DNA from: Fimbriimonadaceae bacterium
Lineage (GTDB): Bacteria; Armatimonadota; UBA10988
Length of the DNA: 64,000 nt
NCBI GenBank assembly: GCA_020850355.1
Contig: JADZEX010000062.1
Span: 1 to 64,000 of the forward strand
Reading direction: 5' to 3'
The notes beneath the pieces are model-generated. The model made no database searches, was not told where the DNA came from, and was given only the letters and a program-made list of their open reading frames with translations. Below are positions 1 through 64,000 of this stretch, piece after piece; within the stretch, counting starts at the first letter, position 1; each line of letters opens with the position of its first letter. The position numbers and the translations under genes were made by a program.

Positions 1-29
1 ACGCTGCTCCGTGCTCCGCCCACCAAACC

Positions 30-489
30 CCACCAGCTTGTCCTGAGCCGGCCGTCCGCGGCCGAGTCGAAGGGCGGAGTCGCCGGACCCACGGGCAGCA
101 TCCGGGGCCGACCGGGTGCCTCGCCCTTCGACTCGGCTCCTTCGGAGCCGGCTCAGGACAAGCAGTTCAGGTGCTGGCAGCGCCCCAGGATCGGGCCGCC
201 ATCGCCGGGCCCGGCCACCCCTCCTGCCAAACCCCACCAGCTTGTCCTGAGCCGGCCGTCCGCGGCCGAGTCGAAGGGCGGAGTTGCCGGACCAACTGCC
301 AGCACGCTGCTCCGTGCTCCGCCCACCAAACCCCACCAGCTTGTCCTGAGCCGGCCGTCCGCGGCCGAGTCGAAGGGCGGAGTCGCCGGACCAACCGCCA
401 GCCTGCTGCTACGTGCTCCGCCTACCAACCCCCACCAGCTTGTCCTGAGCCGGCCGTCCGCGGCCGAGTCGAAGGGCGGAGTCGCCGGA
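30..489. repeat. Array of REP-like palindromic repeats (four direct copies)
   Basis: Four near-identical 58-bp cores lie at 30-87, 234-291, 333-390 and 432-489. The last three are spaced exactly 99 bp apart, and flanking sequence is also partly repeated (1-29 resembles 304-332). Each core has the conserved edges TTGTCCTGAGC and GAGTCGAAGGGC around an inverted repeat GGCCG-TCCG-CGGCC, so each can fold into a hairpin. An inverted copy lies between the first and second direct copies. The whole 1-511 stretch has no credible gene, and apparent reading frames across it only translate the repeat. The motif resembles the widely dispersed intergenic CCTGAGC...GTCGAAGG palindromes seen in many bacterial genomes, which is recollection of the family and not a search result. 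Confidence 0.85.
122..162 (-). repeat. Inverted, sequence-diverged copy of the palindromic repeat
   Basis: Reading the minus strand gives the same outer blocks (TTGTCCTGAGC and GAGTCGAAGGGC) as the four direct copies. The centre differs: CGGCTCC-TTC-GGAGCCG (134-150) replaces GGCCG-TCCG-CGGCC. Both arms changed together, so the hairpin is kept. That argues that the folded structure matters and that this is the same element type in opposite orientation. Confidence 0.8.
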
Positions 490-511
490 CCAGGCCGGAC
501 GGGAGCCTCTC

Positions 512-1444
512 ATGCTAACCGCCCCTAGCATCGACCGCCGGCCGCGGGTGCCGGGCGATCCGGTGGTGTCTGTGGTGATCCCGGCCTGGCGCCCTTGGCG
601 GCTGGCCGAGGTGGTGGGCAGTGTGCGGGCACAGACGCTGGCCGGCTGGGAGCTGATCGTCGTCGACGACGGCTCGCCGGAACCGGTGGTGGTTGACGGC
701 GACGACCTGGTCTTGGTGCGGCAGGCCAACAGCGGACCTGGGGCCGCGCGCAATCTGGGTGTCGAGCTGGCGCGAGCGCCGCTGGTGGCGTTCTTGGACA
801 GCGATGATCTGTGGGCACCGGGCAAGCTGGCGGCCCAGGCGAGGCTGCACCAGGGCGCGCCGGAGGTGGTGCTGTCGGCCACCAATGCGCGCTACCTCAC
901 GGCGGCTGGCTCGGAGCTGGGGCGGGCTGGCGAGCGGTACGGGCTGGCCGGACCGCAGATCCCCTACGGCCGGCTGTTCCACGAGAACTGCCTGGTGACC
1001 TCGGCGGTGATGGTCCAGCGCGAGGCCTTCCGCCGGACCCGCGGCTTCGACACCGTGCGGCGCGGCGCCGAAGACTACGCCGCCTGGCTGCGCATCGGGC
1101 GGCTCGGCGAGATCGGCTACCTTGACGAACCGCTGGTGGACTACCTGGTCAGCGACAGCGGCCTGACCGGCGCCGGCGCGCGGGCCGGCGACTGGCACAC
1201 CAACGAACTGGCGGTCTACGCCGAGATCCTGGCCGAATACCCCGAGCTGCGGCGGGCGCCCTTCGTGGCAGGCGCGCTGGCCCGGGCGGAGTTCGACGCC
1301 GGTTGGGGCCACCTCAGCCGGCGCGAGTGGGCGGCGGCGCGCGGCGCCTTTGCCCGGGCGCTGTGGCAGCGGCCACAGCGGCTGAAGACCTGGCTGAACC
1401 TGGCCCGAGCGACGCTGCACCTGGCGCCGGGCGGCGGGAGATAA
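512..1444 (+). CDS. Family 2 glycosyltransferase
   Basis: This 310-residue protein opens with a GT-A fold typical of GT2 enzymes: VSVVIPAW near residue 20, then ELIVVDDGSP with the nucleotide-sugar-binding aspartates, GPGAARNLG, and FLDSDDLW carrying the DXD-like metal-binding motif. Such enzymes move a sugar from a nucleotide-sugar donor to a cell-envelope acceptor. The substrate cannot be read from sequence. The C-terminal third is alpha-helical and has no membrane segment. The ATG at 512 follows a GGGAG element by about 7 bases and lies just downstream of the repeat array. It ends two bases before cimA starts, so the two are probably co-transcribed although their functions look unrelated. 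Confidence 0.85.
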   Translation: MLTAPSIDRRPRVPGDPVVSVVIPAWRPWRLAEVVGSVRAQTLAGWELIVVDDGSPEPVVVDGDDLVLVRQANSGPGAARNLGVELARAPLVAFLDSDDLWAPGKLAAQARLHQGAPEVVLSATNARYLTAAGSELGRAGERYGLAGPQIPYGRLFHENCLVTSAVMVQREAFRRTRGFDTVRRGAEDYAAWLRIGRLGEIGYLDEPLVDYLVSDSGLTGAGARAGDWHTNELAVYAEILAEYPELRRAPFVAGALARAEFDAGWGHLSRREWAAARGAFARALWQRPQRLKTWLNLARATLHLAPGGGR

Positions 1445-1446
1445 CG

Positions 1447-3018
1447 ATGGCGACGATCGAAATCTACGACACTACTCTGCGGGACGGCGCGCAGGCCGAG
1501 GGGATCAACTTCTCGGTGGAGGACAAGCTCCGGATCACCCAGGCGCTCGACGACCTGGGAGTGGCCTACATCGAGGGCGGCTGGCCGAACCCGACGCACG
1601 CCGCCGATGTCGAGTTCTTCGAGCGGGTCCGCGAGCTGCCGCTGCGACACGCCCGGGTCGCCGCCTTCGGTTCCACGCGGCGGGCCAAGCTCTCGGCGGC
1701 AGAAGACCCGCAGTTGCAGGCCTTGCTTGACACCGGCACGCCGGCCGTGACCATCGTCGGCAAGTCCTGGATGTTTCACGTGCAGGAGGTCCTGCGGACC
1801 ACCGCGGCCACCAATCTGGCGATGATCGAGTCCAGCGTGCGCTACCTCCAGGAGGCCGGCCGGATCGTGATCTACGACGCCGAGCACTTCTACGACGCCT
1901 ACGCCGCCGACGCGCAGTACGCCGAGGAGACCCTCCGCGCCGCGCTGGCCGGAGGCGCCGACCGGCTGGTGCTTTGCGACACCAACGGCGGCACGCTGCC
2001 GTTGACACTGTACACCGTGACCCGGGCGATGGTCGAGAAGTTCGGCGCGCGGGTCGGGATTCACACCCACAACGACGCCGGCTGCGCGGTGGCCAACGCG
2101 ATGCTCGGCGTGAAGGCCGGCGCGGTGCAGGTGCAGGGCACCATCAACGGCTTTGGCGAACGGTGCGGCAACGCCAACCTCTGCCAGATCATCCCGAACC
2201 TGGCCCTGAAGCTCGGCCACAGCGCCCTGGCTGCCGGGCAGTTGCCGCAGTTGACCGCGGCCAGCCGGCTGGTCAGCGAGCTGGCCAACCAGCCCCACGA
2301 CGAGCGCCAGGGCTACGTCGGGGCCAGCGCCTTCGCCCACAAGGGCGGCCTGCACATCGACGCGATGCACAAGAATCCGCGGGCCTACGAGCATGTCGAG
2401 CCCGAGACCGTCGGCAATCAGCGCCGGATCCTGCTGAGCGATCAGTCGGGCACCACGACGCTGGCCTGGAAGCTGGAGCGGATGTACCCCGGCCTGGACA
2501 AGCAGAGCGCCGGCGCCAAGAGGCTGCTGCGGCAACTGAAGGACCTGGAGGCCGACGGTTACCAGTTCGAGGCCGCCGAGGCGAGCTTCGAGCTGCGGGC
2601 CCACCGCGCTCTGGGCGACCTGGCGCCGTGCTTCGAGCTGGTGAAGTACCGCGTGCGCCTGGACCGCATCGCGGAGCAGGGCACGGTGCATGAGGCGACC
2701 GTCAAGATCGCCGTGGGCGACCAGGAGCGGCATACCGTGGCAGAGGGCAACGGACCGGTCGACGCGCTCAGCCTGGCGCTCCGCAAGGCCCTGGTGGAGT
2801 TCTACCCGCTGGTCGAGCAACTGCAACTGGTGGACTACAAGGTGCGCGTGCTGAACAGCCGCTCGGGTACCGCGGCGCGGGTGCGCGTGCTGATCGAAAG
2901 CCGCCTCAACGGCCGCGAGTTCGGCACCGTTGGGGTCAGCGAGGACATCGTCGAGGCGAGTTGGGAGGCGCTGGTCGACAGCGTCGAGTACGGCCTGCTG
3001 GTCGCCTCGCGCGCCTGA
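1447..3018 (+). CDS. cimA: (R)-citramalate synthase
   Basis: The enzyme condenses acetyl-CoA with pyruvate to (R)-citramalate, the first step of threonine-independent isoleucine synthesis, in the cytoplasm. The start shows the HMGL-like TIM-barrel signature YDTTLRDGAQAEGINFS, and metal ligands appear in HTHNDAGCAVAN near residue 205. AFAHKGGLHIDA and the C-terminal LeuA-type regulatory dimerisation domain (about residues 385-523) follow. The 523-residue length matches CimA rather than the shorter homocitrate synthases. The ATG at 1447 has GGGAG 6 bases upstream; an upstream in-frame start would only add shadow sequence from the preceding gene. CimA would feed 2-oxobutyrate to the IlvBN encoded at 33003-35236. 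2-Isopropylmalate synthase is the alternative, but the N-terminal wording favours CimA. Confidence 0.9.
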   Translation: MATIEIYDTTLRDGAQAEGINFSVEDKLRITQALDDLGVAYIEGGWPNPTHAADVEFFERVRELPLRHARVAAFGSTRRAKLSAAEDPQLQALLDTGTPAVTIVGKSWMFHVQEVLRTTAATNLAMIESSVRYLQEAGRIVIYDAEHFYDAYAADAQYAEETLRAALAGGADRLVLCDTNGGTLPLTLYTVTRAMVEKFGARVGIHTHNDAGCAVANAMLGVKAGAVQVQGTINGFGERCGNANLCQIIPNLALKLGHSALAAGQLPQLTAASRLVSELANQPHDERQGYVGASAFAHKGGLHIDAMHKNPRAYEHVEPETVGNQRRILLSDQSGTTTLAWKLERMYPGLDKQSAGAKRLLRQLKDLEADGYQFEAAEASFELRAHRALGDLAPCFELVKYRVRLDRIAEQGTVHEATVKIAVGDQERHTVAEGNGPVDALSLALRKALVEFYPLVEQLQLVDYKVRVLNSRSGTAARVRVLIESRLNGREFGTVGVSEDIVEASWEALVDSVEYGLLVASRA

Positions 3019-3036
3019 GCGGGGTGCCCCGCGGCA

Positions 3037-3064
3037 ACGGGGGCCCGGTCGGCCGGGCCCCCGT
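3037..3064. terminator. Bidirectional hairpin between converging genes
   Basis: A perfect 12-bp stem (3037-3048 with 3053-3064) and a TCGG tetraloop lie between the ends of cimA and the facing dihydroorotate-dehydrogenase-like gene. No T tract follows on either strand, so it may stop polymerase only weakly or act mainly as an mRNA 3' end. Confidence 0.6.
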
Positions 3065-3083
3065 CTGCTTCGCGGACTGCCAG

Positions 3084-4076
3084 CTACATCGAGAAGCTGC
3101 GCAGCACGTGCATGTAGTTGGCGCGCTCGTAGGCGTTAGTGTCGGGGCAGCGCTGCAGGTTCATGCTGCCCTGCATCTGCGTCAGGTCGACGTACTCGTT
3201 GCTCTCCATCCACTGCGCCACGTCGGACTTCACCGCGGCCAGCCAGCTCGGGCCCTTCAGGAAGAGGGCGCTGACCATCTGCACGGCATGGGCGCCGCAC
3301 ATGATCGACTTGACCGCGTCGAGGTGGCTGTGGACGCCGCCGCTGACGGCCAGGCTGGTCTCCAGGCGGCCCGAGAGGATCGCCAGCCAGCGCAAGCGCA
3401 GCAACAGCTCGGAGCTGTCACTGAGCCGCAGCGAGCGCACCACTGCCAGCTCCTCGACGTCGATGTCGGGCTGGTAGAAGCGGTTGAAGAGCACCAGCCC
3501 GGCGGCGCCGGCGGCGCAGAGCTGCTGCGCCACGTGGGCCATCGAGGTGTAGAACGGCGAGAGCTTGACAGCGAGCGGGATGGTCACCGCCTGCCTCACG
3601 GCGCGAACCATCTCGACCGTCCGCGCCTCGATCCCCTCACCGCTCTCGTTGATGCTGGTGGCCAGGTAGTAGGCGTTCAGTTCCAGCGCAGCGGCGCCGG
3701 CCTGCTCGATCAGCTTGGCGTAGTCGAGCCAGCCGCCCAGGCTGCTGCCGTTGAGGCTGCCGATCACCGGCAGATCGCAGGAGGCCTTGATCTTGGCGAC
3801 GTGCTCGAGGTACTCCTCGGGCCCCAGCCGGAAGGCTTCCGGCGTCGGGAAGTAGGTCAGCGCTTCGGCGTGCGCGTCGGAGCGGCCGTCCACGGCGCCG
3901 TAGGTGGCGAGCTGCTCGCCGACGATCTGCTCCTCGAACAGCGACTGCAGCACAATCGCCGCCGCGCCGGCGTCTTCGAAGCGCCGCACCGTGTCCAGGT
4001 CCTCGCTCATCTTCGAGGCGCCGGGCATGAAGGGGTGCGGCAAGTCCAGGCCGAGGTATTTCGTTGACAGGTCCAT
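3084..4076 (-). CDS. Dihydroorotate dehydrogenase-like protein (NifJ-associated)
   Basis: This 330-residue protein is a flavin-binding TIM barrel of the dihydroorotate dehydrogenase superfamily. It starts MDLSTKYLGLDLPHPF, has the PVIGSLNGSS strand, SGGVHSHLDAVKSIM near the FMN phosphate site, and AHAVQMVSALF. Proteins of this subgroup are commonly annotated 'dihydroorotate dehydrogenase-like' and are often encoded beside pyruvate:ferredoxin oxidoreductase, as here, rather than with pyrimidine genes. The canonical catalytic Cys/Ser region of true PyrD is not obvious, so pyrimidine synthesis should not be assumed. It follows nifJ on the same strand by 63 bp, with a hairpin in the gap. A role linked to NifJ or to reduction of a pyrimidine-like substrate is inference. 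Confidence 0.8.
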   Translation of the reverse strand: MDLSTKYLGLDLPHPFMPGASKMSEDLDTVRRFEDAGAAAIVLQSLFEEQIVGEQLATYGAVDGRSDAHAEALTYFPTPEAFRLGPEEYLEHVAKIKASCDLPVIGSLNGSSLGGWLDYAKLIEQAGAAALELNAYYLATSINESGEGIEARTVEMVRAVRQAVTIPLAVKLSPFYTSMAHVAQQLCAAGAAGLVLFNRFYQPDIDVEELAVVRSLRLSDSSELLLRLRWLAILSGRLETSLAVSGGVHSHLDAVKSIMCGAHAVQMVSALFLKGPSWLAAVKSDVAQWMESNEYVDLTQMQGSMNLQRCPDTNAYERANYMHVLRSFSM

Positions 4077-4095
4077 CAGGTATCCTCCCTGACAG

Positions 4096-4133
4096 GCCGC
4101 GGCGGGCCGGCTGGTCGGCCCGCCCGCCGCGGC
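4096..4133 (-). terminator. Intergenic hairpin between nifJ and its downstream gene
   Basis: GCCGCGGCGGG pairs with CCCGCCGCGGC, continued by three further base pairs after a 4-nt bulge, in the 63-bp gap between nifJ and the dihydroorotate-dehydrogenase-like gene. There is no T tract. It could protect the nifJ mRNA end or reduce read-through within the operon. Confidence 0.4.
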
Positions 4134-4139
4134 GCAGAG

Positions 4140-7727
<3,588 letters not shown>

Positions 7728-8043
7728 CAGGTACTCCTTCACAGCGTTGTCCACCGCGTCCGGCACAGCGGCGGTGTCGCCCGGTCCAGCCGGGCGGGGG
7801 TCGCCCTCCGCGGTCAACGACACCGCACCAAGACAGGAATCCGACAGCGTAGCGGCGGAAAGTCCGTCGGCGGCGACCCTGACGCCAGGACAGCGGCCCG
7901 GCCGACTACGCTTCCAGCGGCCCCGCCGGCCCTGCAGCAGCCGGGTCAGCGACGAGACGATTCCTCTGCTTTGCAATCGAATCGCCACATTTGGAAGGGA
8001 GCCGCCCGGTCCTGGCGAAGCGGGCCTGGGGTGACCCGCCACG
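7728..8043. other. Intergenic stretch between divergent nifJ and transporter genes, no gene seen
   Basis: About 316 bp without a supportable reading frame. It contains the nifJ ribosome-binding site next to 7728. I could not identify a convincing promoter for nifJ: a TTGACC element is present on the minus strand but has no good -10 at the right distance. No tRNA, riboswitch or repeat was recognised. Confidence 0.5.
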
Positions 8044-8072
8044 TTGACGGTGCGCAGCCGGCCGGGTAGACT
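8044..8072 (+). promoter_or_regulatory. Sigma-70-type promoter of the transporter gene
   Basis: TTGACG at 8044-8049 and TAGACT at 8067-8072 are separated by 17 bp. Transcription would start near 8079, leaving a short leader with the GAGGAG ribosome-binding site at 8103-8108 before the ATG at 8117. Confidence 0.65.
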
Positions 8073-8116
8073 GCGCGCGACACGGGGTGGAGTTCGCTCG
8101 CCGAGGAGATGCGCTG

Positions 8117-9469
8117 ATGGCCGAAGCGGAAGCACCGCGCGATCCAGGGATTGTCTGGAAGCTGTCGGTGGTGATTTTCCTGCAGTTCTTCATCTGGGGC
8201 TCGTGGTACCTGTCGGTCAGCCTCTACATGATCCACCACCAGATGGAGCAGGGCTGCTACTACGCCTACACCGCCGGACCGCTGGCGGCGATCGTCACGC
8301 CCATCTTGATGGGCCTGCTGGTGGACCGCTTCTTCAACTCCGAGAAGGTGCTGGGTGCGCTGTTCGCCCTCGGCGGGGTCTTCATGATCCTGCTGCCGTG
8401 GGTCGGCAACCTGCCGGGCACCCCCGTCCCGGGCGTTGACAAGGCCTTCTCGGTCGAGCTGTTTGGGCAGACGGCCAACAAGAGCCTTGTCTTCAACGTG
8501 CTGGTCTTCCTGCATATGCTCTGCTACATGCCGACCCTCGGCCTGACCGCCAGCCTCTCGTTCTTCCACATGCCGAAGGGCTCCACGCAGTTCCCGCTGA
8601 TTCGGCTGTGGGGCACCATCGGCTGGATCGTCGCCGGCTTCGTGCTGGCTTTCGTGTTCACCAACAAGGCCGCCGGCATCGAGGGCGCGCACAGCGATGT
8701 GCAGTTCTACATGGGCGGCGGCGCCGGCCTGCTGCTCGGCCTGTTCTGCGCCTTCGGCCTGCCCGCCACGCCGGCCCCCAAGAAAGGCCAGCCGCTCGAC
8801 GTGCGGGCGCTCCTGTTCATGGACGCCTGGCAGCAGATGAAGTCGCGCTCGTTCGCCGTCTTCATCATCTGCTCGTTCCTGGTCTGCATTCCGCTGGCCG
8901 CCTACTACGCCTCGCTGCAGCAGCAGATGGAGGCGATGCAGATGCAGCGGATCACCGCGATGAAGAACATCGGCACCTTCGTCGAGGCCGGCATGATGTT
9001 CGCGATGCCGTTCTTCCTGCGCAGCCTGGGCGTCAAGAAGATGATCGGCATCGGGATCCTGGCCTGGGTGGTGCGCTACGTCTGCTTCGCCCTGGGCGCC
9101 GGGACCACCCCGAGCGCGCATGCCCTCGTGATCTTCGGCATTGCGCTCCACGGCTTCTGCTACGACTTCTTCTTCGTCACCGGGCAGATCTACGTCGACA
9201 ACAGCACCCCCGCCAGCGTCCGGGGGCAGTGCCAAGGGATGAACATCCTGTTCACCCAGGGCCTTGGCCTCTGGCTCGGTGCGATGGTTGCCAACGGGTT
9301 CGCCCAGCGCGCCTTCCACGGCGTTTCGCAGGCCACCACCGAGGCGCTGCCGCTGTGGCCCGGCCTGTGGTGGCCGCTGGCGGGGATCGCAGCGGTGGTG
9401 CTGGTGGTCTTCCTGCTGCTCTTCAAGGACGAGGGCAAGATCGAGGCCGCCGAGCAGCCGGTCGGCTGA
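8117..9469 (+). CDS. MFS transporter, nucleoside:H+ symporter type
   Basis: A 450-residue polytopic inner-membrane protein with about twelve hydrophobic segments. The opening segment LSVVIFLQFFIWGSWYLSVS and the loop around RLWGTIGWIVAGFVL are typical of the nucleoside:H+ symporter (NupG/XapB-like) branch of the major facilitator superfamily. The conserved end contains GFCYDFFFVTGQIYVD. In environmental bacteria this family also includes sugar or unknown-substrate carriers, so the substrate is left open. The ATG at 8117 is chosen for its GAGGAG box 8 bases upstream; an in-frame start at 8087 would add MEFARRGDAL without a good site. It is transcribed from its own promoter and followed by a strong hairpin, so it appears monocistronic. 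Confidence 0.85.
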   Translation: MAEAEAPRDPGIVWKLSVVIFLQFFIWGSWYLSVSLYMIHHQMEQGCYYAYTAGPLAAIVTPILMGLLVDRFFNSEKVLGALFALGGVFMILLPWVGNLPGTPVPGVDKAFSVELFGQTANKSLVFNVLVFLHMLCYMPTLGLTASLSFFHMPKGSTQFPLIRLWGTIGWIVAGFVLAFVFTNKAAGIEGAHSDVQFYMGGGAGLLLGLFCAFGLPATPAPKKGQPLDVRALLFMDAWQQMKSRSFAVFIICSFLVCIPLAAYYASLQQQMEAMQMQRITAMKNIGTFVEAGMMFAMPFFLRSLGVKKMIGIGILAWVVRYVCFALGAGTTPSAHALVIFGIALHGFCYDFFFVTGQIYVDNSTPASVRGQCQGMNILFTQGLGLWLGAMVANGFAQRAFHGVSQATTEALPLWPGLWWPLAGIAAVVLVVFLLLFKDEGKIEAAEQPVG

Positions 9470-9486
9470 CCGCAGCGGCCTGGCCT

Positions 9487-9519
9487 CCGCCGACCCCGCC
9501 CGCGTGGTGGGGTCGGCGG
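9487..9519 (+). terminator. Hairpin after the transporter gene
   Basis: CCGCCGACCCC (9487-9497) pairs perfectly with GGGGTCGGCGG (9509-9519) around an 11-nt loop, 17 bp after the transporter stop codon. A weak T-rich run (CTTT) follows. Confidence 0.6.
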
Positions 9520-9584
9520 CTCGCTTTGGGGTAGGCACCTGACAGCCCGCGAGCCAGTCCGCATCGTAGTCGACGGAGGAGCTG

Positions 9585-10229
9585 ATGTTCCGACGGCGGC
9601 TGGTCGCGAAGAAAGAGGAGATTGCCCGGCAGCGGGCCTGGGATTCGGGCACCACGCCCACCGCGCCCGAGCGCCTGCCGCCGGGGCAGCACCTCGTGCG
9701 GCCGGAGCAGTTCCCGATCCTCGACCTCGGCGTCCATCCGCCGTTCGACCCGACGACCTGGGACCTCACCCTCGACGGCGCCGTCAGCCACCCGCTGCGG
9801 ATCGACTGGGAGCAGTTCCGCGCCCTGCCGACGGTCACGCAGACCCGCGACTTCCACTGCGTCACCACCTGGAGCAAGTACGATGTCACCTGGCGCGGCG
9901 TGCCCTTCCGGCACCTCGCCGAGCTGGCCGGCGTGCTCCCTGCCGCGCAGCATGTGATCGCCCATTGCGGCGACCTGGGCTACACCACCAACGTCCCCCT
10001 GGCCGACATGCTGCGAGACGACGTGCTGCTGGCCTACGAGCTGGAGGGCCAGCCGCTGAGCCTGGAGCACGGCGGCCCGGTGCGCACCCTGGTGCCGCAC
10101 CTCTACGCCTGGAAGTCAGCCAAGTTCGTGCGCCGCCTCGAGTTCAGCGAGGTCGACCGACCCGGCTTCTGGGAAGTCCGCGGCTACCACAACGACGGCG
10201 ACCCGTGGGCGGAGGAGCGCTTCGGCTGA
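9585..10229 (+). CDS. Sulfite oxidase-like molybdopterin oxidoreductase
   Basis: A 214-residue protein covering the sulfite-oxidase/YedY (MsrP)-type molybdopterin domain alone. The sequence DFHCVTTWSKYDVTWRGVPF, near residue 90, includes the cysteine expected to bind molybdenum; LVPHLYAWKSAKFVRRLEF and DRPGFWEVRGYHNDGDPW are hallmark segments. There is no signal peptide or heme domain, so it is likely a cytoplasmic short form. Such proteins are annotated as sulfite oxidase-like, with unknown physiological substrates. The ATG at 9585 has GGAGGAG 6-12 bases upstream. The next gene, a sulfatase, starts 65 bp downstream and may be co-transcribed. Confidence 0.88.
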   Translation: MFRRRLVAKKEEIARQRAWDSGTTPTAPERLPPGQHLVRPEQFPILDLGVHPPFDPTTWDLTLDGAVSHPLRIDWEQFRALPTVTQTRDFHCVTTWSKYDVTWRGVPFRHLAELAGVLPAAQHVIAHCGDLGYTTNVPLADMLRDDVLLAYELEGQPLSLEHGGPVRTLVPHLYAWKSAKFVRRLEFSEVDRPGFWEVRGYHNDGDPWAEERFG

Positions 10230-10294
10230 GGCCTCGACAGCCAACCTCGCGGCCAGCTCGAATGGCGCGGTGCGGGCCGGCAACGGAGACCCAG

Positions 10295-11662
10295 GTGGCG
10301 ACCATCACACGGCGGCAGGCCATGCAGTTGGCGGCGGCGGGGACGGCCTGGGCGGCCGGTTGCCGGCGACCCGCGCGCGCCGCCGAGCGACCTCCGCACC
10401 TGATCGTGGTGCTGGCCGATGACCTGGGCGCCAAAGAGCTGTCGTGCTACGGCAGCTCGCGCCACCAGACGCCGTGCCTGGACCGCCTGGCCAGCGAGGG
10501 CACCAGGTTCCGCACCTGCTGGGCGATGCCGCTTTGCACTCCCACCCGCATGGCGCTGATGACGGGGCAGTACGGCTTCCACAACGGCTACCTGGGGATG
10601 GCCAACCCGGCCTACATCCCAGCCAAGACGGCGCCGGAGGCGCAGATTGTCAACCACCTGACGTTCTCCAAAGTGCTGCAACAGGCCGGCTACGCCACCG
10701 CGCTGGCCGGCAAGTGGCAGCTCTCGGGGAAGCTCCCGACGCTGGTCCGTGAAGCCGGCTTCGACGAGTACTGCATGTGGGCCTACGAGGACAACGTCCC
10801 GCCCGGCGTGCGGCACCCGGACTACGAGAACGCCACCCGCACGAGCCGCTACTGGCACCCCTGCCTGGTTCAGAACGGCGAGTACCGGCCGACGCAGCCC
10901 GCTGACTTCGGCCCCGATCTGCTGCACGACTTCGTGGTTGACTTCCTACGGCGCCACCGTGAGCAGCCGTGCTGCGTCTACTACACGTCACTCCTCACCC
11001 ACCAGCCGCGGGTCGAGACGCCCGACCCGGCGCACCCCGGCGAGCGCCGCCCAGCCGGCCTGAAGTCCAACGTCGAATACCTGGACCACCTGGTGGGTCG
11101 GCTCGACGCCGCGCTAAGCGACCTGGGCGTGCGCGACAACACCCTCCTCGTGTTCCTTGGCGACAATGGCACCGGGCAGGAGGGCAAAGGGACCGTCACC
11201 GAGCTCGGCGCCCGCGTGCCCGGCATCATCCGCGGGCCCGGGGTGCGCGCCGGGCAGATTTCGATGGCCGTCACGGATGTCACCGACCTGTACCCCACCC
11301 TGCTGGACTACGCGGGCCTGCCACAACCGGCGGACCACCAACTCGACGGTCGCAGCCTGCGGCCGGTCCTGGAGGGCCGCGCGGAGCGGCATCGCGACTG
11401 GATCTACAGCCATCTCGACGACGGCCGCCTGCTGCGTGATGAGCGCTGGCTGCTGCAGATCGACCGAACCACGCACCGCGAGCACTTCTACGATAGCGGC
11501 ACCAGCCGCAACGGCGACGGCTATCGCGACGTCACTGCTGCGGCCGATCCGACCGTCCTCCAGGCCCGCGCCCGCTTCGCCGCTGTGCTGGACACCATCC
11601 CGCCGCCGCGCCCTCGCCCCGGTACTCAGCCCGGCCGGAACCGTCCCGCTGACCCGGCCTGA
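10295..11662 (+). CDS. Tat-exported sulfatase
   Basis: A 455-residue arylsulfatase-family hydrolase that would cleave sulfate esters after export. The GTG start at 10295 is preferred because GGAG lies six bases upstream and it places a twin-arginine signal (TITRRQAMQLAAAGTA) at the very N-terminus; an ATG at 10262 is possible. LIVVLADDLGAKELSCYGSS gives the metal-binding aspartates, and PLCTPTRMALMTGQ holds the CxPxR motif whose Cys81 would be converted to formylglycine. GDNGTG and DLYPTLLDYAGL are further family motifs. Substrate is unknown. The sulfite-oxidase-like gene upstream suggests, as inference only, a link to sulfur handling. Confidence 0.9.
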   Translation: MATITRRQAMQLAAAGTAWAAGCRRPARAAERPPHLIVVLADDLGAKELSCYGSSRHQTPCLDRLASEGTRFRTCWAMPLCTPTRMALMTGQYGFHNGYLGMANPAYIPAKTAPEAQIVNHLTFSKVLQQAGYATALAGKWQLSGKLPTLVREAGFDEYCMWAYEDNVPPGVRHPDYENATRTSRYWHPCLVQNGEYRPTQPADFGPDLLHDFVVDFLRRHREQPCCVYYTSLLTHQPRVETPDPAHPGERRPAGLKSNVEYLDHLVGRLDAALSDLGVRDNTLLVFLGDNGTGQEGKGTVTELGARVPGIIRGPGVRAGQISMAVTDVTDLYPTLLDYAGLPQPADHQLDGRSLRPVLEGRAERHRDWIYSHLDDGRLLRDERWLLQIDRTTHREHFYDSGTSRNGDGYRDVTAAADPTVLQARARFAAVLDTIPPPRPRPGTQPGRNRPADPA

Positions 11663-11760
11663 CCGACGGACGCCGCCCCGACGGTGCAAGGACTCGGTCG
11701 GCCGTGCCGAACCGGCGACGTTCGGACCGCCAGGCCCGCGGCGAGTGGAGGGCGACCGCG

Positions 11761-12702
11761 ATGACCGAACTGACGTGCCAGGAACTGCTCACCGCGCCCT
11801 TTGGACTGCGGGAGGTGTTGCTGCTGGACACCCCGACCGATCTCGCCCAACTACCCGCCGTGCTGCAGGGGTGGTACCACCGCTCCACCCCGGGGGGCGG
11901 CCTGTTGATCTACCTGCGCCAGCCGGAGGTGGCGCAGGACTGGGCGGCGCGGCTGGTCGACATGGCAGAGGTCGGCCGCGACGACGAGGCGGTGTGGTAT
12001 GAGCTGCAACGCCCGCTGGCGGCCGACGCCTGGGACCAGTTGGCAGCGTTCACCGGCGAGGCCCGCGAGGCGGTGGTCGGCAAGAGCTCCGCGGGGATCT
12101 TCCGGACCAAGACCGCCTGGCAGGAGGCGGACACGGCCACACCGGCCGAGCGCGCCCAGTTCTATGCCCGCACCGACGCCTATCTGTACGAGCTAGTCGG
12201 CTACGAGCCGCCGATTCCGGTGCAGCCGCTGGCGCCGGCCACCACCCGCCACTTTGAACTGGCCCACGGCACCGGTCGGATCGTGCTGACCGTGGCTCAG
12301 CAGGCCTACATTGACGCCTTTGACCTGAGCGAGCCGATGCGCGGCTTTCTGAAGTTCCGCGTGGAACGCTACTACCCGCACCTGGCCGCCCGCATCCGGG
12401 TGCTCGACGAGTGGGACAGTCTGCCGGCCGACAGCTACGATGCGGTCCACGCCTACCATGTGCTGGAGCACCTGGAAGACCCCTTGGCCAGCTTGCGGCG
12501 GCTGGTGGCGTTGCTCCGGCCCGGGGGCCAGATCGCGGTGATCGCGCCGTTCGAGGCGATCGGGCCGGAGTACCCCGAGCACAACCCCGCCCTGGCGCAC
12601 TTGACGGTGCCCGGCCTGTTCGCAGAGGTTGGCGTGCACCTCCGCGAGACCTGGAAGGTTGGCGAGTGGGACGCCTTTGGCGGAGTCAAGCCGCGCTGGT
12701 GA
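11761..12702 (+). CDS. Methyltransferase-like protein without a visible SAM motif I
   Basis: This 313-residue cytoplasmic protein ends in a clear class I methyltransferase-like half: DAVHAYHVLEHLEDPLASLR, then RLVALLRPGGQIAVIAPF, as in Methyltransf_11/23 proteins. The preceding part does not show the usual glycine-rich SAM motif I (such as DxGxGxG), and the N-terminal 150 residues match nothing I recognise. It may be an inactive or heavily diverged methyltransferase, or motif I may be unusual. The ATG at 11761 has GGAGGG about 9 bases upstream; a further in-frame start at 11704 would lie outside that signal. It sits 98 bp after the sulfatase on the same strand and precedes a hairpin terminator. 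Confidence 0.65.
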   Translation: MTELTCQELLTAPFGLREVLLLDTPTDLAQLPAVLQGWYHRSTPGGGLLIYLRQPEVAQDWAARLVDMAEVGRDDEAVWYELQRPLAADAWDQLAAFTGEAREAVVGKSSAGIFRTKTAWQEADTATPAERAQFYARTDAYLYELVGYEPPIPVQPLAPATTRHFELAHGTGRIVLTVAQQAYIDAFDLSEPMRGFLKFRVERYYPHLAARIRVLDEWDSLPADSYDAVHAYHVLEHLEDPLASLRRLVALLRPGGQIAVIAPFEAIGPEYPEHNPALAHLTVPGLFAEVGVHLRETWKVGEWDAFGGVKPRW

Positions 12703-12837
12703 GCCCCGCTAGCGGCCAGACCGGCCCCCCGCTGGTGTGCCGATCAACACCGCGACGGAGCGACCGCAGCCGGCCGCCGCACTAAACGGGTCAGGACCAT
12801 TTTCGGGCCGGCGTTGGCTGCTGGCCCCCCAACGCAG

Positions 12838-12867
12838 CCGGCCGCGCTGCCGGGGCAGCGCGGCCGG
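12838..12867. terminator. Perfect hairpin between converging genes
   Basis: A 13-bp perfect stem (12838-12850 with 12855-12867) and a 4-nt loop lie between the methyltransferase-like gene and the facing oxidoreductase gene. No T tract is present, so a bidirectional, non-canonical terminator is likely. Confidence 0.6.
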
Positions 12868-12886
12868 GTACTGCGGGACGGTCGGG

Positions 12887-13948
12887 CTACGGGGTGATCA
12901 CCACCTCGCGCCCCGTGGCGGCGCTTTCGTAGAGGCCATTGAGGATCTGGCAGACCTTCAGGCTCTCTTCGGCCGGCACCGGGCTGGACTGCTTCTTGGC
13001 GACCGCCTCGGCGAAGGCGATGCACTCCAGCGCGTGCGGCTCGCCGCCGGCGGCTTTCAGCAGCTTGCTGTCGATCAACTGCTGGGTCTTCAAGTTGGCG
13101 CTGACCAACTGGTTGTCGGGCCAGTGGGAGCCGGCCTTCTCGCCGTACAGCCACATCTGCATGTCCTCGCCGCGGCCACCCATGTCGTGGTGCAGCAGCC
13201 AGGAGCACTCCAGAATCAGCGTCGCGCCGGTCTCGAAGCGGACGAACGCCGCGGCGAACTCCTCGACATCGAACTCCGGCGGAATCGTGCCGCCCCAGGC
13301 GCTGAACATGCCCTTCTGCTTGCTCAGCCGGTCGCCGGTGATGCCGGTTACGGTCACCGGCTGCGGGTGGCCCATCATCCAGAGGGTCAGGTCGAGGATG
13401 TGCACGCCGATGTCGATGCAGGGGCCGCCACCGCTGTGCTTCTTCATGATGAAGCCCGGCCGCAAGGGCGCGCCGCTGCGGCGGAGCATCCAACTGCGGG
13501 CGTGGTAGATCGGGCCCAGCGTGCCGCCGTCGATCTCGGCCTTGAGGGCCTTGGCGCTGCCCTGGAAGCGGAAGTGCTGGGCCGTCATCAGCAGCTTGCC
13601 GCTGCGGTCACGGGCGGCGATCATCTGCTGGATGTCGCTGGGCGTCGGCGCCAGGGGCTTCTCGCAGATCACGTGCTTGCCGGCATCCAGCGCGCCCACG
13701 GTGAGGGGCGTGTGGTACATGTTCGGCGTGCAAATGTCGACAATGTCGATGTCCGGGTCGGCGATCAGCTCTTCGGGGTTCGCGTAGAGCTTCTTCGCCC
13801 CGGTCTTCTCAGCCGCCCGCTGCAAGGCCGGTTCCGCCAGGTCCGACAGCGCGGCAATCTCCGTGTGGGGGCTTTCCTGCCACCCCGGGAAGTGGGTGTT
13901 GGCAATCCCGCCAACCCCAATCACACCGACCTTCAGGGTCTTCGCCAT
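12887..13948 (-). CDS. Gfo/Idh/MocA family oxidoreductase
   Basis: A 353-residue NAD(P)-dependent sugar or cyclitol dehydrogenase-like protein. The Rossmann fold opens with LKVGVIGVGGIANTHFPGW, followed by DICTPNMYHTPL and the signature HVICEKPLAPT, whose EKP lysine is catalytic in the family. The C-terminal alpha/beta domain has GGGPCIDIGVHILDLTLWMMG with the conserved D-G-x-H-x-x-D-like region. No signal peptide is seen. The start at 13948 has AAGGA about 10 bases upstream. It is divergent from the two zinc alcohol dehydrogenases at 14060-16173, and together they look like a carbohydrate or polyol oxidation locus; the specific substrate is not deducible. Confidence 0.9.
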   Translation of the reverse strand: MAKTLKVGVIGVGGIANTHFPGWQESPHTEIAALSDLAEPALQRAAEKTGAKKLYANPEELIADPDIDIVDICTPNMYHTPLTVGALDAGKHVICEKPLAPTPSDIQQMIAARDRSGKLLMTAQHFRFQGSAKALKAEIDGGTLGPIYHARSWMLRRSGAPLRPGFIMKKHSGGGPCIDIGVHILDLTLWMMGHPQPVTVTGITGDRLSKQKGMFSAWGGTIPPEFDVEEFAAAFVRFETGATLILECSWLLHHDMGGRGEDMQMWLYGEKAGSHWPDNQLVSANLKTQQLIDSKLLKAAGGEPHALECIAFAEAVAKKQSSPVPAEESLKVCQILNGLYESAATGREVVITP

Positions 13949-14059
13949 GGCCTACAGTCCTTTGTCACTGGTCTTGCGTCACCCACCCGCGGTCAGCGCT
14001 GCAAGCATCCTTCCAGCTCTCGCGGGCGGCGTCTGTGGTACTATTCCGACTCAGCAGCC

Positions 14060-15121
14060 ATGTCCTTCCAACGACCCACCACGCAACGCGCCGCGGTCTA
14101 CCGTGGGCCCCGCGACGTCCGCCTGGAGACCGTGCCGGTCCCTGCCTGCGGCCCGGGCGAGGTGCTCCTGCAAGTCACCGCCTGCGGCGTCTGCGGCACC
14201 GACCTCAAGAAGATTCAACTGGGTCTGCAGTCGCCGCCGCGGATCTACGGCCACGAGACCGTCGGCCGGATTGTCGAGCTGGGCGCCGGGGTCCGCGACT
14301 GGGCGCTGGGCGAGCGCGTCGCCGTCTACCACCACGTGCCCTGCGGACAGTGCCGCTACTGCCGCCGCGGCGTGCCGTCGCAGTGCCCGGGGTACAAGCG
14401 CACCGGGGTCACCGCGGGCTACGAACCGGCCGGCGGCGGCTTTGCCGAGTACGTGCGGGTGATGGACTGGATCGTCGCCGGCGGCGGCCTGGTGCGGGTG
14501 CCCGACCACGTGGACGACCACCACGCGACGTTCGTCGAGCCGGTCAACACCTGCCTCAAGGGCCTCGCCCGCGGCGATGTTCAGAGCGGCGATACCGTGG
14601 CGGTCTACGGCGCCGGGCCGATTGGCCTGCTGCTCGGCCAACTGGCACGCCGCCGCGGGGCGACCGTGATCAGCAGCGACCTGTTGCCCGGCCGCCGGGC
14701 GCTGGCGGCGCGGCTGGGATGGCAGGCGGTGCCGCCCGACGACCTGCCCGCGGCGGTGGCGACGGCCAGCGCGGGGGAGGGCGCCGATACGGTCTTCCTG
14801 GCGGTGGCCCACAGCGGCCTGCTGCCCGCGGCGCTGGAGCTGCTACGGCCGGGCGGGCGCGTGGTGCTGTTCGCGCAGACCCGCTTCGAGGACCCGGTCA
14901 CGATCGACGCGGGGCAGCTCGGGGTGCTCGACAAGGTCGTGCTGGGGGCCTACTCCAGCGACCAGGCGCTGGACAGCGCGGCGGCGGCGGCGGTCTTCGA
15001 ACGGCAAATCGAAGTCGCCCCGCTGATCAGCGCCGTCTACCCCTTGGCCGAGATCGCCGCAGCCCTGGAGCGGGCGGCCACGCCGTCCGACGACGTGCTG
15101 AAGGTGCTGGTGACGCCATGA
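14060..15121 (+). CDS. Zinc-dependent alcohol dehydrogenase (MDR family), first of two
   Basis: A 353-residue medium-chain dehydrogenase. Catalytic-zinc residues appear as GVCGTDLKK and YGHETVG, the structural zinc lobe as CGQCRYCRRGVPSQC, and the NAD site as VAVYGAGPIGLLLGQLA. This build is shared by sorbitol, threonine and related polyol dehydrogenases. The ATG at 14060 begins MSFQRPTTQRAAVYRG; a -10-like TACTAT at 14039 suggests a short leader, though I see no good -35. Its stop overlaps the start of the next gene (ATGA at 15118), so the two dehydrogenases are translationally coupled. With the divergent Gfo/Idh/MocA gene it suggests oxidation of a sugar alcohol or similar compound. Confidence 0.88.
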   Translation: MSFQRPTTQRAAVYRGPRDVRLETVPVPACGPGEVLLQVTACGVCGTDLKKIQLGLQSPPRIYGHETVGRIVELGAGVRDWALGERVAVYHHVPCGQCRYCRRGVPSQCPGYKRTGVTAGYEPAGGGFAEYVRVMDWIVAGGGLVRVPDHVDDHHATFVEPVNTCLKGLARGDVQSGDTVAVYGAGPIGLLLGQLARRRGATVISSDLLPGRRALAARLGWQAVPPDDLPAAVATASAGEGADTVFLAVAHSGLLPAALELLRPGGRVVLFAQTRFEDPVTIDAGQLGVLDKVVLGAYSSDQALDSAAAAAVFERQIEVAPLISAVYPLAEIAAALERAATPSDDVLKVLVTP

Positions 15122-16173
15122 GCCGAATGCGCGCGGCGGTGCTGCACGGGGCCGAAGATGTGCGGATCGAGGACCTGCCGATCCCGCCGGTTGGGCCCGG
15201 AGAGGTACGCGTGCGGATCCACGCCGCGCTGACCTGCGGCACCGATGCGAAGGTCTTTCGACGCGGCTACCATGCCAAGATGATCGTCCCGCCGGCGGTC
15301 TTCGGGCACGAGTTCGCCGGGGTGGTCGATGCCGTCGGCTCCGGTGTCACGCAGTTTGCGGTCGGCGACCGGGTCGTCGCAGCCAACTCGGCGCCCTGTG
15401 GGAAGTGCTTCTACTGCCAGCGCGACCAGGCTGAGCTGTGCGCGGATCTGCTGTTCCTGAACGGCGCCTATGCCGAGTACATCACCGTCCCGGCGCGCAT
15501 CGTGGGATGCAACCTGCTGGCCCTGCCGGACCACTTGTCGTACTCAGCGGCGGCGCTCTGCGAGCCGCTGGCCTGTTGCCTGAAGGGTGTCGAAGACACC
15601 GCGGTGCGGGCCGGCGAGCGGGTCGTGGTGCTGGGCAGCGGGCCGATTGGCTTGCTGGTGACCCGCCTCTGCGCGCTGCGTGGCGCGGCGGTGGCGGCGG
15701 TCGGGCGGCGCGAGGCCCGGCTGGCCGCGGCGGGTGCCTTGGGCGCGGAGCTGGTGGTTGACGAAGCCGCTGGCGAGGCCCTGGCGGCGGTTCGGGAGTG
15801 GACCGACGGGCGCGGCGCCGACCGGGTGATCGAGTGCGTCGGCCAGCCCGCGGCCTGGGAGCAGGCCATCGCGCTGACGCGCCGCGGGGGCGTCTGCAAC
15901 CTCTTCGGCGGCTGCCCGGCCGGCACCAGCGTGACCGTCGACACCGGGCGGCTGCATTACGAGGAGCTGACTCTGCTGGGGTCGTTCCACCACACGCCGC
16001 GGCTGATTGCGGCGGCGCTGCACCTCCTGGCGGCCGGCGTGATTCCCGCCGAGCTGCTGATCAACGACCAGATCACCCTCGGCGAAGTCCCCGCGGCGCT
16101 CCGTCGGATGGGCACGCGGAGCGCGCTGATCAAAGCAGCGGTGCAGGTTGGCGAGGACACGGCGAACAGTTAA
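15118..16173 (+). CDS. Zinc-dependent alcohol dehydrogenase (MDR family), second of two
   Basis: A 351-residue paralogue-type MDR enzyme directly following the first, with a 4-nt ATGA overlap. It has LTCGTDAKVF and FGHEFAG for the catalytic zinc, CGKCFYCQRDQAELC for the structural zinc, and VVVLGSGPIGLLVTRL for nucleotide binding. The two proteins share only the family framework, so they probably act on different compounds or successive steps. The late segment RLHYEELTLLGSFHHTPR resembles L-iditol/sorbitol-type dehydrogenases. No signal peptide or membrane segment is seen. The downstream mqnE begins 41 bp later with no clear separator. Confidence 0.88.
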   Translation: MSRMRAAVLHGAEDVRIEDLPIPPVGPGEVRVRIHAALTCGTDAKVFRRGYHAKMIVPPAVFGHEFAGVVDAVGSGVTQFAVGDRVVAANSAPCGKCFYCQRDQAELCADLLFLNGAYAEYITVPARIVGCNLLALPDHLSYSAAALCEPLACCLKGVEDTAVRAGERVVVLGSGPIGLLVTRLCALRGAAVAAVGRREARLAAAGALGAELVVDEAAGEALAAVREWTDGRGADRVIECVGQPAAWEQAIALTRRGGVCNLFGGCPAGTSVTVDTGRLHYEELTLLGSFHHTPRLIAAALHLLAAGVIPAELLINDQITLGEVPAALRRMGTRSALIKAAVQVGEDTANS

Positions 16174-16214
16174 CGACAGCGGCGGCAGACTGATCGACAG
16201 GCGGTGCAACGGCG

Positions 16215-17330
16215 ATGCTGGCGCGGGCGATCGAACGAGCGGGACTGGCCGCCATCGCGGCCAAGGTGGCGGCTGGCGAGCGGCTGGATCGCCGCGAGGG
16301 GATCCGGCTGTACGAGTCACCGGACCTCAACGTTGTCGGGCATCTCGCCAACCAGGTGCGCGAGCGGCTGAACGGCAACCGCGCCTGGTGGGTCCGCAAC
16401 CAGCACATCAACTACACCAACATCTGCAACAAGGGCTGCCTCTTTTGCAGTTTCTACGCCCTGCCGAAGGACGCTGCGAAGGGCTACACGATGACCCCGG
16501 AACAGGTGGCGGAGAAGGTCCGCGCCTACCTGCCGATCCCGATCAGCGAAGTCCACATGGTCGGGGGGGTCAACCCGAAGCTGCCCTACGACTACTACCT
16601 CGACCTGCTGCGGGCGATCCGCGCCGTGCGTCCGCAGGCGACCATCAAGGCCTACACGATGGTCGAGGTCGAGCAGATCGCGCGGGTTGGCAAGGTCAGC
16701 CTGGAGGAGTGCCTGCGCGACCTGCAGGCGGCCGGGCTGGACATCCTCCCCGGCGGCGGCGCCGAGGTCTTCAGCGAGCGGGTGCATGAGGAGCTGTTCT
16801 GGGCCAAGGGCGACAGCGTGAAGTGGATCGACATCGCCCGCACGGCGCACCGGCTGGGGATCAAGTCGAACGCCACCCTGCTGTACGGGCATGTCGAACA
16901 GACGGCTGAGAAGGTCGACCACCTGCTGCGGTTGCGCGAACTGCAGGACGACACGGGCGGCCTGAACAGTTTCATCCCGCTCTCGTTTCACCCCGAGCGG
17001 ACGCAGCTCGAGCACCTGCCCGCGCCGACCGGGATCGACGACCTGCGCGAAGTTTCGGTGGCGCGGCTGCTGCTGGACAATGTGCAGCACATCAAGAGCT
17101 TCTGGATCATGAACACGATCCAGGTCACCCAGGCCGCGTTGTGGTACGGCGCGGACGACACCGATGGGACGATTCAGGAGTACGAGATCACGCGCGACCC
17201 GGTCCACGACCGGCGCCAGGTGCTGACCAACGCCGACCTCTGTCGGCTGATCCGCGAGGCCGGCCGCGAACCGGTCGAACGAGACGCGCTCTACCGGCCG
17301 GTCGCCCCGGCGGCGGAGGCGGCCGGGTGA
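16215..17330 (+). CDS. mqnE: Aminofutalosine synthase (radical SAM)
   Basis: MqnE adds the radical derived from S-adenosylmethionine to 3-(1-carboxyvinyloxy)benzoate, giving aminofutalosine in the alternative (futalosine) menaquinone route. The 371-residue sequence has the radical-SAM cluster CNKGCLFCSFYA (CxxxCxxC) near residue 72, preceded by NQHINYTNI, and EVHMVGGVNPKLPYDYY and DILPGGGAEVFSERVHE, all typical of MqnE. A paralogous radical SAM enzyme, mqnC, lies 0.5 kb downstream, supporting the pathway assignment. The ATG at 16215 lacks a strong ribosome-binding site but fits the family N-terminus. Its stop overlaps a small lipoprotein gene by the GTGA arrangement, suggesting a three-gene operon. 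Confidence 0.92.
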   Translation: MLARAIERAGLAAIAAKVAAGERLDRREGIRLYESPDLNVVGHLANQVRERLNGNRAWWVRNQHINYTNICNKGCLFCSFYALPKDAAKGYTMTPEQVAEKVRAYLPIPISEVHMVGGVNPKLPYDYYLDLLRAIRAVRPQATIKAYTMVEVEQIARVGKVSLEECLRDLQAAGLDILPGGGAEVFSERVHEELFWAKGDSVKWIDIARTAHRLGIKSNATLLYGHVEQTAEKVDHLLRLRELQDDTGGLNSFIPLSFHPERTQLEHLPAPTGIDDLREVSVARLLLDNVQHIKSFWIMNTIQVTQAALWYGADDTDGTIQEYEITRDPVHDRRQVLTNADLCRLIREAGREPVERDALYRPVAPAAEAAG

Positions 17331-17839
17331 AGACCGCGCTGTGGCTGCTGGTCTGCTGCGCCAGTCTCGTCGGCTGCCGGCCGCCGAACCCGCCGGCGCG
17401 GCGCCCCGTCCGGCCGCCCAACGCGGTTCACCTGCAGCCACCGGCGGGCTTCAAGCAGACCACGGCGCCCGGCAGCCTGATCGGCTACCGTTCGGCTGCC
17501 GGGGCCACCCTGGTGCTGACCCGCCGGACCGTGCCGGGGCTCAGCCAGCCGGCGCTGCGGCCGGCCCTGGAGCGGACGCTGACCGCCGACCGCAATCAAG
17601 AGGTCGGTGCCGGCGGCTTCAAGGTCACCGGGCATGTCAACGCCACCATTGCGGACCGCCCGGCACTGGTGATGGACGCCGAGCTGACCACGCCGGCCGG
17701 CCGGCGCCGCTTGCGGCAGTACGGGATCCTGGCCGGTGAGCAGTGGTACGTGCTCACGGCCGAAGCCGGCGCTGAGCAGTTCGGCGAGTTGCAGGCGCAG
17801 TTCGATGCGGCGGCGCAGTCGTTGCGATTGGAGGGCTGA
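17327..17839 (+). CDS. Small lipoprotein between mqnE and mqnC
   Basis: A 170-residue protein starting at GTG 17327, overlapping the mqnE stop (GTGA). The N-terminus MKTALWLLVCCASLVGC ends in a lipobox (LVGC), so a lipid-anchored exported protein is predicted. The rest reads like a small soluble domain (PPAGFKQTTAPG, GYRSAAGATLVLTRR, then GEQWYVLTAEAGAEQF...FDAAAQSLRL). This layout is reminiscent of short domains that sit as a 'PsbP/MOG1-like' fold in other lipoproteins, but I do not recognise the family firmly. mqnC starts 5 bp after its stop, so it is embedded in the menaquinone operon. A role there is not known and its placement may be incidental. Confidence 0.75.
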   Translation: MKTALWLLVCCASLVGCRPPNPPARRPVRPPNAVHLQPPAGFKQTTAPGSLIGYRSAAGATLVLTRRTVPGLSQPALRPALERTLTADRNQEVGAGGFKVTGHVNATIADRPALVMDAELTTPAGRRRLRQYGILAGEQWYVLTAEAGAEQFGELQAQFDAAAQSLRLEG

Positions 17840-17843
17840 CGTC

Positions 17844-18971
17844 GTGGGAGCGAGCTGGACTGACCTGGAAGCGAAGGTCCTGGCGGGCGAGCGGCTGAGC
17901 CCTGACGACGGCCGCCGGCTGTTCGCGCATCCGAACCTGCCGGAACTCGGCGCGCTGGCCGACGAGGTCCGCCAGCGGCTGCATCCGGGCCGCACAGTGA
18001 CCTATGTCGTCGGCCGCAACATCAACTACACCAACGTCTGCTGGGTGCAGTGCAGCTTTTGCGCCTTCTACCGCCTGCCCAGCGACACCAGCGGCGAAGC
18101 CTACACGCTGCCGGCCGAGGCGATCTTCCAGAAGATCGAGGAGCTGCTGGCGGTCGATGGTGGCGGCCCGGTCGAACTGCTGCTCCAGGGCGGCCTGAAC
18201 CCGAAGCTGCGGGTGGAGTGGTACGAGGAGCTCTTCAGCGAGATCCGCCGGCGCTATCCGACAGCCTGGTTGCACGCCCTGAGCGCCACCGAGATCCAGT
18301 ACATCGCCAAGCTCAGCAAGCTGTCGCTGCCGGCGACGCTCGCCCGGCTGCAGGCGGCCGGGCTCGGCAGCATCCCCGGGGCCGGCGCCGAGATGCTCAG
18401 CGACAACGTCCGCGCGGAGATTGCACCCTTCAAGGAGACCACCGCGCAGTGGCTGGAGGTGATGCGCGAGGCGCATCGGCTCGGCCTGCGCTCGTCGGCG
18501 ACGATGATGTACGGCTCCACCGACAGCACCGAGGACCGCCTGCAACACCTCTTGCGGATTCGGGAGTTGCAGGACGAGACCGGCGGCTTCACGGCGTTCA
18601 TTCCGTGGAGTTTCCAGCCCGCCGGGACCCCGCTCGGGGAACGGCTGGCCGCGGCCGGCTGGCAGCAGGCCAGCGGCTTCGACTACCTCCGCACAGTGGC
18701 GGTCAGTCGGCTGCTACTCGACAACGTGCCGCACCTGCAGGCTTCCTGGGTCACGCAGGGTCAGAAGATCGGGCAGATCAGCCTGCATTACGGGGTCGAC
18801 GACTTCGGCAGCACGATGCTCGAAGAGAACGTCGTCAGCGCCGCCGGGACGCACCACACCGATGAGATGACACTCGGCGAGATGCGCCGCCTGATCGCCA
18901 GCGCAGGCTACACGGCCCGCCGCCGCACCACCCTCTATGCGGCGGTCGAGCCGCTGCCCGCCAACGCCTGA
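17844..18971 (+). CDS. mqnC: Cyclic dehypoxanthinyl futalosine synthase (radical SAM)
   Basis: MqnC cyclises dehypoxanthine futalosine in the futalosine route to menaquinone. The 375-residue chain contains NINYTNVCWVQCSFCAFYR with the CxxxCxxC cluster, LLLQGGLNPKLRVEWY, SIPGAGAEMLSDNVR and SFQPAGTPL, all family hallmarks; its ends differ from MqnE although the folds match. The GTG at 17844 is preferred because GGAGGG (about 17830-17835) is well spaced and upstream frame merely overlaps the lipoprotein gene. Together with mqnE it shows that this organism makes menaquinone through futalosine; the remaining mqn genes are not in the window. Confidence 0.92.
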   Translation: MGASWTDLEAKVLAGERLSPDDGRRLFAHPNLPELGALADEVRQRLHPGRTVTYVVGRNINYTNVCWVQCSFCAFYRLPSDTSGEAYTLPAEAIFQKIEELLAVDGGGPVELLLQGGLNPKLRVEWYEELFSEIRRRYPTAWLHALSATEIQYIAKLSKLSLPATLARLQAAGLGSIPGAGAEMLSDNVRAEIAPFKETTAQWLEVMREAHRLGLRSSATMMYGSTDSTEDRLQHLLRIRELQDETGGFTAFIPWSFQPAGTPLGERLAAAGWQQASGFDYLRTVAVSRLLLDNVPHLQASWVTQGQKIGQISLHYGVDDFGSTMLEENVVSAAGTHHTDEMTLGEMRRLIASAGYTARRRTTLYAAVEPLPANA

Positions 18972-18980
18972 ACCGGGCAG

Positions 18981-20408
18981 TTACGGCTTCTTCGGCGGCG
19001 GCACCACCGGCAACGGCACGAAGTCGCGCTGGTCGATCATCCACTTGCTGAGCCGCACTTTGAGATCCCGCTCCAGCGCCGCGTGCTCCGCCTGTCCCGC
19101 CAGGTTGGTCAGCTCGGCAGGGTCGGCTTGCAGGTCGTACAGCTCGAACAGCGGCCGCGTCGGGCTGTTGTAGAGTTTCTGTAGCACCGGGTTGAGCTGG
19201 CCGGCGGCGGCGCGCTGCTGGATGTCCTTCCAGAACGCCTCGCCCCCGAAATCGACCGGCTGGTAAGGCAGTTGCCAGAGCGCGTTGTAGATCAGCTTGT
19301 GCGTCGGAGTGACCACGCAGCGGCCGAGATCGAACGGCGCACTGCCGGTCGGCAGCCCGCTGCCGTGCGCACCGCGCTCGCAGTAGACCTCGCTGCGCGG
19401 CGTGTAGGTCGTACCGCGGAGCAGCGGCAGGAAGCTGCGCCCGGTGATCGCCGCTGGGGGTTCCAGACCCGCGGCCTGCAGCAGCGTTGGCGCGAGGTCC
19501 TCGCCGGAGATCAGGTGCGACGTGCTCCCCGCCTGCACCACCCCGGGCCAGCGGACCAGCAACGGCACGTGGATCCCGAACTCGTTGAGGGTGCCCTTGC
19601 CACGCAGTTGCGACGCGCCGTTGTCGCCCATAAAGAGGACGATGGTCTGGTCGGCCAGGCCGCGCTCGGCGAGCAGCCGCAGGGCGCCGCCGACATCGCT
19701 GTCGAGACGGCTGATCTCGTCGTAGTAGCGGGCGAAGTCCTGCCGCACGCCGGGCGTGTCGGGGTAGTGCGCCGGCAGTGTCAGCTTGGCCGGGTCGTGC
19801 GGCTCAGGTATGGCGTTGGCGTCGAGCGGCCGATGCGGGTCGGGCGAGCAGAGCTGCAGGAAGAACGGCCGGTCGGCCGGCCGGGCGTCGAGGAACGCCT
19901 CGAACTGCGGCAGGTACTCGGCGCGCCCGCCCTGCCGCACGTAGTCGAGCCGCCGCTCGAAGGTCCGGAGCTGCTTCTCGTCGGCGTACTTCCCCAACTC
20001 CGGCCCGGCGTAGGCGCCGTCCAGGTGAAACGTGCGGCCAGCCACGCCTGTGTAGTAACCGGCGGCCCGGAGCAACTCGGGAAAGGTCGGCACGTCCAGC
20101 GGCAGGGGCGCCGAGAAACGGGTCATATCGATGGCGACCGGCGCCCGGCCGGTCAGGATCGAGGCCCGCGAGGGCACACACTGCGGGCAGGTCACGTAGG
20201 CCCGGTCGCAGCGCAGGCCGGCGGCTGCCAGGGCGTCCAGGCTGGGGGTCCGGATCTCGGCGTTGCCGTAGCAGCCGAGGTGCGGGTAGCTGTGATCGTC
20301 GGAAAGCAACAGCAGGATGTTGGGCGGACTCGCCGCGCGAGCCCGGCGCGCCGCAGCGCCGATGGTGCAGGCCGCACTGCTCTGCCAGATGAAATCCCGG
20401 CGCCGCAT
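18981..20408 (-). CDS. Tat-exported sulfatase (iduronate-2-sulfatase-like group)
   Basis: A 475-residue arylsulfatase-superfamily enzyme beginning MRRRDFIWQSSAACTIGAAA, a twin-arginine signal. SPPNILLLLSDDHSYPHLGC gives the metal-binding residues, and CPQCVPSRASILTGR carries the CxPxR motif with Cys77 as the predicted formylglycine. FARYYDEISRLDSDVGGALR and FMGDNGASQLRGKGT are typical of choline/iduronate-type sulfatases. The start at 20408 is chosen for the Tat motif; a longer frame upstream is only arginine-rich shadow. It converges on mqnC with 9 bp between stops and is divergent from the pseudopilin gene. This is the second sulfatase in the window and is not closely similar to the one at 10295. 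Confidence 0.9.
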   Translation of the reverse strand: MRRRDFIWQSSAACTIGAAARRARAASPPNILLLLSDDHSYPHLGCYGNAEIRTPSLDALAAAGLRCDRAYVTCPQCVPSRASILTGRAPVAIDMTRFSAPLPLDVPTFPELLRAAGYYTGVAGRTFHLDGAYAGPELGKYADEKQLRTFERRLDYVRQGGRAEYLPQFEAFLDARPADRPFFLQLCSPDPHRPLDANAIPEPHDPAKLTLPAHYPDTPGVRQDFARYYDEISRLDSDVGGALRLLAERGLADQTIVLFMGDNGASQLRGKGTLNEFGIHVPLLVRWPGVVQAGSTSHLISGEDLAPTLLQAAGLEPPAAITGRSFLPLLRGTTYTPRSEVYCERGAHGSGLPTGSAPFDLGRCVVTPTHKLIYNALWQLPYQPVDFGGEAFWKDIQQRAAAGQLNPVLQKLYNSPTRPLFELYDLQADPAELTNLAGQAEHAALERDLKVRLSKWMIDQRDFVPLPVVPPPKKP

Positions 20409-20543
20409 CGTGAGTCTCCGCCGACCCGGTTGGCGCCCGGCGGGGCCGTTTCCTCCTGCGCTCGGCGATCGCGCCTCCCGCGCCGGTGCATTGCCGGTTC
20501 GGCCTGAACCTGCGATGATGCGGAGTCGTCTGGAACGATGTGC

Positions 20544-20567
20544 CCGTCTGCGTGCAGACGGTATGAT
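20544..20567 (+). promoter_or_regulatory. Palindrome adjoining a -10-like element upstream of the pseudopilin gene
   Basis: CCGTCTGC-GT-GCAGACGG (20544-20561) is a perfect 8-bp inverted repeat immediately followed by TATGAT (20562-20567), about 100 bp before the pseudopilin start. No good -35 is seen at the right distance. An operator overlapping an activator-dependent promoter is one reading. Confidence 0.35.
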
Positions 20568-20665
20568 CCTCGCCGTACTCCTCGCTCGCACCACAGGGGC
20601 TGGGTCGGCGTAACTGCGCGGCCGTGTTGGCGCTGTCAGCGCGGCCGGATAGGGATGTCGAGAGA

Positions 20666-21298
20666 ATGACCTACCAAAGGACCCGCCGCGGGTTCACCCT
20701 CATCGAACTGCTCGTCGTGATCGCGATCATCGCGATCCTGGCTGCGATCCTGTTCCCGGTGTTCGCCAAGGCGCGCGAGAAGGCGCGGCAGTCAAGCTGC
20801 GCCAGCAACCTCAAGCAGATCGCCATCGCGCTGACGCAGTACACCCAGGATTACGACGAGACGATGCACCTGCACCGCAACCCCACCAGCACCTACGGCT
20901 GGATGGACATGGTCACGCCGTACATCAAGAACGGCCAGGTCTTCGTCTGCCCGTCGACCAACCGCGGCCTGGTGCGGGTCGGCGTCGCCACCAATGTCGG
21001 CACCCACTACGGCTGGAACTGGCGCGAGCTGGGCGCCGACACCTGGGCCCGCTCGCTGGCGCAGATCACCCAGCCGGCCAACACCCTGGCCTATGCCGAT
21101 AGCGTCTCCTACGTGATCTCCTGGTACGAGTACTTCTACTACCCCGAAGCGCGCCACAACGAAGGCTGCAACACCGCCTTCGTCGACGGCCACGTGAAGT
21201 GGCTGAAGCAGCAGGAGATCTACACCGGCACCACCACCGCCAACGGGCCGAACGACCCGCTGAGCAGCCAGTACCAGTACTACAAGTACAACAAGTAG
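20666..21298 (+). CDS. Type II secretion/type IV pilin-like protein with DUF1559-type tail
   Basis: A 210-residue pseudopilin-like protein. After a short basic leader (MTYQRTRRG) comes [20 protein letters not shown], the class III prepilin signal: PilD-type peptidase would cut after the glycine and methylate the phenylalanine, and the hydrophobic helix would anchor the protein. [16 protein letters not shown] follows. The C-terminal part has the H-X9-DG tail ([17 protein letters not shown]) typical of this large family in Armatimonadota and Planctomycetes. A second member lies at 41657. The ATG at 20666 gives the usual short leader. It is divergent from a sulfatase gene and followed by a hairpin. 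Confidence 0.9.
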
Positions 21299-21305
21299 CG
21301 CCGCC

Positions 21306-21334
21306 GCGGGGAGCGGCCGGCGGCCGCTCCCCGC
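21306..21334. terminator. Hairpin between pseudopilin and DinB genes
   Basis: GCGGGGAGCGGC (21306-21317) pairs with GCCGCTCCCCGC (21323-21334) around a 5-nt loop, between two converging genes. No T tract follows on either strand. Confidence 0.6.
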
Positions 21335-21342
21335 CCGGTCGT

Positions 21343-21852
21343 CTACATGTCGCCTTCGTCGGCCGACGGTCCGTAGATCGACGGCACCGGCAGGTCGTTC
21401 AGCCGCAGGTAGAGCCCCAGTTGCGCGCGGTGGTGGATCAGGTGACTGAGCACGAAACCGCGGAAGACCTGGATCTTCGGCATCGTCAGAATCACCTGCC
21501 CGCCGTGCTTCAGCGACCAGGGCTGGAACATCGCCTCGTCGCTGACCTCCGCCAGAGCCGCCGTCGCCGCCGTCACGTCGGCATCGAACTTCGCCAAGGC
21601 CTCCGCCACCGTCGCCGGCGCGAAGGGCTGCCAGGCTTCCCCACCCGGCGGCGCGAAGTCCAGCTCGCTGGTCGTCGCCGTCACCACACACCAGCTCGGA
21701 ATCTCACACAAGTGCCCCACCAGCCGCCCCATGGTGAAGGACTTGGCGTGCGGCGTGTAGCCAAACAGGCTGTCGGGACACCGCTCAATCGTCTTCCGGA
21801 CCCCCACCACCTCATACCCCAGCTCCGCAGTCAGACCCTGTGCAATCGACAC
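21343..21852 (-). CDS. DinB-family protein
   Basis: A 169-residue four-helix-bundle protein of the DinB/YfiT superfamily, whose members bind a metal through three histidines and often act as thiol transferases or have unknown activity. Candidate ligands are in SFTMGRLVGHLCEIPSW and in VLSHLIHHRAQLGLYLRLND near the C-terminus, the classic HxxxH-containing end. The GTG at 21852 is selected because GGAG sits about seven bases upstream and the family start fits; an ATG further upstream at 21912 would add a Cys-rich tail without support. It stands alone, converging on the pseudopilin gene. Confidence 0.8.
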   Translation of the reverse strand: MSIAQGLTAELGYEVVGVRKTIERCPDSLFGYTPHAKSFTMGRLVGHLCEIPSWCVVTATTSELDFAPPGGEAWQPFAPATVAEALAKFDADVTAATAALAEVSDEAMFQPWSLKHGGQVILTMPKIQVFRGFVLSHLIHHRAQLGLYLRLNDLPVPSIYGPSADEGDM

Positions 21853-21954
21853 GTCCGTCTCCTGCCAGGGAGTCTGACACCATCCAATGCAAATGAATGT
21901 TTGCATTCTCATGACAGCTGCGGGCGGGTTGTGACGGTCAGCCGCTTGCCCGGC

Positions 21955-24933
21955 TCAGGGCGCCGCGGGCGGCGCGTCGAAGACGAGCTCACCGCGCTGC
22001 AGGGCCTCGCGCACGGCGGCCTGCCGGGCGGCCAGTCGGTCGTACTTGGCGAGGCGCTGCTGGTCGGCCGGGCAGGGCACGAAGCCGGGCGAATCCGCTT
22101 CCGGCCGCTGGCGCAGCCGGGCGGCACCGCGTTCGATCAGCGCCAGCGCCGCGGCCTGCGCGGTCGGGTTCGCGCGGAGCGACTCCAGGCACGGGCTGCG
22201 TTCGGGACGCTCGAAGCTGACCTGCGGCCCGAACCTGGTCTGGCAGGTCGCCTGCTCGAGCAGCGGCACCCCGGTCAACTGGCTCAGCTCCTGCAGCTCG
22301 GCATTGCTCAGGGGACAGCGGCCGGCCAGGTGGTCGGGCCAGGCACACTCGTAGCGCGGGTAGTAAGGCGCGTTGAGGTCGATCCAGGTCAGGATGCGGT
22401 CGCGGCTCACCGCGTCGAGGGTCACGCCGTGGTGGGTGCTCAGCGCCACCTGGGCCAGCGGGCTGACCGTCGAACCCCAGGACCGCGCTGCCTGGATCGC
22501 GGCCGGTCCAGCGCCGACCACGCGGACCAGGCGCTTGCGCCACAGCTCGTGGTAGCTGGCGTTGAAGACCAGGTCGCGGTCACCGGCCAGCACCACCGCC
22601 GCCGCGCCGGCGCCGCCGTAGTCGTGGCAGGGCAGGCAGTGGTGGTCGAAGGCCGGCTGCACCTCGGCCCGGAAGCTGAACAGGCGCTCCTCGCCGTGCC
22701 ACGGCTGGAGCTGGCGGGGTGGCCGGCGCAACGCGGCGGTCAGCCCGGCGGCCTGCGGCTCCGGGGCGTGCAGGCGGCTCTCATGGCAGCCGCCGCAGCC
22801 GGCCCGTTCGCCGGGTCGTAGCATCGTGCCGCTGCGCATCGATTGCACCATGCGGCCGGCCGCGTCGAGCAACTGGAAGTAGACGAAGCGCCCGGCCGGC
22901 GCCTGGAAGTAGACCGAGCCATCGGCCTCCACCGGCACGGTCCCGAGGACCCGCTTGTTGGCGAAGTCGTGCCAGTTCATCGCCGGGGCGATGGTCCCCT
23001 GGCCACCCCAGAAGGCGTGCGTCCAGGTGCGCTTCTCCGGCGACTCGACGACCCGCAGGGCCGTCACGCTGCCACGCTCGACGCCGGCCAGGTGGGTGCC
23101 CTGGTAGACGTCGGCGACGTAGAACCAGCCATGGTCGAGCTGCCGCTGCAGGCGGGACGGGATCACCGGTGGGCGGACCCGCGGACCCAGCGGTTGCGGA
23201 TCGAAGCAGCCGGGGCCCTCGACATGCAGCAGGACCTCGTTGCCAAAGGTGTCGAGCGCGTAGAGCCCCATCTGCTCGCCGACGCCGGTCTGCCGCGCAC
23301 AGAGGAAGACGTTGTCGTCCAGCGGGTACGGGTCCTGGTACTTCGGGCGGACCGGCAGGAAGGCGTCCCAGTTGCCCTGGCCGATCAGCTTGGCGGCGCT
23401 GGCCGGCCAGGTCCGCAGGACCGCCGCAGCGCCGTCGACGCCGCGCTGGCGGTCGAGCAGGCCGAGCGCCCCCCAGGGGCGGTCGTGGCAACTGCCGAGG
23501 ATCGCCAGGACACGGTCGCTGCCGACGGCCCGGCCGTGGATCACGCCGCCGGGGGAGCTGGTGTTGTTGCCGTACCAGATGGCCTGATTGGTGCCGTCGG
23601 GGTGGCAGGTCCAGAGGCCCTGCGCGTCACCGAAGTTGCGGTCGACGTACTCCCAGCGGTCGTACAGCAGCCGGCCGTCCGGCAACAGCGCGGCGTGCCC
23701 CTCGAACAGCGTGCTCTTGGCGATCTGCTCGATGTTGCCGCCGCCGGCGGTCATGCGGTGCAGATTCGCCATGATGTGGCGGTTGCACATGCAGTACTTC
23801 GGCTCGCGGGTCGACGAGAAGACGATGTCGCCGTCGGGCAGGTAGAGCGGATCGATGTCGCTGATGCCCGGCTGGCGGGTGAGCTGGATCGGCGCCCCAC
23901 CGGCGGCGGGCAGCTCGTAGAGGTGATAGTCGTCGTCGGGCTGTCGTCGCCCCGCGACGATCACGCGCTGGCCGTCGAAGTGGACCTCCGGATCGCGCAC
24001 GATGCCCTGCGGCAGCTCCCACAGCGTTCGCGTCCGGCCGCTGGCGAGGTCGACCGCCCGCAGCGCTCCGCCGCCGACGAAACTGGCGGTGTTGATCTCG
24101 CCGGTCTGAAAGAGTGTCTCGGTGTTGTGGTGGTCAGGCTTGTACTGCGCGCGCACCACGTAGAGCAGCTCGCGCCCGGCCAACTGCGGGTGGCAACGAT
24201 AGGCCGCCTGCAGCAGCGGCGTGAGCTGCTCGTCGCTGGGCTCCGGCCCGAGGGCGGCAAGCTGCCCGGCGAGCGCCTGCAGGTCGCGCCGCCGCGCAGG
24301 CGCGACGCGCTCCAGGTGCGCCAGCAGCGCCGCGGCGCTGGTGGCGGTCCCGACGACCGGGGTGGTCGCCAGCAGCCGCCGGCGGCTGCGCCAGCGGGAT
24401 TCCGTGGCGAGCGGATCGAGGCGGCCGGTCAACTGCACGTCGTCCAGCGTGAGGTGGCCCCAGCCGCCGACCTGGTCGTCGATCAGGCGCAAGTAGACCG
24501 GCTGGCCGACCGCCGCAGGGACCTCCCAGGTGACCGCCTGCAGCAACTGCGCGTTGCGCCCGCCGGCCCGCGCCAGTTCCCGGCCATCGAGCGCGCAGAG
24601 CGCCACGTGGGTGGACTCGTGGCTGCCCCCGCCGACCAGCAGCCGGACCGTCGGCCCCGACAGCACGACGACCGGCGATTCGACGACGCCGGTGAAGGAG
24701 TCGTCGGGCCGGCCGTCGGGTCGTTCGAGGGTCGACAGGAACCAGCGGCCCTGCTTGACGTAGGGCTCGCCAGTGTGGTGGAAGGTGGCGCGGTCGGTCA
24801 GCAGCAGCGGGAAGCTGCCCTCGACGATCCGCCAGCCCTGCAGATCACCGCTTTCGAAGTCGAACTGAACCACCTCGGCCGCGGCGACCGCGCCACTCAG
24901 GCCCAGCATCCAGAGCAGTCCGCACCAGCGCAT
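21955..24933 (-). CDS. Exported diheme protein resembling hydrazine synthase alpha subunit
   Basis: A 992-residue secreted protein with a signal peptide (MRWCGLLWMLGLSGAVAAA) followed by a carbohydrate-binding-like beta-sandwich (about residues 23-170). A middle beta-propeller region has TolB/PD40-like repeats (ISDIDPLYLPDGDIVFSS, FEGHAALLPDGRLLYDRW). Toward the C-terminus come two c-type heme motifs, CGGCH (residues 713-717) and CLPCH (766-770). This order resembles the large HzsA-like proteins common in Planctomycetes and Verrucomicrobia, which mostly lack hydrazine-synthesis partners. None of hzsB or hzsC is nearby, so anammox chemistry is not implied. The start at 24933 places the signal peptide; upstream residues are shadow. 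Its function is unknown; electron transfer or polymer oxidation is a guess. Confidence 0.82.
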   Translation of the reverse strand: MRWCGLLWMLGLSGAVAAAEVVQFDFESGDLQGWRIVEGSFPLLLTDRATFHHTGEPYVKQGRWFLSTLERPDGRPDDSFTGVVESPVVVLSGPTVRLLVGGGSHESTHVALCALDGRELARAGGRNAQLLQAVTWEVPAAVGQPVYLRLIDDQVGGWGHLTLDDVQLTGRLDPLATESRWRSRRRLLATTPVVGTATSAAALLAHLERVAPARRRDLQALAGQLAALGPEPSDEQLTPLLQAAYRCHPQLAGRELLYVVRAQYKPDHHNTETLFQTGEINTASFVGGGALRAVDLASGRTRTLWELPQGIVRDPEVHFDGQRVIVAGRRQPDDDYHLYELPAAGGAPIQLTRQPGISDIDPLYLPDGDIVFSSTREPKYCMCNRHIMANLHRMTAGGGNIEQIAKSTLFEGHAALLPDGRLLYDRWEYVDRNFGDAQGLWTCHPDGTNQAIWYGNNTSSPGGVIHGRAVGSDRVLAILGSCHDRPWGALGLLDRQRGVDGAAAVLRTWPASAAKLIGQGNWDAFLPVRPKYQDPYPLDDNVFLCARQTGVGEQMGLYALDTFGNEVLLHVEGPGCFDPQPLGPRVRPPVIPSRLQRQLDHGWFYVADVYQGTHLAGVERGSVTALRVVESPEKRTWTHAFWGGQGTIAPAMNWHDFANKRVLGTVPVEADGSVYFQAPAGRFVYFQLLDAAGRMVQSMRSGTMLRPGERAGCGGCHESRLHAPEPQAAGLTAALRRPPRQLQPWHGEERLFSFRAEVQPAFDHHCLPCHDYGGAGAAAVVLAGDRDLVFNASYHELWRKRLVRVVGAGPAAIQAARSWGSTVSPLAQVALSTHHGVTLDAVSRDRILTWIDLNAPYYPRYECAWPDHLAGRCPLSNAELQELSQLTGVPLLEQATCQTRFGPQVSFERPERSPCLESLRANPTAQAAALALIERGAARLRQRPEADSPGFVPCPADQQRLAKYDRLAARQAAVREALQRGELVFDAPPAAP

Positions 24934-24962
24934 CGGCGCTCTCCGGGGCCACGGCCGGCGGC

Positions 24963-24991
24963 TTGACCCGCCTGCCTGGCAGTGCCATACT
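24963..24991 (+). promoter_or_regulatory. Promoter placing transcription start at the DUF1015 start codon
   Basis: TTGACC at 24963-24968 and CATACT at 24986-24991 are 17 bp apart. The expected start point, 6-8 bases after the -10, falls at about 24998-24999, which is the ATG itself, so a leaderless mRNA is predicted. Confidence 0.6.
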
Positions 24992-24998
24992 CGCCGGT

Positions 24999-26282
<1,284 letters not shown>

Positions 26283-26302
26283 ACCAACTCCAAGGTGCTG
26301 TG

Positions 26303-26620
26303 ATGGTGCCACTCGGCGAGATCAGCGCGCTGGCCAGGCGCATCGGTGAACAAGAGCAGGCCTCGCGGGTGATCCTGTTCGGATCCCACGCCGAGGGTAC
26401 CGCGAGCGCCGACTCCGATGTCGACCTGTTGGTGGTGCTGCGCCATGCGCAGCCGACGTTGGCCCGCGCCGCAGCGATTCGGGCCGGGTTGACTGCTCCT
26501 TTTGCGATCGACATCCTGCTGCACTCCGAAGCGACCGCCCGCGAACGGCTGGCACTGGGTGACACCTTCTTGGCAACCGCGTTGAGCCGGGGCATGGTGC
26601 TCTATGAAGCCCTGGACTGA
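26303..26620 (+). CDS. MNT-type nucleotidyltransferase (putative antitoxin)
   Basis: A 105-residue minimal nucleotidyltransferase. FGSHAEGTASADSDVDLLVV supplies the GSxxxG...DxD catalytic motif, and DILLHS gives the third acidic position. In HEPN/MNT toxin-antitoxin pairs the MNT protein inactivates its partner by AMPylation. The gene overlaps the next, a HEPN domain protein, by 17 bp, which is the usual arrangement. The ATG at 26303 is preferred over an in-frame GTG at 26300. It is co-directional with DUF1015, 20 bp upstream, and may share its transcript. Confidence 0.85.
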   Translation: MVPLGEISALARRIGEQEQASRVILFGSHAEGTASADSDVDLLVVLRHAQPTLARAAAIRAGLTAPFAIDILLHSEATARERLALGDTFLATALSRGMVLYEALD

Positions 26621-26984
26621 AGAGTGGGTGGAGCGGGCCGAGGAGGACTGGGCAGCAGTCAACTTGCTGTCGTCGAGCGCGCCGCTGGACCTGGCCGGAA
26701 TCGTCTGCTTCCACGCCCAGCAATGCGTCGAGAAGTACCTCAAAGGCCGGCTCGCGGAGGCTGGGACGGGCTTCGGCAAGACCCACGACCTGGTGTTCCT
26801 GTTGGATCTGGCCTTGCCGCTGGAACCAGGCTGGGCGGCCTTCCGTAGTGACCTGGCCAGGCTGAGCACCGCGGCCGTGGCCTATCGCTATCCCGGGCCG
26901 GCCGCCACGGCGACGGATCTCACCGCGGCTGCCGCGGCCTGTCGAGCCTTCCGTAACGCAGCGCGGCTGGCGCTGGGACTCTGA
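26604..26984 (+). CDS. HEPN domain protein (putative toxin partner)
   Basis: A 126-residue alpha-helical protein of the HEPN family. AEEDWAAVNLL and CFHAQQCVEKYLKG are strong family signatures, followed by GKTHDLVFLLDLA. It overlaps the preceding MNT gene by 17 bp, matching the known pairing. I cannot find the RX4-6H ribonuclease motif that defines active HEPN toxins, so it may be an inactive or differently acting member. The start at 26604 lies within the end of the MNT gene, suggesting coupled translation. A toxin-antitoxin role is likely from the context but toxicity is uncertain. Confidence 0.83.
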   Translation: MKPWTEEWVERAEEDWAAVNLLSSSAPLDLAGIVCFHAQQCVEKYLKGRLAEAGTGFGKTHDLVFLLDLALPLEPGWAAFRSDLARLSTAAVAYRYPGPAATATDLTAAAAACRAFRNAARLALGL

Positions 26985-27010
26985 GCGGGCGACCGCCGCC
27001 GCCACCCACC

Positions 27011-27039
27011 TTGCCCCGCAGACCCGAACCGGCTACGCT
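27011..27039 (+). promoter_or_regulatory. Sigma-70-type promoter of the secreted GH42-like gene
   Basis: TTGCCC at 27011-27016 and TACGCT at 27034-27039 are 17 bp apart. Transcription would begin near 27046, at the GGTGGAG ribosome-binding site (27045-27050) before the ATG at 27058. Confidence 0.55.
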
Positions 27040-27057
27040 GGCGGGTGGAGACCGGCG

Positions 27058-29760
27058 ATGCGTCTGCTGGGGTGGCTGCTGCTGGGCGTGACTGCGGCTG
27101 GGGCGCGCACCGCGAGTGTCGAGCTGGGCGAGGTCAACCGCTCGCAGGGCCTGACGGTGCCCTCGGCGGGCGATGGTGAGAATGTCGCCGCCAGCATCGG
27201 CGGGCGCGCCGCCCGCATCGCGACCGGGGCGCGGTCGCTCTACACCTATGTCGCGGTTGACGCCGCACTGTTCCCGCCGGGCGACCACACCCTCTATGTC
27301 ACTTTCGACCTCTGGGACGACGGCCCGCGGGTCCTGCGGCTGCAGTACGACAGCGTCGCGGCGCAGCCCAGCATCGCCACCAAGTACCGCGACGGCGGGG
27401 CGCTGCTGCTGCTGGGCAGTGGCGGCTGGGTCCGCCGGACCGCCAAGCTGGAACACGCACGGCTGGGCAAGGGGCAGAACCACGCGACCGATCTGCGGGT
27501 CTCGGGAGTCGCTTACATCGCGCGGATCGAGGTCAGTGACGCCCCGCCCGCCGGATGGGACGCCCAGCAGTTGGTGCCGCCAGAGGACCTGGCCAGGCTG
27601 CGCACGCCGATCGGCGCCGGCGTCGAACTGTGTGTCGGGGCCGAGCCTGACCTAGCCGAAGCGCTGATTCTGGAGGCGCTCGGGGTCACCAGCATCGAGA
27701 CCTACGTCACCTGGCAGACCGTCGAGGACGCCGGCCGCGGGCAGTGGGACTGGTCGCGCTGGGACGCCCAGGTTGCGGTGCTGCGGCAGGCCGGGCTGAA
27801 GTGGGTGCCGTTCCTGATTGCCGGTCCGGCCTACGCCACCCCGAAGTGGTTCCGCGAGGGTCCGCAGCACTTCCCCTACGTCTGTCTGGAGCACCAGCAG
27901 CCGACCAAGGTCGAGTCGCTCTGGAACCCGGCGCTGCGGCCGGAGATCGAGCGCTTCCTGGCGGCCTTCGCCGAGCGCTACCGCGATTCTGGCGTGATCG
28001 AGAGCGTCCTGCTGGGGATCACCGGAATCTACGGCGAGAGCATCTACCCGGCCGGACCGAGCGACGGCTGGACGATGGACATCCCCGGCCCTTACCACAA
28101 CCACGGCGGCTGGTGGGCCGGTGACCGGCGCGCCGCGGCCGACTTCCGGACGACCCTGCGGCGGCGCTACGGCGACCTCGCCAGGCTGAATGCGGCCTGG
28201 GGCACGCAGTACGCCAGCTTCGAGGCGGTGCCGCTGCAGTTGCCTAGCCAGTACCCCGCCGGCACCGCCCGCGCTGACTTCGTGCGGTGGTACGAAGAGA
28301 GCATGACCGAGTGGTCGCGCTGGTGGGTCGAGGTGACCCGGAAGCAGTTCCCGACGACGGCGATCTATCTCTGCACCGGCGGCGACGGCAGCCCCTTCCT
28401 GGGCGCCGACTTCACGGCCCAGGCGAAGGCCATCGCGCCGTACGGGGCTGGCATCCGGATCACCAACGAGGCATCGAGCTACCCGCACAACTTCGCGATC
28501 ACCCGCGAAGTCGCCACGGCAACCCGGCTCTACCAGACCTTCGCGGGCTTCGAGCCGGCTGGTCAGGTTGACGAGTGGGGCGTCGGGGCGCGGATCTACA
28601 ACGCCACCGCGTCGGGGATCCGGCAACTGCACTATTACGCCCCGAATCTGCTCGGATCGGGCCCCGCGACCGCCAACTGGCGTGCTGCCGCCGCGCAGTG
28701 GCAGGCGCGCCGGCCACTCCCGCCGACCGTCGCGGTCTACCTGCCGCGCGAAGCCTGGGCCCAGGGGGCCACACCCGGCGCCAGTTACAGCATCGTCCAC
28801 GCCCTCCGCGAGTACGTCGATGTCGATCTGGTCACTGCCACTTCGGTGGCCGACGGCGCCCTGCGCGCGGTCAAGGCGCTGGTGATCCCGCCGACTCCCA
28901 GCCTCGAGCCGGCTGCCGAGCGGGCGATCCAGGACTGGTGCAGCGCTGGCGGGCTGCTGCTGCAGTGCGGCCCGGCGGGGCCGCTGCCGGTGGTCGTGCG
29001 GCCGGTCGATCCGCTGCCGGCCACCGTCGTGCTGCAGCTTGGAGCCGCCGCTGACGAGGTCTACCTGAGCGGCGACTGGAACGGCCCCGAGCGTGGCGCG
29101 GAGTTCCCGCAGACACCGACCAAGCGCTGGAGCGGCGCGGCGCCGGGGCTGCTGCTGCCGGTCCAGCCCGGCCAGCCCGTCAGCCTGCGGCTGGAGGTGT
29201 TGGCCCGCGAGGTGGCGCTCCGCGACGGCGGCGGGGCGGCGGTGGTCAATGGCCAGGAAGTCGGGCGCCTCAAGCCGGGCTACCAGATCCTGGCCGCCGA
29301 GCTGCCCGGCAACCTGCTGACCAGCCCGCTGGCCAAGCTGGAGCTACGGGTGCGGGGCTGGCAGCCGAGTGAGCAGGACCGCACGACCGACGACCGGGTG
29401 CTCGGTGTGGCGGTCGGCCGCGTGGAGTTGCGGCGCGCCGGCGGGCCGGCTGAGGCGCCGCCCAACCAGAGCCTGGTGGCGGTCCTGGAGCGGGCTCGTC
29501 TGACGGTCGTCAAGCAGGGCGCTGGCGCGGCGGTGACGCTGCCGGTGGGAGCCTACACCAGCCAACCGGTCCTCAGCGGGCTGCTCGGCGAAGTGGCCCG
29601 TGAGCTGGGCCTGGGCGACCTGCGGCTGGACGACCTCACCGACGGCGTCTACGCCACCGCGCTGCCCGACGGGCTGCTCTGGTACAACGCCGGGGCGCTG
29701 CCCGCGGTCAAGCGCGGCGTGACGATCCCGCCGCGCAGCATCGCCAGTACGCCGCGCTGA
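27058..29760 (+). CDS. Secreted glycoside hydrolase, beta-galactosidase (GH42)-like
   Basis: A 900-residue exported protein with a signal peptide (MRLLGWLLLGVTAAGART). After an N-terminal beta-sandwich (about residues 20-165), a TIM barrel begins with TYVTWQTVEDAGRGQWDW, the opening seen in GH42 and GH14-type enzymes. LLGITGIYGESIYPAG (Glu327) is a plausible acid/base, and ITNEASSYPH (Glu471) a candidate nucleophile. A glutamine-amidotransferase-like trimerisation region follows (VVDVDLVTATSVADGALRAV to LLLQCGPAG), again as in GH42, then beta-rich domains. I call it GH42-like; the substrate (beta-galactoside or other) is unknown. It converges on a second secreted glycosidase with a 4-bp gap. 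Confidence 0.75.
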   Translation: MRLLGWLLLGVTAAGARTASVELGEVNRSQGLTVPSAGDGENVAASIGGRAARIATGARSLYTYVAVDAALFPPGDHTLYVTFDLWDDGPRVLRLQYDSVAAQPSIATKYRDGGALLLLGSGGWVRRTAKLEHARLGKGQNHATDLRVSGVAYIARIEVSDAPPAGWDAQQLVPPEDLARLRTPIGAGVELCVGAEPDLAEALILEALGVTSIETYVTWQTVEDAGRGQWDWSRWDAQVAVLRQAGLKWVPFLIAGPAYATPKWFREGPQHFPYVCLEHQQPTKVESLWNPALRPEIERFLAAFAERYRDSGVIESVLLGITGIYGESIYPAGPSDGWTMDIPGPYHNHGGWWAGDRRAAADFRTTLRRRYGDLARLNAAWGTQYASFEAVPLQLPSQYPAGTARADFVRWYEESMTEWSRWWVEVTRKQFPTTAIYLCTGGDGSPFLGADFTAQAKAIAPYGAGIRITNEASSYPHNFAITREVATATRLYQTFAGFEPAGQVDEWGVGARIYNATASGIRQLHYYAPNLLGSGPATANWRAAAAQWQARRPLPPTVAVYLPREAWAQGATPGASYSIVHALREYVDVDLVTATSVADGALRAVKALVIPPTPSLEPAAERAIQDWCSAGGLLLQCGPAGPLPVVVRPVDPLPATVVLQLGAAADEVYLSGDWNGPERGAEFPQTPTKRWSGAAPGLLLPVQPGQPVSLRLEVLAREVALRDGGGAAVVNGQEVGRLKPGYQILAAELPGNLLTSPLAKLELRVRGWQPSEQDRTTDDRVLGVAVGRVELRRAGGPAEAPPNQSLVAVLERARLTVVKQGAGAAVTLPVGAYTSQPVLSGLLGEVARELGLGDLRLDDLTDGVYATALPDGLLWYNAGALPAVKRGVTIPPRSIASTPR

Positions 29761-29764
29761 AGTC

Positions 29765-32404
29765 TCAGCGGCCGAGGTCGCCCAGCCCCGCCACCGTGGC
29801 GGCGGTGAGGTAGCAGACCGTGCTGCCCAACTCGCGGCCGCGCAGCGGGTTGCCGTAAAGGTCGACCGCGGTGACGCCGGCCGGAAGCTGGTACGGCGCG
29901 TGCACCGCCCGCGGGATCAGCACCGCCACGGCGCGGTCCGGGGTCGTGAAGAGGTAGGCCGACACGCCGGCCGCCACTTCTCGCACGCGCTGGTAGCGGG
30001 TGCCCTCCAGCAGCCAGGCCAGCGCACTGTGCGCCACGGCGCTGGGGTGCGGGTAACCGTCGTTGGTGACCAGGGTCCGCCAGGGCGGGGCGCTGTCGCC
30101 AGGGTAGTAGTTGAGGCCGTGCATCGTGTACAGGAACACCTTCTCCGACCCGCCGCTGAGCGTCGAGACGACATACCGGACGGTGCTGTCGGCGGCCAGT
30201 TGATAGTCGTCGCGGTTGGCGTAGGGCAGACTGTGCCGCAGCAGCCCATCGAAGGTCGAGGTGCGCAGGGTGGTCCCCTCGGACATCCAGGCCGGCTTGC
30301 CTAGCCGGCCCTGCGCTGCGACGATGGGCGCGGCGGCGTGCTCCAATCCGTCCTTGGTGACGTCGTCGCCCGGGTATCCCAGCGCGGCCGAGGTGTACTT
30401 GTGGTAGGTGAAGACGTCGCAGGTCTGCAGCCCGCCAGCTTGTAGCACGCCCGCGGTCCACTCCTTGCCGTTGTGGCCGCCGTAGCTGTTGAAGCCAGCG
30501 ATGGTCAGCCCCGGATCAACGGCCTTGGCCGCGCGGTAGGCCCGCTCCTGCAGCGCGGCGAAGTCCTGCGCGGCAGTGGCGCTGCGCGCGCGCTGGTCCT
30601 TGGCGGTGGCATCGTAGACCGACCAGAAGCTGCCCCAGGGCTCGTTCCAGACTTCCCAGTGGCGAATCTGCTGGCGGTACCGCGTCGTCACGGTCCGGAC
30701 GTAGGTCTCCCAGGCGTCCAGGTCGCGCGGCTGGTACCAGCGATCCCAGTATCCGTTGCAGGGCTGCGGCCAGCCGGTGACCCAGTGCGGCGCGGTCTCG
30801 AGCTGGCCGAGGATCATCAGGTGGTGGCGCCGGTAGCGGTTGATCTCGTCGTCAAAGAAGACCCAGCGACCGCGCTCGGGCTCCAGCCAGGACCAGCCGA
30901 CGAACTGCATCCCCGCGTCGTGCAGCCGCACCCAGTTGGCACCCGCGGCTTTGGCTGCCAGCAGGTGGCGGGTGGCGGGCAGCGTGTGGACGCCGAACGC
31001 CGAAGCGGGCGCATCCTGGCCCCAGTACCGCGGCCGCCGCAGCCGGCTGACGACCAGCTCGGAGACCTCGCTGAGCGGCTGCCCCGCGGCGTCGACCGCC
31101 TGCAGCTCGATCCGGAACTGCCCCCAGGCCGGCTGCGCGCCGGCGCTGTAATCGAGCACCCCCTGCCGCAGGCCGGCGCCGTTCAGCGGCACCGCCGGCA
31201 GGGCCACCTGCTCGCCGTACAGGTTGACCACCCTCCCCCGCAGTTGCGCCGCGGCGTCGCCGGTGACGGCGTAGGCGACCCGCGCCGGCTCGTCTTCGAA
31301 CTGCACCCGCGCCGCGCTGGCGCTGCTCGGCGGCATCGCCAGCACCACCTCGCAGGGACGTGCCGGACGGTACTCGGTCGCGACGCTCCCACGTTCGACC
31401 TGCAGGGCGTCGACCGCCAGGTCGCCCTGCCAGTCGAGCCGCAGCCCGTGGACCTGGCCGTTGAGCTGCGGGTCGAAGTTCAAGCTGACCCGCTGCCACT
31501 GCGCGGTGGCGGTGAAGTCCCGGCCAGCCAGCCCATAGCCGCTCTGAGCCAGCACCCACAGCCGGCCGCGGCCGGTGCCCCGCAGGCTGAGACTGACGGT
31601 ATGCCGCTCGAAGCTCCAGGGCACCGCGAACGGCGCCGAGTTGAGGCGCAAGAGGCCGGGGCCCTGCACCCGCAAGGCGGGCGCGCCGCTGGGTCCGCGG
31701 TCGGCCGGGTCGTTGCTGAGCTGCACCTGCGCGTCGTCGTTGTCGCGGTCGAGGAACCAGCCGCTCGGCAAGCCCAGCGGCAGCCGCGTGATGGTCGCCA
31801 GGTTGCCGCTGCCGCCGCTGGGGTAGCGCGCCTTGATCGCCGCAATCAGCTCCTCGCGGCTGAACCGCTCCAGCTTCAGGTCGGCCAGATCGAAGACCCC
31901 CGTGCCGCCGTGGCTGAGCTGCAGTCGGATCTCTTGCGGCTGCTGCTCCAACCGGAAGTCGTACTGGTAGTCGCGCCAGCCCTGCGCCAGTTGCGGGCTG
32001 GCCTGCCAAACCGTGGTGTAGGGCGCGCCGGTGAAGCGGATGCCGAACTCCGGCGTGCCTTCGCCCGTGGTGCGGGCCTGGAAAGTCAGCCGCAGGTAGG
32101 CCACCTCTGGGAACAACGGCAGACTGTGGGCGACCTGCAGGTTCCCGCCGCGGAGCTTCTCGATCCGCAGGAAACGCCGACCCTCGTCGACCAGCGGCGT
32201 GTAGCGGATGGCGATGTCGGGCTGCCAGGCGCCGGTGGAGTTCTCGACCCAGCCGGCCGGCAGCGCGCCGGTGACCTCGGTCAGGCCGTCGGCCGACCTG
32301 GCGTTGACCGGGTTGGCGGCGTCGCCGAAGGCGGTGTTGACCAGCACCTCGGCCTGGGCAGCAGCGGTCAGGGCGAGCAGGGCGGCGAGGCCAGCGTAGC
32401 GCAT
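29765..32404 (-). CDS. Secreted clan-A glycoside hydrolase (GH39-like)
   Basis: An 879-residue exported protein starting with MRYAGLAALLALTAAAQA. Two beta-sandwich regions (about residues 19-450) precede a TIM-barrel hydrolase. RHWEVWNEPWGSFW contains the clan GH-A Asn-Glu pair (Glu588 the acid/base), and WMSEGTTLRTS gives Glu709 as the likely nucleophile. The barrel opens at GANWVRLHDAGMQFVGWSW, recalling GH39 and related xylosidase/glucosidase families. The exact family is not certain. The tRNA-Lys gene lies 18 bp upstream of its start on the same strand. Confidence 0.75.
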   Translation of the reverse strand: MRYAGLAALLALTAAAQAEVLVNTAFGDAANPVNARSADGLTEVTGALPAGWVENSTGAWQPDIAIRYTPLVDEGRRFLRIEKLRGGNLQVAHSLPLFPEVAYLRLTFQARTTGEGTPEFGIRFTGAPYTTVWQASPQLAQGWRDYQYDFRLEQQPQEIRLQLSHGGTGVFDLADLKLERFSREELIAAIKARYPSGGSGNLATITRLPLGLPSGWFLDRDNDDAQVQLSNDPADRGPSGAPALRVQGPGLLRLNSAPFAVPWSFERHTVSLSLRGTGRGRLWVLAQSGYGLAGRDFTATAQWQRVSLNFDPQLNGQVHGLRLDWQGDLAVDALQVERGSVATEYRPARPCEVVLAMPPSSASAARVQFEDEPARVAYAVTGDAAAQLRGRVVNLYGEQVALPAVPLNGAGLRQGVLDYSAGAQPAWGQFRIELQAVDAAGQPLSEVSELVVSRLRRPRYWGQDAPASAFGVHTLPATRHLLAAKAAGANWVRLHDAGMQFVGWSWLEPERGRWVFFDDEINRYRRHHLMILGQLETAPHWVTGWPQPCNGYWDRWYQPRDLDAWETYVRTVTTRYRQQIRHWEVWNEPWGSFWSVYDATAKDQRARSATAAQDFAALQERAYRAAKAVDPGLTIAGFNSYGGHNGKEWTAGVLQAGGLQTCDVFTYHKYTSAALGYPGDDVTKDGLEHAAAPIVAAQGRLGKPAWMSEGTTLRTSTFDGLLRHSLPYANRDDYQLAADSTVRYVVSTLSGGSEKVFLYTMHGLNYYPGDSAPPWRTLVTNDGYPHPSAVAHSALAWLLEGTRYQRVREVAAGVSAYLFTTPDRAVAVLIPRAVHAPYQLPAGVTAVDLYGNPLRGRELGSTVCYLTAATVAGLGDLGR

Positions 32405-32422
32405 CAGCGGGCTCCGGGCGGA

Positions 32423-32495
32423 TGCGCCAGACAGGATTCGAACCTGTGACCCTCGGATTAAAAGTCCGCTGCTCTACCGGCTGAGCTACTAGCGC
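32423..32495 (-). tRNA. tRNA-Lys (UUU)
   Basis: Read on the minus strand, a full cloverleaf is visible: acceptor GCGCTAG pairing with CTGGCGC (one G-T pair), D-arm with AGCTCAG, anticodon loop CTTTTAA with anticodon TTT, and T-arm GGTTCGAATCC. The 73-nt gene ends in discriminator A and encodes no CCA tail. It is unpaired with other tRNAs and has its own promoter. Confidence 0.95.
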
Positions 32496-32504
32496 GCGCC
32501 GCCG

Positions 32505-32533
32505 ATTCTACCAGCGGCCCCCGGAGTGGTCAA
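32505..32533 (-). promoter_or_regulatory. Promoter of tRNA-Lys
   Basis: On the minus strand TTGACC (32533-32528) and TAGAAT (32510-32505) are separated by 17 bp, immediately upstream of the tRNA 5' end at 32495. Confidence 0.75.
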
Positions 32534-32575
32534 CGCGAGGCCCGCGCGCGCCCTGCCGGGGCGGCCGCCCGGTGC

Positions 32576-32971
32576 TCAGGCAGCGTCGCCGGAGGTTGGC
32601 TCAGCGGCAGGCTCGGACGAGGGGCGCTCGCGCAGCCAGCGCGCCAGACGGCCGACCAGGGCCCCGACGGTCGCGAAGATCAGGACGTTCAGCAGCAGCA
32701 CATCGACCCGTTCGAGGCCGAAGTAGTCTTGCCGCGGGTCGGCCGCCGGCTCGTACCGCACCAGGTGGCTGTAGAGCTTCCAGAGCCCCCAGACGAGGCT
32801 GCCGAGCAGCCCGTAGAAGAGGCCCCAGAGCAGCCCGAGCCGCGGCTTCAGGCCGCGCAGGCGGGCCCAGACCAGGCCGCCAGTGAGGCCCACCAGAGGC
32901 CCGAGCAGGCCGAGCAGACGGATCGCCTGGGCGACCTGTTGCTCGTCCAGCAGCTCCTTCATCTCGTCCAT
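32576..32971 (-). CDS. Small membrane protein of unknown function
   Basis: A 131-residue protein. An N-terminal amphipathic stretch (MDEMKELLDEQQVAQAIR) is followed by three hydrophobic segments: LLGLLGPLVGLTGGLVWA, LGLLWGLFYGLLGSLVWGLW, and VDVLLLNVLIFATVGALV. The C-terminus is charged. I recognise no family. The start at 32971 is supported by the natural beginning of the helix; longer in-frame starts run into arginine/serine-rich shadow. The ilvN stop is 31 bp upstream, so it may be the last gene of the ilvBN transcript, although nothing ties its function to branched-chain amino acids. Confidence 0.65.
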   Translation of the reverse strand: MDEMKELLDEQQVAQAIRLLGLLGPLVGLTGGLVWARLRGLKPRLGLLWGLFYGLLGSLVWGLWKLYSHLVRYEPAADPRQDYFGLERVDVLLLNVLIFATVGALVGRLARWLRERPSSEPAAEPTSGDAA

Positions 32972-33002
32972 GGTGGCCTCACTGGCGCGATCATACCTGA
33001 GT

Positions 33003-33521
33003 CTAGGTGTCCTGCAAGCCCCGCGCCAGCAGGATCTCGCCGGTCCGCGCCATCTCGATGATGGCGAACTTGTCGAGCAGCTTGATGAAGGCATCGATCT
33101 TCGGCCGGTTGCCGGTCACCTCGATGATCATCTCGCCCTCGGCCAGGTCGACGATGCGGGCGCGGAAGACGTCGCAGAACTGGATCAGCTCCGGCCGGTC
33201 GGCGCTGCCGCAGGCGACCTTCAGCAGGGCCAGCTCGCGCGCCACGACGGCCACGTCGGTGTTGTCGTTGACGGCCTTGACGTCGATCAGCTTCCCGACC
33301 TGGCGGCAGATCTGGCTCAACACGGCGTCGTCGGCATCGACCACGATGGTCATCCGCGAGGTGTCCGGCCGCTCGGTCGTACTGACTGCCAGCGACTCGA
33401 TGTTGTAGCCGCGACGGGCGAACAGACCGGCCACCCGCGTCAACACGCCGGGGCGGTTCTCAACCTCGACCGAGATGGTGTGCGACCGCGTTCGCGGCCC
33501 CGAGCCGTTCAGGCTGCTCAT
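33003..33521 (-). CDS. ilvN: Acetolactate synthase regulatory (small) subunit
   Basis: The small subunit of acetohydroxyacid synthase, which activates the catalytic subunit and mediates valine feedback inhibition. The 172 residues hold the N-terminal ACT domain (HTISVEVENRPGVLTRVAGL, then ARRGYNIESLAV) with the valine-binding region, and the conserved second half (ELALLKVACG, EVTGNRPKIDAFI). It overlaps ilvB by 4 nt (ATGA at 33518-33521), as is usual. Length is close to the typical bacterial form. Its expression is under the valine T-box upstream of ilvB, giving both transcriptional and allosteric control by valine. Confidence 0.95.
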   Translation of the reverse strand: MSSLNGSGPRTRSHTISVEVENRPGVLTRVAGLFARRGYNIESLAVSTTERPDTSRMTIVVDADDAVLSQICRQVGKLIDVKAVNDNTDVAVVARELALLKVACGSADRPELIQFCDVFRARIVDLAEGEMIIEVTGNRPKIDAFIKLLDKFAIIEMARTGEILLARGLQDT

Positions 33522-35236
33522 GCGTCCACTCCTTCCGGCTCCAAGATCGGGGCCGCCGTGTCGCCGCCGGCCGGGACCATCGGCCAGACGTTCTCCTCGT
33601 CATGCACCACAAACTCGACCAGCGCCGGCCCGTCGACCGCGGCCGCCCAGGCCATCGCCTCCTCGACGTCGGCATCGTCGAAGACCCGCCGCCCGACCGC
33701 GCCGTAGGCTTCGAAGAGCTTCACGAAGTCGGGCGAAATGCGCGGCGATTCCGGCGTCGCCACCGTGCTCAGCCAGGTCTCGCTGTAGTTGCGCCCATGG
33801 AACAGCTCCTGCCACTGGCGCACCATGCCGAGGTAGCCGTTGTTGATCAGCAGCACCTTCACCGGCACGCGCTCCAGCACGGCCACGGCCAGCTCCTGGA
33901 TGTTCATCTGCAGTGAGCCATCGCCAGTGACCAGCCAGTTCGCCCGACCGGGCCGCGCGAACCAGGCGCCGATCGCCGCTGGTAGCCCGAAGCCCATCGT
34001 GCCCGCCCCGCCCGAGGTCAGCCAGAGCCGCGGCTCGGCCGGGCGGTAGAACTGCGCCGCCCACATCTGGTGCTGCCCGACATCGGTCGACACGATGGCC
34101 TGCCCGCCGGTCAGGCGGTTGAGCTGCTCCAGCAGATGCTGCGGGCGGATCTCGCCGGTCTCTTTGACGCGGTGCGGCACCAGCGGATGCTGCGCCTTCC
34201 AGTCCTGCACCTGGGTCACCCAGGCCGCTCGCTCGGGATGCCGCTGGACCCGCGGCAGAAGCCGTTGCAGGACCGTCTTCAGGTCGCCCTCGACCCCCAC
34301 CAGCGGCCAGCGGTTCTTGCCCAGCTCGGCGCGGTCGACGTCGATGTGGATCACCTTCGCCTCGGGTGCGAAGGTCGCCAGCTTGCCGGTCACCCGGTCG
34401 TCGAAGCGCGCGCCGACGGTCAGCATCACATCGCAGCGCGTCAGCGCGTAGTTGGCGTAGGCGGCGCCGTGCATGCCAATCATGCCGACCGCCAGGCGGT
34501 GGTCCTCCGGGAAGGCGCCCTTGCCCATCAGGGTCCAGGTGACCGGAATGTCGGCCGCCTCGGCAAACGCCAGCAGCTCGGCCGTGGCGCCGCTGGCCAG
34601 CGCCCCGCCACCGACGTACAGCGTCGGCCGGACCGCCTGGTTGAGCAGCTCGGCCGCCGCCGCCAAGCTGGCCCCATCGGGTTCAGCCGCCGGCTGCTTC
34701 GAGCGCAAGGTGGCGCGGTCGACCTCCAGGCTGCCCTGGAAGGCCTCCAGTTGCACGTCCTTCGGGATGTCGACCAGCACCGGCCCCGGCCGGCCGGTGC
34801 GGGCGATGTGAAACGCCTCGGCGATCACCTGCGGTAACTCGGCGAGGTCGCGGACGAGGTAGCTGTGCTTGACCACCGGCAGGGTGATCCCGGTGGCGTC
34901 GATCTCCTGGAAGCTGTCCTTGCCAATCAGCGGCCGCGGCACCTGACCGGTCAGACAGACGATCGGAATGCTGTCCATGTAGGCATCGGCGATGCCGGTG
35001 ACGAGGTTGGTGACCCCGGGGCCGGACGTCGCGATGCAGACACCGACCTGCCCACTGGCCCGCGCGTAGCCGCCGGCCATCAGGGCCGCGCCCTGCTCGT
35101 GGCGGACCAGAATGTGGCGGATGTCCACCTTGTGGAGGGCGTCGTAGAGCGGAATGACCGCGCCGCCGGGGTAGCCGAAGACCACCTCGACGCCTTCGCG
35201 CCGGAGACATTCCAAGACGACTTCCGCACCGTTCAT
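33518..35236 (-). CDS. ilvB: Acetolactate synthase catalytic (large) subunit
   Basis: A thiamine diphosphate enzyme making 2-acetolactate or 2-aceto-2-hydroxybutyrate, the first common step of valine, leucine and isoleucine synthesis. The 572-residue protein begins MNGAEVVLECLRREGVEVVF and shows FGYPGGAVIPLYDAL, RHEQGAALMAGGYARASG (catalytic Glu), GRFDDRVTGK-like ARFDDRVTGKLATF, and the C-terminal thiamine site GDGSLQMNIQELA...NNGYLGMVRQWQ. This is the anabolic class. The start at 35236 follows GGGAGAG by about 6 nt. It lies directly downstream of a T-box leader and terminator. Confidence 0.96.
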   Translation of the reverse strand: MNGAEVVLECLRREGVEVVFGYPGGAVIPLYDALHKVDIRHILVRHEQGAALMAGGYARASGQVGVCIATSGPGVTNLVTGIADAYMDSIPIVCLTGQVPRPLIGKDSFQEIDATGITLPVVKHSYLVRDLAELPQVIAEAFHIARTGRPGPVLVDIPKDVQLEAFQGSLEVDRATLRSKQPAAEPDGASLAAAAELLNQAVRPTLYVGGGALASGATAELLAFAEAADIPVTWTLMGKGAFPEDHRLAVGMIGMHGAAYANYALTRCDVMLTVGARFDDRVTGKLATFAPEAKVIHIDVDRAELGKNRWPLVGVEGDLKTVLQRLLPRVQRHPERAAWVTQVQDWKAQHPLVPHRVKETGEIRPQHLLEQLNRLTGGQAIVSTDVGQHQMWAAQFYRPAEPRLWLTSGGAGTMGFGLPAAIGAWFARPGRANWLVTGDGSLQMNIQELAVAVLERVPVKVLLINNGYLGMVRQWQELFHGRNYSETWLSTVATPESPRISPDFVKLFEAYGAVGRRVFDDADVEEAMAWAAAVDGPALVEFVVHDEENVWPMVPAGGDTAAPILEPEGVDA

Positions 35237-35247
35237 CTGTCTCTCCC

Positions 35248-35283
35248 AAAAACAAAAACCCCCCGCCCTCAAGGGGCGAGAGG
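35248..35283 (-). terminator. T-box attenuator (intrinsic terminator)
   Basis: On the minus strand CCTCTCGCCC pairs with GGGCGGGGGG (two G-U pairs), loop CTTGA, then TTTTTGTTTTT. It ends 12 nt before the ilvB start codon and competes with the T-box antiterminator. It is the only classic T-tract terminator I found in the window. Confidence 0.9.
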
Positions 35284-35510
35284 TCCCGCGGTACCACCCT
35301 TGTCGAAGCCGTCAGCATCCGACCCAGGTGGTCGGACGACGTCACACGGCTTCCTCTGGAGCGCGATAACGAGCGCCACTCGGCCCGACCTAACCCCCGG
35401 AGGGGTTCAGCCAGGCGGCTCGGGAGCGACCTTCGGCGCCGTTCGAGGCCGGTCTTACACCACGAGGACCGGCTCGCTGGACTCGACGGAGGCGCCTACT
35501 CCTCTCCGTC
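35248..35510 (-). promoter_or_regulatory. T-box riboswitch leader of ilvBN, valine specifier
   Basis: The minus-strand leader contains the invariant T-box AGGGTGGTACCGCGG (35300-35286). Stem I shows GACGGAGAGGAGTAGG (from 35510) on the 5' side with AGTA of the loop-E motif, the apical GGTGTAAG, and on the 3' side GAAGGTCGCTCCCGAG. Aligned with the B. subtilis glyQS leader as I recall it, GAA-N-codon-N gives specifier GTC (35430-35428), a valine codon. T-box leaders bind uncharged tRNA and switch a terminator into an antiterminator, so ilvBN should be induced when valyl-tRNA is uncharged. The attenuator follows at 35283-35248. Confidence 0.93.
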
Positions 35511-35527
35511 ATGGCCAAGACCCAATC

Positions 35528-35557
35528 ATCGTAGCCGCCCGCCCGCCGGCCTGTCAA
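35528..35557 (-). promoter_or_regulatory. Promoter of the T-box-ilvBN transcript
   Basis: On the minus strand TTGACA (35557-35552) and TACGAT (35533-35528) are 18 bp apart, placing the transcript start near 35521, about 11 nt before stem I. Confidence 0.7.
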
Positions 35558-35582
35558 GGCCCGATTCGGGCATCCACCAACC

Positions 35583-38336
35583 TTAGGGTCCGGTAATCAG
35601 GTAGTAGACCGTCCGCGGATCCAGGGCGATGCTCGCGGCGCTGCCCGCGGGACCGGCCGGGTAGCCGTTGGCGTCGAGCCGGGTAACCGTCAGCGTGGCC
35701 GCGTCGGCGCGCTTGAACTTCACCGTGCCGGCCAGTTCGCGCACCAGCCAGGGGTCGCGGCCGACGTTCGTGATCCGTTGCACCCCGTCGTCGCCCACCG
35801 GCGTGGTGCGGAAGTCGGTGCCCTTCTCCTCGCTCATTACCTGCAGCAGCATCCGGCGGCTGCTGGCGAGCGGCTGGGCATCCAGCGCGACCACCACAAT
35901 CTGGCCCAACGTCAGCGACGATTGCACCGTCAGGTCGGTGGTCTGCACCGCGCCGGCGGTCGCCAGCGTGCCGCAGACACCCTGCGCCGCCGGGGCGTTG
36001 AGCAGCAGGCGGCCCCGGCCGTAGTCCAGCCGCAGTTCGCCGCTGGAGCTGCTAACGGTCATCTTCTGGCGGTCCACCCAGGTGCCCAGGTCCCGGATGG
36101 TCGACGCCGCCGGCGCCGCGGTGAAGCTCACCGCAGTGCGGCCGACGTAGTGCACCAGCGGGTCGATCAGCCCGACCTGTTGCATCCCCTGGGCGGTCGT
36201 CGGGACGTCCTTCAGGCGCAACTCGTCGAGCCCAGCGCCCTGGGGCAGAATGGTGCCGCGGAGCTGGAACAGCTCGGGCAGGGCCAGCTTCAGGTCGACC
36301 ATCAGGTCGCCGGGGCGAATCAGCCCGCGGCGGTAGATCAGCGCCGCGGCCGGGAACTGACCGGCGGTGGCCGGGGTCAGGACGGTCCAGGGCTGCATCC
36401 AGAAGTTCGGCTTGACCTGCCAGCCGGTCGAGTCGAAGGCGAAGTGGACGACCGCGTCGCTGTCCTGCAGCGCGGCGTAGCTCGCCAGGTAGAGCGGCGC
36501 CTCGCTACGGTAGCGGTTCGGCCGCGTGAAGGCGTGCTCCGAGACCATCGACGGCTTGCCGTCATACTTCGGGTCCATCACGGTGTGCTCGAACTGCCGC
36601 GGCTTGCCCGGCTCCTCGGCCTCGAAGCGCAGCGCGCTGCGGTCGCGGTAGGTGTGTCCCTCGCGGATCGACCAGGCTGCGTTGTCGCCCTTGTGGAAGC
36701 AACCAAAGTAACCGTGGCGGTCGATGAAGTCGCCGACGGTGTAGGTCCACTTCTCCAGCGGCCCGAACACCTCGGCGCTGGCGGTGGTCCAGTTGCTGGC
36801 GCAGATCACGCCCTGGAAGCCGAGTTGGCGCAGATACTGGGACTGCGCCTGGTAGAAGCCGCGCTGGTGTTCGGCCAGGAACCGGGCGGTGTCCTGGTCG
36901 CGGGGCCGCTTCTCGTTGAAGATGTTCCAGAGCGCCCGGAAGGCCATCCGGCCGGCGCCCAGGTCGTCGCGCGCTTCACGTTGGCCGCCCCAGCTCTGGT
37001 AGGCCGCCTCCAGCGAGCCGTACCGCTGCCGCAGCCAGTCGCCGAACAGCTTCTCCAGGATCCGCAGTTGTGGGTCGGGGATGTTCTGCGGGGCGAAGGT
37101 CCAGAAGAAGTAGCTGTCCTCGTTGACGATCTCGCAGCCCATCACCGCCGGCTCCTGCGCCAAGGTGCGCCCTGTGGCCGGGCTGGCGGTGGTCAAGATG
37201 GCCCGCCACCAGGACTGGTAGACCTGCTGGAAGTCGGGGTTGAAGGTCAGCGCCGCAAAGGGATGCTTGGTGCCGTCGTAGCCCTGCAACCAGGGCGTGC
37301 CGGCCTTGGGGGTCAGCCAGAGCGGGAAGTAGATGCTAAGGTGGCTGTAGATGCCCTCCTGGCGCATCGCCTCGACGACCTCCGTCAGGTGCTTCACCTT
37401 GGCCGGGTCGACGCTCCCGTCCTGGTTGGCGACCGCCCCGTGCAGGCGCACCAGGTTGACTCCGAGCTTGGCCAACTGCCGCGCCAGCCGCCGCAGCGTG
37501 GCACCGTCGGTGATGTCGCTGCGCGGGCCGTTGACCGCCCAGAAGCGCACCGGCTGGCCCGTCTTGCCGTGCACGAAGTGCCCGTCGCGGACCGTGATGA
37601 AGCCGTTCTCGCCGGCCAGCTTTTCGTTCAGGAAGCGCAGGTCGATGGCGCTCTCCGGACCGAACGGATCCGGTTCGGGCGCGAACGGGAACCAGCCCTG
37701 GTTGGCGGCGGCGAGCTGTGCCATGGCGGCGGCCATCTGGTCGGGGCGCAGGGTGCCTTGGGGGGTGAACGGCCGGGTGGTCAGCACGAAGCAGTCGATC
37801 GAGCCGTGGTTGTTGTTGGCGCTATCGAACCGGAAGCGCAGGAGGTGCGGCCCGGCCGCCAGGTCCAGCGTGGCCGGCTGGCACCAGGTCACGAAACGCA
37901 GGTCGGGCTTGCCGTCGGCGGCGAGGTTGACCGTCTCGGTCTGCTGCGCGCTGAGGTTGACCGGCTGCCAGGGCCCAGTGTCGACCTGCAGCTTGAGACT
38001 CGCCTGGACCGGGTTGGCGCGCAGCCAGAGCGCCCATTGGCCGGCCGCCGGCAGCGTCACGCGGTACTCGGCTTCGCCGGGGCCGCGGTCACTCCAGTGG
38101 CTCAGGAAGTCGTTGCCACTCAGCAACTCGCGCTTCACGGCCTGGCCGTACCAGGGGTGACGCACGGCGTTGGTGCGGGTGGCCTGTTCGCCCTCGACCC
38201 ACACAAAGGTCGGCCCCGCGGCAGCCGGGGCGGCCGCGGCCTGCACGCGGGTCGGCGCGGGCGGTTGCTGCGCCCGCACGCAGCCGGGCAGATGGGCAAT
38301 CAGCAGCAAACCGAGCAGCACACGGAGCGAAGTCAT
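35583..38336 (-). CDS. Secreted glycoside hydrolase, cellulase-type TIM barrel
   Basis: A 917-residue exported protein. The N-terminus MTSLRVLLGLLLIAHLPGC resembles a lipoprotein or secretory signal. A carbohydrate-binding-like beta-sandwich (about residues 45-200; FVWVEGEQATRTN, WALWLRANPVQASL) comes first. The barrel begins at FWAVNGPRSDITDGATLRR and has CEIVNEDSYFFW (Asn405-Glu406, the clan-A acid/base) and PSMVSEHAFTRPN (Glu600, likely nucleophile). A beta-rich C-terminus follows. I judge it a clan GH-A glycosidase near GH5, of unknown substrate. The start at 38336 places the signal; upstream in-frame sequence is arginine-rich shadow. It is the third large secreted glycosidase in the window. 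Confidence 0.75.
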   Translation of the reverse strand: MTSLRVLLGLLLIAHLPGCVRAQQPPAPTRVQAAAAPAAAGPTFVWVEGEQATRTNAVRHPWYGQAVKRELLSGNDFLSHWSDRGPGEAEYRVTLPAAGQWALWLRANPVQASLKLQVDTGPWQPVNLSAQQTETVNLAADGKPDLRFVTWCQPATLDLAAGPHLLRFRFDSANNNHGSIDCFVLTTRPFTPQGTLRPDQMAAAMAQLAAANQGWFPFAPEPDPFGPESAIDLRFLNEKLAGENGFITVRDGHFVHGKTGQPVRFWAVNGPRSDITDGATLRRLARQLAKLGVNLVRLHGAVANQDGSVDPAKVKHLTEVVEAMRQEGIYSHLSIYFPLWLTPKAGTPWLQGYDGTKHPFAALTFNPDFQQVYQSWWRAILTTASPATGRTLAQEPAVMGCEIVNEDSYFFWTFAPQNIPDPQLRILEKLFGDWLRQRYGSLEAAYQSWGGQREARDDLGAGRMAFRALWNIFNEKRPRDQDTARFLAEHQRGFYQAQSQYLRQLGFQGVICASNWTTASAEVFGPLEKWTYTVGDFIDRHGYFGCFHKGDNAAWSIREGHTYRDRSALRFEAEEPGKPRQFEHTVMDPKYDGKPSMVSEHAFTRPNRYRSEAPLYLASYAALQDSDAVVHFAFDSTGWQVKPNFWMQPWTVLTPATAGQFPAAALIYRRGLIRPGDLMVDLKLALPELFQLRGTILPQGAGLDELRLKDVPTTAQGMQQVGLIDPLVHYVGRTAVSFTAAPAASTIRDLGTWVDRQKMTVSSSSGELRLDYGRGRLLLNAPAAQGVCGTLATAGAVQTTDLTVQSSLTLGQIVVVALDAQPLASSRRMLLQVMSEEKGTDFRTTPVGDDGVQRITNVGRDPWLVRELAGTVKFKRADAATLTVTRLDANGYPAGPAGSAASIALDPRTVYYLITGP

Positions 38337-38419
38337 GGCCTGGCGTCCAGCGCCCTGCGACGGGCGACGGCACCTACTTCGGAGCCGCCGGTCGGTTTCC
38401 TTGTGGGACCCCAACAGCA

Positions 38420-38447
38420 GACCGGCCGCGCGGTCGCGCGGCCGGTC
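38420..38447 (-). terminator. Hairpin downstream of the acidic-protein gene
   Basis: GACCGGCCGCGC (38420-38431) pairs with GCGCGGCCGGTC (38436-38447) around GGTC, a perfect 12-bp stem, 29 bp after the stop of the upstream minus-strand gene. No T tract follows. Confidence 0.5.
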
Positions 38448-38475
38448 GCGAACGGTCAAGCAGCGGGCCAGACGC

Positions 38476-39138
38476 CTACTTGGCGTCGTCTTCCTCAACG
38501 TCGTCGTCTTCGTTGAGGGCCTTGATGATGGCGTCATCGCCACCGGTGAGGTCCTCGACGGAGTCGTAGGCTTCCTCGATGGCGCTGTCGATCACGAGGC
38601 AGGCGCTCCAGACCAGGTTCTCAGGCAGCTCGAAAGCGTCGAGTTCCTCGTCGTCCTCTTTCGGATCGGCCAGCACGATCTGGAACTCGGCGCCGTCCCA
38701 CTCCTTCTCGACCTCGTCCCAGATCTCCTCGTTGTCGGTGAGCAGCACCAGCACCACCTCGATGCCGTCCTCCTCATCGCCTTCCTGGTCCTTGTCCTCA
38801 TCGGCCAGGGCGGTCACGCCGGGGATTTGGCGCACGGCGGCCATCTTGTCGTCGGCGTCCTCGTCCTCGTCCTCGTCGTCGCCCTCGTCGCCCGAACCCT
38901 CGGCAATCGCGTTGAGGGCCTCTTCCAGGTCGTCCGCGTCGTCGTCGTCAAACTTCTCGGGATCCACGAAGACCACCAGCGCATCGCCGCCGGCTTCTTC
39001 GATCAGGTCCCACTCCTCGCCGTCCTCGTCGGTCACGGTCAGCGAGAGGCCTTCCTGCTTCGCGTCCTCGGCCATCGTCGGTGCGGCGTAGAGCGTGATC
39101 GCCGCGAGGGCACCCAGGCCCAGCATCCATCGCTTCAC
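38476..39138 (-). CDS. Exported, extremely acidic protein of unknown function
   Basis: A 220-residue protein starting at GTG 39138 (GGGAG lies about 7 bases upstream) with signal peptide MKRWMLGLGALAAITLYAAPTMA. By my count 79 of about 197 mature residues are Asp or Glu, about 40%, including runs such as FDDDDADDLEEA and GDDEDEDEDADDK. Between these runs are hydrophobic strands (ALVVFVDPE, IEVVLVLLT, FQIVLADP) that alternate with acidic helices. This could be a degenerate thioredoxin-like fold, and I offer that as speculation. Calcium or other cation binding, or a low-pI exported buffer protein, are possibilities. I recognise no family. Confidence 0.7.
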   Translation of the reverse strand: MKRWMLGLGALAAITLYAAPTMAEDAKQEGLSLTVTDEDGEEWDLIEEAGGDALVVFVDPEKFDDDDADDLEEALNAIAEGSGDEGDDEDEDEDADDKMAAVRQIPGVTALADEDKDQEGDEEDGIEVVLVLLTDNEEIWDEVEKEWDGAEFQIVLADPKEDDEELDAFELPENLVWSACLVIDSAIEEAYDSVEDLTGGDDAIIKALNEDDDVEEDDAK

Positions 39139-39315
39139 AAACGTTCTCCCTCTTCTGTCGGAGCACACCGCGGCGTCGCCAGCGGGCGCGCACGGACGGA
39201 TCGTCTGGCTCGTCGTCAGTCCGCCGCGGGCAGCGCCCGGGCGGTCCCGACGATTCTACTATGCTGCCAACACCGGCTCTTGTCGTGCGGCCAAGTTGAA
39301 GCGGGGCTGCCGAGC

Positions 39316-39900
39316 TCAGCCGGCCGCCGCGTTGCCGCGGGCCACTTCGCGTTCCAGCGCTGCCACCACCTGCTCCAGTTCCGGCAGCACCGGGGTGCCC
39401 TGCGACACCCGATACGCCTCGACCAGCGCGCGGTAGTACCACAGGGTGCCGTCCTGCCCGCCGCGGAAGCGCTCGAAGGTGGCAGCGCCCTCGCGCCGGT
39501 AGTCACGCCAGATCGACAGCGCGTTGTGCAGCTTGTCGGCACTGCTGACCAGCAGCACCTCGGGGCTGGCCGTCGGCACGTGAGCGATGTACAGCTCCTT
39601 GCGCTGCCGCCAGGGCGGTTTCGGGGTCACCTCGGTGTCGGAGCAGCCCAACACAATCGCGGCGACGCGCTCGCCGAAGCGCTCGCGGATGTCGGCCAGG
39701 CGGGGCTGCCCGCCGCGGTCTTCGACGGCGTCGTGGAGCAGCGCGGCAATGGCGCAGTCTTCGTCGCCACCGTAGTCGATCACGATGCCGGCGACCGCGA
39801 GCAGGTGCCCGATGTAGGGCATCTTCGACCCCTTGCGGGAATGGTCGCCGTGGACCTGCGCGGCGTAGACCAGCGCCGCCTCGAAGCGTTCCCCGTGCAT
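39316..39900 (-). CDS. HD-domain phosphohydrolase, SpoT/MESH1-like
   Basis: A 194-residue HD-domain protein. GSKMPYIGHLLAVAGIVIDY has the YIxHLxxVA pattern of (p)ppGpp hydrolases; ALLHDAVEDRGG supplies the HD pair; and VSSADKLHNALSIWRDYR the third metal site. Length and single-domain build match small alarmone hydrolases (MESH1-like) rather than bifunctional SpoT. Hydrolysis of ppGpp is inferred, not shown. The start at 39900 follows GGAGG by four bases. It is divergent from the guanylate-kinase-like gene with only 45 bp between them, a shared control region. Confidence 0.8.
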   Translation of the reverse strand: MHGERFEAALVYAAQVHGDHSRKGSKMPYIGHLLAVAGIVIDYGGDEDCAIAALLHDAVEDRGGQPRLADIRERFGERVAAIVLGCSDTEVTPKPPWRQRKELYIAHVPTASPEVLLVSSADKLHNALSIWRDYRREGAATFERFRGGQDGTLWYYRALVEAYRVSQGTPVLPELEQVVAALEREVARGNAAAG

Positions 39901-39945
39901 GTGGCCTCCCGCAGGACCCGCCGGTGGCATGGCCAACCGGCCGCC

Positions 39946-40644
39946 ATGAGTGCTGTCTTGATTATCCTGTCGGGCCCGTCGTGTGTCGGCAAGGGGCCGC
40001 TGCTGGCGGCCTGGCGCCGCGGCCACCCCGACCTGCCGTTCCGGCAGCCGGTGCTCTACACCACCCGCGCGCCACGGCCCGGGGAGCGCGAAGGGGTCGA
40101 CTGGTACTTCCGCAGCGCCGCCGAGCTGACCAGCCTCGACCGCACCAGGTTCTTTGTGCATCCGATGCGACAGCAGTGGCGGGCGGTCGATCTGCGGGAC
40201 CTGCAGCGGCTGCTGGCCGCACCTGGCCTGGTGGTCCTGGAGCTGAGCCCGCTGCAGGTGGCCGCCTTCTGCGCGCTACCGGCGCTGGCCGGCGTGCGGC
40301 GGCGCTGCGTCTTGCTGCAGCCGCTCAGCCCGGCCGAGGCGCTGGCTCTGGCCGCTGACCGACCGGTCGCCGCGGCGGTGGCCGATCTGATGCTCGGCAA
40401 GCAGGTGCAGCGCGCGCTGCGCCTCGGGCAGCGCTTCGACCTGGCGTTGTGGGACGATCTGCGGACAAGGGCGCTGGCGGCCTGGGACGAACTGACGGCC
40501 GCCGGCCCGTGGGACCTGACGCTGGTCAACCACGATGCCGAGGGCAGCGAGCACTGGTTGCACGATCCGCCGCCAGGCGACGCCGGCGCGACGTTGGCGG
40601 CAGTCCTGGCGCTGGCTCGCGCGGCGCTGGCCAGCGCGGCGTGA
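39946..40644 (+). CDS. Guanylate kinase-like protein, diverged
   Basis: A 232-residue P-loop protein whose first third matches guanylate kinase: VLIILSGPSCVGKGPLLAA, then LYTTRAPRPGEREGVDWYF with the TTR...RPGE..G.D.YF GMP-binding signature. After that it departs from the family: where guanylate kinase has FLEWA-type and GNYYGT motifs, this protein has FFVHPMRQQWRAVDLRDLQR. The Walker A ends GKGP rather than GKS/T or GKGT. It may phosphorylate another nucleotide or a protein, or bind GMP without kinase activity. The start at 39946 gives MSAVLIILSG. It is divergent from the HD phosphohydrolase. Confidence 0.7.
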   Translation: MSAVLIILSGPSCVGKGPLLAAWRRGHPDLPFRQPVLYTTRAPRPGEREGVDWYFRSAAELTSLDRTRFFVHPMRQQWRAVDLRDLQRLLAAPGLVVLELSPLQVAAFCALPALAGVRRRCVLLQPLSPAEALALAADRPVAAAVADLMLGKQVQRALRLGQRFDLALWDDLRTRALAAWDELTAAGPWDLTLVNHDAEGSEHWLHDPPPGDAGATLAAVLALARAALASAA

Positions 40645-40652
40645 GACCGCAC

Positions 40653-41522
40653 TCAGTCGCCGGGCACGCTCAAGGTCGGCTCGCCGGTCAGCCAGCCGAG
40701 GCTGCTCAGGAAGCGGTCGGCGGCCAGCAGGGTCCGTGACTTGAACGGCTCCTGGTTGAAGAACCCGTGCCCCTGGCCGTCGTAGACGATCAACTCGCAG
40801 CGCCCGCCAGCGGCCCGCAGTTGCTCTTGCAGGCGCTGCATCGTCGCCACCGGGATCAGCTTGTCCTGGCTGCCGACCTGGATCAGCGTCGGCGGGTCGT
40901 CCGCGCTGACGTTGTGGGCTGGCGAGAACTCGCGGTACCGTTCGCCGACGCGCTGCTGCCCCCAACCGCCCTCGGGCCCGTTGTCGCAGACCGGGTTGAA
41001 GAGCAGCAGGGCGTTGGCTCGCGGCGAGACCGCCAGGTCGTCGGCAGGATCGTCCAGCCCGTCGACCAGGCCCACAAAGGCCGCCAGGTGCCCGCCGGCC
41101 GAGCCGCCCCCGGCGCCGATCCGCTGGGGATCCAGGCCCAGTTCGGCGGCATGCGCCCGGACCCAGCGCAGCGCCGATTTGGCGTCTTGGCAGCAGACCG
41201 TCGGCGGGTCTTTGCCCTCGCGGCTGAGCAGCCGGTACTCGACCTGGATCGAGACTAGCCCGCGGGTCGCCAGGTAGCGGGCCTGGTCGTTGAACTGCGT
41301 CGGCTGCCCGCCGACCCAGCCGCCGCCGTGGAACCAGACCACCGCCGGCCGGCGGTCACTGGCCTGCCAGTCGGCCGGCTTGACGACGTACAGGCGCAGC
41401 GCCCGTTCACCGACGGTCTTGTAGACGTGCGGCTCGCCGGCCGGACCCTTCGGCGCCTCCTGGGCAGCCAGGGGCAGGGCGCAGCAGGCGAGCACCACCA
41501 ACACCGCCGAGGTCGATTGCAT
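40653..41522 (-). CDS. Exported alpha/beta hydrolase (esterase/lipase)
   Basis: A 289-residue secreted hydrolase with signal [32 protein letters not shown] provides the HGGG oxyanion motif, [12 protein letters not shown] the GxSxG nucleophile serine, [10 protein letters not shown] the aspartate, and DGQGHGFFN the histidine, so a full catalytic triad is present. It resembles the BD-FAE/acetyl-xylan esterase group that often removes acyl groups from polysaccharides, in keeping with the nearby glycosidases. The stop falls 9 bp from the opposing guanylate-kinase-like gene. The start at 41522 gives the signal peptide. Confidence 0.87.
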
Positions 41523-41656
41523 CGCAGGCTCCCCGGGCGCCGTTCGCGGCGCTCGGCGGGTTCCCTGCCGAATCCCCCGTGGCCCAGCACAGAGGAGTCC
41601 ACCGCCGACGGCCAATCTCGCCCGTATCGCGCAAGGCGCAAGGTGCGAGGTACGAC

Positions 41657-42337
41657 ATGAAACGCAAGGGCTTCACCCTGATCGAGCTGCTGGTGGTCAT
41701 CGCGATCATCGCGATTTTGGCCGCCATTCTGTTTCCGGTGTTCGCCAAGGCGCGGGAGAAGGCGCGCCAGTCGAGTTGCTCGTCGAACGTCAAGCAGTTG
41801 TCGTTGGGCTATCACATGTACGCCAGCGACTACGACCAGCGCTACCCGACGGACTGGGTTACGCTGCCAGGCGGCACCCCCTGGACCAACCGCTACACCT
41901 GGCGGGCGATGATCTTCCCGTACACCAAGAACCTGCAGTTGTACACCTGTCCCAGCGACTCGACGCGGGTCTACACCGGCACCCTGGCGGGACAGTGCCT
42001 CAACGACGAGGGCAACATCCCGGCCGGCTACGGCGACAACACAATGCACTGGGACCCGGCGGTGCCGCATCCGCCAGGCACGCGTTGGGCGACCGAAGCG
42101 GAGCTGCTGGCGCCGGCTGAGCTGATCGTGATCGGCGACAGCACCGGCGGCGGGCACCAGATCTCCTACCAGCCCGACACCCTCGGCGTGGTGCGCGGCG
42201 ATGCCGCGGCGATTCGACACAACGAAGGCGCCAACTACGGCTTCGCCGATGGGCACGCCAAGTGGTTCAAGCCGTCGGCCATCGAGGACACCACCACGAA
42301 GTGCCTCTGGGCCATCTCCAACCGCGGCGACCAGTAG
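41657..42337 (+). CDS. Prepilin-type protein with DUF1559-type tail, second copy
   Basis: A 226-residue pseudopilin-like protein. The leader MKRKG is followed by [20 protein letters not shown] and [16 protein letters not shown], identical at the protein level to the other copy over that region, then diverging. The tail has the usual H-X9-DG end ([18 protein letters not shown]). The start at 41657 gives a five-residue leader to the cleavage site glycine. It follows an esterase gene in divergent orientation and ends in a strong hairpin. Such proteins form large families whose function is mostly unproved; an extracellular scaffold or pilus-like role is plausible. Confidence 0.9.
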
Positions 42338-42344
42338 TCGTCAC

Positions 42345-42381
42345 GACCGGCGGGCGGAGCCCAGCGTTCCGCCCGCCGGTC
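42345..42381. terminator. Hairpin between pseudopilin and opcA genes
   Basis: GACCGGCGGGCGGA (42345-42358) pairs with TCCGCCCGCCGGTC (42368-42381), a perfect 14-bp stem with a 9-nt loop, between two converging genes. No T tract. Confidence 0.65.
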
Positions 42382-42395
42382 GGCCACTGGCGGGC

Positions 42396-43559
42396 TCAGC
42401 CCGGTGCGCCGTCCCAGCCCAGAATCCAGGCCGCCTGACGCAACGCCGCATCGCGGGTCTGGTTGACCGGCGGGCTGCTCAGCGCGTGGAGCAACACCTC
42501 CAGAGGCTCCGGACGCGACGCCGGCATCCGGCTCGGCAAGCGGCACCAGGCGGCGTGGTGCGCTTCCACCCGCAACTCGCGCGGCCGGTCGTGCAAGCGT
42601 TCGAGTTGCCACGAGGCGTCGGCGACCGGGGCTTCCAGGGTCAGCCGCTGCAACCGTCCGGGCCGCCCGTCGGCCACTGGGACGGTCGCCAGAGTCACCC
42701 GGCCGGCCCCGCCCGGGCGCTGCCAGCGCGTCCGGCTGACCACCGTCTGGTCGGCGTCCGGCACCTGCGGTCCCAGCTCCTCGGTGGCCGCCGGCTGCCA
42801 GCCGAGGCGCCCGGCCGCCCAGGCCGCCAGCAGCGCCGCCGGCAGCAGCTCGCCGGGCCCCCCGGCGGCGCTGACCACTTCGAGGCGTTCGATCTGCTGC
42901 AGGGTCGCCGCGTCGGCGAGACCGTCAAACAGCCGCGCGGTGCCCTCGCGCCACTTCGCTGCGCGGAACCAGGCGAGGTCGCCGAGCGGTTCGCACTCCT
43001 CGCTGCGCAGCGCCTGGTAGACCGCCGCGGGTTCGGCGGCGTAGGTCAGGTCGGTCAGGCAGCGGTCGAGCACCCGGCCGAGCTTGGCCCCAAAGCCCGG
43101 CGGCGGCGCCGTCGGCAGGTCCCACCAGAGCGTCGCCGGGACGTCCGGCTCCAGCAACGGCAAGATGGTGCCTGGCAACTGCGGCAACGCGGCCGGGCCG
43201 CAACGCAGTTGGATCCGCTCGCTGCAGACCTGCGGCTGGCCGGGTGCGGCCAGGTGACAGGCCGCCGAGACCGCGGCCTGCAGGCTGCCTGCGGCGGGGT
43301 CGACCAGCACCAGAATGGCCCGACTGGGATGCTCGGCGGAGACCTGGTTCCAGAGACTGCCCACCACGGCCGCCCGGACTGCGCTGGTGACGACCACCTC
43401 GGTGCCCAGGCTGACCCGCGTGAACGCCGGCAGGTCGCCGCTCTGCGCCTCCTCGGCCGCTGGTCGCCAAAGCGCCGCGAGCGTCGCTTCGATGGCGGGC
43501 GGCGGCACCGCCAGGGCGGCGCCCTCCAGGAACTCCCGGACGTCGGCGTCAACGGTCAT
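42396..43559 (-). CDS. opcA: Glucose-6-phosphate dehydrogenase assembly protein OpcA
   Basis: OpcA activates glucose-6-phosphate dehydrogenase in cyanobacteria and actinobacteria. The 387-residue protein matches the family in its order: an N-terminal region, then SLWNQVSAEHPSRAILVLVD, VCSERIQLRCG, LPLLEPDVPATLWWDLP, and C-terminal SRTRWQRPGGAGRVTLA. The gene lies directly after zwf (13 bp), the typical arrangement. The start at 43559 has GAGGAGG 8-9 bases upstream. There is no membrane segment. The activation role rests on the family and neighbour, not on sequence features alone. Confidence 0.88.
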   Translation of the reverse strand: MTVDADVREFLEGAALAVPPPAIEATLAALWRPAAEEAQSGDLPAFTRVSLGTEVVVTSAVRAAVVGSLWNQVSAEHPSRAILVLVDPAAGSLQAAVSAACHLAAPGQPQVCSERIQLRCGPAALPQLPGTILPLLEPDVPATLWWDLPTAPPPGFGAKLGRVLDRCLTDLTYAAEPAAVYQALRSEECEPLGDLAWFRAAKWREGTARLFDGLADAATLQQIERLEVVSAAGGPGELLPAALLAAWAAGRLGWQPAATEELGPQVPDADQTVVSRTRWQRPGGAGRVTLATVPVADGRPGRLQRLTLEAPVADASWQLERLHDRPRELRVEAHHAAWCRLPSRMPASRPEPLEVLLHALSSPPVNQTRDAALRQAAWILGWDGAPG

Positions 43560-43572
43560 CGCCGGCACCTCC

Positions 43573-45111
43573 TCACAGCCGCCGCCAGGCGTGGTCGGCC
43601 AGCAGCAGCCGGTCGGCGGCCGGTGGACCCCAGGTGCCGGCCTCATAGGTCGTCATTCCGGCCGGCCCCTGCGCCGCAAGGCCGTCCAGCAGGCTGCTCA
43701 CAAAGCGCCAGGCGTACTGCACCTCGTCGTCGCGGGTGAACAGCGTGCTGTCGCCGATCAGCGCGTCGAGGATCAGCCGTTCGTAGGCCTCCGGTGAGGC
43801 CGTCCCGAAGGCGCTACCGTAGTTGAAGTCCATCTTCACCTGCCGCCGCTGCAGGCGCATTCCGGGGACCTTCGAGAGGAAGCTCAGCGAGAGGCCTTCA
43901 TCCGGCTGCAGCCGCAGCACGAGGGTGTTGCCGGACGGGTCGTCGGGGTTCTGGAACAGCGCCAGCGGCGGCTGGCGGAAGGTCACCGCAATCTCGCTGG
44001 CGCGCTTCGGCAACCGCTTGCCGTGGCGCAGGTAGAACGGCACGCCCGACCAGCGCCAGGTGCGCAGCTCGGTCCGCAACGCCACGAACGTCTCGGTCGC
44101 CGAGTCGGCCGCGACGCCGTCCTCTTCACGGTACCCGAGGGCCTCCTCGCCCAGCAAATAGCCCCGCGTGTACTGGCCCCGCACGACCTGCGTGGCGACC
44201 TGCTCGGCGCTGAGCGGCGCCAGCGCCTGCAGCACCTTGGCCTTCTCGTCGCGAATCGCCTCGGCGTGCCAAGCGGCGGGCGGCTCCATCGCCACCAAGC
44301 TGAGGAGCTGCATCATGTGGTTCTGAACCATGTCGCGCAGCGCCCCGGCCCGCTCGTAGAACGGCCCGCGGCGGCCCTCCATGCCGACGGTCTCGGCGAC
44401 GGTGATCTGCACGGCCTCGATGTAACGCCGGTCCCAGAGCGGCTCGAAGATGGCGTTGCCGAAGCGCAGCGTGAGGATGTTCTGCACCGTCTCCTTGCCC
44501 AGGTAGTGGTCGATGCGGTAGATCTGGCGCTCGCGCAACAACCCGCGGAGGTGCGTCGAGAGCGCCTCGGCCGAGGTCAGGTCGGTCCCGAACGGCTTCT
44601 CGACGACCACCCGCGTCCACCGGCCGCCGGACTCGCCCAGCAGACCGACCGCGCCAAGTTGGCTGGGAATGCTGGCGAAGAACTCCGGCGCCACGGCGAG
44701 GTAGAAGAGTCGGTTGCCGGCGGTGCCCCAGCGACGGTCGATGTCGTCCAGGCGAACCCGCAGGTCGGCATACTGCGCCGGGTTGCCAAACTCGCAGGCC
44801 TGGTAGCCCAGCCGCTGCGCAAAGGCCTCCCAGACGGCGGGGTCGAGCGGCTGGTGGCGCGAGTACTTCGCCACCGCCTGCTGCATCGCCGTGCGCCACT
44901 GGAGATCGCTCTGCGGCTTGCGAGAGACGCCCAACACGTAGAACTCGGCCGGCGTGAGGCCCTCGCGAGCCAGGTTGTAGAGCGCCGGGAGCAGCTTGCG
45001 GGCGCAAAGGTCACCGGTCGCGCCAAACAGCACGAAGCAGCACGGCCCCGGCGCGGTGGCGCGGCCGAGGCCTTCACGGAAGGGGTTGGCGAGAGGTGTG
45101 GCGTGGTCCAT
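43573..45111 (-). CDS. zwf: Glucose-6-phosphate 1-dehydrogenase
   Basis: The enzyme oxidises glucose-6-phosphate to 6-phosphogluconolactone with NADP, entering the oxidative pentose phosphate pathway. The 512-residue chain has the N-terminal FVLFGATGDLCARKLLPAL nucleotide-binding fold, RIDHYLGKETVQNIL around the catalytic His, VVVEKPFGTDLTSA, and the conserved QNHMMQLLSLVAMEPP. The start at 45111 (ATG) is used; an in-frame TTG three bases earlier is possible. It heads a zwf-opcA pair and is divergent from the chemotaxis-receptor gene, with paired direct repeats in the intervening region. Confidence 0.95.
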   Translation of the reverse strand: MDHATPLANPFREGLGRATAPGPCCFVLFGATGDLCARKLLPALYNLAREGLTPAEFYVLGVSRKPQSDLQWRTAMQQAVAKYSRHQPLDPAVWEAFAQRLGYQACEFGNPAQYADLRVRLDDIDRRWGTAGNRLFYLAVAPEFFASIPSQLGAVGLLGESGGRWTRVVVEKPFGTDLTSAEALSTHLRGLLRERQIYRIDHYLGKETVQNILTLRFGNAIFEPLWDRRYIEAVQITVAETVGMEGRRGPFYERAGALRDMVQNHMMQLLSLVAMEPPAAWHAEAIRDEKAKVLQALAPLSAEQVATQVVRGQYTRGYLLGEEALGYREEDGVAADSATETFVALRTELRTWRWSGVPFYLRHGKRLPKRASEIAVTFRQPPLALFQNPDDPSGNTLVLRLQPDEGLSLSFLSKVPGMRLQRRQVKMDFNYGSAFGTASPEAYERLILDALIGDSTLFTRDDEVQYAWRFVSSLLDGLAAQGPAGMTTYEAGTWGPPAADRLLLADHAWRRL

Positions 45112-45273
45112 CAACGGTCTTCCGGCGGTAGTGTGGCACCACCAACCACCAGCCGCAGGCTGGATGTCAACTGACAGTCAACTACCCCTTAAACGGTCCC
45201 TTCTGGCGGACGATGCACCAACTGCCGGCGCCGCTCGCGGAGCGGCGGTCCGGCCGACCAACGGGAGGCTGCC

Positions 45274-47100
45274 ATGTGGCGCAACGCGAGTTTCCGGACC
45301 CGGCTACTGCTGGGGATGCTGCCCTTGATGCTGGCGGCGATGACCACCTTGGGGCTGGTCTCCTACCGCAGCGCGGCACGGGCCTTGGAGCAGCAGTCCA
45401 ACGGCAGCCTGGAGCAGTCCGTGGCGCTGGCCGCCACGCACCTCGACGACTGGCTGCTGGCGCGTGAACGCGACGCGCGGCTGTTCACGGCCCAGGCCGT
45501 CTTCCGCGATGCCCTGGGCGGCAAGCGGGTCGCGGAGGCCCAAGAGCGCCTCGGCAAGCTGCGCGAGCAGGCGCCGTTCCTCGAGAACCTTAGCCTGTGC
45601 GATGCCCGGGGCGTGGTGGTGATGGAAGCGGTCGACACGCGAGCCGCCGGCCAGCCGCTGGCCGCCACCCCGGACTGGCCACAGCACCTCGAGCGAGCCG
45701 CCGCGGGGGACTCGCTGCTGGGCGAGCCCGTCGCCTCGGCCCTGTCCGGCGCGCCAGTCTGCCTGGTGACGGCGCCCATCACCAACAAAGGAGCCACCGT
45801 CGGGCTGCTCGGCATGCCGGTCAGCCTGGCTGCCTACAGCGACCAGTTCCTGAAGCCGTTCAAGCTCGGGCAGACTGGCTACTTCTTCCTGACCGACAGC
45901 AAGGGCCTGATGCTGGCGCACCCGAAGCCGGAAGAGGTGCTCCGGCTGGACCTCTCCAAAGAGAGCTGGGGGGCACAGTACCTGGCCGCCAAGTCCGGGC
46001 TGCTGGAGTACACCTTCCGCGGGACCCGCAAGAACTGCGCGCCGCGGGCCCTGGAGCATCGGCCGTGGCAGCTCGCGCTGACCATCAACCACGACGAGTT
46101 CTTGGCCCCCGCGCGACGCCTGCGTACGATCCTGCAACTCCTCACCGTGGTCGCCGTGGTGGCGCTGGTGCTGGTCGCCTTCGCCCTCACCGGCTCGATC
46201 GCCCGTACCATTCGAAGCACCTCGGCCGGGCTGCTGACCGGCGCCAATGAGATCACCGCCGCCTCGGCGCAGGTCGCGGCGACCGGTCAGGACCTGGCCT
46301 CGGGGGCCAGTCAGCAGGCGGCCAGCGTCGAGGAAACCTCGGCCGCGCTGGTGGAGATTGCCGCCACCACGCGCCGCAACGCCGACCACGCCGACGAAGC
46401 CAACCGCTGCGTGCAACAGGCCGACGCGCGGATCGGCGAAGGGCAAGCGGTGATGGGCCGCCTGACCGGCGCCGTGGACGAGATCCAGAGCACCTCCAAT
46501 GAGACCGCGCGGATCCTCAAGACGATCGACGAGATTGCCTTCCAGACCAACCTGCTGGCGCTCAACGCCGCGGTCGAGGCGGCCCGGGCAGGAGAGGCCG
46601 GGCGCGGCTTCGCGGTGGTCGCCGAAGAGGTCCGCAGCCTGGCGCGCCGGGCGGGCGACGCCTCCCGGCAGACCGCCGCGCTGGTCGAGGCAGCCGCCAG
46701 CAGTGCCAAGCGCGGGGTCGCGATGACCGCCGAGGCCGTCGCCGCGCTCAGCGGGATTGCCGACAGCGCGCGCCAGGTCAGCGTGCTGGTCGGCGAGATC
46801 GCCAGCGGCTCACGGGAGCAGGCGACGGGGATCGAACAGGTCTCGCAATCCGTCCAGGAGTTCGACCGCCTGACGCAATCCAACGCCGCCGGGGCTGAGG
46901 AAACGGCGGCCGCCAGCGAGGAACTGGCGGCGCAGGCGACGCAGGTCGAAGCGCTCGTCGCGGAGCTCTTGCTGGTGGTCGAGGGCAGCCGCCCGCAGGC
47001 GGCCTGGACGGCGCCGCCACCGCCGGCCGCCACGCGACCGACGAGGGCGCCTGCAGCCGCGGTACCGACGGCGCTGGAGCCCGCGGAAGCCTTGGCCTGA
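45274..47100 (+). CDS. Methyl-accepting chemotaxis protein
   Basis: A 608-residue receptor. TM1 ([20 protein letters not shown]) and TM2 ([19 protein letters not shown], near residue 290) bracket a periplasmic Cache-like sensor region ([19 protein letters not shown]). The cytoplasmic part is a long coiled coil with the conserved hairpin tip [20 protein letters not shown], followed by [20 protein letters not shown] see no clear HAMP domain between TM2 and the signalling coil, which is unusual. No CheB/CheR-tethering pentapeptide is present at the C-terminus. It signals to CheA-CheW, none of which are in the window. The start at 45274 follows GGGAGG by about 8 bases. Confidence 0.9.
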
Positions 47101-47107
47101 GCCCGCC

Positions 47108-48457
47108 TCAGCGCGGCGCCAGGGTGGCGACCGACTCGATGTGGTAGGTTTGCGGGAAGAGGTCCACCGGCTGCACCCCCAGCGTCTGGTAGCCCTCTCC
47201 CGCAAACCGCTGCAAATCTCGCGCCAGCGTGGCCGGGTCGCACGAGATGTAGGCCACCCGCTTCGGCCGCGCCTTGGCGACCAGCCGGACCACCCCATCG
47301 CTCAGCCCACGCCGCGGCGGATCGAGGATCACCCCGTCGACCCGGCTGTCGCGCAGCAGTTCGCCGAACTCCTGCTCGACCTGCCCCCGCAGCACCTGCA
47401 CATTCTCGAGCTGGTTGAAGCGCGCGTTGGACCTGGCGTCCTGCGCCGCGGTCGGGTCGAGTTCTAGGATGTTGACCTCACCGACCTCCCGCGCCAGCGG
47501 CAGGCCGAAGGTGCCCACACCGCCATAGAGGTCCGCCAGGCGGTCGCCCTCTTGAGGATCCAGCGCGGCGCGCAGCGCGGCGTGCAGGGCGTCGAGCTGC
47601 AGGTCGTTGACCTGGAAGAAGGCCTCCGGCGAGACGCGCAGGCTGAGCCCGGCGGTCTTCACCCGCAGCGGCCGCCCCAACAGGTCACCGACCGGCTTGC
47701 CCACCAGATTCTGCGAAGCCCGGGTGCGGGCGAAGTGGCGCAGCCCGACCAGTTGCGGGAAGCGCTCGCGGAGGGCCTCCCAGCGGACCACCTTCTCGGG
47801 CAGTTCACGTCGCCCGGTCGTCAGCAAGAGCGTCGCCTCGCGCGTGCTGACGCTGTAGCGCAAGCCGACCTCGCGCAGCAGGCCGTCGCTGGTGGCCGGG
47901 TCCCAGACCGACCAGCCACTCTCCGACAGCCAGCCGGCGACCTGCTCCAGCAGACCATTGACCTCGGGCAGCGCCAGCGGACAGAAGTCGACGCTGACGA
48001 GCTGTTGCGGGTCGCGCTGGTGGTAGGCCAGCTCCACCGCACCAGCGGTGCCGGTGCAGGCCAACTCGACCTTGTTGCGGTACCCGAACGGCACCGGCGA
48101 GGGCACCGTCGGCGCCACCGGGACGTCGGGCAGCTTGCCCAACCGGGCCAACGTGTCGGCCACCGCGCGGGTCTTGGCAGCCACCTGCGCGGGGTAGTCG
48201 ACGTGCTGCCAGTCGCAGCCGCCACACTGCCCGGCCAGCTCGCAGACGGCCGCGACGCGTTGCGGGGAGGGCTCCACCACGTCCAGCACCCGTCCCCGGG
48301 CGAACCGCTCGCGCCGCTCGGTGAGCTCGATCCGCAGCCGGTCGCCGGGACAGGCGTCGATCACGAAGACGGTCAGGCCGTCGACCCGCCCCACCCCCTC
48401 GCCGCCAAAGGCCAGGCTGTCGATCTGGAGTTCGAGCACGGAATCGGAGGCAGACAT
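47108..48457 (-). CDS. rlmD: 23S rRNA (uracil-5-)-methyltransferase, RlmD type
   Basis: A 449-residue RNA methyltransferase of the TrmA/RlmD family, adding a methyl group to C5 of a uridine in 23S rRNA. It opens with a TRAM domain (LELQIDSLAFGGEGVGRVDG), then the 4Fe-4S cysteines in CELAGQCGGCDWQH. The SAM-binding fold includes LADLYGGVGTFGLPLA, DPPRRGLSDG, and the catalytic cysteine and flanking ISCDPATLARDL. RlmCD or a bacterial RumA-like paralogue with slightly different target is the alternative. The start at 48457 gives MSASDSVLEL; the preceding gene ends with a 15-bp hairpin. Confidence 0.88.
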   Translation of the reverse strand: MSASDSVLELQIDSLAFGGEGVGRVDGLTVFVIDACPGDRLRIELTERRERFARGRVLDVVEPSPQRVAAVCELAGQCGGCDWQHVDYPAQVAAKTRAVADTLARLGKLPDVPVAPTVPSPVPFGYRNKVELACTGTAGAVELAYHQRDPQQLVSVDFCPLALPEVNGLLEQVAGWLSESGWSVWDPATSDGLLREVGLRYSVSTREATLLLTTGRRELPEKVVRWEALRERFPQLVGLRHFARTRASQNLVGKPVGDLLGRPLRVKTAGLSLRVSPEAFFQVNDLQLDALHAALRAALDPQEGDRLADLYGGVGTFGLPLAREVGEVNILELDPTAAQDARSNARFNQLENVQVLRGQVEQEFGELLRDSRVDGVILDPPRRGLSDGVVRLVAKARPKRVAYISCDPATLARDLQRFAGEGYQTLGVQPVDLFPQTYHIESVATLAPR

Positions 48458-48477
48458 GGTGGATCATCCAGAAATGC

Positions 48478-48510
48478 CCCACCGGGCGAGTCGCCGACTC
48501 GCCCGGTGGG
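48478..48510 (-). terminator. Perfect 15-bp hairpin upstream of rlmD
   Basis: CCCACCGGGCGAGTC (48478-48492) pairs perfectly with GACTCGCCCGGTGGG (48496-48510) around a 3-nt loop, in the 77-bp gap between the lipoprotein gene and rlmD. On the minus strand the sequence after it is GCATTTC, a very weak T run. It likely ends the lipoprotein transcript or partly insulates rlmD. Confidence 0.65.
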
Positions 48511-48534
48511 ACCAAAGGGCTTTGCCGTCAGAGG

Positions 48535-49299
48535 TCAGGCGGGCGGGCTGGGCGGGCCGTCGGAGCCGCCGGTGCCGGAGCCACCGGTGCCACCGGTGCC
48601 GGGCGGATCGGGCGGACCGCCGCCAGAACTCGGCGGCCGGGTCAGCAGCCCGAGGTTGCCGGCGTAGCCGAAGAACTGCTGCGACGGGCTGATCGAGAGC
48701 ACGTAGTTGACGGCGCCCTCCAGCAAGGCCTCGGCCCCGTTGGCCGCGCTGACCAGCGTCACCGTGGCCCACCGCGCGCGGCGGCTGGTGCTGCCCTGGC
48801 CGACGAACGTCCCGCCGGTGGGCTGCGGTTCCAGCACGAAGCTGCCGTTGCTGGCCGACTGGAAGATGCTCGGGGCGTCCTGCGCCAAGGGCCGGGCATT
48901 CGGGCCGGCACCGCTGACCAGGCTGCGGTCGAAGTTGCTGTGGAGCATCATGCCGACGACGGTCGACGGCAGGAAGGTGGTCGAGCTCTCGCTCGGTGAG
49001 CGTCCCTCGACGAAGGTCACCAGCGCCGCGGAGGGCACTTGGGTGTAGTCGAGGCTGCTCATCCCGAAGAGCGTGAAGACGGTGAACTCGTCGGCCGCGT
49101 CCCCGGTGTTGCGAATCGCGACCGTCACGCTGTCGGCGAACGACAGCCGCGTCGAGTCGGCCGGGAAGAAGATGTCGCCGTTGCCGCCGGTGGTGACGTT
49201 GAGCACGCCTGTCGCCACCAGCCCGGTGGGATCACCCGCGCCGCAGCCGGAGAGCAGCAACGCGGACAGAGCCATCCCGATTGCCAGCCGGACCTTCAT
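48535..49299 (-). CDS. Putative exported lipoprotein with Gly/Pro-rich tail
   Basis: A 254-residue protein whose N-terminus MKVRLAIGMALSALLLSGC contains a lipobox (LLSGC), so it is likely lipid-anchored. The central part reads as a beta-sandwich (RLSFADSVTVAIRNTG, ATVTLVSAANGAEALLEGAV). The last 35 or so residues are Gly/Pro/Ser-rich (PPDPPGTGGTGGSGTGG). I recognise no family. It follows the split transketolase with a 33-bp gap on the same strand; a shared transcript is possible but a link in function is not apparent. Confidence 0.65.
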   Translation of the reverse strand: MKVRLAIGMALSALLLSGCGAGDPTGLVATGVLNVTTGGNGDIFFPADSTRLSFADSVTVAIRNTGDAADEFTVFTLFGMSSLDYTQVPSAALVTFVEGRSPSESSTTFLPSTVVGMMLHSNFDRSLVSGAGPNARPLAQDAPSIFQSASNGSFVLEPQPTGGTFVGQGSTSRRARWATVTLVSAANGAEALLEGAVNYVLSISPSQQFFGYAGNLGLLTRPPSSGGGPPDPPGTGGTGGSGTGGSDGPPSPPA

Positions 49300-49332
49300 T
49301 GCCTGCTACTCCTCCCCGAGCCGCGGAGACCT

Positions 49333-50286
49333 TCAGCGCTTCCGCGCCAGGACCTTCCGTGCCGCAGCCAGGACGTCGGCCGTTGTCAGGTGGTACTTCG
49401 CCAACAACTGGTCGGGCGCTCCCGACTCGGCGTAGCCGCTGAGCCCGACGAACTCCATCGGCACCGGGCAAGTGCTGGCGGTGGCCTGCGCCACCACCGC
49501 GCCCAGGCCGGCCGTCGTCAGGTGTTCCTCACTGACCACCAGCGCCCCGGTGGCCTCCGCCACGCGGGCGATGGTCGCCGTGTCGAGCGGACGCAGGGTG
49601 TGGACATCCACCACCGCTGCTTGGACACCCTCAGCCGCCAGCAGTTCCGCCGCTTCCAGCGACGGACCGAGCAGCATCCCGCAGGCCACCAGCCCGACGT
49701 CGGTGCCTTCGCGCAGGACCCGCGCCTGACCTAGTTTGACGCCGCTGGCGTCGGCGTAGAGCAGCGGCGCCTTCTCGCGCCCGACCCGCACATAAGCGGG
49801 GCCGGGTTGCGCGGCCACCTGCAGAATCAGCTCTTTGGCCGAGACCTCGTCGGCCGGGTGGACCACCACGCAGCCCGGCAGGCCGAGCGCCAGGGCGAAG
49901 TCCTCGACACTCATCTGCGAGGCGCCGTCTTCGCCCAGGGTGATCCCGCCGTGGCTGCCGACGAACTTAACGTTCTCGCCGGGATAGGCGACCGCCATCC
50001 GCATCTGGTCGAAGGCCTTGCACAGCAGGAACGAGCCGAAGCTGCTGCAGAAGACGGTCTTGCCGGCGGCGGCCAGCCCGGCCGCCACGCCGACCATGTT
50101 GGCCTCGCAGATGCCGACGTCGACGAACCGCTCGGGGTGGGCCTGCTGGAACTTGCCGGTGCGCGTGGACTTGGCCAGGTCGGCGTCCAGCACGACCACC
50201 TCCGGCCGGCTGGCGCCGAGCTCCAGCAGCGCGTCGCCGTAGGCATCGCGGGTGGCCCGTCCCAGTTTCAACGTACTGCTGCCCAT
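49333..50286 (-). CDS. Transketolase, C-terminal (pyrimidine/transketolase_C) subunit
   Basis: The C-terminal half of a split transketolase (317 residues). The pyrimidine domain has GKFQQAHPERFVDVGICEAN with the catalytic Glu, and GSHGGITLGEDGASQMS; the C-terminal domain begins about residue 180 (GTDVGLVACGMLLGPSLEAA). It pairs with the N-terminal thiamine-binding subunit encoded 35 bp upstream. Split transketolases are well known in archaea and many bacteria. It works in the non-oxidative pentose phosphate pathway with zwf/opcA. The start at 50286 follows GAGAG, about 6-7 bases away. Confidence 0.9.
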   Translation of the reverse strand: MGSSTLKLGRATRDAYGDALLELGASRPEVVVLDADLAKSTRTGKFQQAHPERFVDVGICEANMVGVAAGLAAAGKTVFCSSFGSFLLCKAFDQMRMAVAYPGENVKFVGSHGGITLGEDGASQMSVEDFALALGLPGCVVVHPADEVSAKELILQVAAQPGPAYVRVGREKAPLLYADASGVKLGQARVLREGTDVGLVACGMLLGPSLEAAELLAAEGVQAAVVDVHTLRPLDTATIARVAEATGALVVSEEHLTTAGLGAVVAQATASTCPVPMEFVGLSGYAESGAPDQLLAKYHLTTADVLAAARKVLARKR

Positions 50287-50321
50287 GCTCTCGCCTTCAA
50301 CTCCCGCGCCCCGCGCGGACT

Positions 50322-51140
50322 TCAACCAATCTCGGCCAGCGCCTGCCGGGCCTGCTCCGCGGTCGGCGCCACGCCGTGCCATTCGACCTGGTTTTCCATG
50401 AAGCTGACGCCCTTGCCCTTGACGGTCCGCGCCACCAGACAGGTCGGCTGCCCGCGGTGCGCCAGCGCTTCCTCGAGCGCGGCATAGATCGCCGGCAGGT
50501 CGTGGCCGTCGAGTTCAATCACGTGCCAGCCGAAGGCCGTCCACTTGGCCGCCAGCGGCTCGATGTTGAGGATCTCTGTACAGCGTCCGTCGAGTTGCAG
50601 GGCGTTGGCGTCGACGATGGCGATCAGGTTGTCGAGCCGCCGGTGCGCCGCGAACAGCGCCGCCTCCCAGACCTGACCCTCGTTGATCTCACCGTCGCCC
50701 AGCAGGCAGTAGACCCGGAACGCGGCGCCATCGAGCTGGCCGGCCAGGGCGTGCCCACAGGCGATCGACAGGCCCTGCCCGAGCGCCCCGGTGCTGGCCT
50801 CGATCCCCGGCAGCGCGCCCTTCACAGGATGCCCCTGCAGCCGGCTGTCGATCTTGCGGAGGGTCGCCAGCTCGCTAACCGGGAAGTACCCCCGCTCGGC
50901 CATGCAGGCGTACTGCACCGGCACGCCATGGCCTTTCGAGAGGATGAACCGATCCCGGTCGGGTGCCTCGGGCTGGGCGGGATCCTGGTTCAGGAAGTGG
51001 AAGTAGATGGCGGTCACCAGCTCGGTAGCCGAGAGGCTTCCCCCGGGGTGGCCGCTGCCAGCCGCGCAGAGCATCTCAATGATATGGCGGCGAATCACCT
51101 TGCATTGCGCAGCGCATTCGCTCGGCGACAACTTCTTCAT
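50322..51140 (-). CDS. Transketolase, N-terminal (thiamine diphosphate-binding) subunit
   Basis: A 272-residue subunit with the TPP-binding GDGEINEGQVWEAALFAAHR near residue 145 and MLCAAGSGHPGGSLSATEL at the front; FILSKGHGVPVQYACMAERG is also typical. It provides thiamine diphosphate binding while the partner supplies the pyrimidine domain. The intergenic distance to the C-terminal subunit is 35 bp. A good promoter (51192-51220) lies just upstream, overlapping the end of the NUDIX gene. The start at 51140 gives the family N-terminus MKKLSPSECAAQ. Confidence 0.92.
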   Translation of the reverse strand: MKKLSPSECAAQCKVIRRHIIEMLCAAGSGHPGGSLSATELVTAIYFHFLNQDPAQPEAPDRDRFILSKGHGVPVQYACMAERGYFPVSELATLRKIDSRLQGHPVKGALPGIEASTGALGQGLSIACGHALAGQLDGAAFRVYCLLGDGEINEGQVWEAALFAAHRRLDNLIAIVDANALQLDGRCTEILNIEPLAAKWTAFGWHVIELDGHDLPAIYAALEEALAHRGQPTCLVARTVKGKGVSFMENQVEWHGVAPTAEQARQALAEIG

Positions 51141-51191
51141 GCTGCTGTGGATCCTTCAACGACGCCGCGGCGGGCAACCCAGACCGCGCGC

Positions 51192-51220
51192 AGGGTAGCA
51201 CGATCAAGAGGTCGTGTCAA
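51192..51220 (-). promoter_or_regulatory. Promoter of the split transketolase operon
   Basis: On the minus strand TTGACA (51220-51215) and TACCCT (51197-51192) are 17 bp apart, about 50 bp upstream of the transketolase start. The -35 lies inside the final codons of the NUDIX gene. Confidence 0.7.
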
Positions 51221-51656
51221 CGCTGCCGACGGCGCTCTGAAGGCCGGCCGCGACGACGGCGGCGCGCTCCAGGAAGAGCCGTTCGGCGGCAAAGCTGATC
51301 CGCTCCAGGGCCACCTCCAGCGGCAGCCAATGGACCCGAAAGCGGCGCGCGTCGCGGGCGCTGCGGGTCCGCCGGGACCAGCTCCGCGGGGTCAACAGCC
51401 AGACCTGCAGCGGGCGCTCGACCCAGCCGGCGGCGCCGCGGTAAGCCTGCCGCTCGCAGCCCAGCGGCGCCAGCGGGAGCAGGTCGGCGTAGCCGGTCTC
51501 CTCGGCGACTTCCCGCAGCGCGCCGGCCAGCGGCGTCTCGCCAGCGTGCAGGTGCCCTTTCGGCAGGCGCCACTCGTCGTTGAGGACCTTCTGCAGCAAC
51601 ACCACGCGGCCGGCCAGGTGGATCACCCCGCCAGCGGCCGCCGGCAACTCAACCAC
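51204..51656 (-). CDS. NUDIX hydrolase
   Basis: A 150-residue NUDIX enzyme. The box reads GHLHAGETPLAGALREVAEE-TGY, matching Gx5Ex7REUxEExGU, preceded by WRLPK. It hydrolyses a nucleoside diphosphate linked to another moiety; the substrate is unknown. The GTG start at 51656 lies inside the end of fabF and overlaps its stop codon by 8 bases, so it is coupled to fabF translation. An alternative start further upstream would read through the fabF coding region. It is the last gene of the acpP-fabF-NUDIX operon. Confidence 0.85.
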   Translation of the reverse strand: MVELPAAAGGVIHLAGRVVLLQKVLNDEWRLPKGHLHAGETPLAGALREVAEETGYADLLPLAPLGCERQAYRGAAGWVERPLQVWLLTPRSWSRRTRSARDARRFRVHWLPLEVALERISFAAERLFLERAAVVAAGLQSAVGSVDTTS

Positions 51657-52875
51657 GGTACCGCCGCAACACCAGCACGGCGTTGTGGCCCCCGAAGGCA
51701 AAGGAGTTGCTGAGCACGGTGTCGAGGGCCAGCTCCCGCGCGGTCTGCGGTACGCAGTCCAGGTCGCAGGCCGGATCGGGGTCGTCGAGATGCAGGGTGG
51801 GCGGCACGAAGCCGTGCTGGATGGCCAAGATGCAGGCGGTTGCTTCGATCGCGCCGGCGGCGCCGATCGTGTGGCCGTGGGCCGACTTGGTCGAGCTGAC
51901 CGCCAGCCGCTCGGCGTGGCTGCCAAAGACTTCGCGCAGCGCGGCGCACTCGATCGGGTCGTTGGTCGGTGTGCCGGTGCCGTGGGCGTTGACGTACTGC
52001 ACTTCGGAAGGGTCGATCCGGGCGTCGGCCAGCGCGCCGCGCAGCGCCGCGGTGAAGCCGGCCTGTTCGGGCCGGGTGAGGTGCGCCGCGTCGGAGCTGA
52101 GTCCGCAGCCGGCCACCTCGGCCAGAATGTGCGCCCCGCGCGAGCGCGCCCGGTCCTCGCTTTCGAGCACCAGCATCGCCGCGCCTTCGCCCATCACGAA
52201 GCCCGAACGATCGCGGTTGAAGGGCCGGCAACTGGCCGTCGGGCGGTCGTTGTCGCGCGACATCACGCGCAGCGTGTCCCAGGCAGCCCACAGCGGGCGG
52301 GCCGGGAAGGCCTCGGTGCCGCCGGCTAGCATGGCGTCGGCGACCCCGGTCCGGATGAACATCGTGGCCTGCCCAATGGCGTTGGCCGAGGAGCTGCAGG
52401 CGGTCACCACGAGATGCGACGGACCGCGCAGGTGGTGGCGAATCGAGACCAGGCCCGGCGCGGCGTTGTACATGCACTTCGGCACGGTCGTCGGCCGCGG
52501 CTTGCGCTCGTCCTTGTAGACCTCCAGAAAGGCCTCGTCCCACGACAGCGAGGGCCCCATGCCGCTGCCCAGCACCACGCCGCAACGGTACGGGTCTTGC
52601 TCGGAGCTGAACCCGGCCTGCGTCACGGCTTCCTGCGCGGCGGCCAGGGCCAGCACGGCGTAGGGGTCGAGGTGGCGCTGTTCCGGGGCGGGGACCACCT
52701 CGTCGAAGCTGCCGGGCGGCAGCTCGGCGGCGACCTGGGTGTGGAACCAGGCGCGGTCGAAGTGCTGCAGCAGCCCGAGTCCCGAGCGCCCTTCGCGCAG
52801 CGCGTCGAGGAAGGTCGGGACGTCGCGGCCGAGCGCCGAGAGGACCCCCAGCCCGGTGACCACTACCCTCGGCAT
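51649..52875 (-). CDS. fabF: Beta-ketoacyl-ACP synthase II
   Basis: FabF condenses malonyl-ACP with acyl-ACP in fatty acid elongation. The 408-residue chain starts MPRVVVTGLGVLSALGR. The catalytic Cys160 is in VTACSSSANAIG, His298 in NAHGTGTPTND, and His335 in KSAHGHTIGAAG, completing the Cys-His-His triad. SRPFDRDRSGFV-type context appears as CRPFNRDRSGFVMGEGA. The ACP gene lies 18 bp upstream, consistent with a fatty-acid operon. It could equally be a KAS of a polyketide-like pathway, but the build is standard FabF. Confidence 0.93.
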   Translation of the reverse strand: MPRVVVTGLGVLSALGRDVPTFLDALREGRSGLGLLQHFDRAWFHTQVAAELPPGSFDEVVPAPEQRHLDPYAVLALAAAQEAVTQAGFSSEQDPYRCGVVLGSGMGPSLSWDEAFLEVYKDERKPRPTTVPKCMYNAAPGLVSIRHHLRGPSHLVVTACSSSANAIGQATMFIRTGVADAMLAGGTEAFPARPLWAAWDTLRVMSRDNDRPTASCRPFNRDRSGFVMGEGAAMLVLESEDRARSRGAHILAEVAGCGLSSDAAHLTRPEQAGFTAALRGALADARIDPSEVQYVNAHGTGTPTNDPIECAALREVFGSHAERLAVSSTKSAHGHTIGAAGAIEATACILAIQHGFVPPTLHLDDPDPACDLDCVPQTARELALDTVLSNSFAFGGHNAVLVLRRYRG

Positions 52876-52893
52876 GAACGCCTCCCGGGGCGC

Positions 52894-53163
52894 CTACTCG
52901 GTGGTCGCGGCGGGTGGCGGGGCGCCGTTGTCGAGGTGCGTCTGGACCACCGTCATGACATCCGCCACCGTCTTGGTGTTCTGCAGATCGAGGGCATCCT
53001 GCGGAATGTCGATGCCGTACTTGTCCTCGATCTCGTAGATGATGTCGATGGCGTCCAGGCTGTCGATGCCGAGCTCCTCGAAGCTCTGCTCCGGCCGCAC
53101 GTCGGCCAGCGTGATGCCCTTGTAGTTTGCAATGATCTGCAGGACGTCCTGGGCCACTTCCAT
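52894..53163 (-). CDS. acpP: Acyl carrier protein
   Basis: An 89-residue acyl carrier protein. EELGIDSLDAIDIIYEIEDK has the GIDSLD motif whose Ser35 receives the 4'-phosphopantetheine arm. It has the four-helix pattern (MEVAQDVLQIIANYKGI...). The last residues (NGAPPPAATTE) form a short disordered extension. The start at 53163 is favoured by length; a longer frame upstream is shadow. It is the first gene of the acpP-fabF-NUDIX operon and has a strong consensus promoter upstream. Confidence 0.93.
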   Translation of the reverse strand: MEVAQDVLQIIANYKGITLADVRPEQSFEELGIDSLDAIDIIYEIEDKYGIDIPQDALDLQNTKTVADVMTVVQTHLDNGAPPPAATTE

Positions 53164-53217
53164 CGGTTTCGACTCCACCCGCGGCGGGCGTGGTTGCAGC
53201 GCACTATCGAGGGGTGG

Positions 53218-53246
53218 AGTATAGCGAAACGCCAGGCCGCCGTCAA
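53218..53246 (-). promoter_or_regulatory. Promoter of the acpP-fabF-NUDIX operon
   Basis: On the minus strand TTGACG (53246-53241) and TATACT (53223-53218) are separated by 17 bp; the -10 is nearly consensus. The start point is about 45 bp upstream of the acpP start. Confidence 0.75.
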
Positions 53247-53268
53247 GGGCCTGCCGGGCCTGGATCGC

Positions 53269-53298
53269 TTGACGGGCCGGCTTGCACGGCGCGATAAT
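53269..53298 (+). promoter_or_regulatory. Promoter of lysA (and possibly the run downstream)
   Basis: TTGACG (53269-53274) and GATAAT (53293-53298) are 18 bp apart, near consensus. It diverges from the acpP promoter with the two -35 elements 22 bp apart. Transcripts would carry a GGAGG ribosome-binding site at 53317-53321. Confidence 0.7.
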
Positions 53299-53331
53299 GC
53301 CGCCGTCAGACCAAGCGGAGGACCACGCCTG

Positions 53332-54651
53332 ATGATGCCTTGCGGGACCCTGAGCACGACCCCGGCCGATCACCTCAGCATCGGCGGCTGCGACGTGGTG
53401 GAGCTGGCCGCGCGGTTTGGGACGCCGTTGTATGTGGTCGACGAGGCTCATCTACGCGCCAACTGCGCCGCCTGGCGTGACGCCCTGGCCGCCTCCGCAC
53501 CGCACGGCGGCCGGGTGATGTACGCCTCGAAGGCGCTGCTCACCACGGCCATCGCCCGGATCGTCGCCGACTGCGGGCTGGGGCTCGATGTCGCCAGCGG
53601 CGGCGAGTTGTTGACCGCCCGCGCGGCCGGCGTGGCCGGTAGCGATCTGCTGCTGCACGGCAACTTCAAGTCGCGCGACGAGATGCATCTGGCGCTGGTC
53701 CACGGCGTCGGCCGGGTGGTCGCCGACAGCCTCCCCGAGCTGGCCCAGTGGCAGGCCCTGGCGACCGAGTTGGACTGCCGCGTGCCGCTCCTGCTGCGGG
53801 TCAACCCGAACGTCAAGCCGAAGACTCACACCAGCATCAGCGTCGGCCAAATCGACAGCAAGTTCGGCCTCAGCATCAGCGCCGGGGCCGCGCTCGAGGC
53901 GGTCCGCCAGGCGCTGGCGGCCGACCGGCTGGACCTGCTGGGGGTGCACTGCCACATCGGGTCGCAGGTCCTCGGCTGGCAGGGCTTCGCGAAGGCCGCC
54001 GAAGAGTTGGCTGCCTTTCTGGGCACCGCCCGCGCAGCCACCGGCTGGACGGCCCGCGAGGTCAACCTGGGCGGCGGGCGCGGCATCCGCTATCTGCCGG
54101 AGCATCAGCCGCCGAGCGTCGCGGAGTTCGTCGCGCAGGTCGTCGGGACGCTCCTGCAGCGCTGCGCCGAACTGGACCTGCCGACGCCCGACGTGCTGCT
54201 GGAGCCCGGCCGGAGCATTGTCGGGGAGACCGGCACGACGCTCTACACGGTGGGACCGGTGAAGGTGATTCCCGAGGTGCGGACCTACGTCAGCGTCGAC
54301 GGCGGACTCAGCGACAACCCGCGCCCCGAGATGTACGGCGCCGAGTACCATGTCTTCGTGGCCAACCGCGTCAGCGCGCCGGCCACCACCGCGGTCACCG
54401 TGGCCGGCAAGCATTGCGAGACCGACACCCTCTTCCGCGACGTGCTGCTGGCCGACCCGCAACCTGGCGACCTGTTGGCGGTGCAGAGCACCGGGGCCTA
54501 CAACTACGCGATGGCGAGCAACTACAACCGCCTGCCGCGGCCGGCGATGGTGCTGGTGAACGAGGGCCAGGCCGAGCTGATTGTGCGGCGCGAGACGGCC
54601 GACGATCTGCTGCGCTGTGACCTGCTGCCGGACCGGCTGGCCCCGCGATGA
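53332..54651 (+). CDS. lysA: Diaminopimelate decarboxylase
   Basis: LysA decarboxylates meso-diaminopimelate to lysine, using pyridoxal phosphate. The 439-residue sequence shows the PLP lysine in VMYASKALL, GVHCHIGSQ, LEPGRSIVG, the dimer active-site cysteine in KHCETDTLF, and SVDGGLSDNPRPEMYGAEY, as expected for the fold-type III (alanine racemase-like) family. The ATG at 53332 is followed by a second ATG at 53335; GGAGG at 53317-53321 serves either. It has its own promoter. Its stop overlaps the start of the next gene (ATGA), so downstream genes are likely translated from the same mRNA. Confidence 0.95.
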   Translation: MMPCGTLSTTPADHLSIGGCDVVELAARFGTPLYVVDEAHLRANCAAWRDALAASAPHGGRVMYASKALLTTAIARIVADCGLGLDVASGGELLTARAAGVAGSDLLLHGNFKSRDEMHLALVHGVGRVVADSLPELAQWQALATELDCRVPLLLRVNPNVKPKTHTSISVGQIDSKFGLSISAGAALEAVRQALAADRLDLLGVHCHIGSQVLGWQGFAKAAEELAAFLGTARAATGWTAREVNLGGGRGIRYLPEHQPPSVAEFVAQVVGTLLQRCAELDLPTPDVLLEPGRSIVGETGTTLYTVGPVKVIPEVRTYVSVDGGLSDNPRPEMYGAEYHVFVANRVSAPATTAVTVAGKHCETDTLFRDVLLADPQPGDLLAVQSTGAYNYAMASNYNRLPRPAMVLVNEGQAELIVRRETADDLLRCDLLPDRLAPR

Positions 54652-55517
54652 ACTTCGCGGCACTCGGCGCGCTGGGCTTGCTGCTGGCCTTCTGGACACC
54701 GCTGGAGCCCGGTCCGCAGCCGACGGCGGGAGCGGTCAGCCCGGACGGCGGCCACCTCGCGCTGCGCTGCTTCGTCGAACCGCACTGCGCGGGCGAGGTC
54801 TGTACACCGCAGCCCGACCTGCTGCTGCTGCTCGACGCCAGCGGCCGGCCGCAGCAGAGCTGGTCGCGAGAGTGGTGGAGCGCGCCGCTCTGGCTGCCGG
54901 GCAACCGCCTGGCGGCGGCCGCCGCCGACGGCTGGCGAGTCTGGGACCCGAGCGGGCAGGAGGTTGTGTGGGAAGCCGCCCTGCAGCCGGGGCCGGTCGC
55001 GGCGCCACCGGCCGGGCACTGGCTGGTCGCCCCGGCGGCCGGCGGGCTGCAGGTCACCGACGGCCGCTCCGGCCTGCCGCTGGGCCACCTGCCGGGCGAC
55101 GCCGTCGACGCCCTGCTGGCGACGCCCGACGGGCGCTGGCTGGTGGCGGCGGCCGGGCCGTCGTTGACGCTCTGGGACCCTGTCACGCAGACCGTCGCAG
55201 CGCGCCGCGGGGCACCGCCGGCGACCGCCCTGGTGTGGTTCGACGGCAGTCCCTGGAGCCTCACCGCGAGCGGCCTGCAGCAGTGGCTGCTGCCGCAGTT
55301 GTCGCCTGGCCGGCGCCTGCCCGGCCTGGCTGGCCCGTTGGCCTCCGATGGCCAGCGCCTGGCGGCCTGGCGCGAGAGCGAGTTGCTGCTGCTGACGCCG
55401 CCGACCAGCGCGCGCGCGGTCGGGGCCGTCCCGCCGGCTGACGCGCTGCTCTGGCTAGGCGACCGCCTGCTGGCGCTGGCGGCCAGCGGCGTGAGCGTCG
55501 TCGAGGCGCCGCGATGA
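54648..55517 (+). CDS. Exported or membrane-anchored beta-propeller-like (WD40-type) protein
   Basis: A 289-residue protein whose hydrophobic start (MNFAALGALGLLLAFW) looks like an uncleaved signal or anchor. The rest alternates strands with patterns typical of WD40/PQQ-type propellers (VSPDGGHLALR, DGWRVWDPSGQEVVW, TPDGRWLVAAAGPSLTLWDP). Several repeat-like blades are seen, with no enzyme motif. It overlaps lysA by 4 nt upstream and the Macro-CHAT gene by 4 nt downstream. Propellers commonly act as docking surfaces, and co-occurrence with a CHAT protease suggests a sensor or adaptor, which is inference. Confidence 0.7.
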   Translation: MNFAALGALGLLLAFWTPLEPGPQPTAGAVSPDGGHLALRCFVEPHCAGEVCTPQPDLLLLLDASGRPQQSWSREWWSAPLWLPGNRLAAAAADGWRVWDPSGQEVVWEAALQPGPVAAPPAGHWLVAPAAGGLQVTDGRSGLPLGHLPGDAVDALLATPDGRWLVAAAGPSLTLWDPVTQTVAARRGAPPATALVWFDGSPWSLTASGLQQWLLPQLSPGRRLPGLAGPLASDGQRLAAWRESELLLLTPPTSARAVGAVPPADALLWLGDRLLALAASGVSVVEAPR

Positions 55518-57085
55518 GCGACCCGCAACTGGTCAAGACCTACCTGGTGCATCGCACGCTGGTGCAGATCTACCTCGGTGACATCACCACGGCCGAGGTT
55601 GAAGCGATCGTCAACGCCGAGCACCGCGACCTCGAGATGGACCTGCCGACCGGCGACTCGGTCTCTGCGGCGATCCGGCGGCGGGGCGGTGAAGAGGTCG
55701 CCGAGGCGCTCCGCGGGCGGGCCCCGGCCGAGCTCGGCGAGGTGGTCGTGACCCACGCCGGCGCCTTGCCGGCGCGCTGCGTGCTGCACGCTGCGGTGGT
55801 CGATGAAGTCGGTGGCCGGCGGGTCACCGACGAGGCGACCATCGCCGCGGCGACACACACCGTGCTGCGCCGCGCCGATGCGCTCGGGGTCAAGACCATC
55901 GCCTTCCCGGCGTTCGGCGTCGGGATGACCGATATCGACGACGAGGCCGCCGCGCGGGCGATGATCGGCACGGTCACCCGCTACCTGCGGGACGAGACGC
56001 AGTTGCAGCGAGTCGTCTTTGCGCTGATCCAGCCGAGCACCTTCATCGCCTTCTTCGAGGCCGCCGTGCGCGATGCGCTGGCCCGCGAGAGCGCCCTGCG
56101 GTTGCATGTGGCGCGGCACAACGGCGAGCTGGAGTTCCACTTCGCCGGGGATGGCGCGGTCGTCAGCAAGTCGCAGGTGCCCTACGACCCGGACGAAGTG
56201 GAGGCCCTCAACGCCCGCCTGCGGAGTCTCGCGACGCAGGCCGCCGCGGGCGATGAGGTGGCGGAGCTGCGGGCGTTGGGCCGGCACCTCTACGACACCT
56301 GTTTCAGCGCCGAGGTGAAGGCGCAGTTGCTGGCCAGCGATGTCGAGAACCTCGTCCTGCGGCTCGACGAGTCGGTGCTGCACCTGCCCTGGGAGCTGGC
56401 CCACGACGGGCAGCGGTTCCTCTGTCGCCGCTTCAACCTGGGACGGCAAGTGGTCTTGCTGCAGGCCGAGCAGTCGACGCAACCGCCGCCCGAGGATCCA
56501 CCGACGCACCTGCTGGTGGCCCACAACCCGACCGGTGACCTGCCCGGCGCCGAGCGCGAGGCGCGCTTGCTGCTGGCCCACTTCGACGCCTCGCGCTGCC
56601 CCTGGAAGGTCACCGCCCTGGGCCACGAGCGGCTCGATCCGCTGCGGCTGGCGCTGGCCCTGCAAGAGGCCGATATCGTGCACTACTCGGGGCATGCCGA
56701 CACCGTGCCGCGGCCCGGCTGGCGGCTGGCCAGCGGCCCGTTCGGCGCGGAGCGGTTCGCCCGCCTGACCCGCAAGCCGCGGCTGGTCTTCGCCAACGCC
56801 TGCCACAGCGCGGGCGCCGGGCCGTCGCCGCTGGCGGCGCTGATGCTGGGCCACCAGTTCTTGCTAGCCGGGGTGCAGAGCTACCTGGGCAACCTCTGGA
56901 CGGTGCCCGACCACTCGGCGACCAGCTTCGCGGTGACCTTCTACGACGCCCTGCTGGCGGGCGAGAACTTCGGCCAGGCGCTGCGGCTGGCCAGGGAGCG
57001 CGTCGCCGAGCTGCCCGCAGGCGGCGCGATGGCCTGGGCCGGCTACGTCTTCTACGGCGACCCGCGCTGGCGGCTGAGTCGCTGA
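55514..57085 (+). CDS. Macro domain-CHAT protease fusion
   Basis: A 523-residue two-domain protein. Residues 8-185 form a Macro domain, which binds ADP-ribose or related ligands: LGDITT (Asp23), IVNAE (Asn34), and AFPAFGVGM (loop 135-137). The first ligand loop, usually glycine-rich (GGGG), is replaced by DLPTGDSVSAAI. Residues from about 300 to 523 form a CHAT (caspase-like) protease domain: VLHLPWELAHD, then VHYSGHADT with His394, and FANACHSAG with Cys430, the expected catalytic dyad; LAGVQSYLGNLW and FAVTFYDALLAGENFGQAL follow. No signal peptide or membrane segment, so it is cytoplasmic. It overlaps the propeller gene upstream by 4 nt and is 32 bp from an ECF sigma factor. CHAT proteases are frequent in signalling and conflict systems; the fused Macro domain is the unusual part. 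Confidence 0.85.
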   Translation: MSDPQLVKTYLVHRTLVQIYLGDITTAEVEAIVNAEHRDLEMDLPTGDSVSAAIRRRGGEEVAEALRGRAPAELGEVVVTHAGALPARCVLHAAVVDEVGGRRVTDEATIAAATHTVLRRADALGVKTIAFPAFGVGMTDIDDEAAARAMIGTVTRYLRDETQLQRVVFALIQPSTFIAFFEAAVRDALARESALRLHVARHNGELEFHFAGDGAVVSKSQVPYDPDEVEALNARLRSLATQAAAGDEVAELRALGRHLYDTCFSAEVKAQLLASDVENLVLRLDESVLHLPWELAHDGQRFLCRRFNLGRQVVLLQAEQSTQPPPEDPPTHLLVAHNPTGDLPGAEREARLLLAHFDASRCPWKVTALGHERLDPLRLALALQEADIVHYSGHADTVPRPGWRLASGPFGAERFARLTRKPRLVFANACHSAGAGPSPLAALMLGHQFLLAGVQSYLGNLWTVPDHSATSFAVTFYDALLAGENFGQALRLARERVAELPAGGAMAWAGYVFYGDPRWRLSR

Positions 57086-57117
57086 GCGCTGAAAAGAAAC
57101 CACGCGGCGAGGGTTCA

Positions 57118-57756
57118 GTGAACGGAGCAGAGCGGCTCTTGGAGGCTGTCGGGCGCGGCGATGGCGAGGCCTGGTCGCAGCTCTTGGAGCGCTACCGGCC
57201 GTTCGTGCTGGGACGCCTGCGGCAGGCCGCGGCGGCCCGTAACTGGTTCTGGCTGGACGACCTCGACGACGCCACCCAGGAGGTCCTGGTGCGCTTCTAC
57301 GAGGCCGTCCGCAGCGGGCGCTTCCGGTACCGTGACGAGGACCAACTGCGCGGGTTCCTGGTCCGCACCGCCTTCTTTGTGGCGATGCAGCGGAAAGACG
57401 CCGCGGCCGGGGAGCGCCCGGTCTCGGACCTGCCGGCCGAGGACCAGGAGGAGCTGACGCGGCGGTTCGATCTGGCGGCCTTCGCGGCCAGCGCCTTCGA
57501 CACGCTCGGCCGGCGGCAATGCCTGCAGGAGCTGTACGCGGCGATCGACCGCTTGTCGCCGGCGCGGCGCGAGGTGCTGCGGTTGAGCCTGCTGGGGCTG
57601 CGTCCCCGTGAGATTGCGCCGCGCCTGGCCCGCAGTGCCAACGCGGTGTCGGTGCTGAAGTTCCACGCCCTGGAGGACCTCCGGCGGGAGCTCGAGGCGA
57701 GCGACTTCATGGTCAACTGTGGGCGCTACTTCTGCGGTGCCGAGGAGGCCACATGA
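57118..57756 (+). CDS. ECF-type RNA polymerase sigma factor
   Basis: A 212-residue sigma factor starting at GTG 57118, with GAGGG a few bases upstream. Region 2 is FWLDDLDDATQEVLVRFYEA and region 4 is LSPARREVLRLSLLGLRPRE followed by IAPRLARSANAVSVLKFHAL. Regions 1 and 3 are absent, as in extracytoplasmic-function factors. Its C-terminus includes two cysteines (NCGRYFCGAEEA), beyond region 4. The stop overlaps the start of a zinc-finger protein by 4 nt, the usual sigma/anti-sigma arrangement. Target genes are unknown; autoregulation of this operon is likely but no promoter could be read. Confidence 0.88.
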   Translation: MNGAERLLEAVGRGDGEAWSQLLERYRPFVLGRLRQAAAARNWFWLDDLDDATQEVLVRFYEAVRSGRFRYRDEDQLRGFLVRTAFFVAMQRKDAAAGERPVSDLPAEDQEELTRRFDLAAFAASAFDTLGRRQCLQELYAAIDRLSPARREVLRLSLLGLRPREIAPRLARSANAVSVLKFHALEDLRRELEASDFMVNCGRYFCGAEEAT

Positions 57757-58442
57757 TGAGCGAGATCGACGACCGCGCGGCGATGGCGGCGCTGGATTGC
57801 GCCGAGGGCGAGCAACCGGGCGACGCGGCGGTGGTCCGACTGCGCCAGACGTTGCGCCTGCTGGCAGCCTTCGCACCGCAGCGGCGGGGCGCCTGTTGCG
57901 GTCGCGAACGGCTGGTGGCCTATCACGACGGGCAGCTCGGGGCCGAGGAAGCCGGCCGGGTCGAGGCGCACCTGGCGAGCTGTCCGTGCTGCGCCGCGGA
58001 CCTCGCCGATCTGGCGGCCCTGACGCAGCCGCCGTGGTTCGAAGCGGTGGTCCGGTTGGCCGCCGGGGCGGTTGAACTGGTCCGCCATAGCTTCGGCCAG
58101 GCCGTCCGGCCGGCCCCGTTGCCGGCCCGCGGCGAGGCGACCGCCACGCTGCAGTTGGCGGCCGCGCAAGACGACGTCGACCTGGCGGTCCGGCTGCTCG
58201 CCGGCTCGCCCGGTGGGGTCGACGTGCGGGTCCAGGTGCAACGCTCCGGCGCCCCGCTCGAGCGGGCCCGGCTGCAGTTGCTACGCGGTGAGGCGCTGCT
58301 CGAATCGCGGGTCCTGAGCGGCGCCGAAGAGGTCGTCTTGGCCGATCTGGCGCCCGGCGACTACGCTTTGGCCGTGACGCCACGGGCCGGCGACGAACTG
58401 GCCCGCGTGCGATTGCGGATCGAACCCGAGGAGGTCCGCTGA
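57753..58442 (+). CDS. Soluble zinc-finger (zf-HC2) putative anti-sigma factor with beta-sandwich tail
   Basis: A 229-residue protein. Residues near 50-90 give the zinc-finger anti-sigma module CCGRERLVAYHDGQLGAEEA followed by HLASCPCCAADL, with the HxxxCxxC ligands. Unlike most anti-sigma factors it has no membrane segment. The C-terminal 90 residues read as a carboxypeptidase-regulatory/Ig-like beta-sandwich (VQRSGAPLERARLQLLRGEA, VVLADLAPGDYALAVTP). The start overlaps the sigma-factor stop by 4 nt (ATGA), with a second ATG three bases later, and its stop overlaps pncB. It likely controls the upstream sigma factor in the cytoplasm by binding it. Confidence 0.78.
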   Translation: MMSEIDDRAAMAALDCAEGEQPGDAAVVRLRQTLRLLAAFAPQRRGACCGRERLVAYHDGQLGAEEAGRVEAHLASCPCCAADLADLAALTQPPWFEAVVRLAAGAVELVRHSFGQAVRPAPLPARGEATATLQLAAAQDDVDLAVRLLAGSPGGVDVRVQVQRSGAPLERARLQLLRGEALLESRVLSGAEEVVLADLAPGDYALAVTPRAGDELARVRLRIEPEEVR

Positions 58443-59731
58443 TGGCCGCCCGGCTGCCGGTCGCCACCTTCGGCCTGGATGTCGCCGGGCTCCGCGCCGG
58501 CACCTACAGCGACCAGTACTTCAACAACATCCAGCGCCTCCTGACCACCCTGGCAGCCGAGGAGTACCGTTACGGCGGCCAGTTTCCCCGGCCCGGGCTG
58601 CCCGATCCGAGCACGCTGGCAGTCGGCGACGTGGCCGTCGAGATGCAGTTCTTCACGAAGCGCCAGCCGCACAGCGTGGTGGCCGGGATCGACCACGCGC
58701 TGGCCATCTTAAGCACCTGCTGCGGCGTTGGCGAGGGCGCCGCCTTCGAGTCCACCGCCGCCCAGTTGGAGGTCGCGGCGGTCGGCGAGGGTGACCACCT
58801 GGCGCCGTGGGCCCCGGCGCTGCGGCTGCGCGGTCGCTACCGCGACTTCGCCCGCCTCGAGACGCCGCTGCTGGGGGTCCTGGCTCGCCGCACGCGGATC
58901 GCCAGCAACACCTACGAAGTGTGCCGCGCGGCACGCGGCAAGCCGGTGCTCTTCTTCCCAGCCCGCTTCGACGTGCCGGAGGTCCAGGCGGGCGACGGCT
59001 GGGCGTACCAGGTGGGCGTGCAGGCGGCCGCGCGCGAGCTCGGCGCGCCCCTGCGGCCGGCGGTCTCGACCGCCGCGCAGGCGGCCTGGTGGGGCGGTCA
59101 GGGCAGCGGCACGATGGCCCATGCCTACCTCCTGGCGTTCGCCGCGGACACCGCCGAAGCGACGCTGCAGTTCGCCCGGTTGCTGCCCCCGGAAGTTCCG
59201 CGGATCGCGCTGGTCGACACCAACAACGACTGCGTCACCGACGCGCTGCGGACCGCCGAGGCGCTCTACCGGGAGTACCGGCGGTGGCAGGCCGCCGGGC
59301 AGCCCGAGACCGCCGCGCGGTACGTGCTGCAGGGCGTGCGGGCCGACACCAGCGAACGGCTGCGCGACGCCGCGGTGCCAGCCCTGGGCGACGCGCGCCT
59401 CGACTGCGGCGTGGTGCCGCGGCTGGTCACGGCGATCCGCGAGGCGCTCGACTCCGCGGGCGAGCGGCTGGGGGCGGCGGCCTGGTTCCGGAACATCAAA
59501 ATCGTGGTCACCGGCGGCTTCGATGTCGAGCGGATCGCCCTATTCGAACGGCTCGGCGTGCCGACAGACATCTATGGGGTCGGCTCTGCGCTGCTGCGGG
59601 GGCCGAGCAACGACTTCACCGCGGACGTCGTCCAGGTCCACCACGCAGGATCCTGGATCCCGCTGGCCAAGGTCGGCCGCGGCCGGGTCGAGAATCCGGC
59701 TTTGGCCCCGGTGAAGCTCCCGCTCGCCTGA
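58442..59731 (+). CDS. pncB: Nicotinate phosphoribosyltransferase family protein
   Basis: The enzyme makes nicotinate mononucleotide from nicotinate and PRPP, the first step of NAD salvage. The 429-residue protein shows GTYSDQYFNNIQRLL and EMQFFTKRQPHSVVAGID in the N-terminal part, FARLETPLLGVLARRTRIAS, VSTAAQAAWWGGQGSGTMAHA, RIALVDTNND and VTGGFDVERIALFERLGVPT with IYGVGSALL, the phosphate-binding region. It resembles the bacterial PncB2-type branch more than short eukaryote-like forms. The ATG overlaps the stop of the anti-sigma gene (TGATG). Its place in an operon with a Macro domain protein and a sigma factor is unusual. A nicotinamide-using relative is the alternative. Confidence 0.82.
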   Translation: MAARLPVATFGLDVAGLRAGTYSDQYFNNIQRLLTTLAAEEYRYGGQFPRPGLPDPSTLAVGDVAVEMQFFTKRQPHSVVAGIDHALAILSTCCGVGEGAAFESTAAQLEVAAVGEGDHLAPWAPALRLRGRYRDFARLETPLLGVLARRTRIASNTYEVCRAARGKPVLFFPARFDVPEVQAGDGWAYQVGVQAAARELGAPLRPAVSTAAQAAWWGGQGSGTMAHAYLLAFAADTAEATLQFARLLPPEVPRIALVDTNNDCVTDALRTAEALYREYRRWQAAGQPETAARYVLQGVRADTSERLRDAAVPALGDARLDCGVVPRLVTAIREALDSAGERLGAAAWFRNIKIVVTGGFDVERIALFERLGVPTDIYGVGSALLRGPSNDFTADVVQVHHAGSWIPLAKVGRGRVENPALAPVKLPLA

Positions 59732-59765
59732 CCGCCGCGGCCAGGCGGCGCCGGCAGGACGGATC

Positions 59766-62384
59766 ATGAGTCTGCGGCTGAAGGCGCTGTTGGTGGTGGC
59801 CTGCACCTTCCTCGCGTTGGGGACGGTGGTCTACGCCACGCTGCACCAAACGCTGATCGCGGCGTTCCAGCGGCGCGAGCTGGACGAGGCGGCCCAACAC
59901 GCCTGGAGCGCCAGCGCCGCCGTGGCGCGGCTGCACCAGGACATGCTCGACCAGATGGCCGACTGGTCGAACTGGGACGACACCTGGCACTTCGTGCGCG
60001 GGACCAAGTCGGACTATGTGGCCGCGAATCTGCCGGCCAACACCTTCCCGCCGCTGAAGCTGAACCTGATGCTGTTCCTGCGGCCCGATGGCCGGCTGTA
60101 TCACCAGGTGGCGGCCGACTGGCGGCAGGAAACGCTGGTCGCGCCGCCGCGCGCGACGGTCGCCGTGCTGTGCGGCCTGAGCGTCATCCGGCAGGCGCTG
60201 CGCCAGCCGGTTTCTGGCTGCCTGGTGCGGCCGGAAGCCACTTGGCTGATCGCGGCGCGGGGCATCTTGAAGAGCGACGGCAACGGTCCACCGGCCGGGG
60301 TGCTGGTGTTTGGCCGGCGGATTGAGGGTGCCGAGCTGGTGGAGCTGAGCCGCCTGACGCAGCTCCCGCTACGCCTGACGCCCAGCAGCCAGTTGGTCCC
60401 CCAGTCGTTCGCGGCGCGCGCCTGGCAGGCCTTGGCGGCGACCGGCCGCACGGCCCAGGTGGCCGATTCCGAGACCGTCGTCGGGTTCGCGCGGATCCCT
60501 GGCATGGCGGCGTCCGAACCGTTGCTGCTACAGACCGAGACGCGCCGCACCATCACCGGCGAGGGCCACGCCCTGGAGCAGTTTCTGGTCGGCTCGCTGG
60601 GCGGCCTGCTGGCGGTGGTTGGGCTGAGCGTCGTGATGCTGCTGTTGCGCACCGTCGTGCTGCCGGTCACGGAGCTGCGCGACCGGGTCTTACGGATCAG
60701 CCAGAGTGGCGACCTCGGCCGGCGCGTGGCGATCAGTGGTCGCGACGAGGTGGGGCAGCTCGGCGCGTCGATCGACACCATGCTGGCGGCCCTGGAGCAG
60801 TCGCAGCGCCGGCTGGCGACCAGTGAGGTACGCTACCGCGCGGTCGTCAACGGGACCCAGGAGGGCCTTTACCTGATGCGGCGCGAGCCGCCGGCGATTC
60901 TGGACTGCAACCCGGCCTTCGCGGCGTTGTTGCAGTGTCCGCGCGAGACCTTACTGGGCCGTGACCCGCGCGAGCTGCAGGATCCGAACGACGCCTGGAG
61001 CGGACTCGAAGAGGCCGCTCCGAGCGACCACCCGGATGGCTGGACCGGCCGGCGGGTGCTCCGCCGCCTCGACGGCTCGACGCTGACCTGCGAGCTCATC
61101 GCCACCTGGATCGAGCTCGACGGCGAACCGGTGCTGTGTTGCCTGGTCCACGATATCAGTGCCCGGCTGCAGGCCGAGGCGGAGCGCGCCGAGCTGAACC
61201 GGCGAGTCGAGACCGCCGAACGGCTGGAGAGCCTGGCGGTGCTGGCCGGCGGCGCGGCGCACGACTTCAACAACCTGCTGCAGGCGATCCTCGGCCACGC
61301 CGACCTGGCCCGGCTGGACCAGACGCCCGGCAGTTCGTTGTGGCGCTCGCTGACCCAGATCGAAACCGCCGCGGTGCGGGCCAGCGACCTCACCCGGCAA
61401 CTGCTCGCCTTCGCCGGTGAGCCGACCGGGGTGCAGCGGCCGGTGGACCTGACGCAGGTCGTCGGCGACACCGTCCAACTGGTCGACAGCACCCTGCCGC
61501 CGGCCTTGCAGGTCGAGCTGCGCGCCGACAGCGACCCGCTGGTGGTGCGGGGCGACCCGGCGCAGTTGGGGCAGGTGGTGATGAACCTGCTGCTCAACGC
61601 CGCCGAGGCGGTCGGCGAGGGGGGCGGGCGAGTGCAGATCAGCACGCACCGCCAAAGTGTCGATTTGGACTGGCTGGCCGCGGCGATCCCCGGCAGCGCC
61701 CTGCCGCCGGGCGAGGCCGCGGTGCTGCGGGTCACCGACGACGGTTGCGGCATGACGCCGGAAGTGCTGCGCCGGATCTGTGAACCGTTCTACTCGACCA
61801 AGGCCCTCGGGCGGGGGCTCGGGCTGTCCAGCGTCCGCGGCATCTTGACCGGGCACGGTGCCGCGCTGGCGGTCCACAGTCGCCGTGGCGAAGGGACCAC
61901 CTTCGAGGTGGCCCTGCCCCTCTGCAGCGAGGTGCCCGAGCCCTTGCCGGGCGGCGGCGTACCGGTCGCGACCGACGGGCCGCAGGTGCTCGTGCTGGTG
62001 GTCGACGACGACACCGCGGTGCGGGCCGTCAGCGCGCAGGTGCTGACCCGTGCCGGCTACGCGGTGCGCACCGCGGCCGACGGCTACGAAGGGGTCGCCT
62101 GCGCCGCCGAACTCGGCGACAAACTGGGCGCGGCGGTGCTTGACCTGAGCCTGCCAGGGCTCGACGGCCCGGACCTGATCGCCGCGTTGCGCCGGATGCT
62201 GCCCCGGCTGCCGCTGCTGCTGACCAGCGGCTTTCAGCGCGAGCCCGAACTGGGCGAGCTGCTGGCCAGCTCCCAGGTCAGCTTCTTGCCGAAGCCCTAC
62301 CGCCCGAGCGTGCTGCTCGACCGCCTCGATGCCCTGCTGCACGAGTCGCAGCCGCAGGAGGAGGCCGTGCTGCGGCGAAGCTGA
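59766..62384 (+). CDS. CHASE4 hybrid sensor histidine kinase/response regulator
   Basis: An 872-residue membrane sensor. TM1 (ALLVVACTFLALGTVVYATL) precedes an external CHASE4 domain (WSNWDDTWHFVRG); TM2 is LGGLLAVVGLSVVMLLL, followed by a HAMP (VLPVTELRDRVLRISQSGD), a PAS region (YRAVVNGTQEGLYLM), a HisKA domain with HDFNN (His499), an HATPase (DDGCGMTPEVLRRICEPFYS), and a receiver domain at the C-terminus (VDDDTAVR, phospho-acceptor Asp793). Autophosphorylation and phosphotransfer occur within one chain, so a separate output regulator is expected elsewhere. It starts 34 bp after pncB on the same strand. The external signal is unknown. Confidence 0.92.
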   Translation: MSLRLKALLVVACTFLALGTVVYATLHQTLIAAFQRRELDEAAQHAWSASAAVARLHQDMLDQMADWSNWDDTWHFVRGTKSDYVAANLPANTFPPLKLNLMLFLRPDGRLYHQVAADWRQETLVAPPRATVAVLCGLSVIRQALRQPVSGCLVRPEATWLIAARGILKSDGNGPPAGVLVFGRRIEGAELVELSRLTQLPLRLTPSSQLVPQSFAARAWQALAATGRTAQVADSETVVGFARIPGMAASEPLLLQTETRRTITGEGHALEQFLVGSLGGLLAVVGLSVVMLLLRTVVLPVTELRDRVLRISQSGDLGRRVAISGRDEVGQLGASIDTMLAALEQSQRRLATSEVRYRAVVNGTQEGLYLMRREPPAILDCNPAFAALLQCPRETLLGRDPRELQDPNDAWSGLEEAAPSDHPDGWTGRRVLRRLDGSTLTCELIATWIELDGEPVLCCLVHDISARLQAEAERAELNRRVETAERLESLAVLAGGAAHDFNNLLQAILGHADLARLDQTPGSSLWRSLTQIETAAVRASDLTRQLLAFAGEPTGVQRPVDLTQVVGDTVQLVDSTLPPALQVELRADSDPLVVRGDPAQLGQVVMNLLLNAAEAVGEGGGRVQISTHRQSVDLDWLAAAIPGSALPPGEAAVLRVTDDGCGMTPEVLRRICEPFYSTKALGRGLGLSSVRGILTGHGAALAVHSRRGEGTTFEVALPLCSEVPEPLPGGGVPVATDGPQVLVLVVDDDTAVRAVSAQVLTRAGYAVRTAADGYEGVACAAELGDKLGAAVLDLSLPGLDGPDLIAALRRMLPRLPLLLTSGFQREPELGELLASSQVSFLPKPYRPSVLLDRLDALLHESQPQEEAVLRRS

Positions 62385-62400
62385 GCGCTGGGAGGCGGCG

Positions 62401-63006
62401 GTGCGGCTGTTCGACCTGTTCTGGCGCGGTGGGCCGCTGATGTGGCCCATCCTGGTGTGCTCGGTGACCGCGGTGACGCTGGCCGCCGAGCGCTGGTGGA
62501 CTCTGCGGCGTCACCGTCTCGACACCACGGCGCTGCTGGCCGACCTGTCGCGCGCCGCCGGTCCGGCCGCGCGGCAGCTGCTCTGTGAGCAGGCCGGCCC
62601 GCTCTACGCCGCGCTGGCCGCCGCGGTCGAGGCGAGCGCCGGGCAGCCGCTGGAACGACGGCTGGCGCAAGTCGACAGTCTGGGGCACGAACTGCTGGCG
62701 CGGCTCGAGGCGCCCCTCAGCGCGTTGCGGGCGGTCTCCGAAATCGCCCCGCTGCTCGGCTTCCTGGGCACCGTGGTGGGGCTGATCCAAGCCTTCGAGG
62801 CGATTGTCGCGCAGGGTGCCACGACACCGCCGGTGATCGCCGCCGGCGTCGCGACGGCGCTGATCACCACCGCGGGCGGCCTGCTGGCGGGACTCCCAGC
62901 GCTCTGCGCCTACCACGCGCTGGTGCTGCGGCTGGAACGTCTGGCGGCCGCCGGGCAGCGCGTCACGCAGCATCTGCTCGACCTCACGGCGGATGTCCCG
63001 TGTTGA
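62401..63006 (+). CDS. exbB: MotA/TolQ/ExbB proton-channel family protein
   Basis: A 201-residue inner-membrane protein starting at GTG 62401, five bases after GGAGG (62391-62395). Three hydrophobic segments are present: GGPLMWPILVCSVTAVTLAA, LSALRAVSEIAPLLGFLGTV, and VIAAGVATALITTAGGLLAG. The conserved ExbB pattern includes APLLGFLGTVVGLIQAF and GVATALITTAGGLLAGLPAL. It forms a proton channel with the ExbD encoded next (7-bp overlap), energising TonB-type transport or Tol-like envelope functions. The gene is 16 bp after the hybrid kinase. Confidence 0.9.
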   Translation: MRLFDLFWRGGPLMWPILVCSVTAVTLAAERWWTLRRHRLDTTALLADLSRAAGPAARQLLCEQAGPLYAALAAAVEASAGQPLERRLAQVDSLGHELLARLEAPLSALRAVSEIAPLLGFLGTVVGLIQAFEAIVAQGATTPPVIAAGVATALITTAGGLLAGLPALCAYHALVLRLERLAAAGQRVTQHLLDLTADVPC

Positions 63007-63410
63007 CCTTCGGTCGGCGACGCCGCCGCACGCAGGGCTGGGCTGGCCTGGTCTCGATGGCCGATGTGGCCTTCAACCTGTTGCTGTTCTTCATTCTCAC
63101 CAGCGCTGCCGGCCGCGGTCCGGCGGTGGCGGTGCAACTGCCCCTGGCCGGCAGCGCCGTGCCGAGCACGCAGGCCGGCGTGGTGACCCTCGCGGTGAGC
63201 GCCGATGGGGCCTTCAGCCTCGACGACCGCCCCGTGCTGCGGGAGGCCTTGCCGAGCGAGTTGCAGGCCCTGCTGGCGGCGCGTCGGCTGCGGGTGGTGC
63301 GGCTGGCGGCCGACCGCGGCGCGGCCTGGTCCGAGGTCGTCTACGCCCTCGACAGCGCCCGCTCGCTGGGCGTCGCCGAAGTCGAGCTGGCCGCGGGGGC
63401 CGCGCCATGA
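63000..63410 (+). CDS. exbD: ExbD/TolR family biopolymer transporter
   Basis: A 136-residue protein starting at GTG 63000, overlapping the exbB stop. A single N-terminal membrane helix (ADVAFNLLLFFILTSAAG) contains the conserved Asp22 for proton transfer, and a periplasmic domain follows (VTLAVSADGAFSLDDRPV, VVRLAADRGAAWSEVVYALD). It forms the ExbB-ExbD motor. Its stop overlaps the start of a TonB-like gene (ATGA). Confidence 0.9.
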   Translation: MLTFGRRRRRTQGWAGLVSMADVAFNLLLFFILTSAAGRGPAVAVQLPLAGSAVPSTQAGVVTLAVSADGAFSLDDRPVLREALPSELQALLAARRLRVVRLAADRGAAWSEVVYALDSARSLGVAEVELAAGAAP

Positions 63411-64000
63411 GCGGGCGCCGCTGGGCCCGGTTGTGGCTGCTGGTGTTGGGCGGGCACCTGCTGCCGCTGTGGGCGGTCCGCCTGCCAGCGCGCCGGGTGG
63501 CTGCGGCAGCGGCCACCACCCGCGTGCGCTTCCAGCCCGGCGCGCCGGCCGCCGGCGAGGCCGTCGGTTGGCCGGCCACGGCGCCGGCGACGCGCACCGT
63601 GACCGTGCAACACCGCCGCCTGGTGCATCAGCCGGCCGCTCCCGAGGCGGATGCAGTCCCGCTGGCGCAGCCGGCTGCGACGGACCCGGTGCCACGCCTG
63701 ACGGTGGCACCGCCACCGCCAGACCGGCGCCCCGCGGCCGACGATGCCTTGCTGTTGGCCCTCAGTGGCACCAGACTTGGGGCGGCTGCGGCCGCGCCGC
63801 TGACGTTGCCCACGGCGCCGGGACGGGCGGTGCGGCTGCTGGTGCTGCTACCCGGCGAGGCGATTCCGGATCGGGCGACGGTGCCACCACCGTTGGTGCT
63901 GGCGGCTGCCGCACCCGGCCGCCCGACCGGCGGCGGGTACGACTGGCAGCGGCTGCCGCCCGACGATGCGCTGCTCGCCGGCGCCGAGCTGCAGGAGTGG
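63407..64000 (+). CDS. TonB-like or energy-transducer partner (partial, runs off the window)
   Basis: The reading frame opens with ATG at 63407, overlapping the exbD stop, and continues without a stop to the end of the window, at least 198 codons. The N-terminus (MSGRRWARLWLLVLGGHLLP then LWAVRLP) holds a single short hydrophobic segment. The rest is Pro/Ala-rich with PPPP stretches (TVAPPPPDRR, VPPPLVLAAAAPG), as in TonB-type periplasmic linkers. Position after ExbB/ExbD supports a TonB or similar role; the C-terminal domain that would confirm it lies outside the window. Confidence 0.6.
   Translation, partial: MSGRRWARLWLLVLGGHLLPLWAVRLPARRVAAAAATTRVRFQPGAPAAGEAVGWPATAPATRTVTVQHRRLVHQPAAPEADAVPLAQPAATDPVPRLTVAPPPPDRRPAADDALLLALSGTRLGAAAAAPLTLPTAPGRAVRLLVLLPGEAIPDRATVPPPLVLAAAAPGRPTGGGYDWQRLPPDDALLAGAELQEW

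Follow-up and report, generated by a model that had tools for sequence, protein, structure and literature searches.

We know of no substrate for most CHAT proteases. Among the closest described systems is the output branch of the type III-E Craspase (Csx29, Csx30 and CASP-sigma), in which the TPR-CHAT protein Csx29 cuts Csx30 and CASP-sigma is freed (PMC10028731), a precedent for the output step proposed below. The locus described here lies in a 64,000-nucleotide stretch of an Armatimonadota MAG (the window, meaning all of the DNA analysed) and likewise encodes a CHAT protease together with a small putative inhibitor and an ECF sigma factor, so that the same output, sigma release by inhibitor cutting, is proposed here by analogy. 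In contrast, the Craspase sensor is an RNA-guided effector and its inhibitor is Csx30, whereas here a fused Macro domain and a zf-HC2/beta-sandwich protein are found, and the TPR-CHAT architecture is replaced by Macro and CHAT with no TPR. No cas genes were found among the flanking genes scanned at the locus, and none were apparent in the flanks of its relatives. CHAT-domain genes also adjoin the sigma genes of ECF54 and other CHAT-context ECF groups; ECF54 is listed as having no anti-sigma factor (PMC8999054), whereas a ZAS-type protein is present here and the CHAT protein carries Macro. EACC2-caspase systems, for which autopeptidase signaling has been proposed, resemble the locus in their caspase-fold protease, exchangeable partners including macro domains, and adjoining ECF sigma factor (excerpt of PMC8195603). 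However, their protease is a caspase, EACC2 is their constant domain and DUF1822 TPR their partner, and the excerpt describes no zinc-finger/beta-sandwich protein for them; by Pfam, the window operon contains no DUF1822 but Macro and CHAT instead, which sets it apart from this group. For the input step, the precedent is Thoeris ThsA with the TM-macro architecture, whose non-catalytic macro domain serves as the effector's ADPR/IAD sensor (PMC11204291). ThsA is a membrane effector that needs the TIR partner ThsB, whereas the corresponding pocket contacts (N114 and loop residues) are missing or changed here and the TIR_2 model found no match in the whole window genome. Each part of the locus is already described: CHAT beside an ECF sigma factor, CHAT freeing a sigma factor, and second-messenger sensing by a macro domain. 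For the exact gene combination, no description was found in the literature consulted, in agreement with the initial annotation.

The five genes named by that annotation, encoding propeller-like, Macro-CHAT, ECF sigma, zf-HC2 and NAPRT proteins, were confirmed in the order claimed, all open on the plus strand and overlapping or nearly so. The block reaches farther upstream than first annotated, to a lysA-like gene kept in all four genomes of the family.

53269..53298, plus strand: housekeeping (sigma70-type) promoter-like site, TTGACG-18-GATAAT, upstream of lysA; likely operon start
53335..54651, plus strand: lysA-like PLP decarboxylase (Orn/DAP/Arg; Pfam PF02784/PF00278), start codon at 53332 or 53335; upstream neighbor in 4/4 genomes
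54648..55517, plus strand: propeller-like gene with 4-nt overlaps with lysA and with the Macro-CHAT gene; no family match
55514..57085, plus strand: Macro-CHAT fusion, 523 aa (Macro 13-190, low-confidence linker 191-330, CHAT 254-516)
57118..57756, plus strand: ECF sigma factor, 212 aa, after a 32-nt gap from Macro-CHAT; orthologue adjoins Macro-CHAT in 4/4 genomes
57753..58442, plus strand: soluble zf-HC2 (ZAS) protein, 229 aa, likely anti-sigma factor; 4-nt overlap with the sigma gene
58442..59731, plus strand: nicotinate phosphoribosyltransferase-like gene (NAPRT), 1-nt overlap with zf-HC2; optional passenger, 2/4 genomes
59766..62384, plus strand: CHASE4-PAS hybrid histidine kinase, downstream of NAPRT

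The operon is likely transcribed from the housekeeping-type promoter predicted upstream of lysA, and a -10-like hexamer (TATACT/TATAAT) is found at the equivalent place in the other three genomes. The sigma factor matches the Pfam sigma r4 model (E 2.4e-7) and TIGR02937 (52.6 bits versus a cut-off of 42.9). The best NCBIfam match of NAPRT is PRK07188 (E 4e-59, 200 bits versus a curated cut-off of 378), and the protein also matches the archaeal NAPRT 2i14 in the PDB (E 1.9e-19). As for the claimed beta-propeller gene, the open frame is present at its place, but the WD-like repeats in its sequence are the sole basis for the assignment. In the relative G002, NAPRT is likewise followed by a histidine kinase gene.

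Comparison of the window genome (G000) with the relatives G001, G002 and G003 showed that the order lysA-like, Macro-CHAT, ECF sigma and zf-HC2 is kept in all four, whereas the gene at the propeller position is missing from G001 and G003. NAPRT adjoins the block in the window genome and G002, in each of which it is the only copy found; the G001 and G003 assemblies, one of them 93% complete, contain no NAPRT, yet retain Macro-CHAT, sigma and zf-HC2. Because the propeller and NAPRT genes are each present in just two of the four genomes, both are ruled out as integral parts, and the conserved unit consists of Macro-CHAT, sigma and the zinc-finger protein, with pncB as an optional passenger. The co-occurrence first suggested around Macro-CHAT thus holds for sigma and zf-HC2, adjacent in every genome, but not for pncB. 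Comparisons between genera show purifying selection on the Macro-CHAT gene (dN 0.19, dS 0.62-0.68), which has 76-78% amino acid identity versus 67% for the neighboring lysA and so is a real gene; the G002 copy, from an assembly 72% complete, lacks the CHAT His region and contains a frame shift. Full-length matches were obtained only in this Armatimonadota family when 101 genomes were searched at the protein level, 251 genomes of the phylum with a CHAT profile, and genome contigs in one scan, and no match in plasmid and phage collections covered 80% of the query. A Nonomuraea match was rejected as a relative, being an ordinary macro gene.

The residues and motifs on which the functional assignments depend are as follows.

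55580..55582, plus strand: Macro Asp23 (GDIT), retained at the expected adenine-contact position; role assigned from ThsA D83 by analogy (PMC11204291)
55607..55660, plus strand: Macro loop 1, IVNAEHRDLEMDLPTGDS, with His37 for the catalytic Asn and an acidic/Pro loop, 4 residues longer, for GGG
55913..55939, plus strand: Macro loop 2, FGVGMTDID for GTGVGGFP
56693..56695, plus strand: CHAT catalytic His394 (HYSGHAD)
56801..56803, plus strand: CHAT catalytic Cys430 (FANACHS)
58125..58133, plus strand: conserved Ala-Arg-Gly (125-127) in the disordered joint between the anti-sigma part and the beta-sandwich of the zf-HC2 protein; candidate CHAT cut or docking site

The Macro domain (Pfam PF01661, E 2.3e-18) belongs to the same protein as CHAT (PF12770, E 6e-36), and its fold was matched by Foldseek to 2dx6 (TM 0.90) and to ADPR-bound 5l9k (TM 0.86), both by target length. 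The residues of MacroD-type ADP-ribosyl hydrolases are absent from all four orthologues, which have N[A/P]EH for NAAN, SVSAAI for GVDGAI, and replaced glycine loops; the four share the loop 1 replacement, which is absent from 12 further macro domains found in the phylum. Having lost the MacroD catalytic residues, and with other sequence in place of both phosphate-binding glycine loops, the domain is probably a reader with an altered ligand. ADP-ribose would be one possible ligand: the adenine-contact Asp is retained, but neither the catalytic Asn nor either glycine loop is, and the acidic residues standing in place of the glycine loops may exclude diphosphate ligands. The linker to CHAT has AF2 confidence below 50. 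In CHAT, the H394/C430 dyad is invariant among intact copies, and a PDB sequence search with this half gave no useful match.

The zf-HC2 protein (Pfam, E 9e-8) has the layout C48...H73-x3-C77-x2-C80, a helix (95-116), a disordered linker, and a C-terminal beta-sandwich (129-223). The zinc ligands C48, H73, C77 and C80 are invariant in all four orthologues and form a ZAS motif encoded beside an ECF sigma factor; the protein is likely the anti-sigma factor of that sigma, which it would bind and inhibit. Its AF2 model contains no membrane helix, and the protein is therefore soluble, as claimed at the outset. Confidence in the model is modest, and Foldseek matched it to generic beta-sandwiches (FN3-like, best E 7e-4), so the C-terminal fold is named as a beta-sandwich only.

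The same kind of arrangement recurs in the phylum, where 17 of the 36 other CHAT genes have an ECF sigma gene no more than 2 kb away, versus about one expected from 20 control regions. In nearly all of these loci the sigma gene precedes CHAT on the same strand and a single small gene separates the two; the usual order is sigma, small soluble zinc-finger/beta-sandwich protein, and CHAT. In loci of this kind, CHAT is partnered by TPR, Clp_N, a nucleotide cyclase (Omnitrophota) or nothing (Leptospira), and by Macro here. Profile-profile comparison aligned the window zinc-finger family with the small middle genes (96.7% probability, E 4.5e-10) over 143 columns covering the zinc finger, helix, ARG motif and beta-sandwich, and several of these homologous CHAT-linked middle genes have lost the zinc ligands and kept the beta-rich domain. 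The Leptospira middle protein showed no significant similarity to the window zinc-finger protein (hhalign E 0.13), and the Leptospira, Omnitrophota and Clp_N-type middle proteins gave no significant hmmsearch match to the window zinc-finger profiles, so their likeness is one of position and general layout only. With its adjacent ECF sigma, zinc-finger and beta-sandwich protein, and intact His/Cys dyad, the window locus fits this module. The TPR-CHAT operons of Armatimonadota, e.g., on contig C17 of the same genome, share a homologous middle protein, the ECF sigma and CHAT; in contrast, theirs is a TPR partner with CHAT last and from another CHAT subclade, whereas here the partner is Macro and CHAT comes first. 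In the CHAT tree, Macro-CHAT clusters (100/99) with cyclase-CHAT, lone CHAT and CHAT-Clp_N, with TPR-CHAT apart, and sigma and/or the middle gene is present beside members of both groups.

On these grounds, the locus is best read, with moderate confidence, as a cytoplasmic sigma/anti-sigma switch driven by the caspase-like CHAT protease with Macro as its attached sensor; we infer its ligand, gating, cleavage, cut site and regulon as follows. In the resting state, all parts would be made together from the housekeeping promoter, and the zf-HC2 protein would hold the ECF sigma by means of its zinc finger and the helix after it, while its beta-sandwich could serve as a handle or bait for the CHAT protein. 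Macro may then bind a nucleotide-type ligand, most likely a modified ADP-ribose-like or other adenine-containing molecule, and in the ligand-bound form could relieve a block on the CHAT active site. The cut by CHAT would fall in the exposed joint of the zinc-finger protein, near Ala-Arg-Gly 125-127; the anti-sigma part would then be lost or destabilized, and the freed sigma could switch on genes elsewhere. The action of CHAT on the sigma/zinc-finger pair, as first suggested, is backed by linkage and analogy (adjacency in 4/4 genomes, recurrence across the phylum, and Craspase), although the cleavage itself is conjectural. The order CHAT, sigma, zf-HC2, the reverse of the TPR type, counts against the switch. 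So do the acidic residues in place of the Macro glycine loops, the low AF2 confidence in the linker, the G002 copy with its missing CHAT His region, and the lack of significant similarity to the Leptospira middle protein.

Other readings must be weighed against this switch. That CHAT kills through host targets, with sigma as a parallel alarm and Macro sensing an infection signal made elsewhere, is unlikely: conflict systems described so far often contain caspase-fold proteases and Macro domains (PMC7159879, PMC8195603) and ThsA provides a precedent (PMC11204291), but the locus has a constant chromosomal place beside lysA in four genomes, Macro-CHAT is conserved more strongly than lysA, no mobile or defence context was seen, and PADLOC gave nothing convincing for the CHAT protein (no match better than E 0.004). 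No TIR_2 domain was found in G000 or G003, which leaves a TIR enzyme as the obligatory ligand source unsupported. Soluble ZAS anti-sigmas usually answer oxidative stress by conformational change (PMC8999054), and with its zinc motif intact the zf-HC2 protein could be such a redox-responsive anti-sigma on which Macro-CHAT acts by binding only. This is decidedly unlikely, given the His/Cys dyad conserved in CHAT and the loss of zinc ligands from CHAT-linked middle genes that keep the beta-rich domain, which points to CHAT and not zinc chemistry as the common input.

Proteolysis could instead shut the system off, CHAT cutting or degrading sigma itself with zf-HC2 as a chaperone or anti-sigma. Proteolytic control has been proposed for CHAT-associated ECF54, a group without an anti-sigma (PMC8999054); an anti-sigma-like partner is always present here, however, and this direction of control appears improbable. 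The circuit of the initial annotation, in which Macro senses NAD breakdown as ADP-ribose, CHAT frees sigma, and sigma raises pncB to restore NAD, would agree with NAPRT being last in the block here and in G002 as the sole copy of each genome, but we regard it as very improbable. NAPRT is absent from G001 and G003 although Macro-CHAT, sigma and zf-HC2 are retained; its 1-nt overlap with zf-HC2 leaves no room for a promoter of its own, the operon promoter looks housekeeping, and the Macro glycine loops are lost. The first three of these points leave the NAD-restoring loop through pncB unsupported.

The locus adds a new form to a type of switch that is widespread but has received little study. 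More broadly, it is a tentative possibility that CHAT with ECF sigma forms a large family of intracellular sense-cut-transcribe switches with exchangeable sensors (TPR, Clp_N, nucleotide cyclase, Macro), Craspase being one instance of recruitment, and that the Macro version uses a remodeled pocket, absent from the other macro domains compared, to report a new non-canonical adenine-nucleotide signal. In this compact, soluble three-gene system, the adjacent zinc-finger protein is the likely substrate of a bacterial caspase-like protease and the sigma factor is its likely read-out, and the Macro version offers a direct assay for the ligand sensed by a macro domain without glycine loops. If the cut were shown here, the same test would apply to many TPR-CHAT, Clp_N-CHAT and cyclase-CHAT loci with equal neighbors, and the result would point to Craspase having borrowed a switch that already existed.

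The gene set of the initial annotation was borne out in the window, which is part of contig C65 in G000, a metagenome assembly from the Armatimonadota, and its genes lie on the + strand in one closely packed unit: Macro-CHAT (55514-57085), ECF sigma (57118-57756), zf-HC2 protein (zf; 57753-58442) and a nicotinate phosphoribosyltransferase-like enzyme (NAPRT, pncB-type; 58442-59731). Family scans of the window located both Macro (PF01661) and CHAT (PF12770) in one 523-residue protein and confirmed the ECF sigma, the zf-HC2 protein and the NAPRT-like enzyme; they gave no family match for the propeller-like gene (54648-55517). Directly upstream of the block is a lysA-like decarboxylase; downstream are a CHASE4 hybrid kinase along with ExbB/ExbD. 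The only Macro-CHAT orthologues found, at about 71-79% identity, come from the three other available genomes of the same family (G001, G002 and G003), and the order lysA, [propeller], Macro-CHAT, sigma and zf is retained in all four, that of G002 being read across a contig break. The dN/dS of Macro-CHAT is near 0.3, and the gene is more conserved than lysA. The propeller position is occupied in G000 and G002 only. In G002 Macro-CHAT is split over two contigs, with the stretch around the catalytic His missing and the frame shifted, which may reflect an assembly error or a broken gene in this 72% complete assembly. In G002 (contig C489, locus L041, 967-1071), Macro-CHAT and sigma are separated by a stretch with an inverted repeat of 29 nt, 97% complementary and with its arms 47 nt apart; the corresponding gap in the window is just 32 nt.

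Features of the extended block
Window 59766-62384: hybrid histidine kinase of CHASE4-PAS type, following NAPRT
L041 (G002:C489) 2-931: G002 Macro-CHAT copy without the CHAT His region, with frame shift

The initial annotation's own check, co-occurrence of sigma, zf and pncB with Macro-CHAT, held for sigma and zf (4/4) but failed for pncB in half of the genomes. NAPRT occurs in G000 and G002 only, each time at the Macro-CHAT locus, and protein and family searches did not find it in G001 (93% complete) or G003 (80%); unrelated metabolic genes come after zf in G001, and the contig stops after zf in G003. The NAD-salvage loop, in which sigma was to raise pncB and restore NAD, is thus not upheld, since pncB is absent both beside Macro-CHAT and anywhere else in half of the family genomes. 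As in the window, a histidine kinase comes after NAPRT in G002, so these two genera have the extended block in common.

The CHAT dyad consists of H394 (HYSGHAD) and C430 (FANACHS); every intact copy keeps both residues, as does the Omnitrophota relative. The Macro domain is predicted confidently as a macro fold (pLDDT mostly 90-98), and Foldseek matched the model to 2dx6 and ADPR-bound 5l9k. Set against 12 further macro domains from the phylum, all four orthologues preserve the Asp of GDIT and the first Asn; they carry His at the catalytic Asn position and Ser at the catalytic Asp position, a longer EMDxPxGxS in place of the GGG loop, and GVGxTDID in place of GTGVGGFP in the second loop. With these changes conserved across the family, the pocket is under selection, though non-canonical. 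MacroD-type hydrolysis is very unlikely, and the remodelled loops weaken the earlier premise of ADP-ribose binding. A non-catalytic macro domain can act as a sensor, as in Thoeris ThsA (PMC11204291). Another macro domain of G000 lies at C86:183932-184360, within a 643-aa open frame.

Other CHAT genes of the phylum, picked by similarity to the window CHAT, were fetched with their flanks. An ECF sigma lies within 2 kb of 17 of the 36 with usable flanks, against about one expected from 20 control regions, a rough figure since it derives from only two sigma matches in those regions. Usually the sigma gene precedes CHAT on the same strand, with one small gene separating the two. In the middle proteins encoded there, the N-part is zinc-finger-like or degraded, the joint is helical and contains an Arg-Gly, and the C-terminal domain is beta-rich; these proteins are homologous to the window zf family (profile-profile match 96.7%, E 4.5e-10). 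G000 itself carries such an operon on contig C17. Beyond the family, the closest CHAT belongs to a nucleotide cyclase-CHAT fusion in an Omnitrophota MAG and is likewise preceded by an ECF-type sigma and another gene, and in two Armatimonadota, Clp_N-bearing CHATs are preceded by a zinc-finger-like gene and, contig permitting, a sigma. Leptospira interrogans plasmid pLiSL25 matches the Armatimonadota layout with a sigma-70 factor, a small hypothetical protein and a lone 403-aa CHAT gene, the last of which the gene table used for that plasmid does not list; no sigma adjoins the CHATs of two proteobacterial plasmids.

Sigma-CHAT loci outside the Macro-CHAT block
L047 (G000:C17:46000-65000) 9309-13233, - strand: sigma, beta protein, TPR-CHAT (911-aa)
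L038 (Omnitrophota, JAJDBZ010000601.1) 11-9036: 1304-aa TPR-CHAT, ECF-type sigma, 426-aa protein, nucleotide cyclase-CHAT
L136 (pLiSL25 41429-54253) 3888-6999: Leptospira sigma, hypothetical protein, lone CHAT

The tree places Macro-CHAT in a cluster (100/99) with the cyclase-type, lone and Clp_N-type CHATs, separate from the TPR-CHATs. The constant partners are thus sigma and an anti-sigma-like protein, and it is the domain attached to CHAT that varies. Downstream of a Clp_N-type CHAT (G220:C67, locus L070), two tandem 513-aa proteins (8126-9667 and 10055-11596) show motifs of the zinc-ribbon and P-loop types (VGAGSSGKTCY), along with likely membrane segments.

CHAT beside ECF sigma is already known, having been noted for group ECF54 (PMC8999054), and EACC2 systems (PMC8195603) place caspase proteins with exchangeable domains, macro included, beside an ECF sigma and a TPR protein. 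Open-licence literature on CHAT with anti-sigma, ECF, zf-HC2 or macro yielded Craspase, CalpL and cited reviews, and nothing else; neither the Macro-CHAT version nor a partner-domain swap around a constant sigma/zf pair was found described there.

The proposed protease-to-sigma route is plausible and is strengthened by the wider CHAT/sigma survey, cleavage itself being putative. In the AF2 model of zf, a conserved Ala-Arg-Gly (125-127) falls within a low-confidence joint from anti-sigma-like helices to a beta-sandwich. Some clan CD proteases (clostripain, separase) cleave after Arg, which makes this tripeptide a candidate cut site, no more. In Craspase, a CHAT protease cuts an inhibitor, freeing an ECF sigma (PMC10028731). 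Given this precedent and the gene facts here, the most economical reading is that the Macro domain would sense a ligand, CHAT would then cut zf, and the cut would release sigma to act on its putative regulon. What the analysis shows is the gene unit, its linkage, the homology of zf to the middle proteins, the intact dyad and the altered pocket; ligand, gating, cleavage and regulon are inferred. A sigma70-type promoter (TTGACG-18-GATAAT, 53269-53298) precedes lysA, and the other family genomes have -10-like hexamers in the matching position; since the sigma, zf and NAPRT genes run into one another or very nearly so, NAPRT has no apparent promoter of its own. The parts of the block are probably co-produced at a basal level, which would fit a post-translational switch.
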